Source of the DNA: Hericium rajendrae
Taxonomy: Eukaryota > Basidiomycota > Agaricomycetes > Russulales > Hericiaceae
Length of the DNA stretch: 64,000 nt
Direction of reading: 5' to 3'
NCBI GenBank assembly: GCA_033439255.1
Contig: CM065887.1
Span: forward strand, 1,798,001 to 1,862,000
Part shown: positions 1 through 64,000 of the stretch, piece after piece
Numbering within the stretch: the first letter of the stretch is position 1
Layout: each line of letters begins with the position of its first letter
The notes under the pieces: model-generated
Told to the model about the DNA's origin: nothing
The model's database searches: none
Seen by the model: the letters and a program-made list of their open reading frames with translations, nothing else
Made by a program: the position numbers and the translations under genes

Positions 1-2339
1 AAGAGCAGTGAAGGCAAGGTGACATTGTTTGTTTCCCCACTAATCGCACTCCATAACGAGCAGGTGAGTAATTTTTGCTCCCCATCTTACCGATGTCTGA
101 CGCAGCTGAGCTATCCTTTAGGTCGAAACATTCCGCAATGAATTCAACCTCAACGCTATCGCAATTAACAGCGCTCACGGTGGCTGCACTAAAGCCAAGA
201 TGAAGGTGACGTGTCTGATTTTTTGGACAAAGCAATAGCGGGCTGACGTATCTACCGTATCTACAGAGGATTGTCGCCGGAAAGTGGCCAATCGTCATTG
301 TGTCACCGGAGATGCTCCAATCGCGCCAGTTTATTGAGGGCGTGTTACGGAGAGTTTGGGCCCCGAGTCCTTTCCGTCTTTATTGACGAAGCTCATTGTG
401 TTTCACACTGGGGGGCTTCATTCCGAAAGAAGTACGGGACTATAGGTGTCATTCGAGCATTCCTCCCAAAGTCAACATCCTTTGTTGCTGTGTCTGCCAC
501 ACTCACTCCCCGAGTTCGTCGTGACCTGATCCATCGACTCCAGTTCAATACGCTAAACTACAAGTTTATCAACATAGGAAATGACCGTCAAAATGTATCT
601 CAGGTTGTGCGCGCTCTACAACATCCTATGAACACCTTCGCGGATCTCGACTTCATCATTCCCACCTCAGTCGTTGAGCCTCTCGACATTCCCAAAACCT
701 TTCTCTATGTAGATGATATCAAGACCGGCAGCGCGATTGTTGACCATCTGAACAGTCGTGTCAGCCCGACATTCCGTGACCGAGGCCTTGTACGGCCATA
801 CAATGCTGCAATGTCCAAGCAGTATCGAAAGGATGTGATGAAGCTTTTCAAAGCAGGTATAGTCTGTGTACTAGTTTGCACCGATGCTGCTGGGATGGTA
901 TGTCGAAACTCATCATTATTTGTGCATTATTCCACTGACAATCGTAACAGGGATGCAACATCCCAGACATCGATATGGTTGTCCAGTGGAAAGCTCCGCC
1001 ATCTCTAAGTGCGTGGGTTCAGAGGGCAGGCCGTGCAGCGCGAAGACCGGGAAGTAGTGGACTTGCTGTCCTACTTGTCGAGAAAGTTGCATTCGAATTG
1101 GATCCAAAGGCTGCAGCACTACCTGGTTCTGAGGGTTCTGAAGCGTCTGGAGAGGGTGATGAGCAGAGCACCCAAGGTCGCGGTCGAGGGAACGGTCGAG
1201 GGAATGGACGTGGACGAGGACGTGGGACTGGCAATGGGCGTAAACGTGGGGGTAAAGGCCCCAGCATGCGCGGAGGGCAAAGAAGCCGAGGTGCGCGACT
1301 AGGCTCAGATTATGCAATCCGACATGGGCAGCGCCGTGGCGAGTACGAAGGCCAGCATGATGCCATTCAAGTCCGAGAAGAACCTCCCTTGACGGACGAC
1401 TCACTGGCTGAAGGTTTGTATGTATTCATACAGACCACCAAATGCCGTCGTGAGGTTCTTTGCAAGGTATTCGAGAATGCCTGTCCCCGTATGTTCATGC
1501 CCGCTGCTTCGAGTTCCCTCACTCGGTACTGAACTTCCGAAGGTGTATCATCACAGATCTGTTGCGACTTGTGCAATCCCTCTTTCCTCGACAGAGTACG
1601 CCCTGGTCCTCGTCCACCGTCTTCTCGCCAGTCTCGCACAACGAAACATGAGCCAACCGAATCTGTCAGAGATGCATTATACGTGTGGCGCCGAGACATC
1701 AAGAAGAAGCACTTCGCCGGAACTCTTATCGCACCGCACGGTATTCTGGACAACAATACATGCGAGCTGCTCGCCTGCGTCGTTCCAATTCGCGACAAAG
1801 ACAAGCTGCAGCAGTTGCTCGGATCCAGCTGGGCGCTTTGGTCCCGATTTGGAGATGAGCTCTTTGACTTGCTCTCAAGTCTCGTACCTCCGTCAACATT
1901 ACCGGAACCCCGGCCTCCTTCAAAGCGCCGAAATGATGTGGTAGAAGAACCCACCGCGGACCTCTATCCACCAGACCATGCTCCTGTTCCAACCACATCA
2001 GCGGCCCAACCGGCACGAAAACGGCCTCGTCCTTCACCTTTGTCTAATGCTGTCGCGTTTCCTAACGAGACCTTAAGCAACACAGGCAGCTCGGAAGTGT
2101 TGCTCCCACTTGTGACCCCCGCGGACACATCCCGCAGCATCCAGTCTCATATTTACGAGAGCCAACCTGTGGTGCCATCTCAAGACGGCGAGCCATCGAT
2201 CAGCATTGGAGAGATCGAGGCTTACTGGCGTGCTAGAGGGTGGGTTCCAGGGATCATGCAGACTATATCAGAGCACGGACAACTAGTCCCATCACAGTAT
2301 CTATGGATGTTGCACCAGAGTTCACAGTTTCCATCATGA
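1..2339 (+). pseudogene. RecQ-family DNA helicase, 5' end outside window, one frame break
   Basis: ATP-dependent superfamily-2 DNA helicase of the RecQ type, acting on nuclear DNA. The window opens inside motif Ia (SPLIALHNEQ); the Walker A end lies off the left edge. In order: intron 64-121, exon 122-205, intron 206-266, a stretch reading IVIVSPEMLQSRQF, the DExH box DEAHC (385-399), motif III SATLTPR (about 490-515), motif V DAAGMGC formed by splicing intron 898-950, motif VI QRAGRAA (from 1020), an Arg/Gly-rich tail (about 1173-1257), then after intron 1467-1556 a cysteine cluster CCDLCNP resembling the RecQ zinc domain, and a long C-terminal tail ending with TGA at 2337-2339. The reading frame changes once between about 335 and 355, just before the DExH box, and no plausible intron restores it; hence pseudogene or assembly error. 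Agaricomycetes carry many such genes, some near telomeres; no telomere repeat is seen here. Confidence 0.82.
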
Positions 2340-3611
2340 ACTATGCATTTGCTACTCGTCAGATGTGTATATGAGTCGCAGCATGGAAGTCGAGCGTCCT
2401 CAGTCGGTTTTTTTCGAAAAAAAATTATATATCCAAATCGATTCCGAATGCATCAAAAACCACTTTTTGTTTACTGACTTTAACAACTTTTTTTTGAAGT
2501 GGAAGCTCGTTTTTTGTTCAAGGCGAGCTTTGGATTTGGCGGGCAAACGACGCGTCCTGCCAAAGTGGCGACCGAGCGGCCCAGTCCGCTCGTAAACTCG
2601 CGTCTCCTAAATTACCTCACATAAGCGTGTTTACGAGCATGGACTGGGGACGAGTCTAAGTGATCTCGAAGATTGGGCACTCATATTATAGGTGTACATG
2701 GGCCGAATATTAAATCAATATTAAATAAATTAAATCGAAAAAGGAAGAAGGAGAGGAGGAGGCATGCAACATGTCAGACATTTCACGGCCTTCCTCTTCA
2801 TGTACTTCCCCGAAACTCATAAATCGAGTGCAATCAGGATATCTACGGAGGTCTATTATTTTTTCGGGGCGCCTTCGGCGCCCTAAAAGGAGCAAAGTAG
2901 CACTTGTCGCTGCTTTGCTGTGCGAGAGATATCTTGAGCTTCATGCATCGCGAATGCGTGCACATACTTGAAACGTTTTATGGACTACCGTAGCTACGCG
3001 TGAAGTGTATCTAGACTAAAATTCGGAAAGTTCTCCTTGTATGGAGCCTTCGGGTAGCTACATCCTGAGAAGCAGACATGCTCCGACGGATGCTTGCCTG
3101 CACTAAGTATGTCAGCTACAACAATATAATTTTTTCTGCTATCTGTACCTGGACATGTCTCAGGACCTTAAAAAGAAAGATTGGAGGTTGGCGAACATCC
3201 GTCATTCATCATAGGCACAAGATTAAGTACCATCTGCACAATTGGCGATGTTTCTTGATTTTCAGAACAACTATTCACTATATCGACACGAAAAAAGTTC
3301 GGCACCATTGGCGCCGATGTTCTTAATCTACTAATAGAGTTTGGTATTTTTTCGAGCAGCCGTCGTCGAGTAGACAGGGCGCGAAGTTCGTGCTTTTGCT
3401 TTTTGTTTGTACATGATTATATCATATAATTTCAAACTCAGTTATATCGCTAGCTCTGTACACCTATGAATTAAGTCCCCGCTCTCTTTTATTATTATTA
3501 ATATTTGAGTTATTATTATTAAGCCCACAGGCATGAACAGCGTGCCTGGATAGTTGACGCCGTCCTGGAGAAACCTAACCCCAATGGACCCATGATTCGC
3601 ACACTCGCAGG

Positions 3612-3630
3612 TAACCGTCCTAGACGGTTA
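3612..3630. repeat. CCG-N7-CGG palindrome, copy 1
   Basis: TAACCGTCCTAGACGGTTA, a perfect palindrome with 8-bp arms around a 3-bp centre. This is the founding copy of a motif found six times in the window, always with CCG and CGG spaced by exactly seven bases. That geometry resembles an inverted half-site pair for Zn2Cys6 fungal regulators, which is inference. It lies about 1 kb upstream of the orphan gene start. Confidence 0.7.
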
Positions 3631-4529
3631 TGACCGTGCAGGGTCATTATATCGTAAACGACTAAAGTAACTGGAATCAAGTTGGTCTATGACCTATAAC
3701 TACTCGAAGTATGTAAAATGTCCTCTGACGTTGGTCACGCATAGAATCCTCTCCTAGACGTCCATCTTCGGGCAACTCGACTTGGTATTTCACTGAAGTA
3801 TTGACCATGCTTGCGCCTTGGCCGCCTGCTGCCACCCCGGTCATCTGTCGCTCCTCCAGACGTAGGCTCCGCTGTAGAACCTCCGAAGCCGGATAAATAT
3901 ACTGTGGTCCTCAAGGTGCTCCGTGCTGCCGATTGAACTCTGATCTGGAACTCAGTACGATACCTCTGAACCGGGCAAGCAGCAGATGCATGTCACGATA
4001 GGCCACCTCGAGGAGCCCCTAAGGTTCCATGTGGGCGTCCTCGTGGGCTTGCGAGTCGTCTGGAGTAGAGATGTCCAATACACGTCCTTCCTTCCTTCCA
4101 ATCACTTTTGAATGCCTGACATTCCACCCGTGTCTCGCTACACTATCACAGCCGTTTACAAATCCATAGGCCTTTTTCGGCAGAAGTTGATAGATATCGC
4201 AGCGTGCGTCGGAGATTTAACGTACAGGTGGAGGTTGATTGTAGCTGGCACCTGCCACCCGGCAGCACGGCAGGAGGGGCGGGGCATGATGTTGCGCGGT
4301 GTCACACAGTCTTAAGCGGTTTCCCACCTTCGTTCGCCGACTCAACATATTTTACTGTCTCGAGAAGGTCTACCGCTTTGTAAACGGCTGCAACGCCCCG
4401 AAAAAATCTGATGCATGTCAGATACCCCGAGCGTGCCGTTGCTTAGTAGGCGATCAATTTTTGATCTCGTTTATCCTAATCGACCCACGCCGGCAGGGAA
4501 ACACGAGTCATAAATCCGACGCACACTCT

Positions 4530-4535
4530 TATAAA
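4530..4535 (+). promoter_or_regulatory. TATA box of the 4641 gene
   Basis: TATAAA about 110 bases upstream of the chosen ATG, followed by a strongly CT-rich leader (about 4555-4620). A TATA box followed by a pyrimidine-rich leader is a common fungal core promoter layout, and it supports the start at 4641. Confidence 0.5.
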
Positions 4536-4640
4536 GAGGGTTGGCCACCCACTTCTCAGCCATCCCTGCCCCCAATCCCCGCTCCTCCCCCTACCTCATC
4601 CTCCCTTGTCGTCAATCTCAGTGTCTCGTGACCCCCTATC

Positions 4641-7383
4641 ATGCCCCGCCCCCCAAATGAGGAATGCGCTGTGCAGCAGTACAGTCTTCCCGCCTTTGTC
4701 GCTACAGCGAACGACTTGTTGTACAACGAGGGAAGAGTCCAGGAATTTGTGCAATTTGTACTTGCTGGTCGATATGTCGACTTCGAAGACATCCAGCACC
4801 CTGTGACAGTCCACAGAGTCGCCGTGAATGCCAACCAGGACACCACTCCATTTCAACCCAATGAATGCATTATCACACGAGACTACGATTCAATCATCGG
4901 GTTGGACCGTCTTCTTCCTTACACAGGGCCACTCGCAGTTTGGCCTGTGGGGCCTTTCAGGCAGACACTGAAGAAGGACAACCATCTTGAGGTCAAGGTG
5001 CATTACCAGGTATGCAATTCCGTTCGACGCTGCCTCCCTTCACGAAACTCATCTTACCTTACTCAGGGTGCCGATCGTCATGTCAGCCTTCATCAGGTCC
5101 CGAACATTGGCCTTGGGTCTGTTCATAATCGTCATGTGGTTCGAATCTTCTTTCCTCACCTTTACGATCCGGAGGAGGGGCCAGCCATTTCCCAACGCAG
5201 ACTTGCAAACTTCTTTGACCAATGCCTCCGGCCTGCTCTCGTCCGTGCCAATGAAAATCATCAAGCTCATTTTCCTTTCAGTTATCGACAGGCATTCATC
5301 AATGCCAAGGATTATCGAGGAGAAATCCGCCCAGGGTCCATTGATGTCTCACCAAACCATCTTGATGTCTTCCGAACTACCCTCCTTGACTGCTGTGAAG
5401 CACAGAATGATTTCCAGGGAGCTTTTTTTGGCCATGAGCTTAGAGGAAGCAAAGGAGTAGCCCCGCATGATCCGTTGGATCTAGATGCTCGTCAGGCTGC
5501 TCTGGAAGACATCACCCGTTTTGTGGACATTGACAAAATCGATCATGATTCCTGGCTACTCGATGTTGGTCTTGAGATCCGCCTTCCTGATCATACACTC
5601 CAGTGGCTTGAAATGAAACATGACTGGTTGCTCAACTGGCTCCTTCCTAATGCAACTAATGCACAACGAGACGACCTTCACACAGGTGCCCGGTTCTATT
5701 GTGACAACAGTGCCCAGCTTGCCGACCTGGCTGGGTTTCGAGCTACCCCTCGCTCTGCAGGAAAAAATGATCATGTGTCATATATGCACATCTACACAAC
5801 AGACAAGACAATCTCGTACCAACTGCATGAAGGCATCTGGAGGCGTCGGAGTGGCAAGCATATCCTACCAGACCAGATGGAATCCTTTCTGCGAGACATA
5901 GCAGGTCAACGCAGTATGCTGTCTGAAGCAGCAGGCTTCGAAGACGAGGATTTTAGCCCAGGTCAGGAGAGTACTGCAAGAGTGGAAGTTAGGGTGCCAT
6001 TAAGCATTGCAAGGGACACTCTGTACGACATCAGTGATGAACTATTGGATTGTGTGGTAGCCTTTGAACCTGCTGTCTGGTGGTAAGTGTGCTCATAAGG
6101 GTCATCATTCAAATCTCATTCTTTATCACTATGATGCCAGGTCATTCAAATTCTTCCGCCAAGCTGCTCTGGAATATGTTTTTACGAACTTGCATGAAGC
6201 TCCTTTGATAGCCCGTGCTTATCCCAGTTCTTTGACACTCGGTGCCGTTTGTGCATGGATGCTCAATGCCATTCACTACAGGCCAGCTGCCACCCAACGT
6301 GAGATGGACCTGGCCAAGACTTGCTGCTGGAGACGAGTCGATAATCCGGGCCCATATGATGACATGGGAGATCCAGATGACGAAATGGCAATTCCGGTGA
6401 TGTATGGTCAAGGTTTATACTTCATATCAGGGATCTGGATGAACGACAAGGTGTGGCGAATGCAAGGGAACATTTATGTTGACTTGCAGGAGACCCTTCC
6501 CAGACTCTATGGTGCCTGCAGCATGGAGGACCTCAAACGCCATTTCATGAGGGGTAACCCACGCAGACAGGATCAACAAAGCCATCCGTCTCGAACACAG
6601 AATCGGAGCAGTCGCCTTACATCCAATGTCACTGATTTTCGCGACGAAATCATTCTCACACAGGACTTTGGTCTGATGGAGGCTGGTGTACGAGAACGGG
6701 CAATGCCAACAGCACAAGGACCCGATGTCCTCCCAGATCCAGCAATTGAGGATCGCAATCCTGAATACACTGAAGCATCCGTCGACCGAAAAGTAACCCT
6801 TATTTGGCAGCAACTCCTCTCTGACATTGTCCAAAAGGCACCCAATCCCAGGGATCGACGCAACCCTTCCTATCTCCGTCTTTCCCATGCCCAGCGACAT
6901 AATGTCAAGGAGGACCTGTACCAAAATCTTGATTTTACGAACATCCTCAACAGCATGCATATCAAAGTTGTCACTACACACGAGTTCAATACGACATTCT
7001 TCAACTCTTACTTTCCGCCGAAGGGTATGGGAGCGGACAAGAGGAAGAACTTTTCTACTTCAACGTATTATGTTTCCTACGTGGACTTGACCAACAATGT
7101 GACAGAAGAAGGCGCGACCAAAATCCGCAATGGTTTGTGGCACAATTGGAAGACGCTGTTGAAATGGATTCCTTATCCTCAGAGCGACCGCATGTGGACC
7201 ACGAAAACACCAAATATTCAGGGCTTCAAAACTTATGGGACAGAGGCAAATAAACCTGCACCCTGGATCGCCCTCAGCGCTGGTCATACCAAGACTCTAC
7301 ATGGTGTTCAACTGAACAAACGAAAGCAGAAAGAGATTGATGAGGAGCAGGAAAGACACATGGATGTGGACGACGAGTACTGA
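4641..7383 (+). CDS. Orphan agaricomycete protein, about 875 aa, three exons
   Basis: Complete gene with exons 4641-5009, 5067-6082 and 6141-7383. Introns 5010-5066 (57 nt) and 6083-6140 (58 nt) have GT and AG ends; the first is a multiple of three without a stop, so it could be retained. The lengths sum to a clean frame ending in TGA at 7381-7383. I do not recognise a catalytic domain. The protein looks globular, with no signal peptide or membrane segment. The middle is rich in Trp, His and Asp; an Arg/Ser-rich linker follows at roughly residues 600-640; the tail is acidic (ends DVDDEY) after a KRKQKEI basic patch. It lies 2.3 kb downstream of the RecQ-like helicase on the same strand, which may be a module or chance. 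It is one of the very few genes here without a break, so it is probably expressed or recently so. Confidence 0.78.
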
Positions 7384-7505
7384 GTATGACATAAGTAAAA
7401 GGGTTCGATGGTAGACTTTGCAACTAGAGGATTTCTGTGGCCACAGCGGATGATACCCAGGACCTGAACATTTCTGAACATCTCTGAACATTTACATAAC
7501 GTGTG

Positions 7506-7524
7506 TAACCGGCTTGGACGGTCA
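7506..7524. repeat. CCG-N7-CGG palindrome, copy 2
   Basis: TAACCGGCTTGGACGGTCA, with one arm mismatch relative to copy 1. It is 123 bases past the orphan gene stop. Confidence 0.6.
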
Positions 7525-7762
7525 CTTCGCGCCCACACAGAGCCTACACGAGGTTAGGGGTTGCCAGAGTGTCAGAGGCGGCCGAGAGCGCATACGACGA
7601 AAATATGGTATGGTGATGGTGATCGCACTGAGTTGAGAGCTCAAAGGAAACGGGCAGAAAGCCCGAGCATATATATACATGCACGGAAACAGATAACATA
7701 CGTCGCCAGGTCCGATGAATGCTCGAGCGCCCTCACACAGAGGTGAACCTGCCGCACGTCCG

Positions 7763-7781
7763 TAACCGTCTTTGACGGTGA
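7763..7781. repeat. CCG-N7-CGG palindrome, copy 3
   Basis: TAACCGTCTTTGACGGTGA, preceded by GCCGCACGTC. The same ten bases precede copy 4, so copies 3 and 4 belong to a direct repeat of about 40 bp with a 92-bp offset. Confidence 0.65.
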
Positions 7782-7854
7782 CTTCTCACAGCGTGCCACT
7801 CCGGCGTAGAATTGATTGAACCGTTGCTGGAGGTTTTTGCATGCCGCACGTCGA

Positions 7855-7873
7855 CAACCGTCCTGGACGGTTA
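7855..7873. repeat. CCG-N7-CGG palindrome, copy 4
   Basis: CAACCGTCCTGGACGGTTA, again preceded by GCCGCACGTC and followed by a CTCTCGC stretch similar to the one after copy 3. Confidence 0.65.
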
Positions 7874-8047
7874 CCTCTCGCGATGAAGGAAAAGCTCAGT
7901 GGGCGGCGGACCTTCAGTCTTCTATGTTTGCTGCTTCCCCTATTCTAACTTCCGATCGTAGACATTCCAAACACGTCTAGCTAGCCTCGCACCAAAATCT
8001 CGCACATGATTATGTGAGCAGTTTGGAACGGACCTATACTTCTAGCA

Positions 8048-8240
8048 TACTTAGTGGATGACTTTCCGCGGCCTTATTTTTATTCTATGATATGTTTTGG
8101 AGGTCATTTAGATTCAAAGTCCGCTGATTTGCATGACCTGATTGGATGAGGAGGTCATTTTGGACGTTAGCGAGGCATTTGAAATGGCCTCAGGTATATC
8201 ATACCATAGATTTAAGGCCGCGGAAAGTCACCCAGTAGTA
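8048..8240. repeat. Imperfect foldback repeat, about 190 bp
   Basis: Two arms of about 50 bp lie in inverted orientation (about 8048-8100 and 8183-8240). The best-kept core is GACTTTCCGCGGCCTTA, followed in both arms by an AT-rich stretch and CTATGATAT-like bases. It has no coding capacity and looks like a small miniature inverted-repeat element or a relic hairpin. No target duplication is clear. Confidence 0.5.
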
Positions 8241-8352
8241 TTATCATTTATTGTCTCAGTCGCTGGGACCCCTACGTACAGCACATACTATCGTACATTC
8301 GTCGTGGAACATATAGGTCCGCTAGTGCCTCATGCACGTGGATTGGATGGAG

Positions 8353-8680
8353 TTTAGGTGTCCGTTGGTGGGGTGGGTGGTGGCAGCCAGTGCGCCCCAT
8401 CTTCACTGGCGACATGCTCCCCAGCCGCCTCCATGAGTCCAGCCATGGCACTCTGTAGATCAGTGTCTGCGATGTAACCTTCATGTACCAGATGTGCCAT
8501 CACCTGTTCCATCCATGTTCTGCACCCAGTTCCGGCTTCATTGTATGCATAGAATTGTAGGTTGTGAGATCTGATGAGGGTGATCACGTCCAGCATGGAT
8601 AGAGTTTTTCCCTCAGCAATAGGCAGCACCCTATAATGCCACACTTTCGAAAGGGTTCCGAGTGATTTTTTGCCTCGAAC
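8353..8680 (-). pseudogene. Possible 3' exon of an orphan (DUF7770-like) protein
   Basis: An open minus-strand stretch reads WHYRVLPIAEG, then a predicted helix, then GTGCRTWMEQVMAHLVHEGYI, ending in a Pro/Thr tail. The order 'basic strand, helix, G-C-R-x-W, helix' recalls the C-terminal half of a fungal family I know as DUF7770; this is memory, not a search. No matching N-terminal exon is seen upstream. A second open minus-strand stretch, 8698-8976, has no recognisable motif and a stop between it and this one. Probably a gene remnant. Confidence 0.28.
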
Positions 8681-8983
8681 CCTACCACATCAGCAAATTA
8701 GTTCCAATATTCATCACTCTGATCCAGCGCTGGGAGAACGTACGCAATCAATGTGTCGACTGAATCGGGACGTCGTAAGATAGCATCGAACATGCATGCC
8801 AGCTTGCGGGCCCCCTTCATCCTTCCGGTCGTTGCGGATATCTCCGGGACCATGGTGAGCTCCTCATAGATCCCCCCGAACCTCCTGTGACAAAGTCCAT
8901 TAGCCAGCCCCGGGCCTACAAATAGGGATGTCACGGTACCAATGATAAATTTGCCTCCCATTGTGAGGCAGGGCAATATGTAT

Positions 8984-11219
8984 CAGGAGGCGTTTGAAAT
9001 TCTCCCTACGCTGGTCGTAGGGTAGGTCGTCCAGGGTGATGGGCTCCTGAAAGCGGTTTCGGCGATTTCAGTGCGCGAGAACGCTGGCCAAAGCAGTGTA
9101 CTCACGCCCTCGGGTGCAATTGGAGGCAGGGGCATATTGATGCTTGGACGTTGACATGGCCCGCCGTTCAGGTCTTTATATGCGAGCCCTCGACTACAGG
9201 TGATTGTTGTCACCCGCCCTTATCTCGCCTACCCATCCTCTCTCACGCACATCTTAATTTCCGCGTTCCCAACCCAACCCACCTCTTAATTTCCGCCTTC
9301 CCTTTTCGACCTATCTTGTCTATCTCTACACAACTATATACCAAGCATGCAATAAGAATGGAACACTATTCGCCGATGGAATGCCGTTCACCGGCATGGT
9401 GGTCATGCATGCTTGTCTTCTCTGTCCGAGAACATGCATTTGGACATCATATAGACCATGGCTTCCCACGTGTGGCCCCATGAGCAGGGAGCAAGTACTT
9501 CAGTCTCCAGTAGGCAGATCTTCGCCCTTCGGCTGCATGGTGTTTATGTGAGGGCGCGAGAGTCCAAGCGCTCGGTCGAGGTCAGCTGTCGTGTCGGGAT
9601 GACGACATGAGCATTCATCGAACCTGGTGGGGTCGGATCTAGCGGGGTGTGTCCTTTGTTTCCGTCCATGTATCATATCTTCGTCGTGTGCGCTCTCGGC
9701 CGCCTCTGACAGTTTAGCCAATTGCCGTACTCATACACCGATGGCCGCAGGTCATCATCGATCTCCGCACCGCAAAATAAGGAAAGTCGGACAGTGGATG
9801 CCTTCCCATAAGGGTTCATGCGATAGACATTCCTAGATTTGTGCTTTTAAACAGGGGTGTCCGGAATCCGAGCACACAAATACGACTACCCAGTCATAGT
9901 GGTGTTGACAGAACGCTGCCATTCTGCCACCCGGTATTGCCACCCTGGCGATCGCCACCTGGCGGAATGGCAATTGCTCGGAGGGCTGGCAGAAGATGGC
10001 AGATATAAAATATTCTATTACTAATTCCCGTATCAATATACCAGTCCGGGGCAAGCTGACGGTGTCGGTGTCCACTAGCGCTATGTAAGAAAACAGCTCG
10101 CGGAATACTCCGGAACCACTAGCGGAGGAATCGGACCGCTACACGAGATGACCTCGGTGGCAAGTAAGTACTATCCGACGGTTCTATTGCCAAGCAGCCT
10201 CAGGATAGAGCTCAGGCTGTCCTCAGGATGGATTTCGCTTCAACCGATGGTTCGCGGTGTGACGTGCCTAAAAAATGATGCTCAGAACCGCCGGCAACGG
10301 TGAAAGGTCTCGGAGCCACAAATCGCTAGAGATGTAAGCCATGAAAATTTGGTTAAGTCGACTTTACAATGGGCAGGAAGGCTGAACAGCTCATGATAAG
10401 AAACATACTTGTGACATTATACAAGGTGTTGTAGTTTAGTGGTCTTCATTGGAGTTGTCAACTTATCAAAGTCATACATTTGATCCTTGCACTACGCATG
10501 TTTTTTGTGGAAAATTCGGGCTTTTTTTTTTTTTTTTTTTTTTTTTGTTTGAATCCATATTGCTATTCGACGCTGTAGCGTCATGCAGCATTACATCCGT
10601 GTGACCCCCAAAACCTAAGCTACCGCCCGCCCGTTAATAAACGTTGAGTGGCCCAGATGTTGAGGGTCGAAAATCTTGTTGGTGAGTACTGAGTGTCGGG
10701 TGCGAGATCTGCATCACATAAGCTCCCCTCCGTGCAAGCACGGAGCGAGCACCGACCTGAAGGAAATTCGGGCTTTTTGTCGGCCGTCCCTGTCCTTTCC
10801 TTGGATCGATCTCGGCTACCTGTTTACGCGGGTTTGTCATGCGCGCGTAGCGAAAGTCAACCTCAGGATGGACTCAAACTATCCTACGGACGTCCTCGGC
10901 TAATCGCATAGGTCAGAAGCCGTCTTAGCCGTGTTCTCATTTCAGTTCATCCTCAGTGTCTCGGCCCTTTCTGCACTCAGTATCGCGTTCACGCCTTCCT
11001 CAGGCCTTATCATTTAGGCCATCCTACGGCCTTCTGAACCACTTGGACGTGTAGCAGATGCGTCGCGCGAGCACGACGCGGTACGTTTGTACAGTGATCT
11101 ATTCATGCGGCGACGGCAGGTTTCGTTGCCCTTGGGCTCTCATGTAAGTGCGTGAACGAGCCGCGCGATGCTTCACGCCCCAGTTTCAACAAGGCATAGT
11201 ATGCTGAGCTAGCACATTC
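8984..11219. other. Gene-poor DNA with scattered hairpins
   Basis: No gene is supported. Near 9936-9975 a local palindrome centres on TGGCGATCGCCA. A long T run sits at about 10518-10545. The bases AAATTCGGGCTTTTT occur both before that T run (about 10515) and at about 10764, suggesting a small duplicated segment. A tRNA-like stretch is listed separately. Confidence 0.5.
10428..10545 (+). repeat. Possible tRNA-derived SINE with poly(T) tail
   Basis: TGTAGTTTAGTGG (about 10433-10445) resembles an RNA polymerase III A box as in Asp/Glu tRNAs. About 45 bases later, TTTGATCC is a weakened B-box-like element. The flanking bases could form an imperfect acceptor stem, but the anticodon stem pairs poorly, so this is not a working tRNA gene. 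A T-rich run follows within 40 bases. Head plus homopolymer tail is the layout of a SINE, but only one copy was noticed here. Confidence 0.25.
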
Positions 11220-11221
11220 TA

Positions 11222-11757
11222 GGCTGCGATCGGCAACGCGGTTGAGCGCAACCAGATTGCGTCTGACTACCATATATAGACGAATCTTTCCTGGAACTGC
11301 TCTCGCAACCAGATTTGATACTGACCTGTTCGGCTGCACCAAAATCTGCAAATTCCGAACTGAGTGGCAGTTTGGAGAATGAACAATCGGTAAGTGCCGC
11401 ACGGCACAGTTCGGCCTCTACAACTACAAGATCAGTAAAAAGTATCTCATGGATGTTTCTTGGCAAAACAAAAGAGGAGGATCATATTTATTTTATTTTT
11501 CAAGTTAATCAGTAGATTTTTGAGGTTGTACAAGAGGCATAGCAAGCACAGTAAATATGAAAAACTAGGGGTGCCAAGGGGGTGCACTATGGATTAGATG
11601 GATTGGGATCGGCATTGGCCCGGCATGGCCGGCATGCCACCGGCATCACTGTAAGCAGCATAGCCACTGAACCGCGATCTAATACCAGTACCTTCCCACG
11701 CCAGAAAAGATACAGCATCTCAGAAATCGTATCTCAACCGCGTTGCCGATCGCAGCC
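11222..11757. mobile_element. MITE, Tc1/mariner-type, 25-bp perfect inverted ends
   Basis: The left end GGCTGCGATCGGCAAC... (11222-11246) is matched perfectly in inverted orientation at 11733-11757. A TA dinucleotide flanks each side (11220-11221 and 11758-11759), which is the target duplication of Tc1/mariner-like transposons. The 536-bp interior has no transposase-like reading frame, so it is non-autonomous. Perfect end identity suggests a fairly recent insertion or selection on the ends. Confidence 0.78.
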
Positions 11758-12015
11758 TAAGTAAACAGGTTTCCCGCCGTAGCGGCGGGTTGCTTGGCTA
11801 GTCCATGTAAGACCCCGGAACTGAGCCTCTTCTAATGCACATTAATTGACACCGTAATGCACCCGCAGCACAGCCACAACCTCAGGGCAGGAGTGTAAAT
11901 ATAGTATCCTGGGAAATTGGTCCTTCGGAGATTGAATTGCTCTCATATATAACACTTGCTGACGGCTCTTTATCAATACGGACACCTCCCCTCACAAATT
12001 TCGCTCGCCGGCCAT

Positions 12016-13111
12016 ATGCATACGGTCATGCCTCCATTCGCTCGGACCAAGATGATGGTCATATGGACGGCATCCATGTGGTGTACGTGGTTGCTGTACG
12101 CGGTGCTCTGCCTGTCAGCAGACATTGTCGACATGCTTCTGACTGTAGTCTGGCCATCTTGCACTCCCAAGCAGAGCATTAAGGTATACTCCACCACCAC
12201 CTGCTGCCCTATATCATATTGACTGAACCCCATCACAGCCTTCGGAGTGGGATGGACTCAGCGATGCAGAGGTGTGGTCCCGGCTATCTGGTGCACCCCC
12301 CTTGGTGCCACTTCACCAGGTCTATATGGTTCCGCCCAACGCTGTCGCCAAATGGGCTAGTATGCAGGGGCAAGAGTGCGCTGAAGTCAATGCGCTTGAC
12401 CTTGCTCTTCGCAGAACCACAATCCCTGTTCCCCGACGGCTCGCCGCAGTGAACAACGAGGATGGGGACCTTGCCCTCGTCATGGATCACATCCCGGGGA
12501 GGACATTGTCACAGGCATGGGATGAACTACGTTGGTGGGACAAGATCAAGGTCATCTTCGCCCTTCGGTGCTACGTTCGGCAACTTCGTCGGGTCATTGC
12601 CACACCCTCGACCCCACCTGGCCCAGTTACTCGTAGTACCCCACTTCGTGTGTCTGGCATATGGTTCGGCACAGACAGCCATGAGTTTGGGCCATTCGGT
12701 TCATATACCGCACTCGCGCAGTGGATGAACAAGCGGGCGATGCGTGGGTTTCAATTGATGGGTCTGGATGAGGGAGATGCACGGAGGCAGCTGCGCATGG
12801 ACACCTCGGAGCCCCTCGTCTTTACACATGGAGACCTCAATCCTCAGAACATCATCCTTGGGGACGATGGCAGGGTATGGATCATTGATTGGGGTATGTC
12901 TGGCTTTTACCCACCCTGGTTCGAATATGTATCATGCAGGTTTGGAGCATCGTTGGCAGGCTTGGGCAGAGATTCAGCTCGAAGAAAAGGTAGCTTGGAT
13001 CGCGCTTGGAAGTGGGCAGTGCCATTCATTTGTGGACCTTATTTCGAGCAGGACATATGGTATTCATTTGCTGCATCTACAATGCAATATGCTGATGTGT
13101 ACATAGTTTGA
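12016..13111 (+). CDS. APH-fold (aminoglycoside phosphotransferase-like) kinase
   Basis: Two exons, 12016-12183 and 12239-13111, with a 55-nt intron. The protein is about 346 aa. It belongs to the fungal APH/choline-kinase-like superfamily: HGDLNPQN at 12827-12850 is the catalytic loop (Asp base, Asn metal ligand) and IIDW at 12881-12892 carries the DFG-equivalent Asp. The nucleotide lobe reads LVMDHIPGRTLSQAW. The following GFYPPWFEYV is typical of the fungal subfamily. The substrate is unknown; these enzymes are not reliable indicators of antibiotic resistance. The first exon encodes a hydrophobic stretch (about residues 15-45) that could be a membrane anchor or signal. The segment after FEYV aligns less well than the flanks and may contain compensating frame changes, yet the frame stays open to TGA at 13109-13111. 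ATG 12016 is the first in-frame ATG. Confidence 0.8.
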
Positions 13112-13186
13112 GATACCCTTCGAATTTATATGACACCATTTACAAATACATTGACAGGTCCTCTCTGGGAGAACTTGATGTCCGAT

Positions 13187-13334
13187 GGACTAGGGAGCCG
13201 AGGGCTTCCTGTCCATAGGTTCGGAGGTTGCCGAGTCTTAGTCAGCATCCCACTTAGAAGAGTCTGCCTCCTCTATGTAGTCGGCATCCTGCTATCATCA
13301 TCCCTGGGCTTAGCTCCTGCCCTTGGGCCACTCC
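13187..13334 (+). repeat. Dispersed repeat, copy 1 of 3
   Basis: A 148-bp segment beginning GGACTAGGGAGCC and ending GGGCCACTCC. It recurs with small changes at 52856-53004 (+) and 62154-62304 (-). It has no coding sense in common. The conserved interior includes ATCATCATCCCTGGGCTTAG. It may be the end of a longer transposon or LTR family not otherwise present here. Confidence 0.65.
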
Positions 13335-13497
13335 ATCGATAGTAGCATTAATGTTTTCATTGCGAACTGAGTAAAGGTTTTTGATATTGAATCAATTCTC
13401 AGAAGATGACACGACAGAATTAGTGTCTAACAATGAGAACGGAATTCTGTTATCCATTGTCCCTCTTTCTGAAAGATTACGAGACCTGGTCGGGTGA

Positions 13498-13516
13498 TGA
13501 CCGTCCGGGACGGTCA
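13498..13516. repeat. CCG-N7-CGG palindrome, copy 5
   Basis: TGACCGTCCGGGACGGTCA, palindromic except at its centre, inside the first of two direct repeat units downstream of the kinase-like gene. Confidence 0.65.
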
Positions 13517-13610
13517 TACATCGCATGGCGGTTGTTTGGCGGGGCTTGCCTAATCAGTCCATGTCACCACGCTTTCCCTTCCCGCAAGTTTACGAGATCT
13601 GGTCGGGTGG

Positions 13611-13629
13611 TAACCGTCCGGGACGGTCA
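13611..13629. repeat. CCG-N7-CGG palindrome, copy 6
   Basis: TAACCGTCCGGGACGGTCA, inside the second repeat unit, 113 bp after copy 5. It differs from copy 5 only at the left edge. Confidence 0.65.
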
Positions 13630-14140
13630 TACATCGCACACTCTTATCCACTCGGCCAGACTGGCCCAGGTGAGCACGGACCATGCAGACTATTGTAGCA
13701 GTGGACGCAAGAGGCTCCAAATTACAGCCGTTTGGGAAAATGATGACAGTCTCCAATGCGGCGAGGAATTCTCGTGGTGTTGCCCAATCGGGCGTTAACA
13801 CCTCTCTAGCTCTTCCCCGACTATATGTACTGTCCACCGCGCGTTGACCCAGGATTTCCCGGCAGGACATTTGCCGGAAACAAACGGCCGGTTTCCGACA
13901 AATGTTCACCCAGGACACTTTGTGGAACATCAGCCCGACAATCTCCTGACCCACGCGATTTCCCGCCAATCACTGCGTTCCGCATACTCACTGCGGAACC
14001 CTCAGAATGGTTGGACCCGAATAGGCAGCGAAAAGTAATGCTTTTCCGGGCCTTTTCGGGTCGGTGTGAGCTTCTCTGATCGCGTCGAGAAAGTGATCTG
14101 GATTTTTACTCTATCGTGCTGTATAGAGTCAAATAGACTA

Positions 14141-14818
14141 CAGTTGCGGACAGTCAAAGACATCCAGTTTTGAGATTTGATTTTCTATCCTCCGAAACCC
14201 ATTGGAATCGAAAGCTTTTGATGAGAAGGGGATGCCCACAAAGTTTGAACCAAATCTGACGAGCCGTTCGCCCAAAAACCGGCATTTAGTGTTCCGACAC
14301 CTCCCAAAATTTGGCCGGCGCCTAAAACAAATCGCTAAAAATATACAAAAAATCCCAAAATGCTCCATTTGTTGAGCAGATTATGATTCCGTTACTCAAA
14401 TTTCGCCTGAGGCTCTCACAAAAGAGGAATGAGGCCGGACGCTTACCGGCGCTTCACCAGCGCTCCTCCCGTGATCTTAAGCGCCTGTGCCCGGCTGCCA
14501 CGGCGCGCTCTAAAGTTGCTCACTGTTGAAAACGGCCGAAAATCAAGGAATGGCGAGGAACAGCAATGGGCATGAGTCTCATTACTCAAAGGTGCTTAGA
14601 TTGGTGGTGAAGTTGCCACCCAAACGTCCGAAAGGGGTACACAATGTCGGTCATCCGGCGAAAAAATTTGGCCGGGCCATTTTTCTCGTGGGAAAGTCCC
14701 GACGAGGTCGTTTTTCGACGTTTTCGACCTCCCTGAGTCCGGTTCTGAGCTCAGTTTGGCCAAATAAATTCGCGTTTCGGCGCTACACAAACTGGATGCC
14801 TTTGACTGTCCGCAACTG
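14141..14818. mobile_element. MITE, Tc1/mariner-type, second family
   Basis: Left end CAGTTGCGGACAGTC... (14141-14165) and right end (14794-14818) are inverted copies over 25 bp with one mismatch. TA flanks both sides (14139-14140 and 14819-14820). The 678-bp interior contains no transposase frame. The end sequence is unrelated to that of the 11222-11757 element, so two different Tc1/mariner-like transposases have been active in this genome. Confidence 0.75.
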
Positions 14819-15074
14819 TACCTTTCCTGATGACATTTTCGGCGCGAAGAAGTTCAACTGTCTGAGGTTTCAAGCAACCCATATACTCTTTTCAGACTTG
14901 ATTCAGGGATCCAAAAAGACATGTAATTAAGTAGGATAGAATCGAAAAAGGTTACAGCTCTGGTACCCTGTCCTCGCCCGCCCCCGCTCTACCCCGCTTT
15001 TCTGCACCACCCACACCCTCCACAGCCCCGTAGAAAACATCTCGAGTGCCCCAGTAACCTAAAGATTTGTAAGT

Positions 15075-16653
15075 ATGAATCAACAAGAGCAAGATCAGCG
15101 AGCAATGAATGCAGCGCCACAGTTTCGCGGGCCTGTACGTACCACGCAAATATTGTACTGGCTCGTTGATATGCTGATCCACGGGCAGGCAAGTCTTCTT
15201 GAGCAGCTGCAAGGGCCTGATCTTGGCCAGGGAGGGGGGGTAGTGCGAGGCTACTATGGAGCCTTGCCCCAGCTTGACGGCGCGGTGCAGGCTATTCATG
15301 GCGGCATGTATGCACCGCCCGAACAGCCCCAGCTAGGACGCGCTGCCAACGCTATGCTGCACGCAATCCTCAGCACCTTCCTTTCCGCCATAGACACCCA
15401 GATCGACAGGCAGACGGTTAGCGAGACTCGCCAGGCAGTGGAATCAGCCCAAGCGTGTGCAATTTTTGAAGACATCGTCACCAGGAAAACAAGCCTAGAA
15501 GCTCATGCAGCGGCAGCTGCGGAAGCCACGGACGATGCAGACGGCAGCGCCAGTGCCAGCGGGAGTGGGAGAAAGAAGGCCGAACCTGTGAGAAGTAATG
15601 ATCATGGGGAGTTAAAAGTAAGTCTTGATTGTGGTCGGATGGACTTTAGTACTCACGGTCTCCACATTAGACCCTTCTCCATGATCTATTTGGAAGCTAT
15701 GTGGTTTTCATAAAGAGGCTTGCAATAAAACAGATAGCGATAAGATGACAGACCTACTTAACGCCCCGAAGGACCAGTCCGGGAAGGTTGTGCAAGATGG
15801 TGTGACAACCTGGTATCCGGACTGGTTCGCCAGGGTCGATACGAAAGTCAACACTGATTTTCTGGAGTACCTGGTCAAGCGGGTCTTCCAAAACGACGAG
15901 GTGAGTATGTGCGCTGTGAGATAAATGACCTTCTGTGCTCAGCCAATTATCGAACAGTGTCTCGAGAAGAACGGAGGGCTTCGTGCTATACCCAAGAAAT
16001 CTAGGTCTCCCTCAATCGCTGCAGCCATGGCTAAGTCCTACTTCCAATATGTAGCTGGAGGAGTTCAGCGCCGAAGCACGGAAGCAGGTCAGCAGAAGGT
16101 TGAGAACAATCAAAGGGGTACACAGCAGCGTCAGCGCCGAAAAACGGCAAGTAAATCCTGCAATGAGACAGATGATACGAAGGACTTACTTGTGACCAGA
16201 GAGTGAACGACAGGTGAGAATCGGCAAAGATATTCGAGCAGAAACTTGGTGTCAAGGATGCTGCGCAGTACGTGGGAACGGACTACAGCTCGGACATAGT
16301 CTCCGTACCTGAAGATGCCATGACGGAGGCAATAAGGCAGAGGCGTGATGACGTACAAGCCAGCAGGAAGTCTTGGATGATCAAGCAGCTGGCCTTCAGG
16401 CACAAGCTGGTGAGTTTTACCTCTGTTTAATGTGCACTGCGCTCATATTCGGGTTAGTTCATCTGATTCCTATGACTCCTTGACTATATCACGTACCTGC
16501 GCAAGGCCGGGAAACCCATGGACTTCCTCCTTGAGGAACTTGCCGTGGTGGAACAGTGGATGGGAAAAGAAGATAAAACCTGACAAATATGTGAGTAAGC
16601 AAGTGAAGCAAATGCTTGATGAGTTGGAGGAGGATTCTGCGGACGAGGCTTGA
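15075..16653 (+). CDS. Multi-copy agaricomycete orphan protein, about five exons
   Basis: Starts at ATG 15075 shortly after a pyrimidine-rich stretch. Exons are supported at 15075-15617, 15718-15900 and 15943-16150, then about 16226-16409 and a last exon beginning near 16458. Motifs: MTDLLNAPKD, then TTWYPDWFARVDTKVN, then AKSYFQYV, then a basic QQRQRRK patch, then a conserved block YVGTDYSSDIVS. I recognise the WYPDW...VDTK...N block as a family present in many copies in agaricomycete genomes, without known function. An Ala/Ser-rich, low-complexity linker precedes it (about residues 145-175). The end is uncertain: one frame gives ...VVEQWMGKEDKT stopping at 16583, another gives an acidic tail ...LDELEEDSADEA stopping at 16653. 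The family likely has both parts, so a frame change in the last exon is suspected. A nuclear location is plausible only from the basic patch. Confidence 0.6.
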
Positions 16654-17506
16654 TGGATGATGAAAGAAGAAGTAGGAAAGGGGCCTTGCTTTGTAAAAGA
16701 CTCGGTAGCAATGATATATGATCACATGGACCTCTGGCATGTGTACGAGAACAAACTGTATTAATACGTGTGAAATACAAAATTTCAGCGTGATTGTGAC
16801 ATCTGTAGCAGGCTTAGTGTGTGTGTTGGTTCTAAAATAAAAATGCACCCGTTGGATGGGCACCGTAGCCCACGTCTTGCCGTTGCCCACTTTGACAACG
16901 CTGCGTGCAACGTGGCCCGTGATCCAGTGCAAAGCAATCAGGGGGGGGCATGATACCCGAGTCGGGCTCGCAGTACTCATGGAGTTCCCACAAATGAACA
17001 TCCATTTTTTCAAAACTGTTGCTTTCAGGCATCAGCATCGAGATAGAGAAATGAAACAGACTTACAATTGAGTCCAGAGCCGTCCATGGAAGCCAAGCTT
17101 GGGCACAAGCCATCGCACATGGCCGAACCACATGGGTTCACCCTTGAAGTTATCAAATCAGAAGATCTCCATGAGCTCCCCACTCTTACGATGGAGATTG
17201 CCTTGAACATCATAGAATTGCACTTGAATCAAAGTCTGTGCTGCCATGCCTTTAGCAGACGTCGCCTGATACTGAACACCTTCGATCAAGACATATTCAA
17301 AGAATGTTGCCTTGTCTGACAACAGGACACTGTCTGCATGTTTTGGACACTCCGTTATGGCATGGTAATGTCAGACCAGGTTGAGCTGACGTAGCAAAAG
17401 ACGATAAAGCTCAGAGGACATTGCTCGACAAGTTTTGTGCAGGCTGAGACTGTATGCAACACCAACTAGAATGAGTGATTCGTTAGCACTAAGTGACTAT
17501 GTATAG
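16654..17506. other. Spacer, no gene supported
   Basis: Several short open stretches exist on both strands but none shows protein-like composition, splice structure or a known motif. The G run at 16941-16947 sits in otherwise unremarkable sequence. Confidence 0.45.
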
Positions 17507-17660
17507 TACTGTACCATTTCAGTTATAGGCTCGTGAATGTTGGGCGTGACTAACATTTTAAAATCCAACAAATCAAAAGAAAATTATACACACCATAAAA
17601 ACCTAGGCTCGCAGGTCTCTGTGACCTGTGATCTGAGCCTATGACTGAAATGGTACAGTA
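17507..17660. repeat. 154-bp foldback with 26-bp arms
   Basis: TACTGTACCATTTCAGT... (17507-17532) is repeated in inverted orientation at 17635-17660 with one mismatch over 26 bp. The loop contains AGGTCTCTGTGACCT, a smaller inverted repeat. It is the size of a short MITE or foldback element, set in AT-rich DNA. Confidence 0.65.
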
Positions 17661-19145
17661 GTCTTAGACTTGGAGGAAGAGGGCCGATGCTCTGCATGGC
17701 AATACGATTCCTTTTGAATTGTTCTAACTTTGTAGTGTTATTCTCACAGAATTAATAAGATAACAGAGAATTGAATATACTAGTATTTTAATGCTGCAAA
17801 GATCTCCATCTTCAAAGTATATTGTTTCACATCTATCTCTTATTTTTAAACTTTGTTACCAGCAAGAGTTGAACTAATGACAAAATAATGGTCATGTGCA
17901 ACAGCGAGCCTGGTCAGGCTCGCTGTTGCACATGACTTCTCAAAAATTGTGTTTACATTTATGAAGTACATAAGTGTGGCCTTTGAAAGTCTGTCAACTG
18001 TTGTATGTTGTTCAGATTGATTTTATTTTTGCATTCTAGGGGGTCTAAATCAGTAATTTGGCTATATCTCGGTCAATTCTTTAGCTATGAACATAAAGAC
18101 AAGTGTCTCTAAATAGTACTATTAATGACCATATTAACACGATTTTTACTGATTTTTTATGCTACTCAGTATGTGTCTGTTCTTAGATGATTTGATGATT
18201 TGCCCCTAGAATTGATCGATTTTTTCGATTTTTTCTTGCTTATAAATTGCTTATGTAATCCTCAGAATGGGCTCAATGACGTCTTTTGGTACGGCCGTAC
18301 AAGAAGATGTCATTAAGCCTGTTGATTTGATTATGTAAAACCTCAAAAAACTTCGAAAATAGTCAAATAGGAGGTTCTATGATAATTTGCATATATCTCC
18401 TTAAGTACTGAGGATATTCTCAGTCCCTTGATTGAATCAGGAAGCTCCATATTATAGCTTTCCATCGACACTAGGTACATTACAATTGGATGGGTGGATA
18501 AAAAGATATGGCCTCAACAAGGTTTCCCCTATCTCTAACACCAACCCTTCAGTAATTGCCACCGCATTTTCTCAATACATATCTGATGGTCTTCTGCAAT
18601 ATGCCGTTAGAAAGGTATAAATTAGGCCTTTCCAACGGTATCTTGAGCATGTCAATAGCACCACTCGTTGCACCGACCAGATGTGATTAAGTTGATCTTC
18701 TCTTTAAGGGTATCTTTTAAAGTGATTTACTCATATCTCAGTCATTTCTGAACCTATTCTCATGAAAAAAAAATGTCTGACTAGGTAAAATCTGTCTTTA
18801 TCATATAATTATAAACCACACTAACTTACATCAATGACAAGGTGCAGAATATCCTATTAAATATGTTTATCTGTTATCTCAACAAGTTTGCACTTTCTTA
18901 TACTAAAACCTTTCAGTTCTAATAAGACTAGCATTAATTTACATATGCATATAGTTTAACACTAATTGAATTTGATTTAGTAGACTGATATCTCTCAGAA
19001 ACATTTAAAATCACAAGAATGACAATTGTCAGAATCGAACCTACAACCTTACTTTAAGATGTGAGAAATTATTATTATAAAAGGCATTACATTGGCTGGG
19101 TGTCATCTTTTTTGAGTTGAAAAGCAGGTTAGAGTAAATGATTCT
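17661..19145. other. AT-rich non-coding tract
   Basis: About 1.5 kb of strongly AT-rich DNA without supported genes, next to the 3' end of the Tnp2 transposase remnant. It contains the hairpin at 17891-17936 and a lone B-box-like GGTTCGATTC on the minus strand near 19030 without a matching A box. The composition change suggests old, decayed transposon DNA. Confidence 0.5.
17891..17936. repeat. Perfect 46-bp hairpin
   Basis: Two perfect 22-bp inverted arms (17891-17912 and 17915-17936; arm begins GTCATGTGCAACAGCG) separated by only two bases. It is GC-richer than its surroundings. No coding role. It could be a tiny palindromic element or the source of a hairpin RNA. Confidence 0.8.
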
Positions 19146-22100
19146 AAGGAATCGTAAATATTGCACCGTCGGGGTCCACTGTGTCATTCTCTTCAGCAAA
19201 TTTTGCAGTAAGGCTCGCGACCGTCCCTCGTTCTTCCTGAGTCGCAGATGTCATGAGCCTGGAAAATTTGTGTTCCATCGACTCTTCCTTATAGCAACCT
19301 AGGTGATACAACTAGTAACAGTATCAGCTAGCAATCAGAACACGTTCGACATGTCATTGATTCTTACCAGATGAGAAGATTGGCATGTCCTCTGGAATTC
19401 TCGAAAAAATGTAGTCTCGAGCTCACCGCCAGCATGATTGTATGCTTTAAAACTCTTGAGGACCTTGTTCAATCATTTGAAGATGAATGTCCAAAAACCA
19501 TGGACAGGGCCAAAGCTTCGTATGAAATCAATGGTATGCATGGCGTAGTGGTGGTTAGGACGAATCACGGATAGTCCATATAACTGCAAACATTCATAAA
19601 TAAATTCCTATCAAGCAGAAGCAAGGGATTACTCACAGTCAAAAGCTCTTTGCAATAGCCACAAAGCAACGAGTCTGCCCACACAAGATCAGATACAATA
19701 AGCGTCCATTTGATGATCAACTTCAGCACCACAGAGAGCTTGAGGAAATTTGAAGGATCATCAGGGTGCAGCGAAAGTGATATACCTCCAGAAGGTTGCG
19801 TATGGTCAGTAGTATCGGTTTCAGGAGGATGACCAATGGGAGCATCCTAGGCAGCCTGATTATCCATGGCAGCATGCACGGACATTACGTACTCTGGACC
19901 CGCATCTATATCTTGTGTATTCAAGGTTTGCACCTCCACATTTTCACCCGGCTTGTAAATTCATGTTGAGTTCATGCCGAAAGGCAAAGATGTTAGTATC
20001 TCACCTCTGTCTCTGTGCGACACCTTTTATTCATGCCTGCCTGTCATTTCTGCTTGTCTTTCTCCTGTTTTTTTGCTGCCCGTACAGCTGCCGCTTTGGC
20101 GAGCTTTTCAGCTTTGGCCTTGGCAATATTGTTGATAACTGTTCTTCTTGCATCGAGTGTCATCTTCTCACTGTCCGGGAGATAAGAATCCCATAGCTGG
20201 GGCACCTGTATTAGGATTTGAGATGACGAAGGGCTTAAATTATTGAGGGACTAACCACAATGAGACCATAAACTGTAGCAAGGAGCAACCACTGGTCTGC
20301 AGTCAATGACCCTCCGGCCGGGATGCCGATATCTTTTGGAAGTTTCTCCAAGGCTGTGGGCACTGTAAACTGAGCATCCAAGCATCAGAATAACGTGCAA
20401 TATGAGCAGACTCATGAGCATCTCCAAGGGACAAACATACGTCTTGTAACATCTCGTGAAGTCTTCGCAGCTCATGGTTCTCACGTAACACCTTTCTCTG
20501 GACCCAGATGTGATAAAAATGACCTTTGACTAGCCCTATATCCTCTTCCATGTTAGACATTTGTCTGATGAACCAGACAGAAATAGCCATACCGAGAAAT
20601 AAGTTGTGCATCAGGTCAATCACAATTTGATCGACTATGTTGAAGTAAGGGAGGTGTGAGAATTCAGTGTACCACGTCGCCTTTTCCATTGCAAACTTCT
20701 TGCATGCAGTGTCTGTTTTGAGTATACGATATTGTTCACCGAGCACATGGTGTCCTTCGTTAGTGCGAGGAGGAAATGCTATGACACAAATCCGGTAAAC
20801 AAGATAAGGGTTGATGGGAAAACAAGGTACCATTTGGCTCAAAACTCGCGGGCAATAATTTTGCATTCTGCTTAATCCAGCATCTGGTACAGAAGAGCAT
20901 CTGGGAGTGTGAGCCAAAACTGCCTAATTTGTGAGCAGCCGGCTTATCACAAACTACAGCGACTAATATCACTCGTACACATCGCTCTGATGAAACGTGT
21001 GAGATTTCGCTCGAACATAGACATGCACTTACCATTGGGACATGAAGGAGTTGCAATGTTAATCTCATCCTTCCATAGGTGAATTAAATCACTAACAATT
21101 GGTCGCAAGAACCTTTGAATCTTGTCGCCAGTCTGCTCCTTGGGGTCAGGAAGGATGCTCGTGAGCAGGAGATTGGATGTCCTGTATCTAGAGCACACAG
21201 ATTATTGAAGGCCTAGTACATAAGAGCTTGATAGATACCTGTATTCTGGTGGCAAGTTGCAAATCGAAAATGATGTCAGACAGGAGGAGTGTGACAGTGC
21301 AATGTTACTGCAAATGTACGAGAACCTGGTGTAATGGATGGTTTATCAGTTACTACTATAGTCTTCTACTTTCTTACTCTTTTCTACCTGGCTTACTTTT
21401 CGAGTTTTGCAGAGTTTCCTTATTAGGATAGCTGAGTTTGAATCATGTACTTAGAGCGGATTTCCTTATTAGGAATAAGCATCTATCTTGCCAACTCACC
21501 ACCATCTGTCTGCTTTTGTCTCAGTCTCTGCTTGTTCTCCTCATATCTGAAAGGTTCTCTTGGGATCCAACCCTCAAAGGAAGGTGTGTGGCCCCCAAAA
21601 CCCTCATCAGGAGGTCTATATCTGCTGCTGGCCCTCAGAGGAGGTGCCAGCTCATCACTCATCTGCTTGGCTGCAGGACTGAGGCATCCTCGGTTCTGTT
21701 AGTTCTACCTCGTGGACTCTTTCTAGGAGGTCTACGACACCTTTATACCCTCCTTACTTGCTTGCCTACCTTGGACTTCCCGGGCAGTAGCGGCTCGACC
21801 TCTATCGTCCATTACACCTGGTAACTGTCAGCATTAAACCTGCAAAGGCCACAAAGTTCTGGAGGCTCACCAATCCACTCCCATTGTCAGCCTGATCTTG
21901 AGCTCTCCATCAGGGCCATGATGTTCATCTGGCCCATTGGAAAAGAACGGGCACTGGTCTTGACCACAAAGTCCATGGCACACTTCACCATCAAAGATAT
22001 CTTCATATTTACCTGGGGTTCTGACTCATTGTTGCCAAGTGTCCAGAGCATCTTCAATTCCTGGCATCACAAGTACCGATGGGAGCTGTTCCAAAAGAGA

Positions 22101-23299
22101 TAAATAGGGGTATTTGAAGCTAGGTATCTGACCTTCTCGCTTGTGCCCATGCCACGTCAGGTCTGAAAGGAACAAGTTAGTGTTGCAGTGCTTGCAGGTA
22201 TCTGGAGTCTCGCAAGAGGTGGGATATACGTCCTTGCAAGTCGCACAGACCGGCAAGATATGGACAGGCACATCAAAGCCAAGGGCACAATTGGCAGCCT
22301 TGAGAGTCTTGCAGGGTTCTTCCAAGTCTGGCACCAAGAATTTTAGAAGACATATGAAGGCATCCAAGAGTGCATGACATGCAATGTGAGGGAGGTGGAA
22401 TTGCAGATAAAGCCAGGTGACGAGAGAATATATACAGAGCACATGGCTGGGGATGTCAGCTAGGGCATCATCGTTATCGTCGCCAGAAATTGGCAGGTCC
22501 TCTGGAGCAAATGGGTCCTTGTCCTTATCAGCGAGCATCGGCGCAGGCACATCTAGCAGAGTCTGGCTCTCTTCATTGTTGGTGCCTTCGAGCTCAAGGT
22601 CAATAGGGTCTTCAGCTTCCTCAAAGTCTAGCTCGTAGTCAGGCTGCCAGTAAGCCTCAGTTGCACCACCAGCCAATACATGGACTTGTTGATCCTACTC
22701 ATCCTCTGTAAGATTGCTATACTTAATGGTACAATAGATGAACTTACTGTAGTCACATCTTGATTCTGCACGCTTTCCATTTCGGCATCGTACAACTCCT
22801 CGAATTGTCGTGCAACACGCCTGTCTTCCTTGGTGAATGGGTTGCAATGGGCCTCATAGGTTCTCAGAGGGAGAGATGTCGATGCTCTTGCTGGATTCAA
22901 TACCTCGTAGATCTCGACACCAGCCAGTAAGTCCTCAGCACAGTCAAAGTTTGGCCCCAGATCAGGCAGCTGACTTCCGTAGAGTTGTAGATTGAGATCT
23001 TGACGAGTGAGCATTCTGTGAGCAAGCATGTCAGATTCGATAACGGATAGCGTAGGCAACTGATCAAGATGACTTGGTCCCGGACCAAAGTCAATGTGCA
23101 TATCTGACTATGCGAGAGTACTGTTCATGGTACTTGAGTGCAGAGAGGGGGCATTGCAGGCAACAGGCTGGGAAGAAGAAGGTGCGAGCGACACAGAGGC
23201 CTCCTTCATCGTGGCCTGTTTGTGATATTTCGTGAGGCTCTTGCTGATGACATTCCCACCCTTGCACTTGGCGCATGTGCACCAAACAAGCTGAGACAT
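19146..23299 (-). pseudogene. Tnp2-type (CACTA/EnSpm-like) transposase remnant
   Basis: DDE transposase of the Tnp2 family as found in agaricomycetes, moving CACTA-like DNA elements. Reading from ATG at 23299: LVWCTCAKCKGG (N-terminal zinc-type cluster), an acidic region, HILPVCATCKDVYP with CKHCNTNLF (second cysteine cluster, about 22190-22270), FLRPIVSDLIHLWKD, VILVAVVCDKPAAHKLGSFGSHS, FCTRCWI, LPYFNIVDQIVIDLMHNLFLG (about 20580-20660), PAGGSLTADQWLLLATVYGLIV, VIRPNHHYAMHTIDFIRSFGPVHGFW (near 19490-19560) and a C-terminal block ending near 19146. Introns with GT/AG ends separate most blocks (for example one with the acceptor just before VPQLWDSY). At least two stops interrupt it: one after VHAAMDNQAA, and a TGA in FIFK-stop-LNKVLKS where the family has Arg. 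There is also a frame change near LVWADSL. Non-functional, moderately old. No CACTA termini were identified. Confidence 0.85.
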
Positions 23300-23883
23300 G
23301 GATGGGCAACCAGGATGAGCGCAAAGACAAAAGCAAAGACACAACGACGAGAGCAAGAAGCGAGATGTGTCACCTGCCATCCATCCAGATTTGGCACGAT
23401 GAAGGTGCATCGCAGCGCATCGGCATCACGTGTTGGACACCATCGTACAGAGCTCAAGTTCAAATGTGATTATCTCGTGTGTTGGCACATACTAAGCTCT
23501 AAGATTTAATATATGAGGGCAATGGCATGGAAGGTATGATGCTATGAAGTTAAAATCTACTTTACTGCCAGTTTGAGGTGATGGTATTCAGTTTTCTGAG
23601 AGGGAGGTCGAGATGGTATTTGCAGACATGCAGAGCTGAGGGTAGACATAGAATTACACACTGCAGTCGAACTAAAAGTACATCATGTCTACTGAATTGT
23701 TGCTTTATCCATTACAGGCTTACCCACTGCATGCTTTCTTTGCTTGAACACCTATCTCCAGCTCGCTATCGCTATCCATCATGGAGGTCGGCAGGCTGTG
23801 AACCCTTGCGAGCAGGTGTTCATGACTTGCCTGGCTGATACCTTGGCTGATGTCGGAGATGAAGTCGAAGGGATCAAGCCTGG
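23300..23883. other. Junction between Tnp2 and DDE transposase remnants
   Basis: About 580 bp without a supported gene. On the minus strand a short open piece begins MMDSDSELEIG near 23780, which looks like a transposase N-terminus followed by a splice donor, but no continuation was found. The DDE transposase reading stops making sense at about 23884, so a breakpoint lies there. Confidence 0.4.
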
Positions 23884-24051
23884 CATGGAAGGCTGATTTT
23901 GAAAATCTTCCTGTTGACTGAGGAGACGTGCCATGCAGCAGTTTTCATTTTTGATTGGGCAAACAGGCGAGCATTTGGCGTGAAGCTTCTCGACATTAAA
24001 GCCTCGCTCTTGAAGCACGTGCTGCAGTCCTTTCAGGGTTCAACCATCCGG

Positions 24052-24872
24052 TGATACGCCTCAAGCTGTGTTCAGCAACGTCAGACCTCATCTCACCATC
24101 TCCCATGCAGTTCCCCTTCACTCCCATCCAGCTTCCAGCTCCTCACCCACCAACCCCGCTCAGAGCAGTGATGTCCCTCATCTCAGGAGTTGTCAGCTAC
24201 TGCAGGCCTCACCGAGGTTTCCTCAAGTTCGCTCCAGGTCGTCCTCAGCAGTTTTGGTGAGCCAATCAGGTTGCTGGCATTATGGTACTGGGTCTGTGTT
24301 GTACAGGATGCCTGGATGCCGCCTTTTGATGGTTTCGGACCATAGATGTACCATAGAGCAGCCGAGTCCGAGATCGCCCGAGACCGCCAAGGGCGAGTTT
24401 CTTACTTGTATGGTAGACAGAGTCCCAGCTTCGAATAGAACCCCCCAGTGCACCTTTCCCCCTTAGAGCTCAGACCTCAGAAGTCCCTCTCACTGTTGTT
24501 CACATCGTTCTCCGGACTTTAGACAAGTCCGCCCTCTTTAGGCCAGTCCGCCCACAGCGTCGTTCGTCAGATTCAGTCATATCAGCCGCTTTTCAGTCCT
24601 TTTCTCTAGGATTCATCCGTCGTATCGGAGACCCGTGTGTCTCGTCATTCTCCTTGTCATTCTACAGCCGTTCCTCATCCTTCCCAGCCGCTTATCACCA
24701 GATCGCCTCAGACTCGCCCTTAGCGAACCAGTCGTTCCATCGTTCCTGCTGCAGTGACCCTCAGCTGCCCTCACCTCACTCCTCACTTGAGATACTTGGT
24801 CCCCTCGCACCCCCCGGTACTCTGTTGGTTTTGGTTTTGGCTGCCGCCTCCATTCCCAGGGTCCACACATCA
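24052..24872 (+). mobile_element. Solo LTR, family 2, copy 1
   Basis: An 821-bp segment with TGATACGCC at its left end and ACACATCA at its right end (TG...CA), flanked by CCGG at 24048-24051 and 24873-24876, a 4-bp target duplication. It interrupts the DDE transposase, whose sense continues on either side. A second copy lies inverted at 26418-27239. It has no internal coding region, so a solo LTR left by recombination is the simplest reading. Confidence 0.7.
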
Positions 24873-26417
24873 CCGGGAGTGTCATTGTCTGTGGCTTGCC
24901 TTGCAGTTCAATGCGTGAGTTTGACTGTGGAATGACTGTATCGTGCTGCTTACGCTGCTTGCCACCATCGGACTTGTTCATCTTGAATGCCTTCAGCACA
25001 TCCAGAGAGAGTGATGCATGAGCTGAAGATTGATCAAATATGAATAGTGCTTGTTTTTCTGGATGCGCAGCTTCAAAAATATGGATGGCATTTTTTACCT
25101 GGTGCAGCAGTTGCTCAGTGTCCCACCAGCCTTCGCCATTTGCACCTGGATAGATGATGACTCGGGCATCTTCAATAATTATCCCGTCGTCATCTCGGAT
25201 GATCAGATGGCCATCCACTGAATTGATGAAGTCCGATACATGGATGAGCTGCCCACGGCCTTTCTTGTGGAGCAGATGCTCATCCCGCCGCAGCCTGCAG
25301 AAATTTTATGTCATTTCATTAGATAGAGATCATTAAAAAATGTTTTGCACCCACCATGCGCTTGAAGTTGCATCATTGGCTTGGAAGCATGATTTGTCAT
25401 GAAACAGCATTATTATCTCTTGTTCACCATCTCCCAACTCAGGCTCAACGTGCTGGAGCTCTGGCCCTTCGAAATGCACCATCCGTCTTTCGAACTGATC
25501 CATGGCCGGTAAGAAGACATTGTTTTGATATTGCACAACATCCGGTCGCTCATGACCATCCATATACACTCCTTTTTTGACCAAGGTGTGCTGCCAGCCC
25601 AACTTCAACAGCCATCGACATGCGGTGCAGACACTCAGAGGTTTAGCAGGATGGATTCCGAGTTCAGGAAAGATAGTTGAGTTCACAGCATTCTGCAAGT
25701 CTTTGGGAGTCACTTTCCCAGATGGCAAGTCTGTCAGATAATCTCAAACACATTTCTTGACAGCTTCATCGTGCAGCCAAGAACACCGATTTCACATCCC
25801 ACCCTGTCACTCCACAGGAAGCTGCTCAAAGAGCTGATAATGACAAGCGAGGTGCCGAACATGTCTCGCAAACCAAATACCATTGCCTTTGTGCCATTGG
25901 CAGGTGATCTCATTGCTGGCTTGCATGCGGGAAGCACCTTTAAGTCAAAGAGTGGCGAAGTTCGAGAGTATCATGAGCTGGTTAATGCAGGAGAGGGGTA
26001 AAGTCTTGCTATTCTTCTTCAAATCACCTTTGATCTGTGTTCTCAGTATTTCCCAGTCGTGGATTTCAGATAGGCAGCCTACGAGACTTTCATCCAGCTC
26101 ATCCTCCCAAGCCTCCATGTCTGTCTCGTCTGCTTCATATTCATCATTGGGATCCTCAGATACTGCAGCTCCTTCTCCCTCACTATGACCTGCCTCGGGA
26201 GTCACTGCCGATCCTACTTCATCATCTCCCACCACAGATGACATTTCTGATGCCTTTTGCATTCGAGGGATCACCTGGGCCTGTGGAGAATCAGAAGACA
26301 TCACCGCAGCCTCTGGCATTCCGAACTCATGTGCAGCCAGATCCAAAGCAGGTGCGGCACCACTGCTACCAGGCGATGCATCCCGATGTGCACGAGCTGA
26401 CTCGGAGGGCACTGTGT

Positions 26418-27239
26418 TGATGTGTGGACCCTGGGAATGGAGGCAGCAGCCAAAACTAAAACCAACAGAGTACCGGGGGGTGCGAGGGGACCAAGTATCT
26501 CAAGTGAGGAGTGAGGTGAGGGCAGCTGAGGGTCACTGCAACAGGAACGATGGAACGACTGGTTCGCTAAGGGTGAGGCTGAGGCGATCTGGTGATAAGT
26601 GGCTGAGAAGGATGAGGAATGGCTGTAGAATGACAAGGAGAATGATGAGACACATGGGTCTCCGATACGATGGACTGATCCTAGAGAAAAGGACTGAAAA
26701 GCGGCTGATATGACTGAATCTGACGAACAATGCTGCGGGCGGACTGGCCTAAAGGAGGGCAGACTTGTCTAAAGTCCGGAGAATGATGAGCACAACAGTG
26801 AGAGAGACTTCTGAGGTCTGAGCACTGAGGGGGGAAGGTGCACTGAGGGGTTCTATTCAAAGCTGGGACTCTGTCTACCATACAAGTAAGAAACTCGCCC
26901 TGGGCGATCTCGGGCGATCTCGGACTCGGCTGCTCTATAGTACATCTATGGTCCTAAACCATCAAAAGGCAGCATCCAGGCATCCTGTATAACACAGACC
27001 TGGTACCATAATGCCAGCAACCTGATTGGCTCACCAAAACTGCTGAGGACGACCTGGAGCGAACTTGAGGAAACCTCGGTGAGGCCTGCAGTAGCTGACA
27101 ACTCCTGAGATGAGGGACATCACTGCTCTGAGCGAGGTTGGTGAGTGAGGAGCTGAAAGCTGGATGGGAGTGAAGGGGAACTGCATGGAAGATGGTGAGA
27201 TGAGGTCTGACGTTGCTGAACACAGCTTGAAGCATATCA
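26418..27239 (-). mobile_element. Solo LTR, family 2, copy 2
   Basis: An 822-bp inverted relative of 24052-24872 inserted near the start of the same transposase gene. The flanking 4-bp sequences (GTGT and GTAT) differ at one base, so the target duplication has started to decay and this copy may be older than copy 1. Confidence 0.68.
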
Positions 27240-27263
27240 GTATCAGCCTCAGATTCCGAATCT

Positions 27264-27685
27264 GTCAAGACTTGGTCGTAGACAGCAGAGAACCACCCAA
27301 GTCACCAGTGATGATGGGAGCAAGAGAGCAGAGGGCGACTAGCAGCGCAGTGACCTGTATTGGAGGTACAGTACGATACAGACGAAATGGACAATCTAGG
27401 GAAATAGGTGAGCAACAGAGAGCCTATAAGTACTGGGACGACAATGGGAAAAGAACAATGGACACCATAATGGGTCGAACAATAGAGTGAGAACAATGGT
27501 GACCAAAAGGAGAACAATGGGAGGGAGAACAATAGGATGTCCCAAAGGGGAACAAGGGCATGGGTGAAGGATAGCCCCAGGTCATGTGAGGAAGTGAACA
27601 TGTGATGGGGCTGCTGGAGCACATGACTGACGCAATGCCTTGATGGCAGAGAAGAAGGTGGAGAGAAATGGAGCAATCTGTGACA
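27264..27685 (-). repeat. 3' LTR of chromovirus half A
   Basis: About 422 bp, ending in TGTCA on both strands (TGTCAAGAC at the left, CTGTGACA at the right). It aligns along its whole length to 52027-52449, with roughly 4 percent differences, mostly CG in the other copy against TG or CA here. Confidence 0.85.
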
Positions 27686-27692
27686 TCACCCC

Positions 27693-29281
27693 TAGGGTTC
27701 GACACGAGTGCACTCGCAGGTGACCCGGATCCGAACCTGCGGGTTTCTCACCCAGCGCAAGGGCTGACCTGGATCCGTCTGGGTTTCAGCCACCGGGTGA
27801 TTCGGACTTGCGGGTCAGGTACTCGTACAGCAGCAGGTCACTCGCGGGTCAGTTGTTAACAATCAGGCAACAATGTAATTGCAGCATGATAAATATACTA
27901 TTTTATTACTACATTGTAAGTAAGACTACATAGATAATCACCCAACTGCCTGGTGCAGTACCAAGGACTCTCGACAGCACTTAGGGACTGTGCGCAAGCA
28001 GCTCGGTACTACGCGTGTAACATGGTGGATGCGGGGTCATAACACGCATCGACATGCCATTGGCGGTGCAATATTGGTGGCACGCGTGAGTTGAAAGCAC
28101 TGATAAATAGTGAGAGGCATGGGAGAGAAGGTTGTATGTCCGTGTAAGCAGACAGGGCACGCACTGGCCGTTGAAGCCCTGCGCCACTGTACCACGTCCG
28201 CGTGCGTGCATGCGCGGCGCTCTGCGGAGGGGTTGGGCGATCCACGGGCAGGAACGGGCAAGGCATTCGGCACGTTCGAGAGTGATGCCTCCGCGTGTGC
28301 GGCATCGTGCGCAGGCATGGTGGCCGGTATTGTAGCATAGTGGAGGGCGACACGCACATGGGTTTGTCTGGGGTCATGCACGCCGTCGCGTGGCGCGCTA
28401 GTGACATGGCGGGATGGAAGAGGTGCGGCAGTGATGGAAGAGGTGCGGCAGTGATGGGAAATGGGCGACGGCAATGGAAAATGGGCGACGGCGACGGGCA
28501 GTCGGCGACGGCGACGGGCGATGGGCGACGGCGATGGGCGATGGGCGATGGCGACAGGCGATGGGAAAGCGCAGCGAGGTTCCGTAGCAAAGAGACAAAA
28601 ACCGAGAGTATCGCTCGAATTCGAGCGATACTCTCGTTAGTCAGTATAAGAAGTGCAATAGATGTTTTGAATACTTACCTACAAACCCTCGTCTTGCCGG
28701 CGTAGCTTCCATGCCCCGCGGCACACGCTCTCGGTGTTTCTTTGACATCCATGGCCAAAGCCATGACGAGACTCGGAGAGCCTTCCTGCATGCCATCGCA
28801 CAGGCTCTCGGACCAATCGGAGATGCCGCGTGAGTGGCGGAGCATTGACAGCATCTGCGCGGCGGACTTCTGTGCGTCGTGCGATGCGTTCTGCGTAGAC
28901 ACTCCATGTCCGTGAGGGTGAAGGGAAGAGGAGAGCAGCGCAAGCATGGTGGCACGTGCGCGAAGCGTGCCGAAGTCGAGCGTCATCGAGTCTTCGGTCC
29001 ATACATGAGATCAGGTACAGAGTGGTCAACTGAGGGAGGTGCAGAGTGATGCTGAAATGGAAATTCATGCAAGGAAAATACAGCACCCGAGTCAATTCTG
29101 AGATACTACGAGTTACTCGCGGGTCACTCGCAGGTCTATGTATTTTCGTAAGGTCTTGACCTGGATCTGCGCGGGTCTCAGCCACCGGGTGATCCGGATC
29201 TGCGGGTCGCATACCTGCGGGTATATTTCGCAGGTATACCTGCACTGACCTGTGGGTGACTCTGACTCGTGTCCAACCCTA
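27693..29281. mobile_element. Non-autonomous hAT-like element with 8-bp target duplication
   Basis: Ends are inverted: TAGGGTTCGACACGAGT at the left and, read from the right, TAGGGTTGGACACGAGT. ATCACCCC flanks both sides (27685-27692 and 29282-29289), an 8-bp duplication as made by hAT transposases. Sub-terminal regions repeat short units such as CTCGCGGGTCA and CACCGGGTGAT. The interior has no transposase, but includes a GCGACGG/GCGATGG minisatellite (about 28450-28565) and a perfect 34-bp palindrome. It landed exactly at the polypurine/LTR junction of the chromovirus. Confidence 0.82.
28603..28636. repeat. Perfect 34-bp palindrome
   Basis: Two uninterrupted 17-bp inverted arms (CGAGAGTATCGCTCGAA and its complement) with no spacer, next to the minisatellite inside the hAT-like element. 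A spacerless palindrome can extrude as a cruciform; its role is unknown. Confidence 0.85.
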
Positions 29282-29289
29282 ATCACCCC

Positions 29290-30804
29290 CTCTCTAAGAC
29301 GCACTTTCGTCTGGAGTGCGTGATGAGCATGAATGGGGTCGAGGTAGATGAGTCCATGAAGATTGGGAGCCTTGAGTGCATGCGGATGGCAGGTGTAGAA
29401 GTCGGTGATTGCACCATGGACATTGGAAAGGGAAGTACGTGAAAGCCACTGATTCTCTGAATCAGGGTAGCCTGCCCATTTGACAAGATATTCAATGCCG
29501 CGTTTGTTCCGGGTGAGACAAGCATCGAGGACAGACTCAACTTCATACTCTTCCTCACCCTCCACAAGGTCAGGTGGCGGTGCAGGGAAGTTGGGACCAT
29601 GAGCATCAGTTTCCTTGTAAGGGGATAACAGGGATGTGTGGAACACTGGGTGGATACACCAGGTGGGCGGCAGCTTCAGTCGATAAGAGACTGGGCCCAG
29701 GATGTCAGTGATTTCGAAAGGTCCCAGGCATTGATCGGCAAGCTTAGCTTTGGACCGTGTGGTTTTGATGTTCTTGCTATCGAGCCAGACCTTGTCGCCA
29801 ACCTGGAAGTGGATGGTGTCATGCATATGGTCCTGGTTGTTGTGCTTCATGAGGTCAGCAGCTGTTTGAAGGCTGGCCTGGACCTCAGTGCAAAGCTGTT
29901 TGAGATGACAGAAATGATCCTCGATGGTGGGTGTAGACAATGTGGGGTTGACAGTGGGGATGGCAGTGGGAATATAGCCAAGGAGCATTGCAAATGGAGC
30001 TCGGTTAGTGGTGCTGTGGATACAGTGGTTGTGCGAGAACTCAGTGTAAGGGAGCCATTGGACCCAATCATCCTGACAATAGTTGCAGAAGGTGCGAAGG
30101 AACTGCTCAAGTTCTTGATTGACACGTTCTGACTCGCCGTCTGTCTGTGGATGATAGGCGGTGCTAAGGGAGGACTTGATACCAAGTTTGTCAAAGATGC
30201 CACACATGACTTTGTCTGCATACTGTGGGCCACAATCAGAGATGAGGCATTCCCAGAGGCCGTAGTTCTGATAAATCCTGTCAAAAAGGATCTCAACTGT
30301 GCCATCACTGGTAATGGTCTCTTTACAAGGAGTGAAGGAGACATGCTTTGTAAAATGGTCGACAACCACATTGATGGAGTCATAGCCTTGGCATTCTGGG
30401 AGTTTGATGATGAAGTCCGAGGTAATGTCTTGGAAAAGACAGGTAGGGATGGCATTGGGAATTGTTTCAACATGAGGGCAATGATTTTGGACCTTGGTGG
30501 CCTGGCAGGTAGCACAGCCATCAACATAATCACAAATGAAGACAGACATACCAGGCCACCAGTAGTTGCAACTAAGGAGCTTGTAGGTCTTGTAGCATCC
30601 TGGGTGACCAGCCATGGGTGTGTCATGATGTAGCTTGATGATGTCCCAACGAAGGTCCTTGTCGGCAGGGATGTAGACCTTGCCATGAAAGAGGATGAGG
30701 CCATTCTTGTAGTTCCATTCTTGGAGGTTCTTGACGAGGGAGCAAGGACCATTGTTCAGGATCACATCAAGGGCTTGAACAACCTCAATGTCCGTGGGGT
30801 AGGG
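29290..30804 (-). pseudogene. Integrase and chromodomain region of chromovirus half A
   Basis: Long open minus-strand region. In order: the HHCC zinc domain (LHHDTPMAGHPG, GCATCQ), the integrase core with DITSDF and SDCGPQY and a downstream Glu, the basic region GDKVWLDSKN, then the chromodomain (EVESVLDACL...EYLVKWAGYPD, about 29430-29550). The chromodomain places it in the chromovirus clade, whose members target histone-marked chromatin. The frame runs from the junction with the 16.5-kb element to the polypurine tract. Confidence 0.85.
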
Positions 30805-30841
30805 ATAGATTTTGCTTAAGCAAGGTGACTAGCTAGTCACC
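30805..30841 (+). repeat. Left terminal inverted repeat of the KDZ element
   Basis: ATAGATTTTGCTTAAG followed by an 18-bp palindrome GGTGACTAGCTAGTCACC. At 30866-30875, CTTAAGCAAA appears again in reverse, so this end can form a larger hairpin of about 60 bases. Confidence 0.68.
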
Positions 30842-31240
30842 CCCTAATCAGGGCTGCCTTAAGCAAATTTGCAGGCTAGTGTCGGGTGACTAGAATATAT
30901 GATTGTTCATTTCATCTATGTAGACTAGATTAGCAACAAAAGTTCCATAACAATGTGACTATTTTCAATGACTAGTTTCTGCACTGACTATTTGAATGAG
31001 AATCCAACTACAAGTAGCAACTATACAATTTTGTGACTAGATGCTTGAAGCAACAACTACACACTAGAAGCTATCATAATGACTACATCCCACGACTTAT
31101 ATAAGTGACTAAATGACTAGTTACAATGACTTGTACAAGTGGCTAGATCAAATGACTTGTACAAATGACTAGATCAAATGACTATAACAACAAGTAGATT
31201 GCATGACTAGGTTGCATGAGCATAGTGACACGAGATACGA
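30842..31240. repeat. Left sub-terminal GACTAG repeats
   Basis: About 400 bp with the unit TGACTAG or GACTAG more than ten times at irregular spacing. Such arrays near transposon ends usually serve as transposase binding sites. The same unit recurs at the right end of the element. Confidence 0.65.
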
Positions 31241-31577
31241 ACGCGATGCAGAACTAGGATCATGATATCTGCACAACCTGTCCCCGATGAGTGTGCATGT
31301 TTATCTATTGGATAAGATAAAAGTCTAGTGCCATAAGTTCAGCCATGAGCGAAAATTGCACGGGATACGGGGAGCATGCAGACGGGGTACGCACCGCAGG
31401 GTCGAGACAACAGAACGGCTAGTACAGAAGGCAGATGTTCTGGAGCGGGTCTATGGTGGAGCGAGGGCGGTGGTCCCGCAAAAATCAGCTGTACTGTAAA
31501 CCAAGCAAATGTCGATATTAGAAACGAGTCCAAGAACATCCGTTATCGGGGTGTCTCAGCAAGAGTGCAATCACGCA

Positions 31578-32735
31578 CTAGTTCTGCATGGCCTTGATGA
31601 TGTCCACGGCATTCTCCGTGATGCCGTATATGTGTTCTGCAGGTGCGTGCTCACCTGCATCGACAACATGGACGTGCACATTTGCCATGTCATACACGCA
31701 CAGGCTCCCATCGACCACGCTGCCAACCTTGCGCTGCATCATCGTGGCCATGCTCAGCGGGTGCGAGATGGTGGAGAAGCCGTCCACGTGGTGGTCCAAT
31801 TTGCCTAGTCTGCATCAGAGCCACTGTCAGCGTTGTTCGGGACGATGCTGTACCTGGGGTGTGTCTCACCGGTTGAGAGAGGAAGTGGGCGGGCTGTTGA
31901 GGATGCACTGTGCGAGGCGTGCACCGGAAATCAGCACAGAGAAATCCCAGGGGGCATTAGAGCAGTTCACGTTGACTGCAGGCTTGGTGAACGGGTCCGT
32001 CGAGGTGATGGAGACGTTGCCGCGGCTGAAGAGCAGCAGCTGCCACACATCGATACTGAGGTCGCTGAAAGAGGCCGATCAGTGCTGATAGGCATTTTAA
32101 TCCAGGAAAACACCTGCTTGAAGTATCCAGTGTCATAGAAGAGCTCAACAATCGGTGCTAAGTGTATTTTGTCAAAGAAACCCGGCTGAAGAGCAGCAGC
32201 TGCCACACATCGATCGAGGTCGTGGAAAGAGGCCAATCTGATAGGCATTCTAATCCAGGAAAACACCTGCTTGAAGTATCCAGTGTCATAGAAGAGCTCA
32301 ACAATCAGTGCTAAGTGTATTTTGTCAAAGAAACCCCCCATACGCCCACCTGCTCACTGATATCCCTCGCGACCACACCTGCCTCGTCCCTGAACACATG
32401 CTGCAGGTTCGGATACGCGATGCAGTCCGACGCCGGCCCATTCCCACCACGATTGAACCCCTTCCCGTGCACGCCGACCGTTCACCGTCTGCTCCTGCAG
32501 ATTGCATCCAACAGTTTCGAGGTCGACGAGTGCACTGATGCCACAGAGCTGTAGCAATGCAGACATGTTGATTGCACCCACCGTGAGGAGAACTTCACAC
32601 CGTGCATGCACAGTGTAGGTCGTCCCGCTGCTGCTGCTGCGGAACTACACGCCGTGCGCGGTGTGAAGCGCGGTGGTGCCGTTGGTGAATAGGATCTGCG
32701 TCACTTGGTGGTTCGTGAGCGTAAGCCCTGATGCC
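31578..32735 (-). pseudogene. GMC oxidoreductase fragment
   Basis: Remnant of a flavin-dependent GMC oxidoreductase (aryl-alcohol oxidase type, a secreted lignin-decay accessory enzyme). Minus-strand blocks in order: VTQILFTNGTTALHTA, LLTVGAINMSALLQLCGI (GMC signature 2 region), LVDLETVGCNLQEQ, then LFSRGNVSITSTDPFTKPAVN, then SHPLSMATMMQRKVGSVVDGSLCVYDMANVHVHVVDAG and a final EHIYGITENAVDII. The N-terminal FAD-binding fold is missing. Frames change several times, and a segment of about 160 bp is tandemly duplicated (32023-32180 and 32184-32333). It lies inside the KDZ element and looks like a captured host gene fragment. Confidence 0.8.
32023..32333. repeat. Tandem duplication inside the GMC remnant
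   Basis: Two adjacent copies of about 150-160 bp; both contain GAGCAGCAGCTGCCACACAT and AGGAAAACACCTGCTTGAAG. The copies differ by several bases and a small length change, so the duplication predates some of the decay. Confidence 0.75.
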
Positions 32736-32817
32736 AAAACTGTGCACCACGACTGGCCATTATTCTACATCACAAGCAAGAGAGCAACAAGAAAGTACCA
32801 AGAAGATTCATCATAAT

Positions 32818-33207
32818 TCATGCACCCGGAGAATCCCCTTCCTCGCCCTCCTCCGAACCATCCAGACTATCACGCATGGACTCTATCATCCCGGCAATTG
32901 TGCTCGCAATCATTTCCCGCTGAATGACCTCTTGCTCCTGCATGGTTGCCAGTATCTGGTGGAATTCAGACACTGCCTCTTCCGCCCACTCCTCCGCAAG
33001 CACGACCGCTTCAGCAACTACGTCTTCCATCTCATCAAACACTTCCTGTAAGACTTGTCGTGCCCTCCTTGCCGATGTCAACCCACTGCTTGGAATCGGA
33101 ATGCGTGACGGTGGAGCATTGGCTCGTGCTATGGCGCATTTGATGCACAGGGTAGGGTCGGCATCTGCTGGGGTGACACTAGGCAGAATTACCGTCAGAG
33201 CCATCAA
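32818..33207 (-). CDS. Small hypothetical protein, 129 aa
   Basis: Uninterrupted minus-strand frame. A short N-terminal part with CIKCA is followed by a Glu/Ala-rich helix-forming region (residues about 50-115: LQEVFDEMEDVVAEAVV, then AEEWAEEAVSEF) and an acidic end. It could form a coiled coil. No family recognised. It may be part of a larger gene, since no promoter is evident. It lies between the GMC fragment and the KDZ transposase. Confidence 0.35.
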   Translation of the reverse strand: MMALTVILPSVTPADADPTLCIKCAIARANAPPSRIPIPSSGLTSARRARQVLQEVFDEMEDVVAEAVVLAEEWAEEAVSEFHQILATMQEQEVIQREMIASTIAGMIESMRDSLDGSEEGEEGDSPGA

Positions 33208-33990
33208 AACACAACGACAATCGCACTCACACTATCATTGGGACAGTTATCCTGCTAATCCCATCCTCCCCGTCTCGCACGACTTGTCGGATGTGCTCAC
33301 TGTCTTTGTCATGGATGCCGCATCATGTTATACTGCGGGTCAGGGCTGCTAAGGATGCAAACACCGCATTGAGAGTGAGGTTGAGAGAGGGCATGAGGTA
33401 GTAGGGCGAGATTCTAGTATGAAGATATGCCAGTGAGGCATAGGACACGATGGGCAGACGCGAGAATGCGACGAGTAGCCACAAGAATGCGATGAGCAGT
33501 CACGAGAATGAGATGAGCAGCCGTGAGAATGTGATGAACAAACGCGAGGATAGAGTGCACGTTAGATGTTCAAAGCAGACAAGGTGTCTGTGTGCGTCAA
33601 TGGCATGCTGGAGACCTTTAAAACTCGTGTTTCGCAGAGCTACATATTCAACTACATAAGATGTTCAGCATGACCGTCAGACGATTGCCTTTGCTCCTCT
33701 GGAAAGAGCAATTGTGCCTCATGGAATAGCCCCCTCCACATGTTCGCTTGCCTGTCGGGATTCTGTTAGCATCAGGATATTGCTACCCTTAACAGACGCA
33801 CTTAACTTGCGGGACTTTAGGACATGCGAGACCTGAGACACGAGATGCGATATGCGAAATGCGAGACTATGAATTTGCACTAGATCTTGGTAGCAGGAAG
33901 AGATATGCACGTGTGACAATGGCACACTGCTTGTAGCCTGGAGTTTGGGGGAATTTGGACTGCACTCTTTCGCAGTGCTATATGAATTCA
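33208..33990. other. Spacer with duplicated KDZ 3' sequence
   Basis: Contains a run of near-identical short units (GCGATGAGCAGCCACGAGAAT-like, about 33455-33555), and from about 33630 a diverged tandem copy of the transposase 3' end found at about 33967-34116. Shared bases include TGCTCCTCTGGAAAGAG and TTCTGTTAGCATCAG. No separate gene is supported. Confidence 0.55.
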
Positions 33991-36900
33991 CTACACACAA
34001 CTGTTAATCTGCACTGTCCAGTGATCGCCTCTGCTCCTCTGGAAAGAGAGATCGCGCCTCGTTAAAGAGCCTCTCCCATATTTTTGCTTGCCTGCAGGCT
34101 TTCTGTTAGCATCAGAAGAGGCATATTTTGAGCGGACGTACTTCGCAGCATAACTCCCTTCACCCTTCTCTGCTAGATCATCACTGGCAAGCAGAATTTG
34201 TGCGTTCAACTTCCACCAGCGATGCCACGTACGGAAAGTACGCTGTGTCCATCGCATCTCTACTTCGAGAAGTTTCTTTTGCTCTCTGGAACGAGCGACT
34301 GCAGCGCATTGTCGGAACCAGGTAACTTGCTCGTCTACAGTGTATTTTCTTAGCGTGAATGCATAGAGATACGTAGATATCACTCACATTCTACTAACCA
34401 CTTGTCACTTGCTGCAGACATCGCTGAGCTGCGATATGAACCCATCTGCCAAATCCATGATCCCTCATCAGACGACTTCTTCCAATTTGTCGCGCGGCTA
34501 CCATGATAGACTGTCGGGGTGTAACAATGCTCCGGTCGAAGTGCTTTGTAGTTATGGCTATTGGAGCCTAGGTCAATCAAGATCAATCGGGTTTGCTCAT
34601 ACTCTTGTTGAAGTGCTTCTAATCATAAGGATGCATTGGCCAATACTTGACCGTTGTGGGTCTTACTATTTTGTCCCATTGTTTCTTTAGTAAAACACCA
34701 CAGAAATCCCCGCATAGCAGCGCTCTTCTTTACGTCTTGAAGAATATCATTTGCGTGGCCTTCGCGAAGGACATGCTCTGTCCGCATCGCCTTTGCAAAG
34801 TGTGGAGATTGTTGAACTACTCGTGGATACTGTGAAGGAATGGGTAGGCAGATATCCTCTGCGTTGAAATGCTGCGCCGAAGGCAATGCCGGCCATGAGA
34901 CAGCTGCAAATGTTGGAAGTAATTGCAACTCTTCGACGACGATGCCAAGTGAGTCGCTGAACGCTGCTTCCCATTCCTGTATATCATCAGCCAATCGTTG
35001 GCACAGAAGATCCAGCTCATTGTAGACTGAATCTGATTTCTTCTCCTCATACTCTCGAAGTTGTGCCCAAACTTTCTGCCTACAAACCGTAGTTAGTATC
35101 TCAACATTTATATGCAATGTATAACATAACTGTTTTTGTTCAATATCCATGGCAAACTTCAATAACCTGCCTAGACGATGATTGGGTTCGATGCTGGCCC
35201 CCGTTATGATGCGCTCTTGCTCGTTCTCTCTGTTCAGCTCCGCCAATGCTTGCTTCTACATTGGAGCTAAGATACATGAGTAGCTGCGCTACCGTTGATA
35301 GGGTAGAGATGACATTACCTTTATCCTCCTCCGGCTCATATGGATTATCTATATCCTCTCGCCTCCAGTTCGGATCGTTGACGTTTTCTAACCACTGCTG
35401 CTCACGCTCGTGCCACTCTTTCAATGGCGCCCCGTGCTCTTCCAGAGATATCTTTATATTTTCGAGTTTCTTTTCATCAGTGTCGAGACGTTCGTGGACG
35501 CGTTTGTAATGCTTCGCCAGCATTGCTGCTGAAGCAAGAGGTCAGTTCTATAATAGTGGACTAGGTAGCAATACATACCTTCTTTGAAAACCTTCTGCAT
35601 GTTGTAGTCAGCCATATGCGTGTTCAATGCATCGTGCCAATGCCCAGGTCCCATTTCCTGTGTACTTCTTGCAATCGCATTCTGAACGGACCACAGACAC
35701 TCCAGATCCTCGCCATTTGTGTGCCCTGTCCCTGGGACGAAATGGCCATTGTGCTTCGTCCTGCATTCAAGCTTGGTGTGACCCGGGAGGTGGTATGAAC
35801 CGACGAGATGATGCATCTTTGGAAATGTGGGAGCTCCAGGGAAATCAGCCATACGCTTGTCAAAGTTGATCATATATTGGCAGACAATGTCATACCACTC
35901 ATACCAAAGATGGAGCGAGGCATATGGACATGTCGCTGAGACCTTTGCAAAGTCAACACTACAGTATCTAATCATTGAGGAGTAAGATGTTCTGTCAGGC
36001 AAACCGAACATAGCGCTCACCGTTCTCCTTTCGGTAGATCGACAACACCGTTCGTGAGGATCATGCCTGATCGTGCACATGCAAGCACCAGAATCCCGGC
36101 AATGACCTTTCCTGAATATTGGTTGCTGAGAGCTTTGAACGAACTGCAAGTCGACGTCTACATTTCCGTCTTTCAGTGCGGGGGCTATCACATGCAGAAG
36201 GTAGTTACTTACTTCAGCCTTTGCATTTTGAGGGCAGTTTTTGAGCCAGTTTTTGTATTTGGTCTCATTTGCGAAGAAGGCCGAGCCGTGGGTCAAAGGT
36301 TGATCGTTCTTGTCCATCGGTTTGTCATGAAGACTACTTGAGAAGTTGCCATCCTTCACATAGCGCAGTGCATGAAGATACCTAGATCGTAATGAGCTCA
36401 AGCAACGACAATCAGGTGAATGAAACTTACATGTCTTCGGGAGAGGCCGTTTGCCAACCAGGATCCATATTGACCCCTACTAATGGGCAGCTCGGACACT
36501 GTGGCACCAAACATCCCGGTTCAAGAGGGTCTGTTGCGTTTTGTCCATTCCACCGCAGAGCTTGAAGATACTCATAATATCGAGAGGCCTGTAGGAGCTC
36601 CCTATAGCGATCCTGAGTGATCCGTTTCAGCAGCGCATATCGTATCAGAGATGGGTACATACCGGGACCCGGCCTTGAAAGGCATTATCGGTCAAGCATT
36701 CTAAGACGGCTGAATAATCGTATGCCATGACTTTGGCTCGAACTGATAGGTGATGGAAAAGGCGAAGAACAGAGAGCGTAAAGACTGTGCGAGGGTGGGT
36801 GAACGAAGCAGGCCACAGTCCAGCTTGAAGGAGCTGGCAAGGGTGAGGCTGAGGCTCATAGGTGCCTAGATAACTGCACCCACAATATTCAACCTCGCAG

Positions 36901-37649
36901 GTTTGCATCCCGGTCGTACCGACACAAATTACCTCGGCAACCACTGCTTTCGGCGAGCTACACCGTAGTCCACCATGTCCCAAGCGTATCACCAAACCAA
37001 GGCTGCTCAAGTCAATCTTCTCGAAGTACGACCCTGTCCACCTCTCAACGATGTGAAAGGGGTCTTGATAGTGATCAGTGACGATACAGGTCGAGCACAG
37101 GAGACGTGCATGGAAACACTGTATGCAACAATACATCGCATCTTCACCTTGACACTTCGAGCACTTCTTGCCGATGTCCGAATGATAGTAGCGGCCATGA
37201 AGGATGTCGAGGAAAGGTTGAGCCCATTTAGCAAGGAAGGTCTCAGACGCTTCACTCGGTTTCTAATGATTCATTAGCAGTAAGTCTTATAAAATCACGG
37301 AGAACACGAACCGTGCCACTGGTTGATCTATTTCCTTCTGACGGTGATATTTTCTAATGGTTGATTAGCCATAAGCCTTATGAAATCACAGAAAAACACG
37401 AACTGTGCCACTGGCTGACCCACGCCCTTCTGTCATTGGTATGTATTTTTCCACTGGCATCATCATGGAAGCACCGTCTCCTCCATTGCCCGTCAACATA
37501 TCCAACATGCACTTCTTCCTCGGCATCGCATCTTCTCGAAACATATGATCTGTCGTTGACCCATTTGCGTTGATGCTACTGACTAGTATCTCTGTTGAGA
37601 GATTGGTTGGCAGAGGCAACGGCTCTGCTGCCTTCTGTTTCCTCCCCAT
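33991..37649 (-). CDS. KDZ-class transposase with CxC2 cysteine cluster
   Basis: Transposase of the KDZ (Kyakuja-Dileera-Zisupton) class, nuclear, catalysing movement of its own element by a DDE/RNase H-type core. Start ATG 37649 (MGRKQKAAEPLPLP). CxC2 cluster: CSKCQGEDAMYCCIQCFHARLLC-type spacing (about 37050-37180), then DPFHIVERW, LGLVIRLGH, CEVEYCGC. After an intron at about 36613-36660 comes DRYRELLQASRYYEYLQAL, CPSCPLVGVNMDPGW. Later exons read FKALSNQYSGKVIAG, VVDLPKGER (splice donor follows at about 36021), LHLWYEWYDIVCQYM, HHLVGSYHLPGH, TNGEDLECLW, STQEMGPGHWHDALN. The C-terminal part is helical, with EMRWTQRTFRTWHRWW. Introns of 30-60 nt join most blocks in frame, so most of the enzyme looks preserved. 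The link between the N-terminal exon and CxC2 is disturbed by a tandem duplication (37264-37440), so function is uncertain. Confidence 0.78.
37264..37440. repeat. Tandem duplication in the transposase N-terminal region
   Basis: Two adjacent copies of about 85 bp, both with AAGYCTTATRAAATCAC and GTGCCACTGG. They differ at roughly one base in eight. The duplication falls between the first exon and the CxC2 exon of the KDZ transposase and could lie in an intron. Confidence 0.6.
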
Positions 37650-37957
37650 GATGAAGGCTGCTGTACGAAAGTGTGAGCGACGATAGACCAGTGGAGGGGA
37701 AGGGTCGGAATAGACAGTATCTAGAGCCATAGGCGAACGCGCCAGTACCATTAGTGCCAACATTGTGGCTTGCTATTGTTAACAAACACTGCGCTTTGAT
37801 GGCTTGCCGTGTGCATGGTAGGTGCCTGGAGACTCTATTGTTGATGTGAGACAAATACACGCTATGATCAACACGACTTTCAAAAACAATCATGACGAGA
37901 AAGACAAAGCAGAGGACAAATCGAGGACCGAACAAAGCAAGAAATAAGACGAGCGAT

Positions 37958-39967
37958 CTAACATCGGTATAGAGTATTATGCACACATTTCGGAGGACCT
38001 TCAGTCACTCTTTCCATGGGCAGAGATGGGATAACACCATGCGTGGAGATAAAAGAGTCCAGATAAAAATTTATCAACTCAACCTCGCGCTCTCCGTAGT
38101 CCTCGTGGCGCAAATACAGAAGAGAGGCCTCGAGATTCTTAGGGAACCCTTTCCAGACTGACATGACCACCCTAAGCTCCTCAAACCACAGTAATCTGTC
38201 GCACCAGTTCTGCTTCTGACAGCCATATTCATAATCGAGGGGAATGTCACAGTATTTAGGCCCAAATGGCCAGACTTTCTTCCGTTGCTCTGCCTGCCTA
38301 GCGTGCCGATCCTCATCCCATTCTGCTGCTGAGATTTGGAGCTCGTCGTGGTGTTCGAATTCCCAACAGATATGGGCCATGTTGAGCTTGTAGAGGATTA
38401 TAGCACGGACTGCGGGATTGTAAGCTACACGATGGCTAGCTGAGCAGCCACAAGGCAGTGGGCAGTTAACGGTCTCCACAAGACTTGTGCTTGTGGACAA
38501 AGAGCCGAAGGCCAATTGGGAGCCGTAAGACCAAAATCTGTCAGGTTCATATGGCTTGTCTTTTGGCCATTCACGCTTCCAATGAGTGTCACTTAGAATT
38601 GACCGCCAATCGGATGGTGAAAGGGCAAGGTCGTAGGTGAGGATACGTCTGACGTCCCAGCTCCGTGCCAAGCAATACCAATGATAAAAAAAGGTTTCCT
38701 GCATCTTCTCCTCTGTGGGGCCCCAGAACAGGTGAATCGGTGGTAGATGGTAGGGCCAACCACGAGTAAGGTTCTTCTCTGTGAAAATTGGCGCCGTGTT
38801 TGAAATCGGTGGATTCCAACTTGCAATGGCCCTGGGTACCCAATCTGGCCGAGGAACAGCATTTTGATAACGACGGCTGTTCTCAGTATGCTTTGGCCGT
38901 GCTGCATTTAGGATGTTGCATTCGTGGGTGACTGATATCTTGCTGTGAGATACATTGACATTGAAAACAAAAAAGGACCACTTATGCTCTTGTTGTCGAT
39001 GCATTTCCATGCCTGCGGCTCTCCACGTGAGATGGTGAACATCACGGCGCGAAGCGTAGCCACACGCTGCCTGCTCGAAGAGCCGATCATTTGCTGGTGA
39101 TGGCAGATAGTACCACAGCTCTTTCGTGTGATCCTGGACCGACCCACTCCGTACTCCTTCGTCTCGCCACTTGCTGAACTCAGAACCAATGAAGTTGGAC
39201 CAGTCTACCAGCCGAAGCAGACCTTTTTGATGAGTGGATGGAAGCAAATAGTAGTCGGAAAGAGGTAGGTGAAGATATGCGGTTACACCCTTGGACTCGA
39301 GCATGCAATATACACAAGGATCGGCAGTGATGCTGCCATGAGTGGGAACACGTATCGCAGCACAGCGCTCTGAGGTACTGTCGGTAAACCATTCACAGAA
39401 CGCTTGCAGTTCCAACAGATGCCGCTGAATTGCGCGAACAGCCTCGATGATATCCCGCCAGGAGCAAGGGGCATCTTGGAGTCACATCAAAGCTGCTAGG
39501 ATGCGACGAGGTGCAGTTGATGGATAGGATACATGGTGAAATTCTGAAAATTCACAGAGGCGAGGAATGCACTCTTGTGCCCGTGATTGAAGACCATCCC
39601 GCTCGTTCCGCAGCTTGTCAATCCACTTCGGGGATAAGACGATGCACAACGGGAAAATCGGGTGGGGACATACATCAACGCGTGTAGGCAGGCGATACAG
39701 GATAGAAGAGAAGCTATCTTTGGTGGGCATACGGATCCAGCCCAAATATGGGAAATGAGGATCAAAATTCTGTGAGAAATGGGTCCATTCGTGGGGGCCC
39801 CATAGACCATCGCTTCGAACTAGGGCCGTCTCATCATGTGGCAACTCAGGGATATGGGCCACATGTGCTACGACGACCATCTCCCCAGGCACCCATCCAA
39901 GAGCCCAACACGTGTATGGGAGATCGAAACGGCGTCGAGAAGTGGACATCTTAAGAAATTGAATCAT
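37958..39967 (-). pseudogene. Orphan cargo gene 1, about 668 aa, one in-frame TGA
   Basis: A single minus-strand frame from ATG 39967 (or ATG 39949) to 37958, interrupted only by TGA at 39482-39484; the reading continues sensibly in the same frame (LQDAPCSWRDIIEAVRAIQRHLLELQAF). No intron of acceptable size removes the stop. Features: N-terminal Trp/Pro-rich strand region (FDLPYTCWALGWVPGEMV), a helical middle, ETFFYHWYCLARSWDVRRIL, a cysteine pair CPLPCGC, and a Trp-rich C-terminal half with KVWPFGPKYCDIPLDYEYGC. No known domain recognised; the composition is that of a soluble protein. It lies directly upstream, on the same strand, of the KDZ transposase (308 bp apart). The stop is compatible with a CGA-to-TGA change. 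Confidence 0.7.
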
Positions 39968-40989
39968 TCACAGTCAATTTTATGATAGATATTCGCAGCT
40001 GGGTCATACCTTTTGTCCGTGGGTATATATGCTAGCTGTAGATGTATGGCGGCGTCACTAGAATAAAAGTCGGACTTGAGAACTTGAGCAACTTGAGCAA
40101 TATTCAGAAAGTGTGTTGGCTGTAAGGTATACGAGGTCTGAGTGCACAAGGCGTGAAGCTCTTTCCTCGTAGACTGTGCCAGATAGAGGGTAGAAAGTTG
40201 AATAGGGAGTGGAAGGGAAGGATACATGGTCTGAGCGCACAACGCGTGAAGCTCTTTCCATGCATACAAAGCCTGTGGAAGGCTAGCTGCTAGATCTGCT
40301 GACAACTACGACCAAAACAACCCAGAACAGTCAGCGAAAGTGAATAAAATGAGTTTATTTACCTTGAGTTCCTTCAATGCAAAAATAGTCGAGCTTCGTC
40401 AGTAGACAACCGACAGGAAAAGGGGACCGACAGGGAAAGGGTGTCGAGCGGACAATGATAAGGAGGGAATACAGGAGAGCGGTGATGTGAAACTGACAGT
40501 CACAGTGACATAGCGCCTCAAGGAAGGCGGCGGTGCTTATTGGGCGCCTATGAGCAATGACACGACTGTTTCCCTCCGCTGTTTACCCTCATACCCTCGC
40601 ATACATGTCGATTGGGCTGGGCTTTTCTCATTGCCCTTTCCTTTTCTTGTGTTCAACAACAGCTTGTCGAGCTTCAATCCAGGTAAGCAGATGATGCAAT
40701 TTACCCTGTCGTCCCATTCCTCGAAGGCGCGGCTATTGTCATCTTGTTCCTCCCTCTTTTGCAGGTACATATGACCAGGCCATAGCGTCGCACCAATCGA
40801 CTTCACGCTCTGTGCGTCGAGAGGTGCACCACCAAGGTCTCATACCCTCCATTCCCCTGGTCCCACAATCCGCTCCAGACCGCTCCCCCCTTCCAACATG
40901 ACTTTCCCATCCCACTATCCCCACTTCCTCCATCTGGCACCTTATACCACGACCTTCTGCCAATCAATTTCACTCGTAGTGCATCGGTC
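39968..40989. other. Spacer inside the KDZ element
   Basis: About 1 kb without supported gene. A repeat of about 25 bp (GCGTGAAGCTCTTTCC) occurs twice near 40152 and 40244 with GTCTGAGYGCACAA before it. The right part may hold decayed 5' sequence of the ABC transporter fragment, but no motif confirms it. Confidence 0.45.
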
Positions 40990-42840
40990 ATGCGTCAGTT
41001 TTCCATCCGGCTTATCAAGGTGAAATTGTCCTTTTCTCGCTGTTCAAACGACGCGAGTTTTTCATCTTTGTCCTCGCCGCTGTCTGCTCGTCCCTCGTTG
41101 CCGGTAGCATCATGCCTTTCAGGACCTTCGTCGTCGGCCAGGTGTTCAACACCTTCGCACAATTCCCGACTTCCAATATCACGCAGGAGGACAAGTCTGC
41201 TCTCTCGCGACATTGGTTTATCCATGCTCAAGCTCTTCGGTCTTGCTGCGGGTTCACTTGCGCTCATCAGCACCATCTCGAGCCTGTGGATCTGGACAGG
41301 CAAACACAACGCTATGAAGATGGGCAAGAAAGTAAATGCTTCTGTCACACAGTGCGACATGCTCTGGTTTGATACGAAGATGGGCGCCGATGATTCTGTG
41401 AGACCACCGAGGGCGATGGCCCAGTCAGTGCTGGTGGTCTCATGGCCAAATTCGCAAGGTACTATCTGCCATTGCATCACTTCATCTTGTCTGATATTCG
41501 CGCAGGGAAATGGACGAAGTCAGAATGGCTTCTTCTCTTGCATCCAGCATGATCGTCCAGTACTTGGCCACTTGCATCGCATGCCTGGTCCTCGGCTTGA
41601 TGCGGTCTTGGGCGCTGACCCTCATCATCCTCTCCGCGGTACCCGTTCTCATGCTCATTCAAGGCATTTCCCAAGGCATTGCGGGCCCATCCTCGCGGTT
41701 GAGCGCCAACAGATGGCTCAAGCTGCAAGCTTGGTTGACCGCGCTATCAGCACCATCACAACTGTCAAGGCTTTCAATGCCCAAAGATACGAGGAAGCCA
41801 TCCTCGCCTCTGTGCTCGACAAGATCCACGCGGTGGCCCCTCATCTTCACATTCGCATACCCCTCATGCCCCTCGGTCTCCATCCTTTTCGACATCACTA
41901 TATCACTCGCCGCGCGCAAAATGACGTTCATCATGGGTGAATCCGGCTCCATCAAATCGACCGTCACCCAGCTTCTGCTCCGCCTCTATGATGTGCAACA
42001 GGGCGCGATCGTGATCGACGACCAGGGCATGGCGTACGTCGACAAGACTGGGCGCGACAACAGTTCAGTGTCATCTCGCAGAGCTGCATCCTTTTCGATG
42101 GGACTGTGCATGAGAACGTCGCCATGGGCCTCGCTGGGCCTGGTAGCCTGCGACGTCCCGAGGATGCCACTTGGGAGGAGGTCGTCGAGGCATTCAGAGT
42201 TGCATTGTTCCATGACTTCGTGTGGGACCTCCCGGACGGGTATGATATGCAGCTGGGCAACGGAGGTGTGAATCTGTCCGGAGGACAGAAACAATGACTG
42301 GCAATCGCGCGTGCATGGTTGCGCAATCCCCAAGTGCTTATCCTGGGTAAGCCGCTTATTACTATGCATACAATGCATTCACTGACGTGAATCTTCGTGA
42401 CTAGATGAGGCCACGTCCGCACTGGATGCGACTTCACTATAATAATTTTAATTACTATTATTTATCACGTGTACTCGTCTTCTAGGCCGTTAAGCACTGG
42501 CGATGAAACAAAACTACGATTGTAATAACACACGACCTTTCTCAAATCAGTCTGACCAACTTCGTGTACCTCATCAAGGACGGCCGCATTGCTGAGCAAA
42601 GCTTTCGCGCCGACATCAAGAAGATGCCCGGCGGTGAGTTCGGCCAGATGATGGAGGCGCACGGCTCTCAGGGCAGAGGATCCGTGGTCTGATGAGGCGC
42701 TGTGTGAGCGCGAACACAAGGTGGAGATGATCTTGGACGAGCCCTCTGACGACAAGAATATGCACATGCGCGCTTTGAACCGCCAGAGCGTTGCGGTTCC
42801 GGCGCTCCGACCGCTCATTATCTGCCATTGCCCGGTGGTC
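40990..42840 (+). pseudogene. ABC exporter fragment (STE6/MDR-like), first half
   Basis: Remnant of a full-length-type ABC exporter, a membrane transporter of peptides or drugs; fungal STE6 exports lipopeptide pheromone. Blocks in order: VAGSIMPFRTFVVGQVFNTF and LWIWTGKHNAMK (first membrane domain), DEVRMASSLASSMIVQYL, SWALTLIILSAVPVLM, STITTVKAFNAQRYEEAIL, then the nucleotide-binding domain: MTFIMGESGSIKST (Walker A, with Ile where Gly is expected), ILFDGTVHENVAMG (Q-loop region), LGNGGVNLSGGQKQ (signature) followed at once by a TGA at 42296-42298 where Arg is usual, VLIL then DEATSALDA across a short intron (Walker B), and TIVITHD-like H-loop sequence. Frames change several times. The second half is absent. 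A host gene fragment inside the KDZ element. Confidence 0.8.
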
Positions 42841-43049
42841 TATTGGGTTGCTTTGACTGTAAGGTGCGGGTGCCACATCTTGCCACTACTATGAAGTGAA
42901 CTGGTTCTTGTCCATCCGCCACACAGCAAAGCTACTGGATTCTGGGTTTCGTTATAAATGCCGATCGCCAGAATGATTGCAGCGACTGTTATCCTCACCC
43001 AACTATACAGCCCCCACTACCATTTAACTCTGTGAGCACTTTCCAACGA

Positions 43050-45241
43050 ATGCTGAACAACCACTGGATGACGGACGATGAGCTGGCCTGGCTCTCACAG
43101 CGGGTTCTCGACGGCTATCAGACAGCCAAGCAGGACGGCAAATATTCTACGTGGACAAGCGAGTTAATCAAAGACTTCCGATCTGCTTTCCCTGCAACGC
43201 GACGAAGGAGGAAAGATGGAACGACAGAGAGCGAAGACGACTTGCACCAGCGGATGTGTGAACTAGATCCAGTGCGTACCGACCAGTATCTATAATGATT
43301 CTACTAATTTGTTCTCCAGCGTATCCGTAAATGGCTCGGCAACCATGCCAAGCGTATTCTTGAAGGACAGAATGGAGGAGCTACAGGAAATACCAAGCCT
43401 AAGCCTCTTGCACTGAAGACGGCCAGAACTGACAAAGGCCAGGCACCCAGCGCACGTGACCTTATGCAGAAAGACCCGAACATCAAAGCTCGTCTGGCGG
43501 TCATTCGTCAAGAAGGAGCCCAAGATGGCAAAAGCGTGCAGATGCGTATCAACGAGGCACTGACCAGCATGCTTGCTGACGCGGAAACCAAAAAGCTGTA
43601 GACAGCTCGTGCCGAGTCTGCGATGGTGGAGTTCCGACAGAAGAAGGAGGAGGAGAGAGCTGCTCAAATTCTCACTGCACAGGCTGAAGGGGTCTCCAAG
43701 TCAGAGTTCGAGCGCATTCAGTAAGTAGTTTACTCCATTTGTTGTTGCTGACTTCTGAGTGCATCTGCTTGTATTATGATATAGGCAACTGCAGAATTTA
43801 AACAACACAATCCGACACCACGGTCAAGGCTGGAGCGAGCAGTGCAAGGTCGTTATCTGCTCCGTCGTAGCGTATCGAAATGAGAATGGAATCTTGCAGG
43901 TCATGACATACGTATTTCAATGGATGGACAGCAACTGTATAGACTGACCTTCATCTACTAGTGATGCTTTCGGACCTGATGGGGCTGTCCTTGCACCTCT
44001 CGCCACAGCAATGAAGTGCCCTGAGATGCTCCTCTCGGACACTTTCAAGGGCCATCTTGAGGATATATTCCCTTTGCCAATGGTCTCTGGTGCACCGTCG
44101 CAATCCCCGGCTCCCAACGAGAACCCTTTCCCAACTTCTCCAACTCCAGATTCTCCAACTGTGCTCACTACACCCATGTGCTCTCAGGCGCGGGCATTTG
44201 CAACTCCAAAGCCGAACAAGGGAAAGGCAAGGGCTGTATCGTCAGCCTCGTGGCAATGGAGCTCAAGGCTATTGTGGACCCCATTCCCTCGTGCCTCCCG
44301 AGAGTCGGATGAGGAATCAGATGTACAACCATCACCATCTCGTAGACATAAGTGCATGCCTCGCTGCATCATAGATGTCTCAGATGACAAAGAAGATGTT
44401 GGGCACCGGGAGGTGAACGAGGAGTGCAGCAATGCAGCTGTTGGTGAAGATGTCGAGAGGGACGGCGAGAAGGACGGCAAAGACAGCCGGAGAGATGATG
44501 CGGACGGCAAGAAGGATGAGGAAAGCGAGAAGGACGAGGAAGGCAAGAAGGACGAGGAAGACGGGAAGGATGAGGAAGACGAGAAAGATGAGGAAAGCGA
44601 AGAGGATGAAGGCCTGCAGGATGTACCGTTGGAGGAAGAATCTCCGGATGAAGAGGGCCCGGAGGGTGAAGGCACAGTGGAGGAGGATGGAAGGCCAGCA
44701 GGGGAAGGGTCGACAGCAGAGTCACGCAAGTCGGCGACGAAGGGACGGCAAGGCAAGATTAGCAGCACCAAAGCTGCTCTTCCGTCGCAGCTGGTCAAAC
44801 AGCTCCAGTCTTCTCAGAATCGTGACATTGCCAACGCACGAGAACCGTGCCGATCAGCATGCCTATCACTGCCCTCCGCTGTCGAAACCAATGCTGCGAC
44901 ATCGTCTCATTCTGGCATGGATGGTGTTGATGAATCTCGACGCAGGTCTGGCCGCCTTCACACCCAGGCTCAGACAACAATTGGTTCGAATGCGGAAGCT
45001 CAGTCTTCCACTTTCAGGTTAGATTCAGGTTTGAAGAAACTTTTTTGGGGCCTAACTAATTATTATCTGAAGCTCCAGGAAGCGGAAAGTAACCAAGAAG
45101 GATGATGAACCTCCAGCGAGAAAGCGGGCAAAGACCACAGTGGCCGTGAAGGATGCAAGTCAGAAAAGAAGCGCACCTGCATCCAAGCGCAAGGAGACTT
45201 CGGGGAAGAAGAGGGGCAGGGCATCTCACTCCCGACGGTAA
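43050..45241 (+). pseudogene. Orphan cargo gene 2, acidic nuclear-type protein, one in-frame TAG
   Basis: Starts ATG 43050 (MLNNHWMTDDELAWL). Intron 43272-43319, exon 43320-43720, intron 43721-43784, exon 43785-43899, then a further intron and a long exon from about 43962, a short intron after QSSTF at about 45019, and an end at TAA 45239-45241. The second exon reads RIRKWLGNHAKRIL...ADAETKKL, TAG (43599-43601), then TARAESAMVEFRQKKEEERAAQIL in the same frame; CAG to TAG would explain it. The frame at the 43962 acceptor does not match perfectly. The C-terminal half has a K/D/E repeat (KKDEE units, about 44490-44620) and basic clusters RKRKVTKK and RKRAK typical of nuclear import signals. Function unknown; a chromatin or DNA-associated role is only inference. 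Confidence 0.65.
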
Positions 45242-45494
45242 GTTGGAGAAATAATCGTTTGATTTTGTAATTGTTGCACGTGTTGTATTTGACAATAGCA
45301 TCTACTCGCTTTGATTGTTCTGTATATGACAAATGTGGGTTGAGTAGGAGGTGTGGTGTGGCCAGGTGTGGCGGACAAGGCCCAGGACGTGGCTTTGGCC
45401 ATGGAATGGTGCATTGTCTGCAGATAAATATAAGCGTCGTGTCCGTCTGGACGATAGCCTCTCTCTTTCGCTCCCCTTGTGCCCGCCCTCCCCC

Positions 45495-46768
45495 ATGTCT
45501 CTGAAGCCCGATCCTGAACTGAAAGCTCTTGTGGAGAAACTCGCAGGGCCTTGTCCTCACCCTGCTCCAGTCAAATGTCATCATGGTGTCCGAGCCGTAG
45601 GATTGCAGTATCAAACCAAAGGTGATAATTTGGGTTGTTGGTACTGCATTGTGAGTAGTCCTGCCTCACTGTGGAGGAGCTGTGTTTGACTCCTCTATAG
45701 TGCCATCAGAAGGAGACTTGCATGACGGGATGGAGTACTATCTCAGAGGCTTTGTCTCCGGCGAAACTTGGTTTGATCACGCGATTTCGGGAGGCAAGGG
45801 AGGAGCAAGCCAATGTATTGAAAGAGGCAACCACACTTCTTAATCATGAACGCTCAGTGCAGCGCAACTCTTCCGGAAGATCTTCTGCTCGCCAACGTCA
45901 AGCACTACCTTCTTCACCTGCACAGCAATCCGAGGCTGGTCGGTCTAATGCTACACGTGCTACGTGTCATGAGGTGGTATCCGAGCCTCCGATGCGTCGA
46001 AAGATCTTCGACGTGCAATGGGTCCCTCCTTCATCCCCGACGGTCTATGTGGGGACGTCCGAAGTTGATGACCAGAACCATACGATCATGAGTGTTTTGT
46101 TTTCACAGGTGCGTCGCTGTTCATATGTCGCGTGGTGACAACGTTGACATTTGATTTATGTGTCCCAGAATGATGACTCGTCTATCTTGAAGCACCTATC
46201 CTGGCCGAAGTCGCAGACATTTAGTCTGCTTTATCACATTCCTTCGTTATCACGAGTGATCGACATCAAACCCACAGATATCATTGATGTCTTCGACCCC
46301 ATTCAATGCTCATGGGATTCAAGCACTATCGCAGGCTGCAAATGAGAACCTATTGTTCCTGAAGTCCCATTTATCTGGCGCCACCATGATGTGTCTGTAC
46401 ATCGGGATCTAGACAGGCATGCTGAGGACTTCCGATCGAGACTGTGCGACGTCCTTGGACCGACTATCCTTCAGCAAGATCTTCCAAGTGTGCGGCATTC
46501 TAATGGTCAGACCAGCTCCAAGGTTTTAGCTGCTCTGTCGATGCTTGAACTATCACCACTTGCTGCCAGCAATTCTCAATGTGGAGTCAAGCGCAATCGT
46601 GAGGATGATGTGCAGGAAGGGCTGTCACGAAAGAAAGGGAAAGGTCGTGCTACTGTCACCTATTCTGATGTGATCGAGATTGACTCTGACTCAGATAATT
46701 TGGTTCTATGTCGAGGTTCCAATATGTTCCAATATATGCCATGGGCTGTTTCTGACTATCTCCCTTGA
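45495..46768 (+). pseudogene. Orphan cargo gene 3, GRF-like zinc motif, one in-frame TGA
   Basis: ATG 45495, two introns (about 45651-45700 and 46110-46169), end TGA 46766-46768. The first exons give CPHPAPVKCHHGVRAV...NLGCWYCI|CHQKETCMTGW, a Cys/His pattern resembling the GRF-type zinc finger seen in DNA repair and topoisomerase-linked proteins, but the Gly-Arg-Phe core is not conserved. A Ser/Arg-rich linker follows, then a block IFDVQWVPPSSPTVYVG and FSLLYHIPSLSRVIDI. A TGA at 46343-46345 lies in frame between STIAGCK and EPIVPEVPFIWRHHD. The tail has NREDDVQEGLSRKKGKGRA (possible nuclear signal) and a Ser/Asp stretch EIDSDSDN that looks like a SUMO-interacting motif. It ends 90 bp before the right sub-terminal repeats. 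Confidence 0.62.
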
Positions 46769-46859
46769 CTGTTTGCCTCGACTAGATAGTGGGGCTCATG
46801 TTCGGTATTATACTAGTTGAGTGATCACTAATGGAACTGACTGTTTGGCAGGAGTATTT

Positions 46860-47231
46860 CTAGGACTATTAGAGTCAAGGACTACTATAGTGACTAGATA
46901 ACTGAATGTGAGTGACTGACTAGTATAATGGGCTAATTATGCTGACTAGTTGGTTGACTAGTTCACGTTCAAGTATAAATAATTGAGGACATCATTAGCT
47001 GACTAGTTGGCTGACTAGTTGGCCGACTAATTGACCAACTAATTGACCAAGTTGGTTGACTAATAGACTGACTATATGATTGACTATGTATCTGACTACT
47101 TCATTGATTATTTATTATAACATTATACTACTGTAATCACAGCAATGGTATTAGATTGAGTGACTATTTGCCTGACTAAGATTGTGACTGCAAGCTTGGC
47201 TATATTAGTCACTGGATTTTTCAAGCTTGTT
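46860..47231. repeat. Right sub-terminal GACTAG/TGACTA repeats
   Basis: About 370 bp with the unit TGACTAGTTGG and shorter TGACTA pieces more than a dozen times, mirroring the left end. Several are separated by 9-12 bases. Confidence 0.65.
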
Positions 47232-47268
47232 GGTGACTAGACAGTCATGATCCTTAAGCAAATTCTAT
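47232..47268 (-). repeat. Right terminal inverted repeat of the KDZ element
   Basis: On the minus strand it reads ATAGAATTTGCTTAAG, five unmatched bases, TGACT, two bases, CTAGTCACC. Chromovirus sequence starts at once on its right. Confidence 0.68.
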
Positions 47269-48842
47269 TGAATGGGCTCAATGTCCTTGGTCTTGGCATT
47301 GCGAATGCGTTGGCAAAGGTCAGCATTGTCAATGGACTTGACAGCAGCTGGACGTGTAGCATGGATCTGGAAGTACTTGGGGTCGAGGAGGACACGATCA
47401 GAGTTGTCGTCATCCACCCCCTCTCTATGGTCAGGTTGTCTCGACATGGCATCTGGCCGGTGATGAATACTGGGCTTGTGGATTAAAGTGAAGTCAAAAC
47501 GAGTGAGAAAGAGAGCCCAGCGAGCCTGACAATGACTCAGCTTTTGGACGGACTTGAAGTATTCCAGGTTCTTATGGTCAGTCCAGATCTCCACAGTATG
47601 GGGAGAACCTTCCAGGTAGTGGCACCAGGCTTCGAGGGCACAGATGATGGCCAGGAGTTCCTGGTCGTAGATGTTGTAGTTGCATTCAGGGGCAGTGAAG
47701 GCCTTGGAGATGTAAGCAACTGGGTGCCATTGCTCGTCCTCCCCGTGCTGGAATAGGATACCTCCTGTGGCATAGTCTGAGGCATCGACCTCAACCAGGT
47801 AGGGTTTGGACAGGTCAGGCATGATAAAGACTGGGGATGAGGTGAACACAGCTTTAAGAGCCTCAAAGGCATGTTGACATTCAACAGACTAGGCCCAAGG
47901 ATGGTCTTTCTTGGTAAGGTCGAACATGAGGTGGGCGATTTTGGAGAAGTCCTGGATAAAATGCCGATAGAAATTGCCAAAGCCGACAAAGGACTGGATG
48001 TCCTTGATGTTATGGGGAGCAGACCACTCAGCAATGCCTGCAACCTTGACAGGGTCCATGGCAAGCATGTTATGGGAGACAATGAGACCAAGGAACTCAA
48101 CTGAGGGCTGCTCAAATGAGCACTTCTCTGACTTGAGGAAAAGGTCATTGTCCTGGAGGCATTGGAGGACCTTGCACACAAGGTCGCAATGTTCTTTGAG
48201 GGTTTCAGTGAAAATGAGGATATTGTCCATGTAAATGACGACTTTGCCCGTGTCGATGAGATCCTTGAAAAGTTCATTCATCATTCCTTGGAACGTGGCA
48301 GGGGAGTTCATAAGGCCAAAAAACATCACCAGGGGTTCAAAGAGACCAAGGTTGGTCTTGAAGGCAGCTTTCCATTCGTCACCCTCCTTGATGCAAACGT
48401 TGTTGTAACCCCAACGAACATCCATCTTGGAGAAGACTTTTGCACCCTTGAGCTTGTCAACGAGTTCAGAGATGAGGGGCAGGGGATATTCATTCTTGAT
48501 GGTGCCTTTGTTGAGGGTACGATAGTCCTGGACAGGGCATAGTTTTCCATCTTTTTTCTTGATAAAGAAGAAGGGACTCGTCATAGGGGATTTAGAAGGA
48601 TGGATATAGCCTTTCTTGACCTGGTCATCAAGGAATGAATTGAGGTCCTTCTGCTCAGTAGGAGCCATGGGATAGACCTTGCAGGAGCGGGGTTCAAAAC
48701 CATCTTTCAGGTCAATGGCATGATCCCAAGGGTGACGTTCAGGGAGGTGATAAGAGGATTCCTCATCGAAGACAGGTTGGAAATCCTGATACTGAGGGGG
48801 AACCATCTCAGCAAAGGACTTCTCTGCAACACAAGTGGCCAC
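47269..48842 (-). pseudogene. Reverse transcriptase and RNase H region of chromovirus half B
   Basis: Reverse transcriptase blocks: LPERHPWDHAIDL, PVQDYRTLNKGTIKNEYPLPLI, FSKMDVRWGYNNV, LMNSPATFQGMMN, YMDNILIF (variant of the YVDD box, Asn in place of the second Asp), SFVGFGNFYRHFI. RNase H follows: VEVDASDYATGGIL, YDQELLAII, EIWTDHKNLEYF, HRPDAMSR. These define a Ty3/Gypsy polymerase. Confidence 0.85.
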
Positions 48843-49217
48843 ACGCTCAGCCAGTTTCTGAGCATTGATGAAAGAGCAACAGATATGGATGGTGTGTTGG
48901 TAGTTGGGGTCATCGTCTGGTGGGAGTGGTGTGTCCCAGTCAGGGAGAACACCAGCTAGGCGAAGGCCCTCTTTAACCCAGTTGTCATTGATGTTAGGTC
49001 GTGGGCCATTGTCCTCAGTAAATAGACATGCAGGGACTTTGGACAGGTGGATGCGGCGAAGGTGGACACCTTGGACTCAGTGAGCAGGGATCACATATTT
49101 GAAAAGTGGAGCAGCGACAAATGGCAGGGGTAGTGGGAGCAATGGAGGAGGGCAAGGTGGGGGGAGCAGTACAGCAGCAGCACTGAGGACTGGTGGACAA
49201 GGGGCTGACTGGCAGCA

Positions 49218-49778
49218 TTAAGTGCGAGTGGACAGGTTCTTGACTGGGGGTTTATTCAGAGTGCAAGAGAGGGGGCAGTGAGTCATGTCAACACGACGAG
49301 AGACCCAATCAATTTTAGGGTTGTGCTCCTGTAACCAATCGGTCCCAAGGATAATGTTGTAGTCACCAATGTCAACGAGATAGAACTCAGCTGTCTCCTC
49401 ATGGAAGGACGTCGAGTCCTTAGCATAAATGCAGATGTTCTGGTTGACTGAATAGCAGACCCAGCCCATGATGTTTTCAGAGTTGTCCACGTTGTGAATG
49501 GGAAAGGGTTTAGGGAGTTTCTTGAGGGAGAACTGGTGTTTCTTGGCAAACTCAGGGTGCGTAATGATGTCTTCTGCACCACTATCGAGAAGTGCCTCAG
49601 CATCAATTTGTTTCTTGATCGGGGCAGTGATAATCTTGGCCTGGAGCATAATGGACAGTGTCTGACAGTTGGGTGTGATAGCGGACATGCGCAAAGATGA
49701 TGGATACGATTGCTCACAGGGGCCGGATAGTACAGAGAAGCAATTCGATGGATCAAAGAAATGTTTCTTGCCACCCAT
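49218..49778 (-). pseudogene. Retropepsin (aspartic protease) region of chromovirus half B
   Basis: DAEALLDSGAEDIITHPEFA carries the D-S-G active-site triad of retropepsins; DIGDYNIILGTDWLQEHNP is the conserved flap-distal block of Ty3/Gypsy proteases. Confidence 0.82.
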
Positions 49779-49971
49779 GGATGACGTGACCGGGGGGCGC
49801 TTTAAAAACCCTCAACCATATCCTTTAATGCAGCTTTTGCCTCTTCCCTTTCTTCCTCACTCAAGTCCTTCAACTGCAACGATAAGTGATAGACCTGTTG
49901 ATGGCGGGGACAGTGAGGGTGGCGGCTGCATCTTCTGGAGCTACTCCCAGGGCAGAGCCAGTTTCTAGTAC

Positions 49972-50787
49972 TCAGACACAAGGGATTGGGGCATGAGAGT
50001 TGGAGTCAGCATTGAGGGGGCAGTCGCAGAAGCCATGGCCCTTCTGGTGGCAGCGGAAGCAACCACCCTCACGCCTGAGACGCTCACGGTCAGGCTCCGA
50101 GAGTTTGGGCAGTGGGGCACCTGTAGCAGCAACTGTGCGGGATCGGCCAGTAGATGTGGACTGAGGGGAGCGAGTGCTCACTGGGGCGCGCCCAGTTGTA
50201 GGGCGGGGACTCTGGAACCGGGTGCGCATGAGGTAGGCAGCATTCCTGTCCCGGGCCCTTGCCTTCCACTCAACCAGGGTGGTGGGCGTGGGGTAGCTGC
50301 GCTGGCAATCATCTCGCAAGGCACTGTTGAGGCCATGCAGGAACCAATCGATCAGGGCCACATCGTTGTAGCCGGTGCGAGGGGTGAAGGACTCGAACTC
50401 GGTGATGTAGTCGACTACCGGGCGCGTGCCCATCTGGAGGGTCTGGATGGCATGGGAGGCGTCCTTGGAGTCGTCAAGGGGGGAGAAGTCCAAATTGAAG
50501 CGAGTTCGAAGGGCAGCAAGGTTGGCGTAGCGAGGGACATGGGCTGGAGATGTGGCTGCAGCCACAAGATCGTCATCCTCAAGGATCTCCTCGACACGCT
50601 GGGTGGCCCACTGGCCGGCAATAGGGCCCTGGCAGAGGTCGAGGAAGAGGGAGATCTGGGCGGTATCCTCTTTATACCTGACAGAGTTGGCACGAAGGAA
50701 TAAGCGAATACGCAGCTGGAATTCCTTGGACTTGGAACGATCTCCCTCAAAGGGAGCAGGTTTGACGCCGATCTCAGGGTTGGACAT
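49972..50787 (-). pseudogene. Gag region of chromovirus half B
   Basis: Gag-like capsid region: KPAPFEGDRSKSKEFQL, WATQRVEEIL, RPVVDYITEFESF, LIDWFLHGLNSALRDD, followed by a Ser/Arg/Thr-rich linker and a CCHC zinc knuckle CFRCHQKGHGFCDC near the C-terminal end. Further Pro-rich leader coding sequence extends upstream to about 51480. Confidence 0.82.
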
Positions 50788-52026
50788 GTCGTCGGGCGGC
50801 GGAACAGGGGGAGCTGGGGCGATGATTGGTTTGACGTTAACGGTGGGTGTCGATGCAACAGCGGCAACGGGTGGAGCAGGTGAGGGGACTGGTACTGGGG
50901 TAGGCGTTGAAACAGGTGGTGGTAGTGGGGCCCGAAGGGTATCGAGGCGGGTAGCTTGTTGCTGAGTGAGATTCTCTATAACTGCCTGAGAGAGTGCAAG
51001 TTCTGCAGCAGTTAAGAAGAGGGTACTGGCCTGCCAAAACCACAGGTCACTTTCGTCTACGAGGCTGGGTCGCCAACCAACTACAAGCCGATTGGTGTCA
51101 GAGCGGTATGCGTAGTAGTTGTTCGTTACTGGGTTGAAGGTAATACCTGGGGGAACAACAAGTGGTGTGGTGCGAGCAGGGGAAGAATCTATGCTAGAAA
51201 GGGCAACGGTGGGAAGCGGTGGGGTAGCGGGGTGTTGACGGCGGTGTTCTGTAGCTGCGATGTCAAAGTCGTTAAGCTCGAGGTCCTCCTGGTCGTCACG
51301 ATCAGCGAAGTACCACTGTGCAGGACCGTCGTCGTCCTCGTCTGGAGTGTCGAAGTCTACTCGAACGATGCCGGAAAGGGTGTAGATGAAGTATTCGTCG
51401 AGCGAGGCAAAGATGCCAAGTGGGTATGGTTCAGTGGTCTGGAAACGAGGGTCGGTGGGATCAATGGTGAGGTCTAGAGGAAGTCAGCCGCAACTGGGCG
51501 ACGACCAAGAGCACAAGGGTACAGGGGATCCGAGTATGGGGTTCTGAGGAATCGGTGGCCGAGGCGTTCTCTGGCCCACACAGGCTCAGGCGAGGGTTCA
51601 GGGGTGAAGAGACCTAGTGTGCAAAAGGGGAACGAGGTCGATGGCAGAATGCTTGCAGGGGATCCTCGGTTGGGTTGGCGACAGTGGTAAGCGATGTCCG
51701 AGGCACCGAACGTGAATTCTTGCAAGTCGACGTCAAAGAAAACTTGAATTCGAACGTATAAGGCAATGGAGATAGCACCTGCACGTGGTTTCCACGACCT
51801 CAATCGAAACCAAACTCCTTCGGCTTCCCAACGCTTCATGGCACAATAGCGGAGGAGGGGGATGAGTGCACTGCCCTCAATGGTGTTGGCGATGGGGAAG
51901 GGGAGATGAGGTTGATGGAATGGGTGTCGAGATTCGGTGAAGATGTCGGCGGTGAAGGGTTCAAAGAAGAAAGGTATGATGGGCGATAGTAGAGAGGTGA
52001 GGCGGGTGTATGAGAGATTGTCCAGG

Positions 52027-52449
52027 TGTCAAGACTCGGTCGTAGACAGCAGAGAACCACCCAAGTCACCAGCGATGATGGGAGCGAGAGAGCAGAGAGC
52101 GACTAGCAGCACAGTGACCTGTATTGGAGGTACAGTACGGTACAGACGAAATGGACAATCTAGGGAAATAGGCGAGCGACAGGGAGCCTATAAGTACTGG
52201 GACGACAATGGGAAAAGAACAATGGACACCATAACGGGTCGAACAATAGAGTGAGAACAATGGTGGCCAAAAGGAGAACAATGGGAGGGAGAACAATAGG
52301 ATGTCCCAAAGGGGAACAAGGGCATGGGTGAAGGATAGCCCCAGGTCATGTGAGGAAGTGAACATGTGATGGGGCTGCTGGAGCACATGACCGACGCGAT
52401 GCCTTGATGGCAGAGAAGAAGGCGGAGAGAAATGGAGCGATCCGTGACA
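52027..52449 (-). repeat. 5' LTR of chromovirus half B
   Basis: 423 bp, TGTCAAGACTC at the left and ATCCGTGACA at the right on the plus strand; on the element strand it begins TGTCACGG and ends TTGACA. The next element bases are CCTGGACAATC, the expected place for the primer binding site, but I cannot assign a tRNA. Confidence 0.85.
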
Positions 52450-52479
52450 ATGTATGTGCTGCATGCTTCTTGCCATGTA

Positions 52480-52855
52480 CAGGCTACAGAGCGTATGCAC
52501 CATGGTCTGATCGGCATAGGTGCTCATTTCGCTGTGCATGCACCAGCCACTGCACTGGCCGTGCACCTCGCTGACTGGTTGCACATGAACACAGCATGCT
52601 GCTCTGCATGGGGCTCATGGGTGCTTGATTGCTGTTGGGCATAGTGATGGGTGCACAGGCACACAGCACTGGTGGTGCAGGCACAGCACTGGTGCATGTG
52701 GGCATGGTGCTGATGCATGCAGGTCTGGTGCTGAAGCGAGCATGGGTGCCATGGCACAGGCATGGCATGGGCACACGGACTCATTGCTGGGGGCATGAGG
52801 GCTGGGGTGCAGGGGCATGGCATATCGGTGGCACAGGACATGGTGCACAGGCAGT
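52480..52855. repeat. GGCATGGTGCTG-type minisatellite
   Basis: GC-rich, irregular tandem units built from GGCATGG, TGCTGG and GCACAGG. Similar in sequence and order to 56090-56560, where CTCGATTGCCATTGGGCAT matches CTTGATTGCTGTTGGGCAT here. No gene is supported; apparent long frames on both strands are low-complexity. Confidence 0.6.
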
Positions 52856-53004
52856 GGACTAGGGAGCCTAGGGCTTTCTGTCCATAGGTTCGGAGGTTGC
52901 TGAGGCTTAGTCAGCATCTCCTTAGATAGAGTCTGCCTCCTGTATGTAGTCAGCATCCTTGCTATCATCATCCCTGGGCTTAGCTTGTGCCCTTGGGCCA
53001 CTTC
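52856..53004 (+). repeat. Dispersed repeat, copy 2 of 3
   Basis: Matches 13187-13334 in the same orientation with about one change in twelve bases. It lies between the minisatellite and the coiled-coil orphan gene. Confidence 0.65.
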
Positions 53005-53286
53005 ATCTTGGTGATGAGAGTGTGATTCGATCCACTTCAGCTTGGGTTGAGTCATCTCTGTCTTTTCTGGCATTTTTCTCTGGCATTTTTCTGCTTTTTT
53101 GTGGACTTTTTGTCTCGTGCCTCATGTCTCGTTCTCGTGCCCTGTGTTGCCCCTGTTTTCTGTCTCTTCACATGCTCCAAGTGTTTCTCGTGTTTCTCGT
53201 GTTCTTGCATCCTCATCAAGGACCCTCCATGCTCATAGTTTCACAACTTGCACCCGCGTTCAACACTGTTCGCATGATTACCTGAT

Positions 53287-55498
53287 ATGGGTAAGAAATG
53301 CTCAGCTGTGTGCCGAGCTGCAGCAACAGCAACACCAGCACTAGCTCCCACCATGAGCCTTGCAGTCCCATTTGACACGCATCCTGACCTCGTCGACATG
53401 CCATCTACATCAGCCATGAGGGAATCCCCCATGACCACGCAGCAACCGTGCATTAGCCATAAGGCCGACGTGACTCATGCGGCTCGTGCAGCATCCCCCG
53501 CACACCTTCCATTGACACCATGCTCGTTCACGAGCCAGCAAATGCTGTCACATCCACAGACACACTTGTTGCTGTAGCAACACCACAGACCCACGAGCGC
53601 CACACGTCCGACTCGTGTCCCAAGCCCCACCAGCCATTGCCCACATTGACCACACCTACCAGCACATCAAACGATGTCTCTGCCATCTCTGCACCATGAC
53701 TGCATATCTGCCAACATGCAGATACTCTCAATGCACCGTGCACTCCATTTTCCATGTTACCAACCCCAGCAGCGACCACAGTCACAGTTCTCATGGCTGC
53801 TATCAACGTTATAGGCCCCCCAACCATCTGCCTTGCATGCCTTATGCACTCATTCGGTCGTGCCGAGGATTTTGGCCACCGACAGAGGAGATCAATGAGG
53901 ATCTCCTCAAGAACATCATCGAGGACATGCAAAGCCAAATACAGATAGAGGTGCGATGCAAGATTAGACTAAAGGCTCTCCAGGAGGGCCGAGAGCGAGG
54001 CTGGAGAGAGGGATTAGAGGAAGAAAAGGAGATTGTGAGGAGAGAAGTGAGGAGAGACATGAGGGCTGAGATGCACCAGCAAGAGCAGGGACAGAAGGAC
54101 GTGTACGAGCTGGGGAGATGGGCTGGGTACCAAGAGGGGCTCGAGGTCGTGCGTATTGAGGTGAGTACACATACTCTCACTGATGCCATTGTTCAGGCAG
54201 ATGACGTTTCGCCTGTGCACTCCCTGCCTACCGACACCGCTGCCGCATCATTGTGTCTCGATATTGGCGTGCAAGCTGCTGCTCCTGCCACTCCCCATCC
54301 CCTTCTCATTGACATGGACCCCACGACCTCGCGCATCAACATAGCTATCCAGACCTATGACGCCACCCCTACGCATTGCCATTTCATCAAGCCAAGCCCT
54401 CACATTGATGCACACATCCAGATGGACAATGCCCCATGTTCACATCTGCCACCACTCCCATCTCCTTCACGTACCGACTCGCTGCCACTCATTCCCATCG
54501 ACACAGTTCCCGCGTGCATCAATGCAGACATCCAGACCCACGACCCCACCCCCACACATGTGACCTCGCACATCGATAACGGCATTCAAGCCAAAGATTC
54601 AGCCCCACCTGCGGTCCCCCTATCCCTGCCCGACGACACACACTCCCTGCATCTGCGTGTCCACACCAGCACCCAGACCAACATGCTGCACTCCTCTGCG
54701 CCTGCTTGCACCAAGATCGTGCAGGAGATCGAACCAGATCTCCTCACCGAGATCCTCGTGAAGGTGATTGCGAGGGGTGAGGCTACCGGATTGATGAAGG
54801 GGAAGCATGTAGGCTTCCAGGAGGGGATTGAAGCAGGGATGAAGTCAGGTTTGAAGGAAGGCCATGTGCAGGCACTAGCGGAGGTGAGCAACACATTGCA
54901 TACTGTCGCCATCGTTCAAATGAATGATGTCGAGTGGCCCACTCGCATCGACTCTACCGATGTTTCTCGTGATTCTTATATTCGTGTTCCATCCACTCGC
55001 ATTGCCGATGTTCTACATCCAATTCTACTTTCTAACATTACTCATTCTCACAAGCCCGCACCACTTCCTAACGCTTCCATGCCACATAATGACCTTTCAT
55101 TGTCACATAATGACCCCAATGCTTCTTTTACTACTGCACATACACATTTACCTTCTTTTTCATGGGCTGATGAGCCTTCTTTGCTACCCATTTCGAGTAC
55201 AGCTCCGTTAATTTCTCTCTCACCTCACGATTTTTCCATTCTTCGATCCAGCTCCATACGGCCATTTAATTCCCTAAAGCAGCATGCACGGCAATCTAAA
55301 GCATGGCCCACTCGTCTTTCACACCCACCTCGGCCATTCATTCCAACTTCGGAGCCCATCATCACATGTCGACATCCCACTGGTCTTTGCGCAGATCGAC
55401 CGTCGGTCATTGTCTCATCCTCATCATTGATTGTGCATTCAGTCAAGCTCAAGGCCCTGCCTTTGGAGGTGTCCCAGTCACTGAAATACATTATATAG
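53287..55498 (+). pseudogene. Coiled-coil orphan gene with repeated I-Q motifs
   Basis: Begins MGKKCSAVCRAAA (ATG 53287); the frame changes once or more before 53900, after which a long frame stays open to TAG 55496-55498. It has an acidic-basic helical domain LQEGRERGWREGLEEEKEIVRREVRRDM with GR/EG steps (about 53970-54130) and a second similar one GLMKGKHVGFQEGIEAGMKSGLKEGH (about 54790-54870). Between them a motif recurs about every 25-35 residues: IVQADD, IGVQAA, IAIQTYD, AHIQMDN, ADIQTHD, NGIQAKD, TSTQTN. The C-terminal region reads FSWADEPSLLPIS and FSILRSSSIRPFNSLK. I recall similar multi-copy proteins in agaricomycetes, function unknown. The stop lies directly at the left end of the 55500-59739 element, so the natural C-terminus was probably displaced by that insertion. 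Confidence 0.6.
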
Positions 55499-55765
55499 GG
55501 CAACTTGCCTAAACTGTATTACAAAAACCCCAGCAGTTGCTGCCCGGGGCCTTGCCATGCACATTATAATTTACACACTTAAGCTGCATTACAATGCAAC
55601 ACAGTGGCACCTGGGATAGCCCAGGGCTACAACAAAACATATATCATTGCATAAAAAAACATACCAGCTGAGATCGTAAGGATCTTGGCCGCCGTTACTA
55701 CTGCTCTTACCGCCGCCGCGTGCTCGCTCAGCTACAGGCCTGCCGATGCTCTCGTGTACCTGCGC

Positions 55766-55892
55766 TTCCTTTGCGCTCACTGGCACTTTTTTTGCGCTCG
55801 CTGGCACTTCCTTCGTGCTCGCCGGTGCTTCCCTCGTGCTCACCGGCACTTCCTTTGCACTCGCCAGTACTTCCCTCATGCTCACCGGTGCC
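55766..55892. repeat. 24-bp minisatellite
   Basis: Five to six copies of a unit like TGCTCGCTGGCACTTCCTT, varying at CpG positions. It translates in one frame to repeats such as ALAGTSFV, but the flanks do not support a gene. Confidence 0.6.
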
Positions 55893-56089
55893 TATCGTCC
55901 CACTCCATTCCCGCCACCCACTGTGCCCATGCATGCCATTCCTGCTCCCACAGTGCGGCTAGGCATGCATTGCACGTACAAGCTGCGTGCTACTCGCCGC
56001 ATGCCAGCTGCAAAATGTGCGTGCTGCCTTGTGATCGGGGTATCAGTGCGGGCACTGCCTGCCCGCTTGCCACTGGCACGCGCTCTGCC

Positions 56090-56600
56090 CTGCATGCGCC
56101 GTTCACTGCCTGGCCATGCATCCGCCACATGCCCTGCAGGCTGGCTGCACATGAGCACAGTGCGTGGCTATGCGCGGGGCTCACGGGTGCTCGATTGCCA
56201 TTGGGCATGGTACTGGAGCACAGGCATGGGCGCACGGCCTCGCTGCTGGAGCGAGTGGGGCATGGGGTTGGGATGTGCGGGCATGGCACTGGGGTGCAGG
56301 CATAGTGGGGCATGGTGTGGTGTGGCACATGGCACAGCATGCAGGCGCGTGGCCTTGCAGGGATGGTGCTGTGATGCGTGGGGCACGTGCTTGAGCACGT
56401 GGGGTATGGAATTGGGATGCGTGGGGACAGAGGCACAGGGACAGTGCTGGGATGTGCAGGGCACGGCACTGGAGTGCACGGGACATGGGGTCGGGACACG
56501 TGGTGCTGGCATGCAGGTGCAATGCTGGCACGTGGGCATGATGCTGACATGTGGGTGCGATGCTGGAGCATGTGCACGGTGATGCTGAAGTGTGCACATG
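56090..56600. repeat. GGCATGG-type minisatellite, second locus
   Basis: GC-rich irregular tandem repeat, homologous to 52480-52855 and more expanded. Long apparent frames here are His/Cys/Ala-rich low-complexity on both strands and are not annotated as genes. Confidence 0.55.
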
Positions 56601-58058
56601 CAGTGTTGATGCTCCTAGCACACGACACATGCAAGAGAGGATGGCGTGGGGGCAGAGAAGGTGTCTTGATGATGTATGCAGCATTTGCACCCACATGTCA
56701 TTGCTGTTGATCTGTGCACATCGATTCTAGGCCCATGCATGTGGAAGTGAGCTGGCACGTGAGACAGAGGGTGTGGGGATGGGGGGGTCTGTGAGAGTTG
56801 TTCTGCATGACTCCGAGAGATCTTGAGGACGTGCGTTTGTGAGCGCAGTGTTGCGAGCCAGTGAATGGCCCTTCATGGCGCTGGGAGACTTTGAATGCAC
56901 ATTTGCAAGCATGAGGGAGGTGGATGAATCAGGGGCAGTGGGGTCGTTCTGCAGCTGTGGTGCCACGTTAGCATGCTCAAGGGCTGAAATAAGAAGAGAA
57001 AAGTCAGTAAAAACAGTTAGATAAGAGTTTAAAACCAAGAAACTTACCTCTTTGTGGGCTATTAAGCCCTGGCTCATCCCTGCATGATGGGAGAAGGAGG
57101 AGGAATGGGACAGGCTCAGCCACGAGCAATTGTGGCACTGACTGGCAATTGCTGAACAGTGCAGCGAATGAGGCTGGTGAAATTTGAAGACAGTTTTCAA
57201 AGCCAATAAATTGTATTTAAATCTACAAATAATATAGTAGCTACAGAGAGACGGAATGGGTGTAAATACAATGTTTTGTAGGAATTGAATAGACTGGAAG
57301 CATGTTATGTGCAACACAGTGTTAAGTATGTCTAATATGGATGGTGCGTGTCAATGCATCGAGCTCGATTCGAGGTCTTGGGCATGCCGGACATCTGATT
57401 CGAGTTGTGATTTCTTAGCTTACCTACCTTTTACCATCCATCGGCTTACTGTACTGTATTGGAAATCACTATATCTATGTAACTTTACTTTATTAGATTT
57501 TTGTATGGCCCAGATTTATAGGATCTGGGTAAGATTGATGTTTTTCAGTCGTTTCAGGCCATAGTCTACAAGGTTTTCGAGTCTCGAGGCCTCAAATCTT
57601 CACTAAAATATTTGAATCTTTGGAAACATACTATCTACACCTTGTAAAAGCATTTTGCCTAACTCGTTTGTCCAATTTCGAAGAGATGAAGCCTGCACCA
57701 CCTGAACTATAAATTAGGGTTATCTAAGGTTATAGTATTTTCACATTCCTGACTCTAATATTGCCGCTACTCGTTCAATTTGTCTATTATAGATTCTAAG
57801 CTACTATAGGTATGTATATACGTATCAATTTTGGTCATCTGCAGGCCAGAAACCACCTGTGACTCGTATCCTCCTCCTCCCTCGGTCTTCTTGGCCTTCA
57901 GCCACCGAGGCTCGGCAAAGTCCGAGCCACATCACGGCTCAAGTGCTCATGCTCTCCCTCTCCACCTGCACTCCTACCTGTCCTGCTCACCCTCTCCCCT
58001 TCTCACACTCACATGCACTTCTGCACTCTTTGCGTGTCTCGCCTCCCTTCACTCACCC
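56601..58058. other. Interior of the 4.2-kb element, no gene supported
   Basis: A minus-strand open stretch 56727-57317 (196 codons) has ordinary composition in its second half but no motif I recognise. The remainder, 57320-58058, is AT-rich and then pyrimidine-rich. Nothing else seen. Confidence 0.4.
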
Positions 58059-58505
58059 TGTAACGGGGTACCATTGTTACTGTAGAGTTTCCTAGCCTTA
58101 CGCTATGTATGTACTTAGGGTTAGGAGTCAGCCCAGATATGGTGCTGAGCTTGCTTAGTAATATGCATCCTCTTTGCTATTGACTTATCACTCGCCTTGG
58201 GCACGCACGTCCTACCTTGCCTTTGGGCACCAGTCCCTCTTTCTTAGTTCCTTTCTCTCTCAGTTCTCTCTGCTTGGTACCTTCTTAGCTGCTGAGTGGT
58301 CTCCCCTCAGGCTCAGTGTGTGCTCGGCAAACCCTCTGTGCTGAAGGGTTTCCTCCTCAGCTTCAGAGTCTCTCAGCTGGCCTCTCATTGGATGGTTTCC
58401 CACCAGTGAGAGGCCCCCTTCTGCTTGCCTGTCGGACCTCCAGACCTCCTGGGCAAGAGTGCTCCCTCCTGACTCGAATGCCAGCTCATCACACATGTTA
58501 CCACA
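58059..58505 (+). mobile_element. Possible solo LTR or LTR-like insertion
   Basis: 447 bp beginning TGTAACGGGG and ending GTTACCACA (TG...CA). The flanks ACTCACCC and AGTCACCC are near-identical 8-mers, although LTR elements usually make 4-6 bp duplications, so the exact right end may differ. No second copy in the window. Confidence 0.3.
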
Positions 58506-59640
58506 AGTCACCCTCGCCAGCTCCCTTGAGGCAGGTGCAACCTTCCCTTGTAGCTGATCTCCTGTTACACACCCTCCTCATCTTGCACGTCAACTGTCCC
58601 TCGACCACACCCTCCACAGCCCACCACAGCTGTCCACCCTACTCCACACACATTGGACACATGCAGAAGCATGCACAACATGCCCCCGGATGCATACGCA
58701 CCCACGTACAATGCTGTGGATGTGTGCCCAATACCCACACTTGCGTGTGTGCAGCGCCAGCACCCACACACATGACGACACCCGGTGCACATGTGTGTGG
58801 CCCATAGGCATTGTGCATCTCATGCCCGAGGCCCTCGATGCCCACGACACTCAACACTCGCAACTGTTACTCAATACTCACGATGGGTCCTGGCACGATG
58901 CCCAGCATCCTGGCACCAGCACGCACAGCGCAGCAACGGCATGCTGCCCCCTTCCCCCCACCCCTCGTGCTCAGGCCCCAGCACCCGTGCCAAACACCAA
59001 CACCCTCGCGCACACCAGCAGGCCCGTGTGATGCCAGCAGATGGCATGATGCCAGCAGTGACACAGAACACCCCAGCCACAGCGTGCAGTAACCACGCAT
59101 AAACGTCAATAGCAGCACGCCACACATGGCACCCGCAAGTGACGCAGCAGCGCCGACAGCAGCGTGCGATGTGGTGATGGTGGCGGGGAATGAGGGGTGG
59201 CAGGAGGAGGCTCGCAAAGCCAAGGGGCTAAGGGTGGGCACGTAGCAGAGGGTGGGAAGCTCGCGCCATCATGTAGCCGAGTGCTGGAGGTGCACAGATG
59301 TGTAGCTGCAGCGAAGAGCGAGTGGCAATGGCGGGGAGCAAGCAGCGACAGCAGGGAGCGAGCGGCAACAGCGAGCAGTGAGCAGCGATGGCAGGGAGCA
59401 AGCGGTGACAGTGGGAAGTGAGCAGCAGCGAGGAGTGGGCCCAGGTGCGTAGCCAAGGGCAGGATGTGCGAGTGAGCACGTAGCTGAGCACTCGTGTAGC
59501 CGAGGGTGGGAGGCGGGGAGCACGTAGCCAAGGTGGCAAGCACGCAGGGCAGTGGACAGTGCCAAGGCAAAGCGGGCATGGTGCCGAGCAAGTAGGCATG
59601 CTAAGTGTGCAGCAGTGAGTAGCGTACAGCCCGGTAAGTG
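58506..59640. repeat. CA/GCA-rich low-complexity tract
   Basis: Irregular CACA- and GCAGC-rich repeats, for example AGCAGCGAGCAGCGA-like units about 59320-59430. Long open frames on both strands are compositional. No gene supported. Confidence 0.5.
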
Positions 59641-59832
59641 GCCCCGACGTACATTATAATATGAGTGAATTATAATATGCATGGTGAGGCCCTGGGCAGC
59701 AACTGCTGGGGTTTTTGTAATACAATTTAGGCAAGTTGCTGGTGCACAATATAATTTTATAGCTGGGACTGGTGTTAGCCTGTGGGTGCTGAGTGTCCCA
59801 TCCCTCATTCTGCCCTGCCAGCAGTCAATGGT

Positions 59833-62084
59833 GTGACTTTGGCCGCAACCTATGGGCCAGACAAAAGTGGCCTAAGGCTGTAAGTTACGGGCTGGTCAAA
59901 CCCAGCTGGAATGAGGGTTTTTGGTCCGTAAGCTACGGGCCAGCTGGATCTGGGAATAGACCATAAGTTACAGATCAGCTTATATAGATGTGTACCATAG
60001 GTTACGGTGGAGCTGGCAGGGGGTATCTCTTGGGTGCCGGACTAATGGAATTAAATCAGAACCGGACTACTTTTTCTAGCTTCGGACTGCTTTTTTAGGG
60101 CTCGGACTAGTGGTTGAAAATTGAACTGGATTACATAAGATAACACAGGACTATGGACTATAGAAGATTATAGAATAGGACTATCAGACAGGACTTCGGA
60201 CTTGTATTGAATAAGACTTCAGACTATTCCACAGGACTTTGGACTACTCTATAGGACTTCGGACTATCTATAGGACTTCGGACTACTCCATAGGACTTCA
60301 GACTACTCCATAGAACTTCGGACTACTTAATAAAACTTCGGACTACTTAATAGGACTTCGGACTACTTAATAAAACTTCAGACTACTTAATAGGACTTCG
60401 GACTACTTAATAAAACTTCGGACTCTGAACTAGACTAAGGACTCTGGACTCTGGACTTCAGATTGAGAACTTTGGATTAAGGATTATAAAATAGGACTAT
60501 AGACGACAGACTTCGGACTAGGACTTAAAACTCCGGAACATGACTCCGACTCTAGACTACTACAGATCAAAGACTTCGGACTCCAGACTTTGGACTTTGG
60601 ACCTCGGACCTCAGACTATAGCCTTCGAACTTCAGACTGAACCATAAAATAGGCATTAGGACTAATCTAATGATAAAATCAAATTAAGGACTACAAAATA
60701 AAACAAAGGACTATAAAATAGAACTAAGGACCACAAAGACAGATTTAGAATTAGAAAATTAGCCTAAGGACTATAAGATCTATGATCAGACTATAGACTA
60801 TAAGATAGAACTAAGAACTATAAATATATATTCTAAAATTATTCAACAGACTAATTTGTATATAAAAAAGGCTACTTGAGTTTTGAATTAAATTATTATA
60901 AGACGAAGAAAAAGAGCAGGACAAAACAATAGTAGCTAGTAACAATCAAACTTTCAAGTTGACACGTCTTTAGTTGTACAGCCACAAGACCCATATCTAG
61001 ATTCTCGGTATTTGAGTCATAACAAATCAAATCAAATACTATAAAATTAGCAAAAATAACAGCATATACTTTCAACTCATATAATATTATAAAATGCAAC
61101 AGATTTATATTTAAGATACTATAGTATATGAGATGGCAGATATAAGTTAGTAAAGTCTAAAAATTAGCCTCTGATGTAGTGCTTGGCAATCACTGACATC
61201 TAATATTGTAACTCCGCTGAGTATAGTCACTATGTTGCAGCTATATCACATCAAATGGATTACTGTGCCACTACTTTAAACAAGCTCTCAAGAATGCTAG
61301 CTTATAATTCTTAGTTTCATTCTATTATTTAGACTTTAGTCTGAAGTTCGAAGGCTATAGTCCGAGGTCCGAGGTCCGAAGTCCAGAGTCTGGAGTCCGA
61401 AGTCTTTGATCTGTAGTAGTCTAGAGTCAGAGTCATGTTCCGGAGTTTTAAGTCCTAGTCCGAAGTCTGTCGTCTATAGTCCTATTTTATAATCCTTAAT
61501 CCAAAGTTCTCAATCTGAAGTCCAGAGTCCAGAGTCCTTAGTCTAGTTTAGAGTCCGAAGTTTTATTAAGTAGTCCGAAGTCCTATTAAGTAGTCTGAAG
61601 TTTTATTAAGTAGTCCGAAGTTCTATGGAATAGTCCGAAGTCCTATGGAGTAGTCCGAAGTCCTATAGAGTAGTCCAAAGTCCTGTGGAATAGTCCGAAG
61701 TCTTATTCAATACAAGTCCGAAGTCCTGTCTGATAGTCCTATTCCATAATCTTCTATAGTCCACAGTCCTGTGTTATCTTATGTAATCCAGTTCAATTTT
61801 CAACCACTAGTCCGAGCCCTAAAAAAGCAGTCCGAAGCTAGAAAAAGTAGTCTGGTTCTGATTTAATTCCATTAGTCCGGCACCCAAGAGATACCCCCTG
61901 CCAGCTCCACCGTAACCTATGGTACACATCTATATAAGCTGATTCGTAACTTATGGTCTATTCCCAGATCCAGCTGGCCCATAGCTTACAGACCAAAAAC
62001 CCTCATTCCAGCTGGGTTTGACCAGCCCATAACTTACGGCCTTAGGCCACTTTTGTCTGGCCCGTAGGTTGTGGCCAAAGTCAC
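59833..62084. mobile_element. 2.25-kb foldback element with about 800-bp arms
   Basis: The left arm starts GTGACTTTGGCC at 59833 and the right arm ends with its reverse at 62084. Arms of about 820 bp (59833-60655) and 767 bp (61318-62084) match almost throughout, including unit patterns such as GGGTATCTCTTGGGTGCCGG. Only about 660 bp of AT-rich sequence separates them, and no coding region is present. The inner half of each arm is a minisatellite of GGACT units. Long arms around a short spacer define foldback elements. The arms would pair as a long hairpin RNA if transcribed. Confidence 0.82.
60225..60425. repeat. 20-bp minisatellite in the left foldback arm
   Basis: Around ten copies of ACTTCGGACTACTTAATAAA with AG/AA and CC/TT alternation, giving a higher-order 40-bp pattern in its right part. 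The mirror array lies at about 61555-61740 in the other arm. Confidence 0.75.
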
Positions 62085-62153
62085 TGTATTGTGTGCTGCC
62101 AGCGCTTAGTGCCTGCCACTGATGTCCTGCCAATGTCCCACCCCATAAGTGCT

Positions 62154-62304
62154 GGAGTGGCCCAAGGGCAGGAGCTAAGCCCAGGGATGATGATAGCAGG
62201 ATGCCGACTACATACAGGAGGCAGACTCTATCTAAGTGGGATGCTGACTAAGCCTCAGCATACTCCGAACCTCTGCATGCAGGGAGCCTCTGGCTCCCTA
62301 GTCC
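62154..62304 (-). repeat. Dispersed repeat, copy 3 of 3
   Basis: Inverted relative of 13187-13334 with a small insertion near GCATGCAGGGAGCC. It lies 69 bp outside the foldback element. Confidence 0.65.
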
Positions 62305-63068
62305 AGCGCCCGCCTGCTGCCACTGCCACCACCAACAACGACAAGATCTCCCCCATCCCGTAGGCTACAGCGATGAATGTATATACTATCTGAAGTGCTT
62401 TTGCATGCTGGTCACGAATATGAGCTTTGTTTCTCGCTCTGCATGCTCCATCATCATGCAAGTCACCTCCAACACTATTCTCACTGTTTCCAATGATGAT
62501 GGTGACAAGTCATGTTTTCGATAAGTCCCTTGCATGCATGTATATGTTTCTGTGATTGTGTCTCAGCATATATCATGGATAAGGGGTCCTTTTCATATTA
62601 TGACCTCCTGATCATCCTATATCTTGAGATCACACCTGAGCACCTACCAATACTGCACAAGCCTTCTTACATGTTTCTGTTCAAATTCAGGTGCATAACC
62701 ACCTTTCATAAAAAGGTATAGATGCCTCTCAAGCTTTGAGAAGTGAAGACAAAGGAATGTGCTAAGGAAATGTGGTTGGGTTGTTGAGGAAAATATAAGG
62801 TATCCGTAGGTCCATGACCAAGTTGGCAATGAAAAAGAAAAGAGCAGAATGAGTGGGACAGGGGAGTGAGAGAATAGTTGTTAGATGAAACATATGAGAG
62901 TGGAATGGGGAGGCTGCTAGACATGCACAGGCATGGGCACAGGCGGCAGGCATGAGGATCGGAGTGCATGGTAATAAGCTGAAGAACAGGACATACTTTG
63001 TCAGCACAGATCAATAATGAGGGTGAGTATATGCACCAGTCATGCCGACCTCTGTTGAGTTACTTACT
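62305..63068. other. Spacer or unresolved 3' exons of the 63069-64000 gene
   Basis: The gene on the right has a splice donor (GTAAGTAAC) at its lower edge, so further exons should lie here on the minus strand. Open stretches exist (62706-63014), but none has a motif I can join with confidence. Confidence 0.4.
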
Positions 63069-64000
63069 CATCATCATCCTCCTCTCCAGATGTTGAAACA
63101 ATGTCTGAGTCTGAGATGTATGCCTTGCTTTTTGGGCCCCTCTTCCACTTATGAGTGGGCTCTTCACTAATGCCCTTCTGAGATTGGCCCTTGTCCTTGT
63201 GCATTGCTCTCTGTTTAGTGTCACCATTGTCCTTAAATGCATGCTTGTGCTCCTTCCATTCATCATTGGGAAGGATCTTCCAGCGACAATCTCCATTGCA
63301 AAGGGCCCTCAGCAGGTGGCTGAGGCAGAAGCTTGAGTTGATCTCAGTGATTGAGCACATGTTCTCTTCGGGCCACCCAACGAGATGTACACCAGTGTCT
63401 ACGATGAGTTTCTCATAGTATACATACTGCATGTACTTTGGCCAGCAGGATTCAGAAATCCCTTTCTGCTCGAGGATGTTGTCTGAGAGAAGTGTCAGAT
63501 GTGTGTTCTTCTGATGGAAAGCCGGACACAATACTCACGAAGACCTTGATTGATCACCTCATGGACCTTTCCCTGAGAGTCTGTCTTGTTGTGATGCTCC
63601 ATGTCTTTGAGAGTTCCTGCAGATCAAGCATGATACAAATGTTGATCATGTGTCAATCATGTGTTATCCAACATCATATCTAACTGCAAGAGCTTACCTG
63701 CGAGACCAGAAATACAGAAGGTCTCTAACTTCAATGCAAGCTCATCGGGAGTTTGAGCAAACAGTGAGCCACATGCTTCGGCAACCTTGGGCAATGCAAT
63801 GACATGACTTTTGTAGGACTTTGAGACCTGGTCCTTCAAGAAGAAGACTCGATATTTGGCACTGGAGTGCTGACCGAGATTGATGAGCTGCATGCAGAGA
63901 AGAAGTCAATGTGGGTCCGTGTATGGCAGTATGTTGACAGCTTCTATTGATCAAGGAATGTACGTACCTTTGCTTCAAGCTTCATGAGTGTCTTGTTATA
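63069..64000 (-). CDS. Multi-copy agaricomycete orphan protein, internal part; 5' end outside window
   Basis: Four minus-strand exons join in frame: 64000-63968, 63887-63698, 63616-63539 and 63482-63069, with GT/AG introns between them. Motifs: KYRVFFLKDQVSKSYKSH, TLKDMEHHNKTDSQGKVHEVINQGL, KYMQYVYYEKLIVDTGVHLVGWP, LSHLLRALCNGDCRWKILPNDEWKEH. The 'NY-x-x-Y-...-V-x-L-x-GWP ... L-x-x-G-x-C-x-W' block belongs to an agaricomycete family with many copies per genome that I know only as hypothetical. The last exon ends in a basic then acidic tail (KWKRGPKSKAY, GEEDDDE), which suggests a nuclear protein. No stops interrupt the visible part. Both ends are missing, one by the window edge and one by unresolved splicing. 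Confidence 0.65.

Follow-up and report, generated by a model that had tools for sequence, protein, structure and literature searches.

The window, i.e., the 64,000-nucleotide stretch of Hericium rajendrae contig CM065887.1 analysed here, contains a transposon that carries a KDZ transposase gene, four companion genes (A–D) and fragments of two host genes, and that is inserted in a Ty3/gypsy pol gene. Its features are as follows (window coordinates; strand in brackets where assigned):

29116–30793 (−), target: 3′ part of the Ty3/gypsy pol (H2C2, integrase core, chromodomain), which the insertion has split
30787–30793, left copy of the 7-bp target duplication AATGTCC, from flank comparison
30794–47279, whole transposon, 16,486 bp; the stretch from GTGGGGTAG to GGCTC is common to the copies, which diverge beyond it; other gypsy copies have the site empty
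30794–30843 (+), left imperfect terminal inverted repeat, 32 of 50 bases matching the right end
30826–31208 (+), left sub-terminal TGACT(A) array; 14 TGACT and 12 TGACTA within 450 bp of the left end
31500–32724 (−), left cargo slot: GMC oxidoreductase gene fragment
32836–33231 (−), gene D, main exon, small conserved protein; 15/15 copies; dN/dS 0.23–0.47
33994–37673 (−), KDZ transposase gene with CxC2 cysteine cluster, several exons, limits approximate
37958–39949 (−), gene A, 645 codons, one intron (38932–38985), in-frame stop in this copy
41029–42815 (+), middle cargo slot: captured ABC transporter gene fragment, apparent intron kept
43020–45102 (+), gene B, several exons, C-terminal half acidic, in-frame stop in this copy
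45495–46768 (+), gene C, Cys/His-rich N-terminus, acidic hydrophobic C-terminal motif, several exons
46681–47238 (+), right sub-terminal TGACT(A) array, oriented as the left one; 16 TGACT and 13 TGACTA within 500 bp of the right end
47230–47279 (−), right imperfect terminal inverted repeat, from comparison with the left end
47280–47286, right copy of the 7-bp target duplication AATGTCC, from flank comparison
47287–47888 (−), target: RNase H part of this gypsy pol, beyond the right end of the element

Across the host genome (46.8 Mb), the left and the right end each occur 15 times, and a right end lies opposite every left end at a distance of 13.5–19.5 kb (15/15 pairs). Each of the 15 intervals holds one KDZ transposase match, i.e., 15 of the 150 matches listed out of 172 in total. 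The first-pass annotation had described a KDZ-class mobile unit of about 16.5 kb and had asked whether its ends pair at similar distances around KDZ genes. The genome bears out both points and, rather than occurring apart from each other or from KDZ genes, the ends enclose a KDZ match in all 15 pairs. The short terminal pattern (≤1 mismatch) has 33 matches in the genome, 30 of which are the 30 ends and three of which lie elsewhere; no left end was found in plasmid records. The ends are inverted, as had been claimed, but imperfectly so, with 32–33 of the first 50 bases identical in each copy compared (n = 11); 11 of the 15 copies were retrieved whole. The 37-bp ends of the first-pass annotation are ruled out as the true termini, because the copies agree for another 11 bp on each side. 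Past these limits (GTGGGGTAG...GGCTC), the copies diverge, at the 7-bp duplication. The termini are G..C in 14 of 15 copies, the exception being the left terminal base of E11, a copy that also has a nested insert of 3.5 kb.

Exact 7-bp duplications are kept in 9/15 copies. In E10 and E11, the flanks are reciprocally swapped between the two copies, showing that inter-copy recombination leaves inversion-type flank swaps. An exact 8-bp duplication was found beside these termini in none of 11 copies; four of the nine exact cases (E01, E03, E07, and E09) would give 8 bp if the duplication were taken to include the final C of the element, and the other five do not allow this reading. When the flanks of the window element were joined with one duplication, they gave a gap-free 793-bp alignment to three of the five gypsy copies retrieved, and the remaining two are likewise continuous across the junction, these empty sites being paralogous gypsy copies of one genome and not allelic ones. 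E08 and E09 show two differences in 13,569 sites, yet their duplications are unlike, indicating that one of the two jumped recently. The unit inserts whole, with a 7-bp target duplication, and its two ends travel together with one KDZ/CxC2 gene and with A, B, C, and D.

The GACTAG-rich sub-terminal arrays noticed earlier at both ends consist of GACTA(G) motifs in numbers far above chance. In the window copy, the counts of TGACTA are 12 for the left 450 bp and 13 for the right 500 bp; 2000 first-order Markov sequences gave means of 0.5 and 1.0 and maxima of 5 and 6, respectively. The motif points in the same direction at both ends (left: 12 forward, 1 reverse; right: 13 and 1), and several motif spacings of 12–13 bp occur in the right array. 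Judged from its sequence, the left array is probably a transposase binding region. The KDZ transposase recognised in the block at first reading is supported by matches above the Pfam cut-offs (PF18758 [KDZ]: 9.5e-29, 101 bits, curated cut-off 26.6; PF18803 [CxC2]: 6e-29, 100.8 bits, cut-off 27), and a listed KDZ match above the cut-off lies inside each of the 15 copies. In a KDZ tree of 27 rows from this single genome (four of 20 retrieved reference stretches had no usable match and were dropped), the family forms a branch separate from five TET-neighbouring KDZs (97/96 support).

The three orphan genes first described are present, but the conserved companions number four, the additional one being D, a small ORF. 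Gene A is present in 15/15 copies, and one-exon queries for B and C each gave 15 genome matches, all within the 15 copies, with none elsewhere in the host genome. Gene D (one exon as query) was found in 15/15 copies and in four places outside. The suggestion that the orphan genes are regular cargo is supported for A–D. Pfam gave no function-assigning match for A, C, or D, and exon scans returned sub-cut-off matches only (e.g., Nop14 in B, E 0.2; CaMBD in C, E 0.017). The acidic hydrophobic motif at the C-terminus of gene C is conserved and presumably resembles a SUMO-interacting motif. For gene A, the fold prediction of the ORF had a mean pLDDT of 32, a profile comparison with PDB sequences found nothing better than E 0.1, and two peptide patterns gave 84 matches in viral contigs, none of them confirmed. 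The name KDZ was reportedly given by Iyer et al. in 2014. No description of gene A was found in Pfam or in the literature searched, outside of which Iyer et al. 2014 lies. The window copy is partly decayed: both gene A and gene B are interrupted by an in-frame stop, and the splice donor of A is altered as well. Gene A is open to codon 645 in three of ten modelled copies (E06, E08, and E09); E07, where the normal donor is absent, is outside these models.

The loci C3 and C7 appear to have A and D without KDZ. Of the 14 loci with distant relatives of A outside the family, nine have another listed KDZ match no more than 10 kb away, and such neighbourhoods cover 4.65% of the genome. The resulting P is about 2e-9, a value that presumes uniform placement, yet transposons cluster, and that uses the 150 of 172 KDZ matches listed. 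None of the five closer A relatives outside the family lies within 10 kb of a listed KDZ match, and this result, together with the four outside occurrences of D, shows that A and D can exist without KDZ.

Host-gene pieces occupy two cargo slots, the left one directly inward of the left array and the middle one between A and B, and both fragments reported earlier (GMC oxidoreductase, ABC transporter) are present. In the left slot, the GMC_oxred_N match at 32354–32644 is weak (E 0.0038; 17.5 bits, below the cut-off of 23), and the corresponding stretch in copy E03 matches GMC_oxred_C above the cut-off (6e-9); positions 31905–32724 have no match in other lineages. The ABC fragment is 83–88% identical, in three pieces, to a source at C2:1782363-1784526, and the alignment continues through the apparent intron of the source. 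The chromosomal source is single, and the piece has no match in the other lineages. The host-gene fragments are copy-specific, lineage-specific extras, and the division first drawn between regular genes and host fragments stands (A–D in 15/15 copies, the ABC piece in two copies only). Large KDZ elements, as these copies show, hold host-gene pieces. E10, E12, and E14 likewise have inserts at their left slots. A 455-aa ORF of E03, which may resemble MYND/MUB1 proteins, had no match in Pfam or PDB.

Genes A–D are mostly under purifying selection. Between E03 and E08, synonymous divergence is about 0.5 to 1.6 in A–D and dN/dS stays at 0.06–0.36 (A: 0.13; B exons: 0.20–0.25; C exons: 0.06–0.36; D: 0.36). 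The main part of A has values of 0.13–0.21 in nine of ten pairs and 0.42 in one, and the KDZ core ranges from 0.09–0.15 (E03–E08: 0.13). Some close pairs have high dN/dS (B long exon: 0.59–0.68; C exon 2: 0.41–0.84; C exon 4: 0.15–1.23, on few changes), so that constraint may be loose in parts of B and C. The copies decay through CpG transitions, which make up 184 of the 201 singleton changes among E03–E07, a mutation pattern suggesting that the host methylates the copies. None of the 46 TET/JBP matches in the genome (38 above the family cut-off) lies in the 15 copies, ruling out TET/JBP as hidden cargo, and 36 of the 46 have another listed KDZ match no more than 6 kb away.

We consider it highly probable that the window element belongs to a family of large KDZ elements that move by cut and paste, carry companion genes A–D, and are present in multiple copies. 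In the mechanism that we propose, the cysteine cluster of the KDZ protein would bind the same-oriented TGACT(A) arrays, and the protein would bring both imperfect inverted ends together, excise the element, and join it to a target cut with a 7-bp stagger. Gene A, which also recurs beside other KDZ genes, may supply a co-factor of the transposition reaction or of its regulation, and B, C, and D may be family-specific helpers. Host methylation of the copies would lead to decay through CpG transitions, and host fragments would enter as genomic DNA and be carried as passengers.

An unlikely alternative role for the companions is that A–D replace, in a TET-less family, the TET/JBP function of the TET-bearing KDZ elements in the same genome. 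The distribution of TET/JBP matches (0/46 in the copies, 36/46 close to another listed KDZ match) is consistent with this idea, as are the CpG-transition decay, which makes silencing look like a real pressure, and the end of gene C with its presumed likeness to a SUMO-interacting motif. However, the Pfam scans gave no demethylase or chromatin protein match, and the same CpG decay implies that any protection is incomplete. Equally tentative is the broader idea that a TET/JBP-less KDZ lineage evolved a heritable four-protein set that controls transposition and evades DNA-methylation silencing, with A common to other deep KDZ lineages; if true, this would be a second, TET-independent solution to silencing within one genome. 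We also find it improbable that KDZ and the ends suffice, with A–D being host-derived hitch-hikers that the copies have had too little time to lose. The broken A in several copies (three of ten modelled are open to codon 645) and the high close-pair dN/dS of parts of B and C are what this would predict, whereas the low E03–E08 dN/dS at substantial synonymous divergence, the retention of A–D in all 15 copies, and the lineage specificity of the host fragments, unlike A–D, argue against it. A composite or chance cluster of nested transposons in a repeat-rich region, although the element sits inside a gypsy pol and E11 has its own 3.5-kb insert, is ruled out with near certainty by the 15 paired ends with one listed KDZ match each, the 7-bp duplications, and the empty sites.

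KDZ elements are widespread in mushrooms, and published accounts, in the parts available, chiefly treat them as a transposase with or without TET/JBP. Under the preferred reading of a KDZ family with companion genes, the copies in this one genome form a graded series, from a 2-site difference to heavy decay, with five conserved genes in common. Two questions thereby become open to test: which proteins other than the transposase are required by a large KDZ element, and how a TET-less family survives alongside TET-bearing families.

Among known systems, Helitrons (no target duplication, rolling-circle transposase) are ruled out by the 7-bp duplications and the KDZ domain. Starships of Pezizomycotina are likewise large fungal elements with cargo. 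They belong to another subphylum and depend for their movement on a tyrosine recombinase rather than on a KDZ transposase, and no tyrosine recombinase (Starship captain) domain was found among the ORFs scanned with Pfam. Published descriptions set the present family apart from Kyakuja, Zisupton, and Dileera; because its termini are unlike those of published Kyakuja and its duplication unlike that of Zisupton or Dileera, we call it a new KDZ variant. The available text of Kojima 2025 (PMC12730594) describes the TET-bearing Kyakuja of Agaricomycetes as ending in 5′-CA..TG-3′, lacking inverted repeats, and carrying a TET/JBP gene. The KDZ transposase and 7-bp target duplications are shared with Kyakuja, but here the termini are G..C, imperfect inverted repeats and four extra conserved genes are present, and TET/JBP is absent, and the assignment to Kyakuja was dropped on the termini and repeats. 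Zisupton and Dileera were rejected on their 8-bp target duplication (0/11 exact here).

The Cryptococcus elements KDZ1–KDZ3, whose mobility has been demonstrated, also have a KDZ transposase and span several kb; as far as the accessible part of that study describes them, they differ in size (about 9–11 kb), inverted repeats (139–241 bp), cysteine cluster (CxC1, not CxC2), and duplications (8 bp for KDZ1, 4–8 bp for KDZ2 and KDZ3) (PMC12810828). Two further sources (PMC7473861, PMC8226300) name KDZ only among other groups in the passages available. Marasmius oreades is described, in the sections covered, as having abundant KDZ elements with characterised inverted repeats, together with Plavaka (PMC8290104, PMC9674265), and its repeat library (PMC9674265) has entries, of whatever kind, that reach about 42 kb, so that a size of 16.5 kb alone is not exceptional. 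A CxC2 cluster precedes the intact KDZ genes of Pleurotus ostreatus, according to the portion of PMC7641404 available, as it does here.

Based on analysis of the genome (46.8 Mb, 19 contigs), the window, which spans C10:1798001–1862000, carries one complete transposon (copy E01; 30794–47279, 16,486 bp) that is bordered on both sides by the 7-bp duplication AATGTCC and is inserted inside a Ty3/gypsy pol gene, with RNase H on one side and H2C2-integrase-chromodomain on the other. The empty site, rebuilt from the flanks and a single AATGTCC, gave a gapless 793-bp alignment (93–96% identity) to three other gypsy copies, and the remaining two fetched copies likewise span the insertion junction, over 679 and 761 bp; the empty arrangement is therefore present in 5/5 fetched gypsy copies. 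A G-rich tandem array with a 20-bp period (window 28405–28579) adjoins the split pol gene. CpG observed/expected is 0.79 inside the transposon, 0.61 in window 15001–30700, 0.53 in 47300–64000, and 0.89 in 1–15000; judging by these ratios, the repeats flanking the transposon look as if they are older and more decayed.

This transposon belongs to a multi-copy KDZ family with five genes, 7-bp duplications, and uptake of host gene fragments. Genome searches with the left end (396 bp; 17 rows, comprising 15 places and two further fragments of these ends) and the right end (489 bp; 15 places) placed one right end opposite each left end at a distance of 13.5–19.5 kb, giving 15 pairs (copies E01–E15). 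A 20-base terminal pattern (≤1 mismatch) matched the genome 33 times: at the 30 family ends and three times elsewhere. Each family interval contains one KDZ-domain match, together 15 of the best 150 of 172 genome matches. The window copy and ten others were compared whole, the shortest being E08 and E09 (13.57 kb), and the other four through their end flanks and, in two of the four, one interior stretch.

In the 11 copies compared, 32–33 of the first 50 bases match in inverted orientation between the two ends. The left 450 bp hold 8–12 TGACTA motifs and the right 500 bp 9–13, often with adjacent motifs 12–13 bp apart; each end also has one reverse motif, and the motif is scarce in the element interior (0.2–0.7 per kb, forward). 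Because the arrays run in the same direction at both ends, the two ends are not equivalent. These arrays are putative transposase binding sites.

Every copy carries the same five genes:

Transposase gene: KDZ domain with a CxC2 cluster
Gene A: 645 codons, one intron
Gene B: several exons
Gene C: several exons
Gene D: one main exon

Exon searches for B and C each returned 15 rows, every one inside family copies. The gene D search returned 19 rows (15 in copies, four elsewhere), and the gene A search 46 rows, covering all 15 copies together with five closer and 14 distant loci elsewhere. Of the 14 distant A loci, nine have a non-family KDZ match, among those listed, no more than 10 kb away (vs. 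4.65% of the genome), and none of the five closer loci has one. Gene A adjoins gene D at C3:1668413–1670951 and C7:432348–434891, with no KDZ match within 10 kb among those listed; these two loci are possibly remnants or a non-autonomous derivative. Genes A–D may serve as co-factors.

Using the Nei-Gojobori method, dN/dS was calculated between E03 and E08 (synonymous divergence 0.23–1.56 over exons), and was low in the KDZ core (0.13), the CxC2 exon (0.08), the KDZ C-terminal exon (0.24), gene A (0.13), the B exons (0.20–0.25), the four C exons (0.06, 0.07, 0.22, and 0.36), and gene D (0.36). Values against the window copy were similar where computable (0.08–0.47), most of these comparisons being synonymously saturated. 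However, pairs among E03, E10, and E12 showed higher ratios in the long B exon (0.59–0.68), C exon 2 (0.41–0.84), and C exon 4 (0.15–1.23). Gene relations differ along the element: in E12, gene A is close to that of E08 (dS 0.09) and gene C to that of E10 (0–0.08), and in E01 and E03 the D exons are close (0.20) and the remaining genes are not. This mosaic pattern indicates that lineages exchange segments.

Lineage-specific stretches occupy two slots: one 0.6–3.3 kb from the left end (E01, E03, E10, and E12), with no insert seen there in E08 in the copy comparison, and one between genes A and B (E01). E01 has ten unmatched stretches in total relative to other lineages, and we take the remaining eight to be spacer or parts of genes that have diverged, rather than cargo. 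The A–B stretch, found in E01 and E02, is a piece of an ABC transporter gene with a single source on contig C2 (88 and 81% identical); the alignment passes through an apparent intron, and about 390 bp of the source is missing. E03–E07 carry a piece of another gene, with one source on contig C5 (92–93% identical over most of the piece). GMC oxidoreductase remnants were found in E01 (weak) and E03, and inserts are present in E10, E12, and E14. The extra length of E11 is a 3.5-kb nested insert between A and B (L080:1716–5248), accompanied by a ~9-bp duplication.

Exact 7-bp duplications flank nine of the 15 copies (E01, E03, E05–E09, E12, and E15). An 8-bp reading is possible in E01, E03, E07, and E09 if the last C of the element is included, but fails in the other five. 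E08 and E09 differ at two sites yet have different duplications, which shows recent movement of the family. E05 and E06 have both flanks in common, which suggests a single insertion copied along with its surroundings; E04 has the left 7-bp flank of E03 and the right one of E05. Some 2 kb separates each of E04, E05, and E06 from a TET/JBP match with an adjoining KDZ match (C1:9106–11873, C17:25249–28016, and C18:396816–399576), in the vicinity of apparently duplicated contig ends. On contig C7, the oppositely oriented copies E10 and E11 are about 66 kb apart and their 7-bp flanks are reciprocally swapped (GACCGGC and ATGCGCC), the trace that a ~66-kb inversion through recombination between both copies would leave (C7:2911707–2931209 and C7:2996830–3012757; stretches L072, L073, L041, and L042). 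The right flank of E13 is identical to the left flank of E14, their other flanks being unmatched, and E02 lacks a target duplication.

Of the 201 singleton changes among E03–E07, 184 are CpG transitions (C>T or G>A), even though just 2014 consensus bases belong to CpG dinucleotides. Transitions of this kind also account for 86 of 109 differences in the E01–E02 comparison and for both of those separating E08 from E09, and the third base had no strong effect (0.07–0.11 per site). This excess points to methylation at CpG in the copies with subsequent deamination, and methylation would then be the cause of their decay. The gene A reading frame runs through to its normal end in three of ten modelled copies (E06, E08, and E09) and broken in seven, including the window copy.

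None of the 46 genome TET/JBP matches (38 over the cut-off) lies inside the 15 copies; 36 of the 46 are within 6 kb of a KDZ match among those listed. Distances to the nearest listed KDZ match form two clusters (17/46 at 2.1–2.7 kb; 14/46 at 3.2–3.3 kb), suggesting that the genome probably contains at least two TET-bearing KDZ families. In a KDZ-domain tree (27 rows: 11 copies and 16 of 20 references, four lacking a usable match), the family forms its own branch (97/96), apart from TET-neighbouring KDZs and from those beside distant A genes; since most references were picked for nearness to A or TET, the tree cannot give the frequency of A–KDZ co-occurrence. Compared to Kyakuja, whose published termini the 15-copy family does not match, and to Zisupton and Dileera, whose 8-bp duplication it does not fit, the family stands apart while falling within the KDZ definition, and is therefore regarded as a new KDZ variant.
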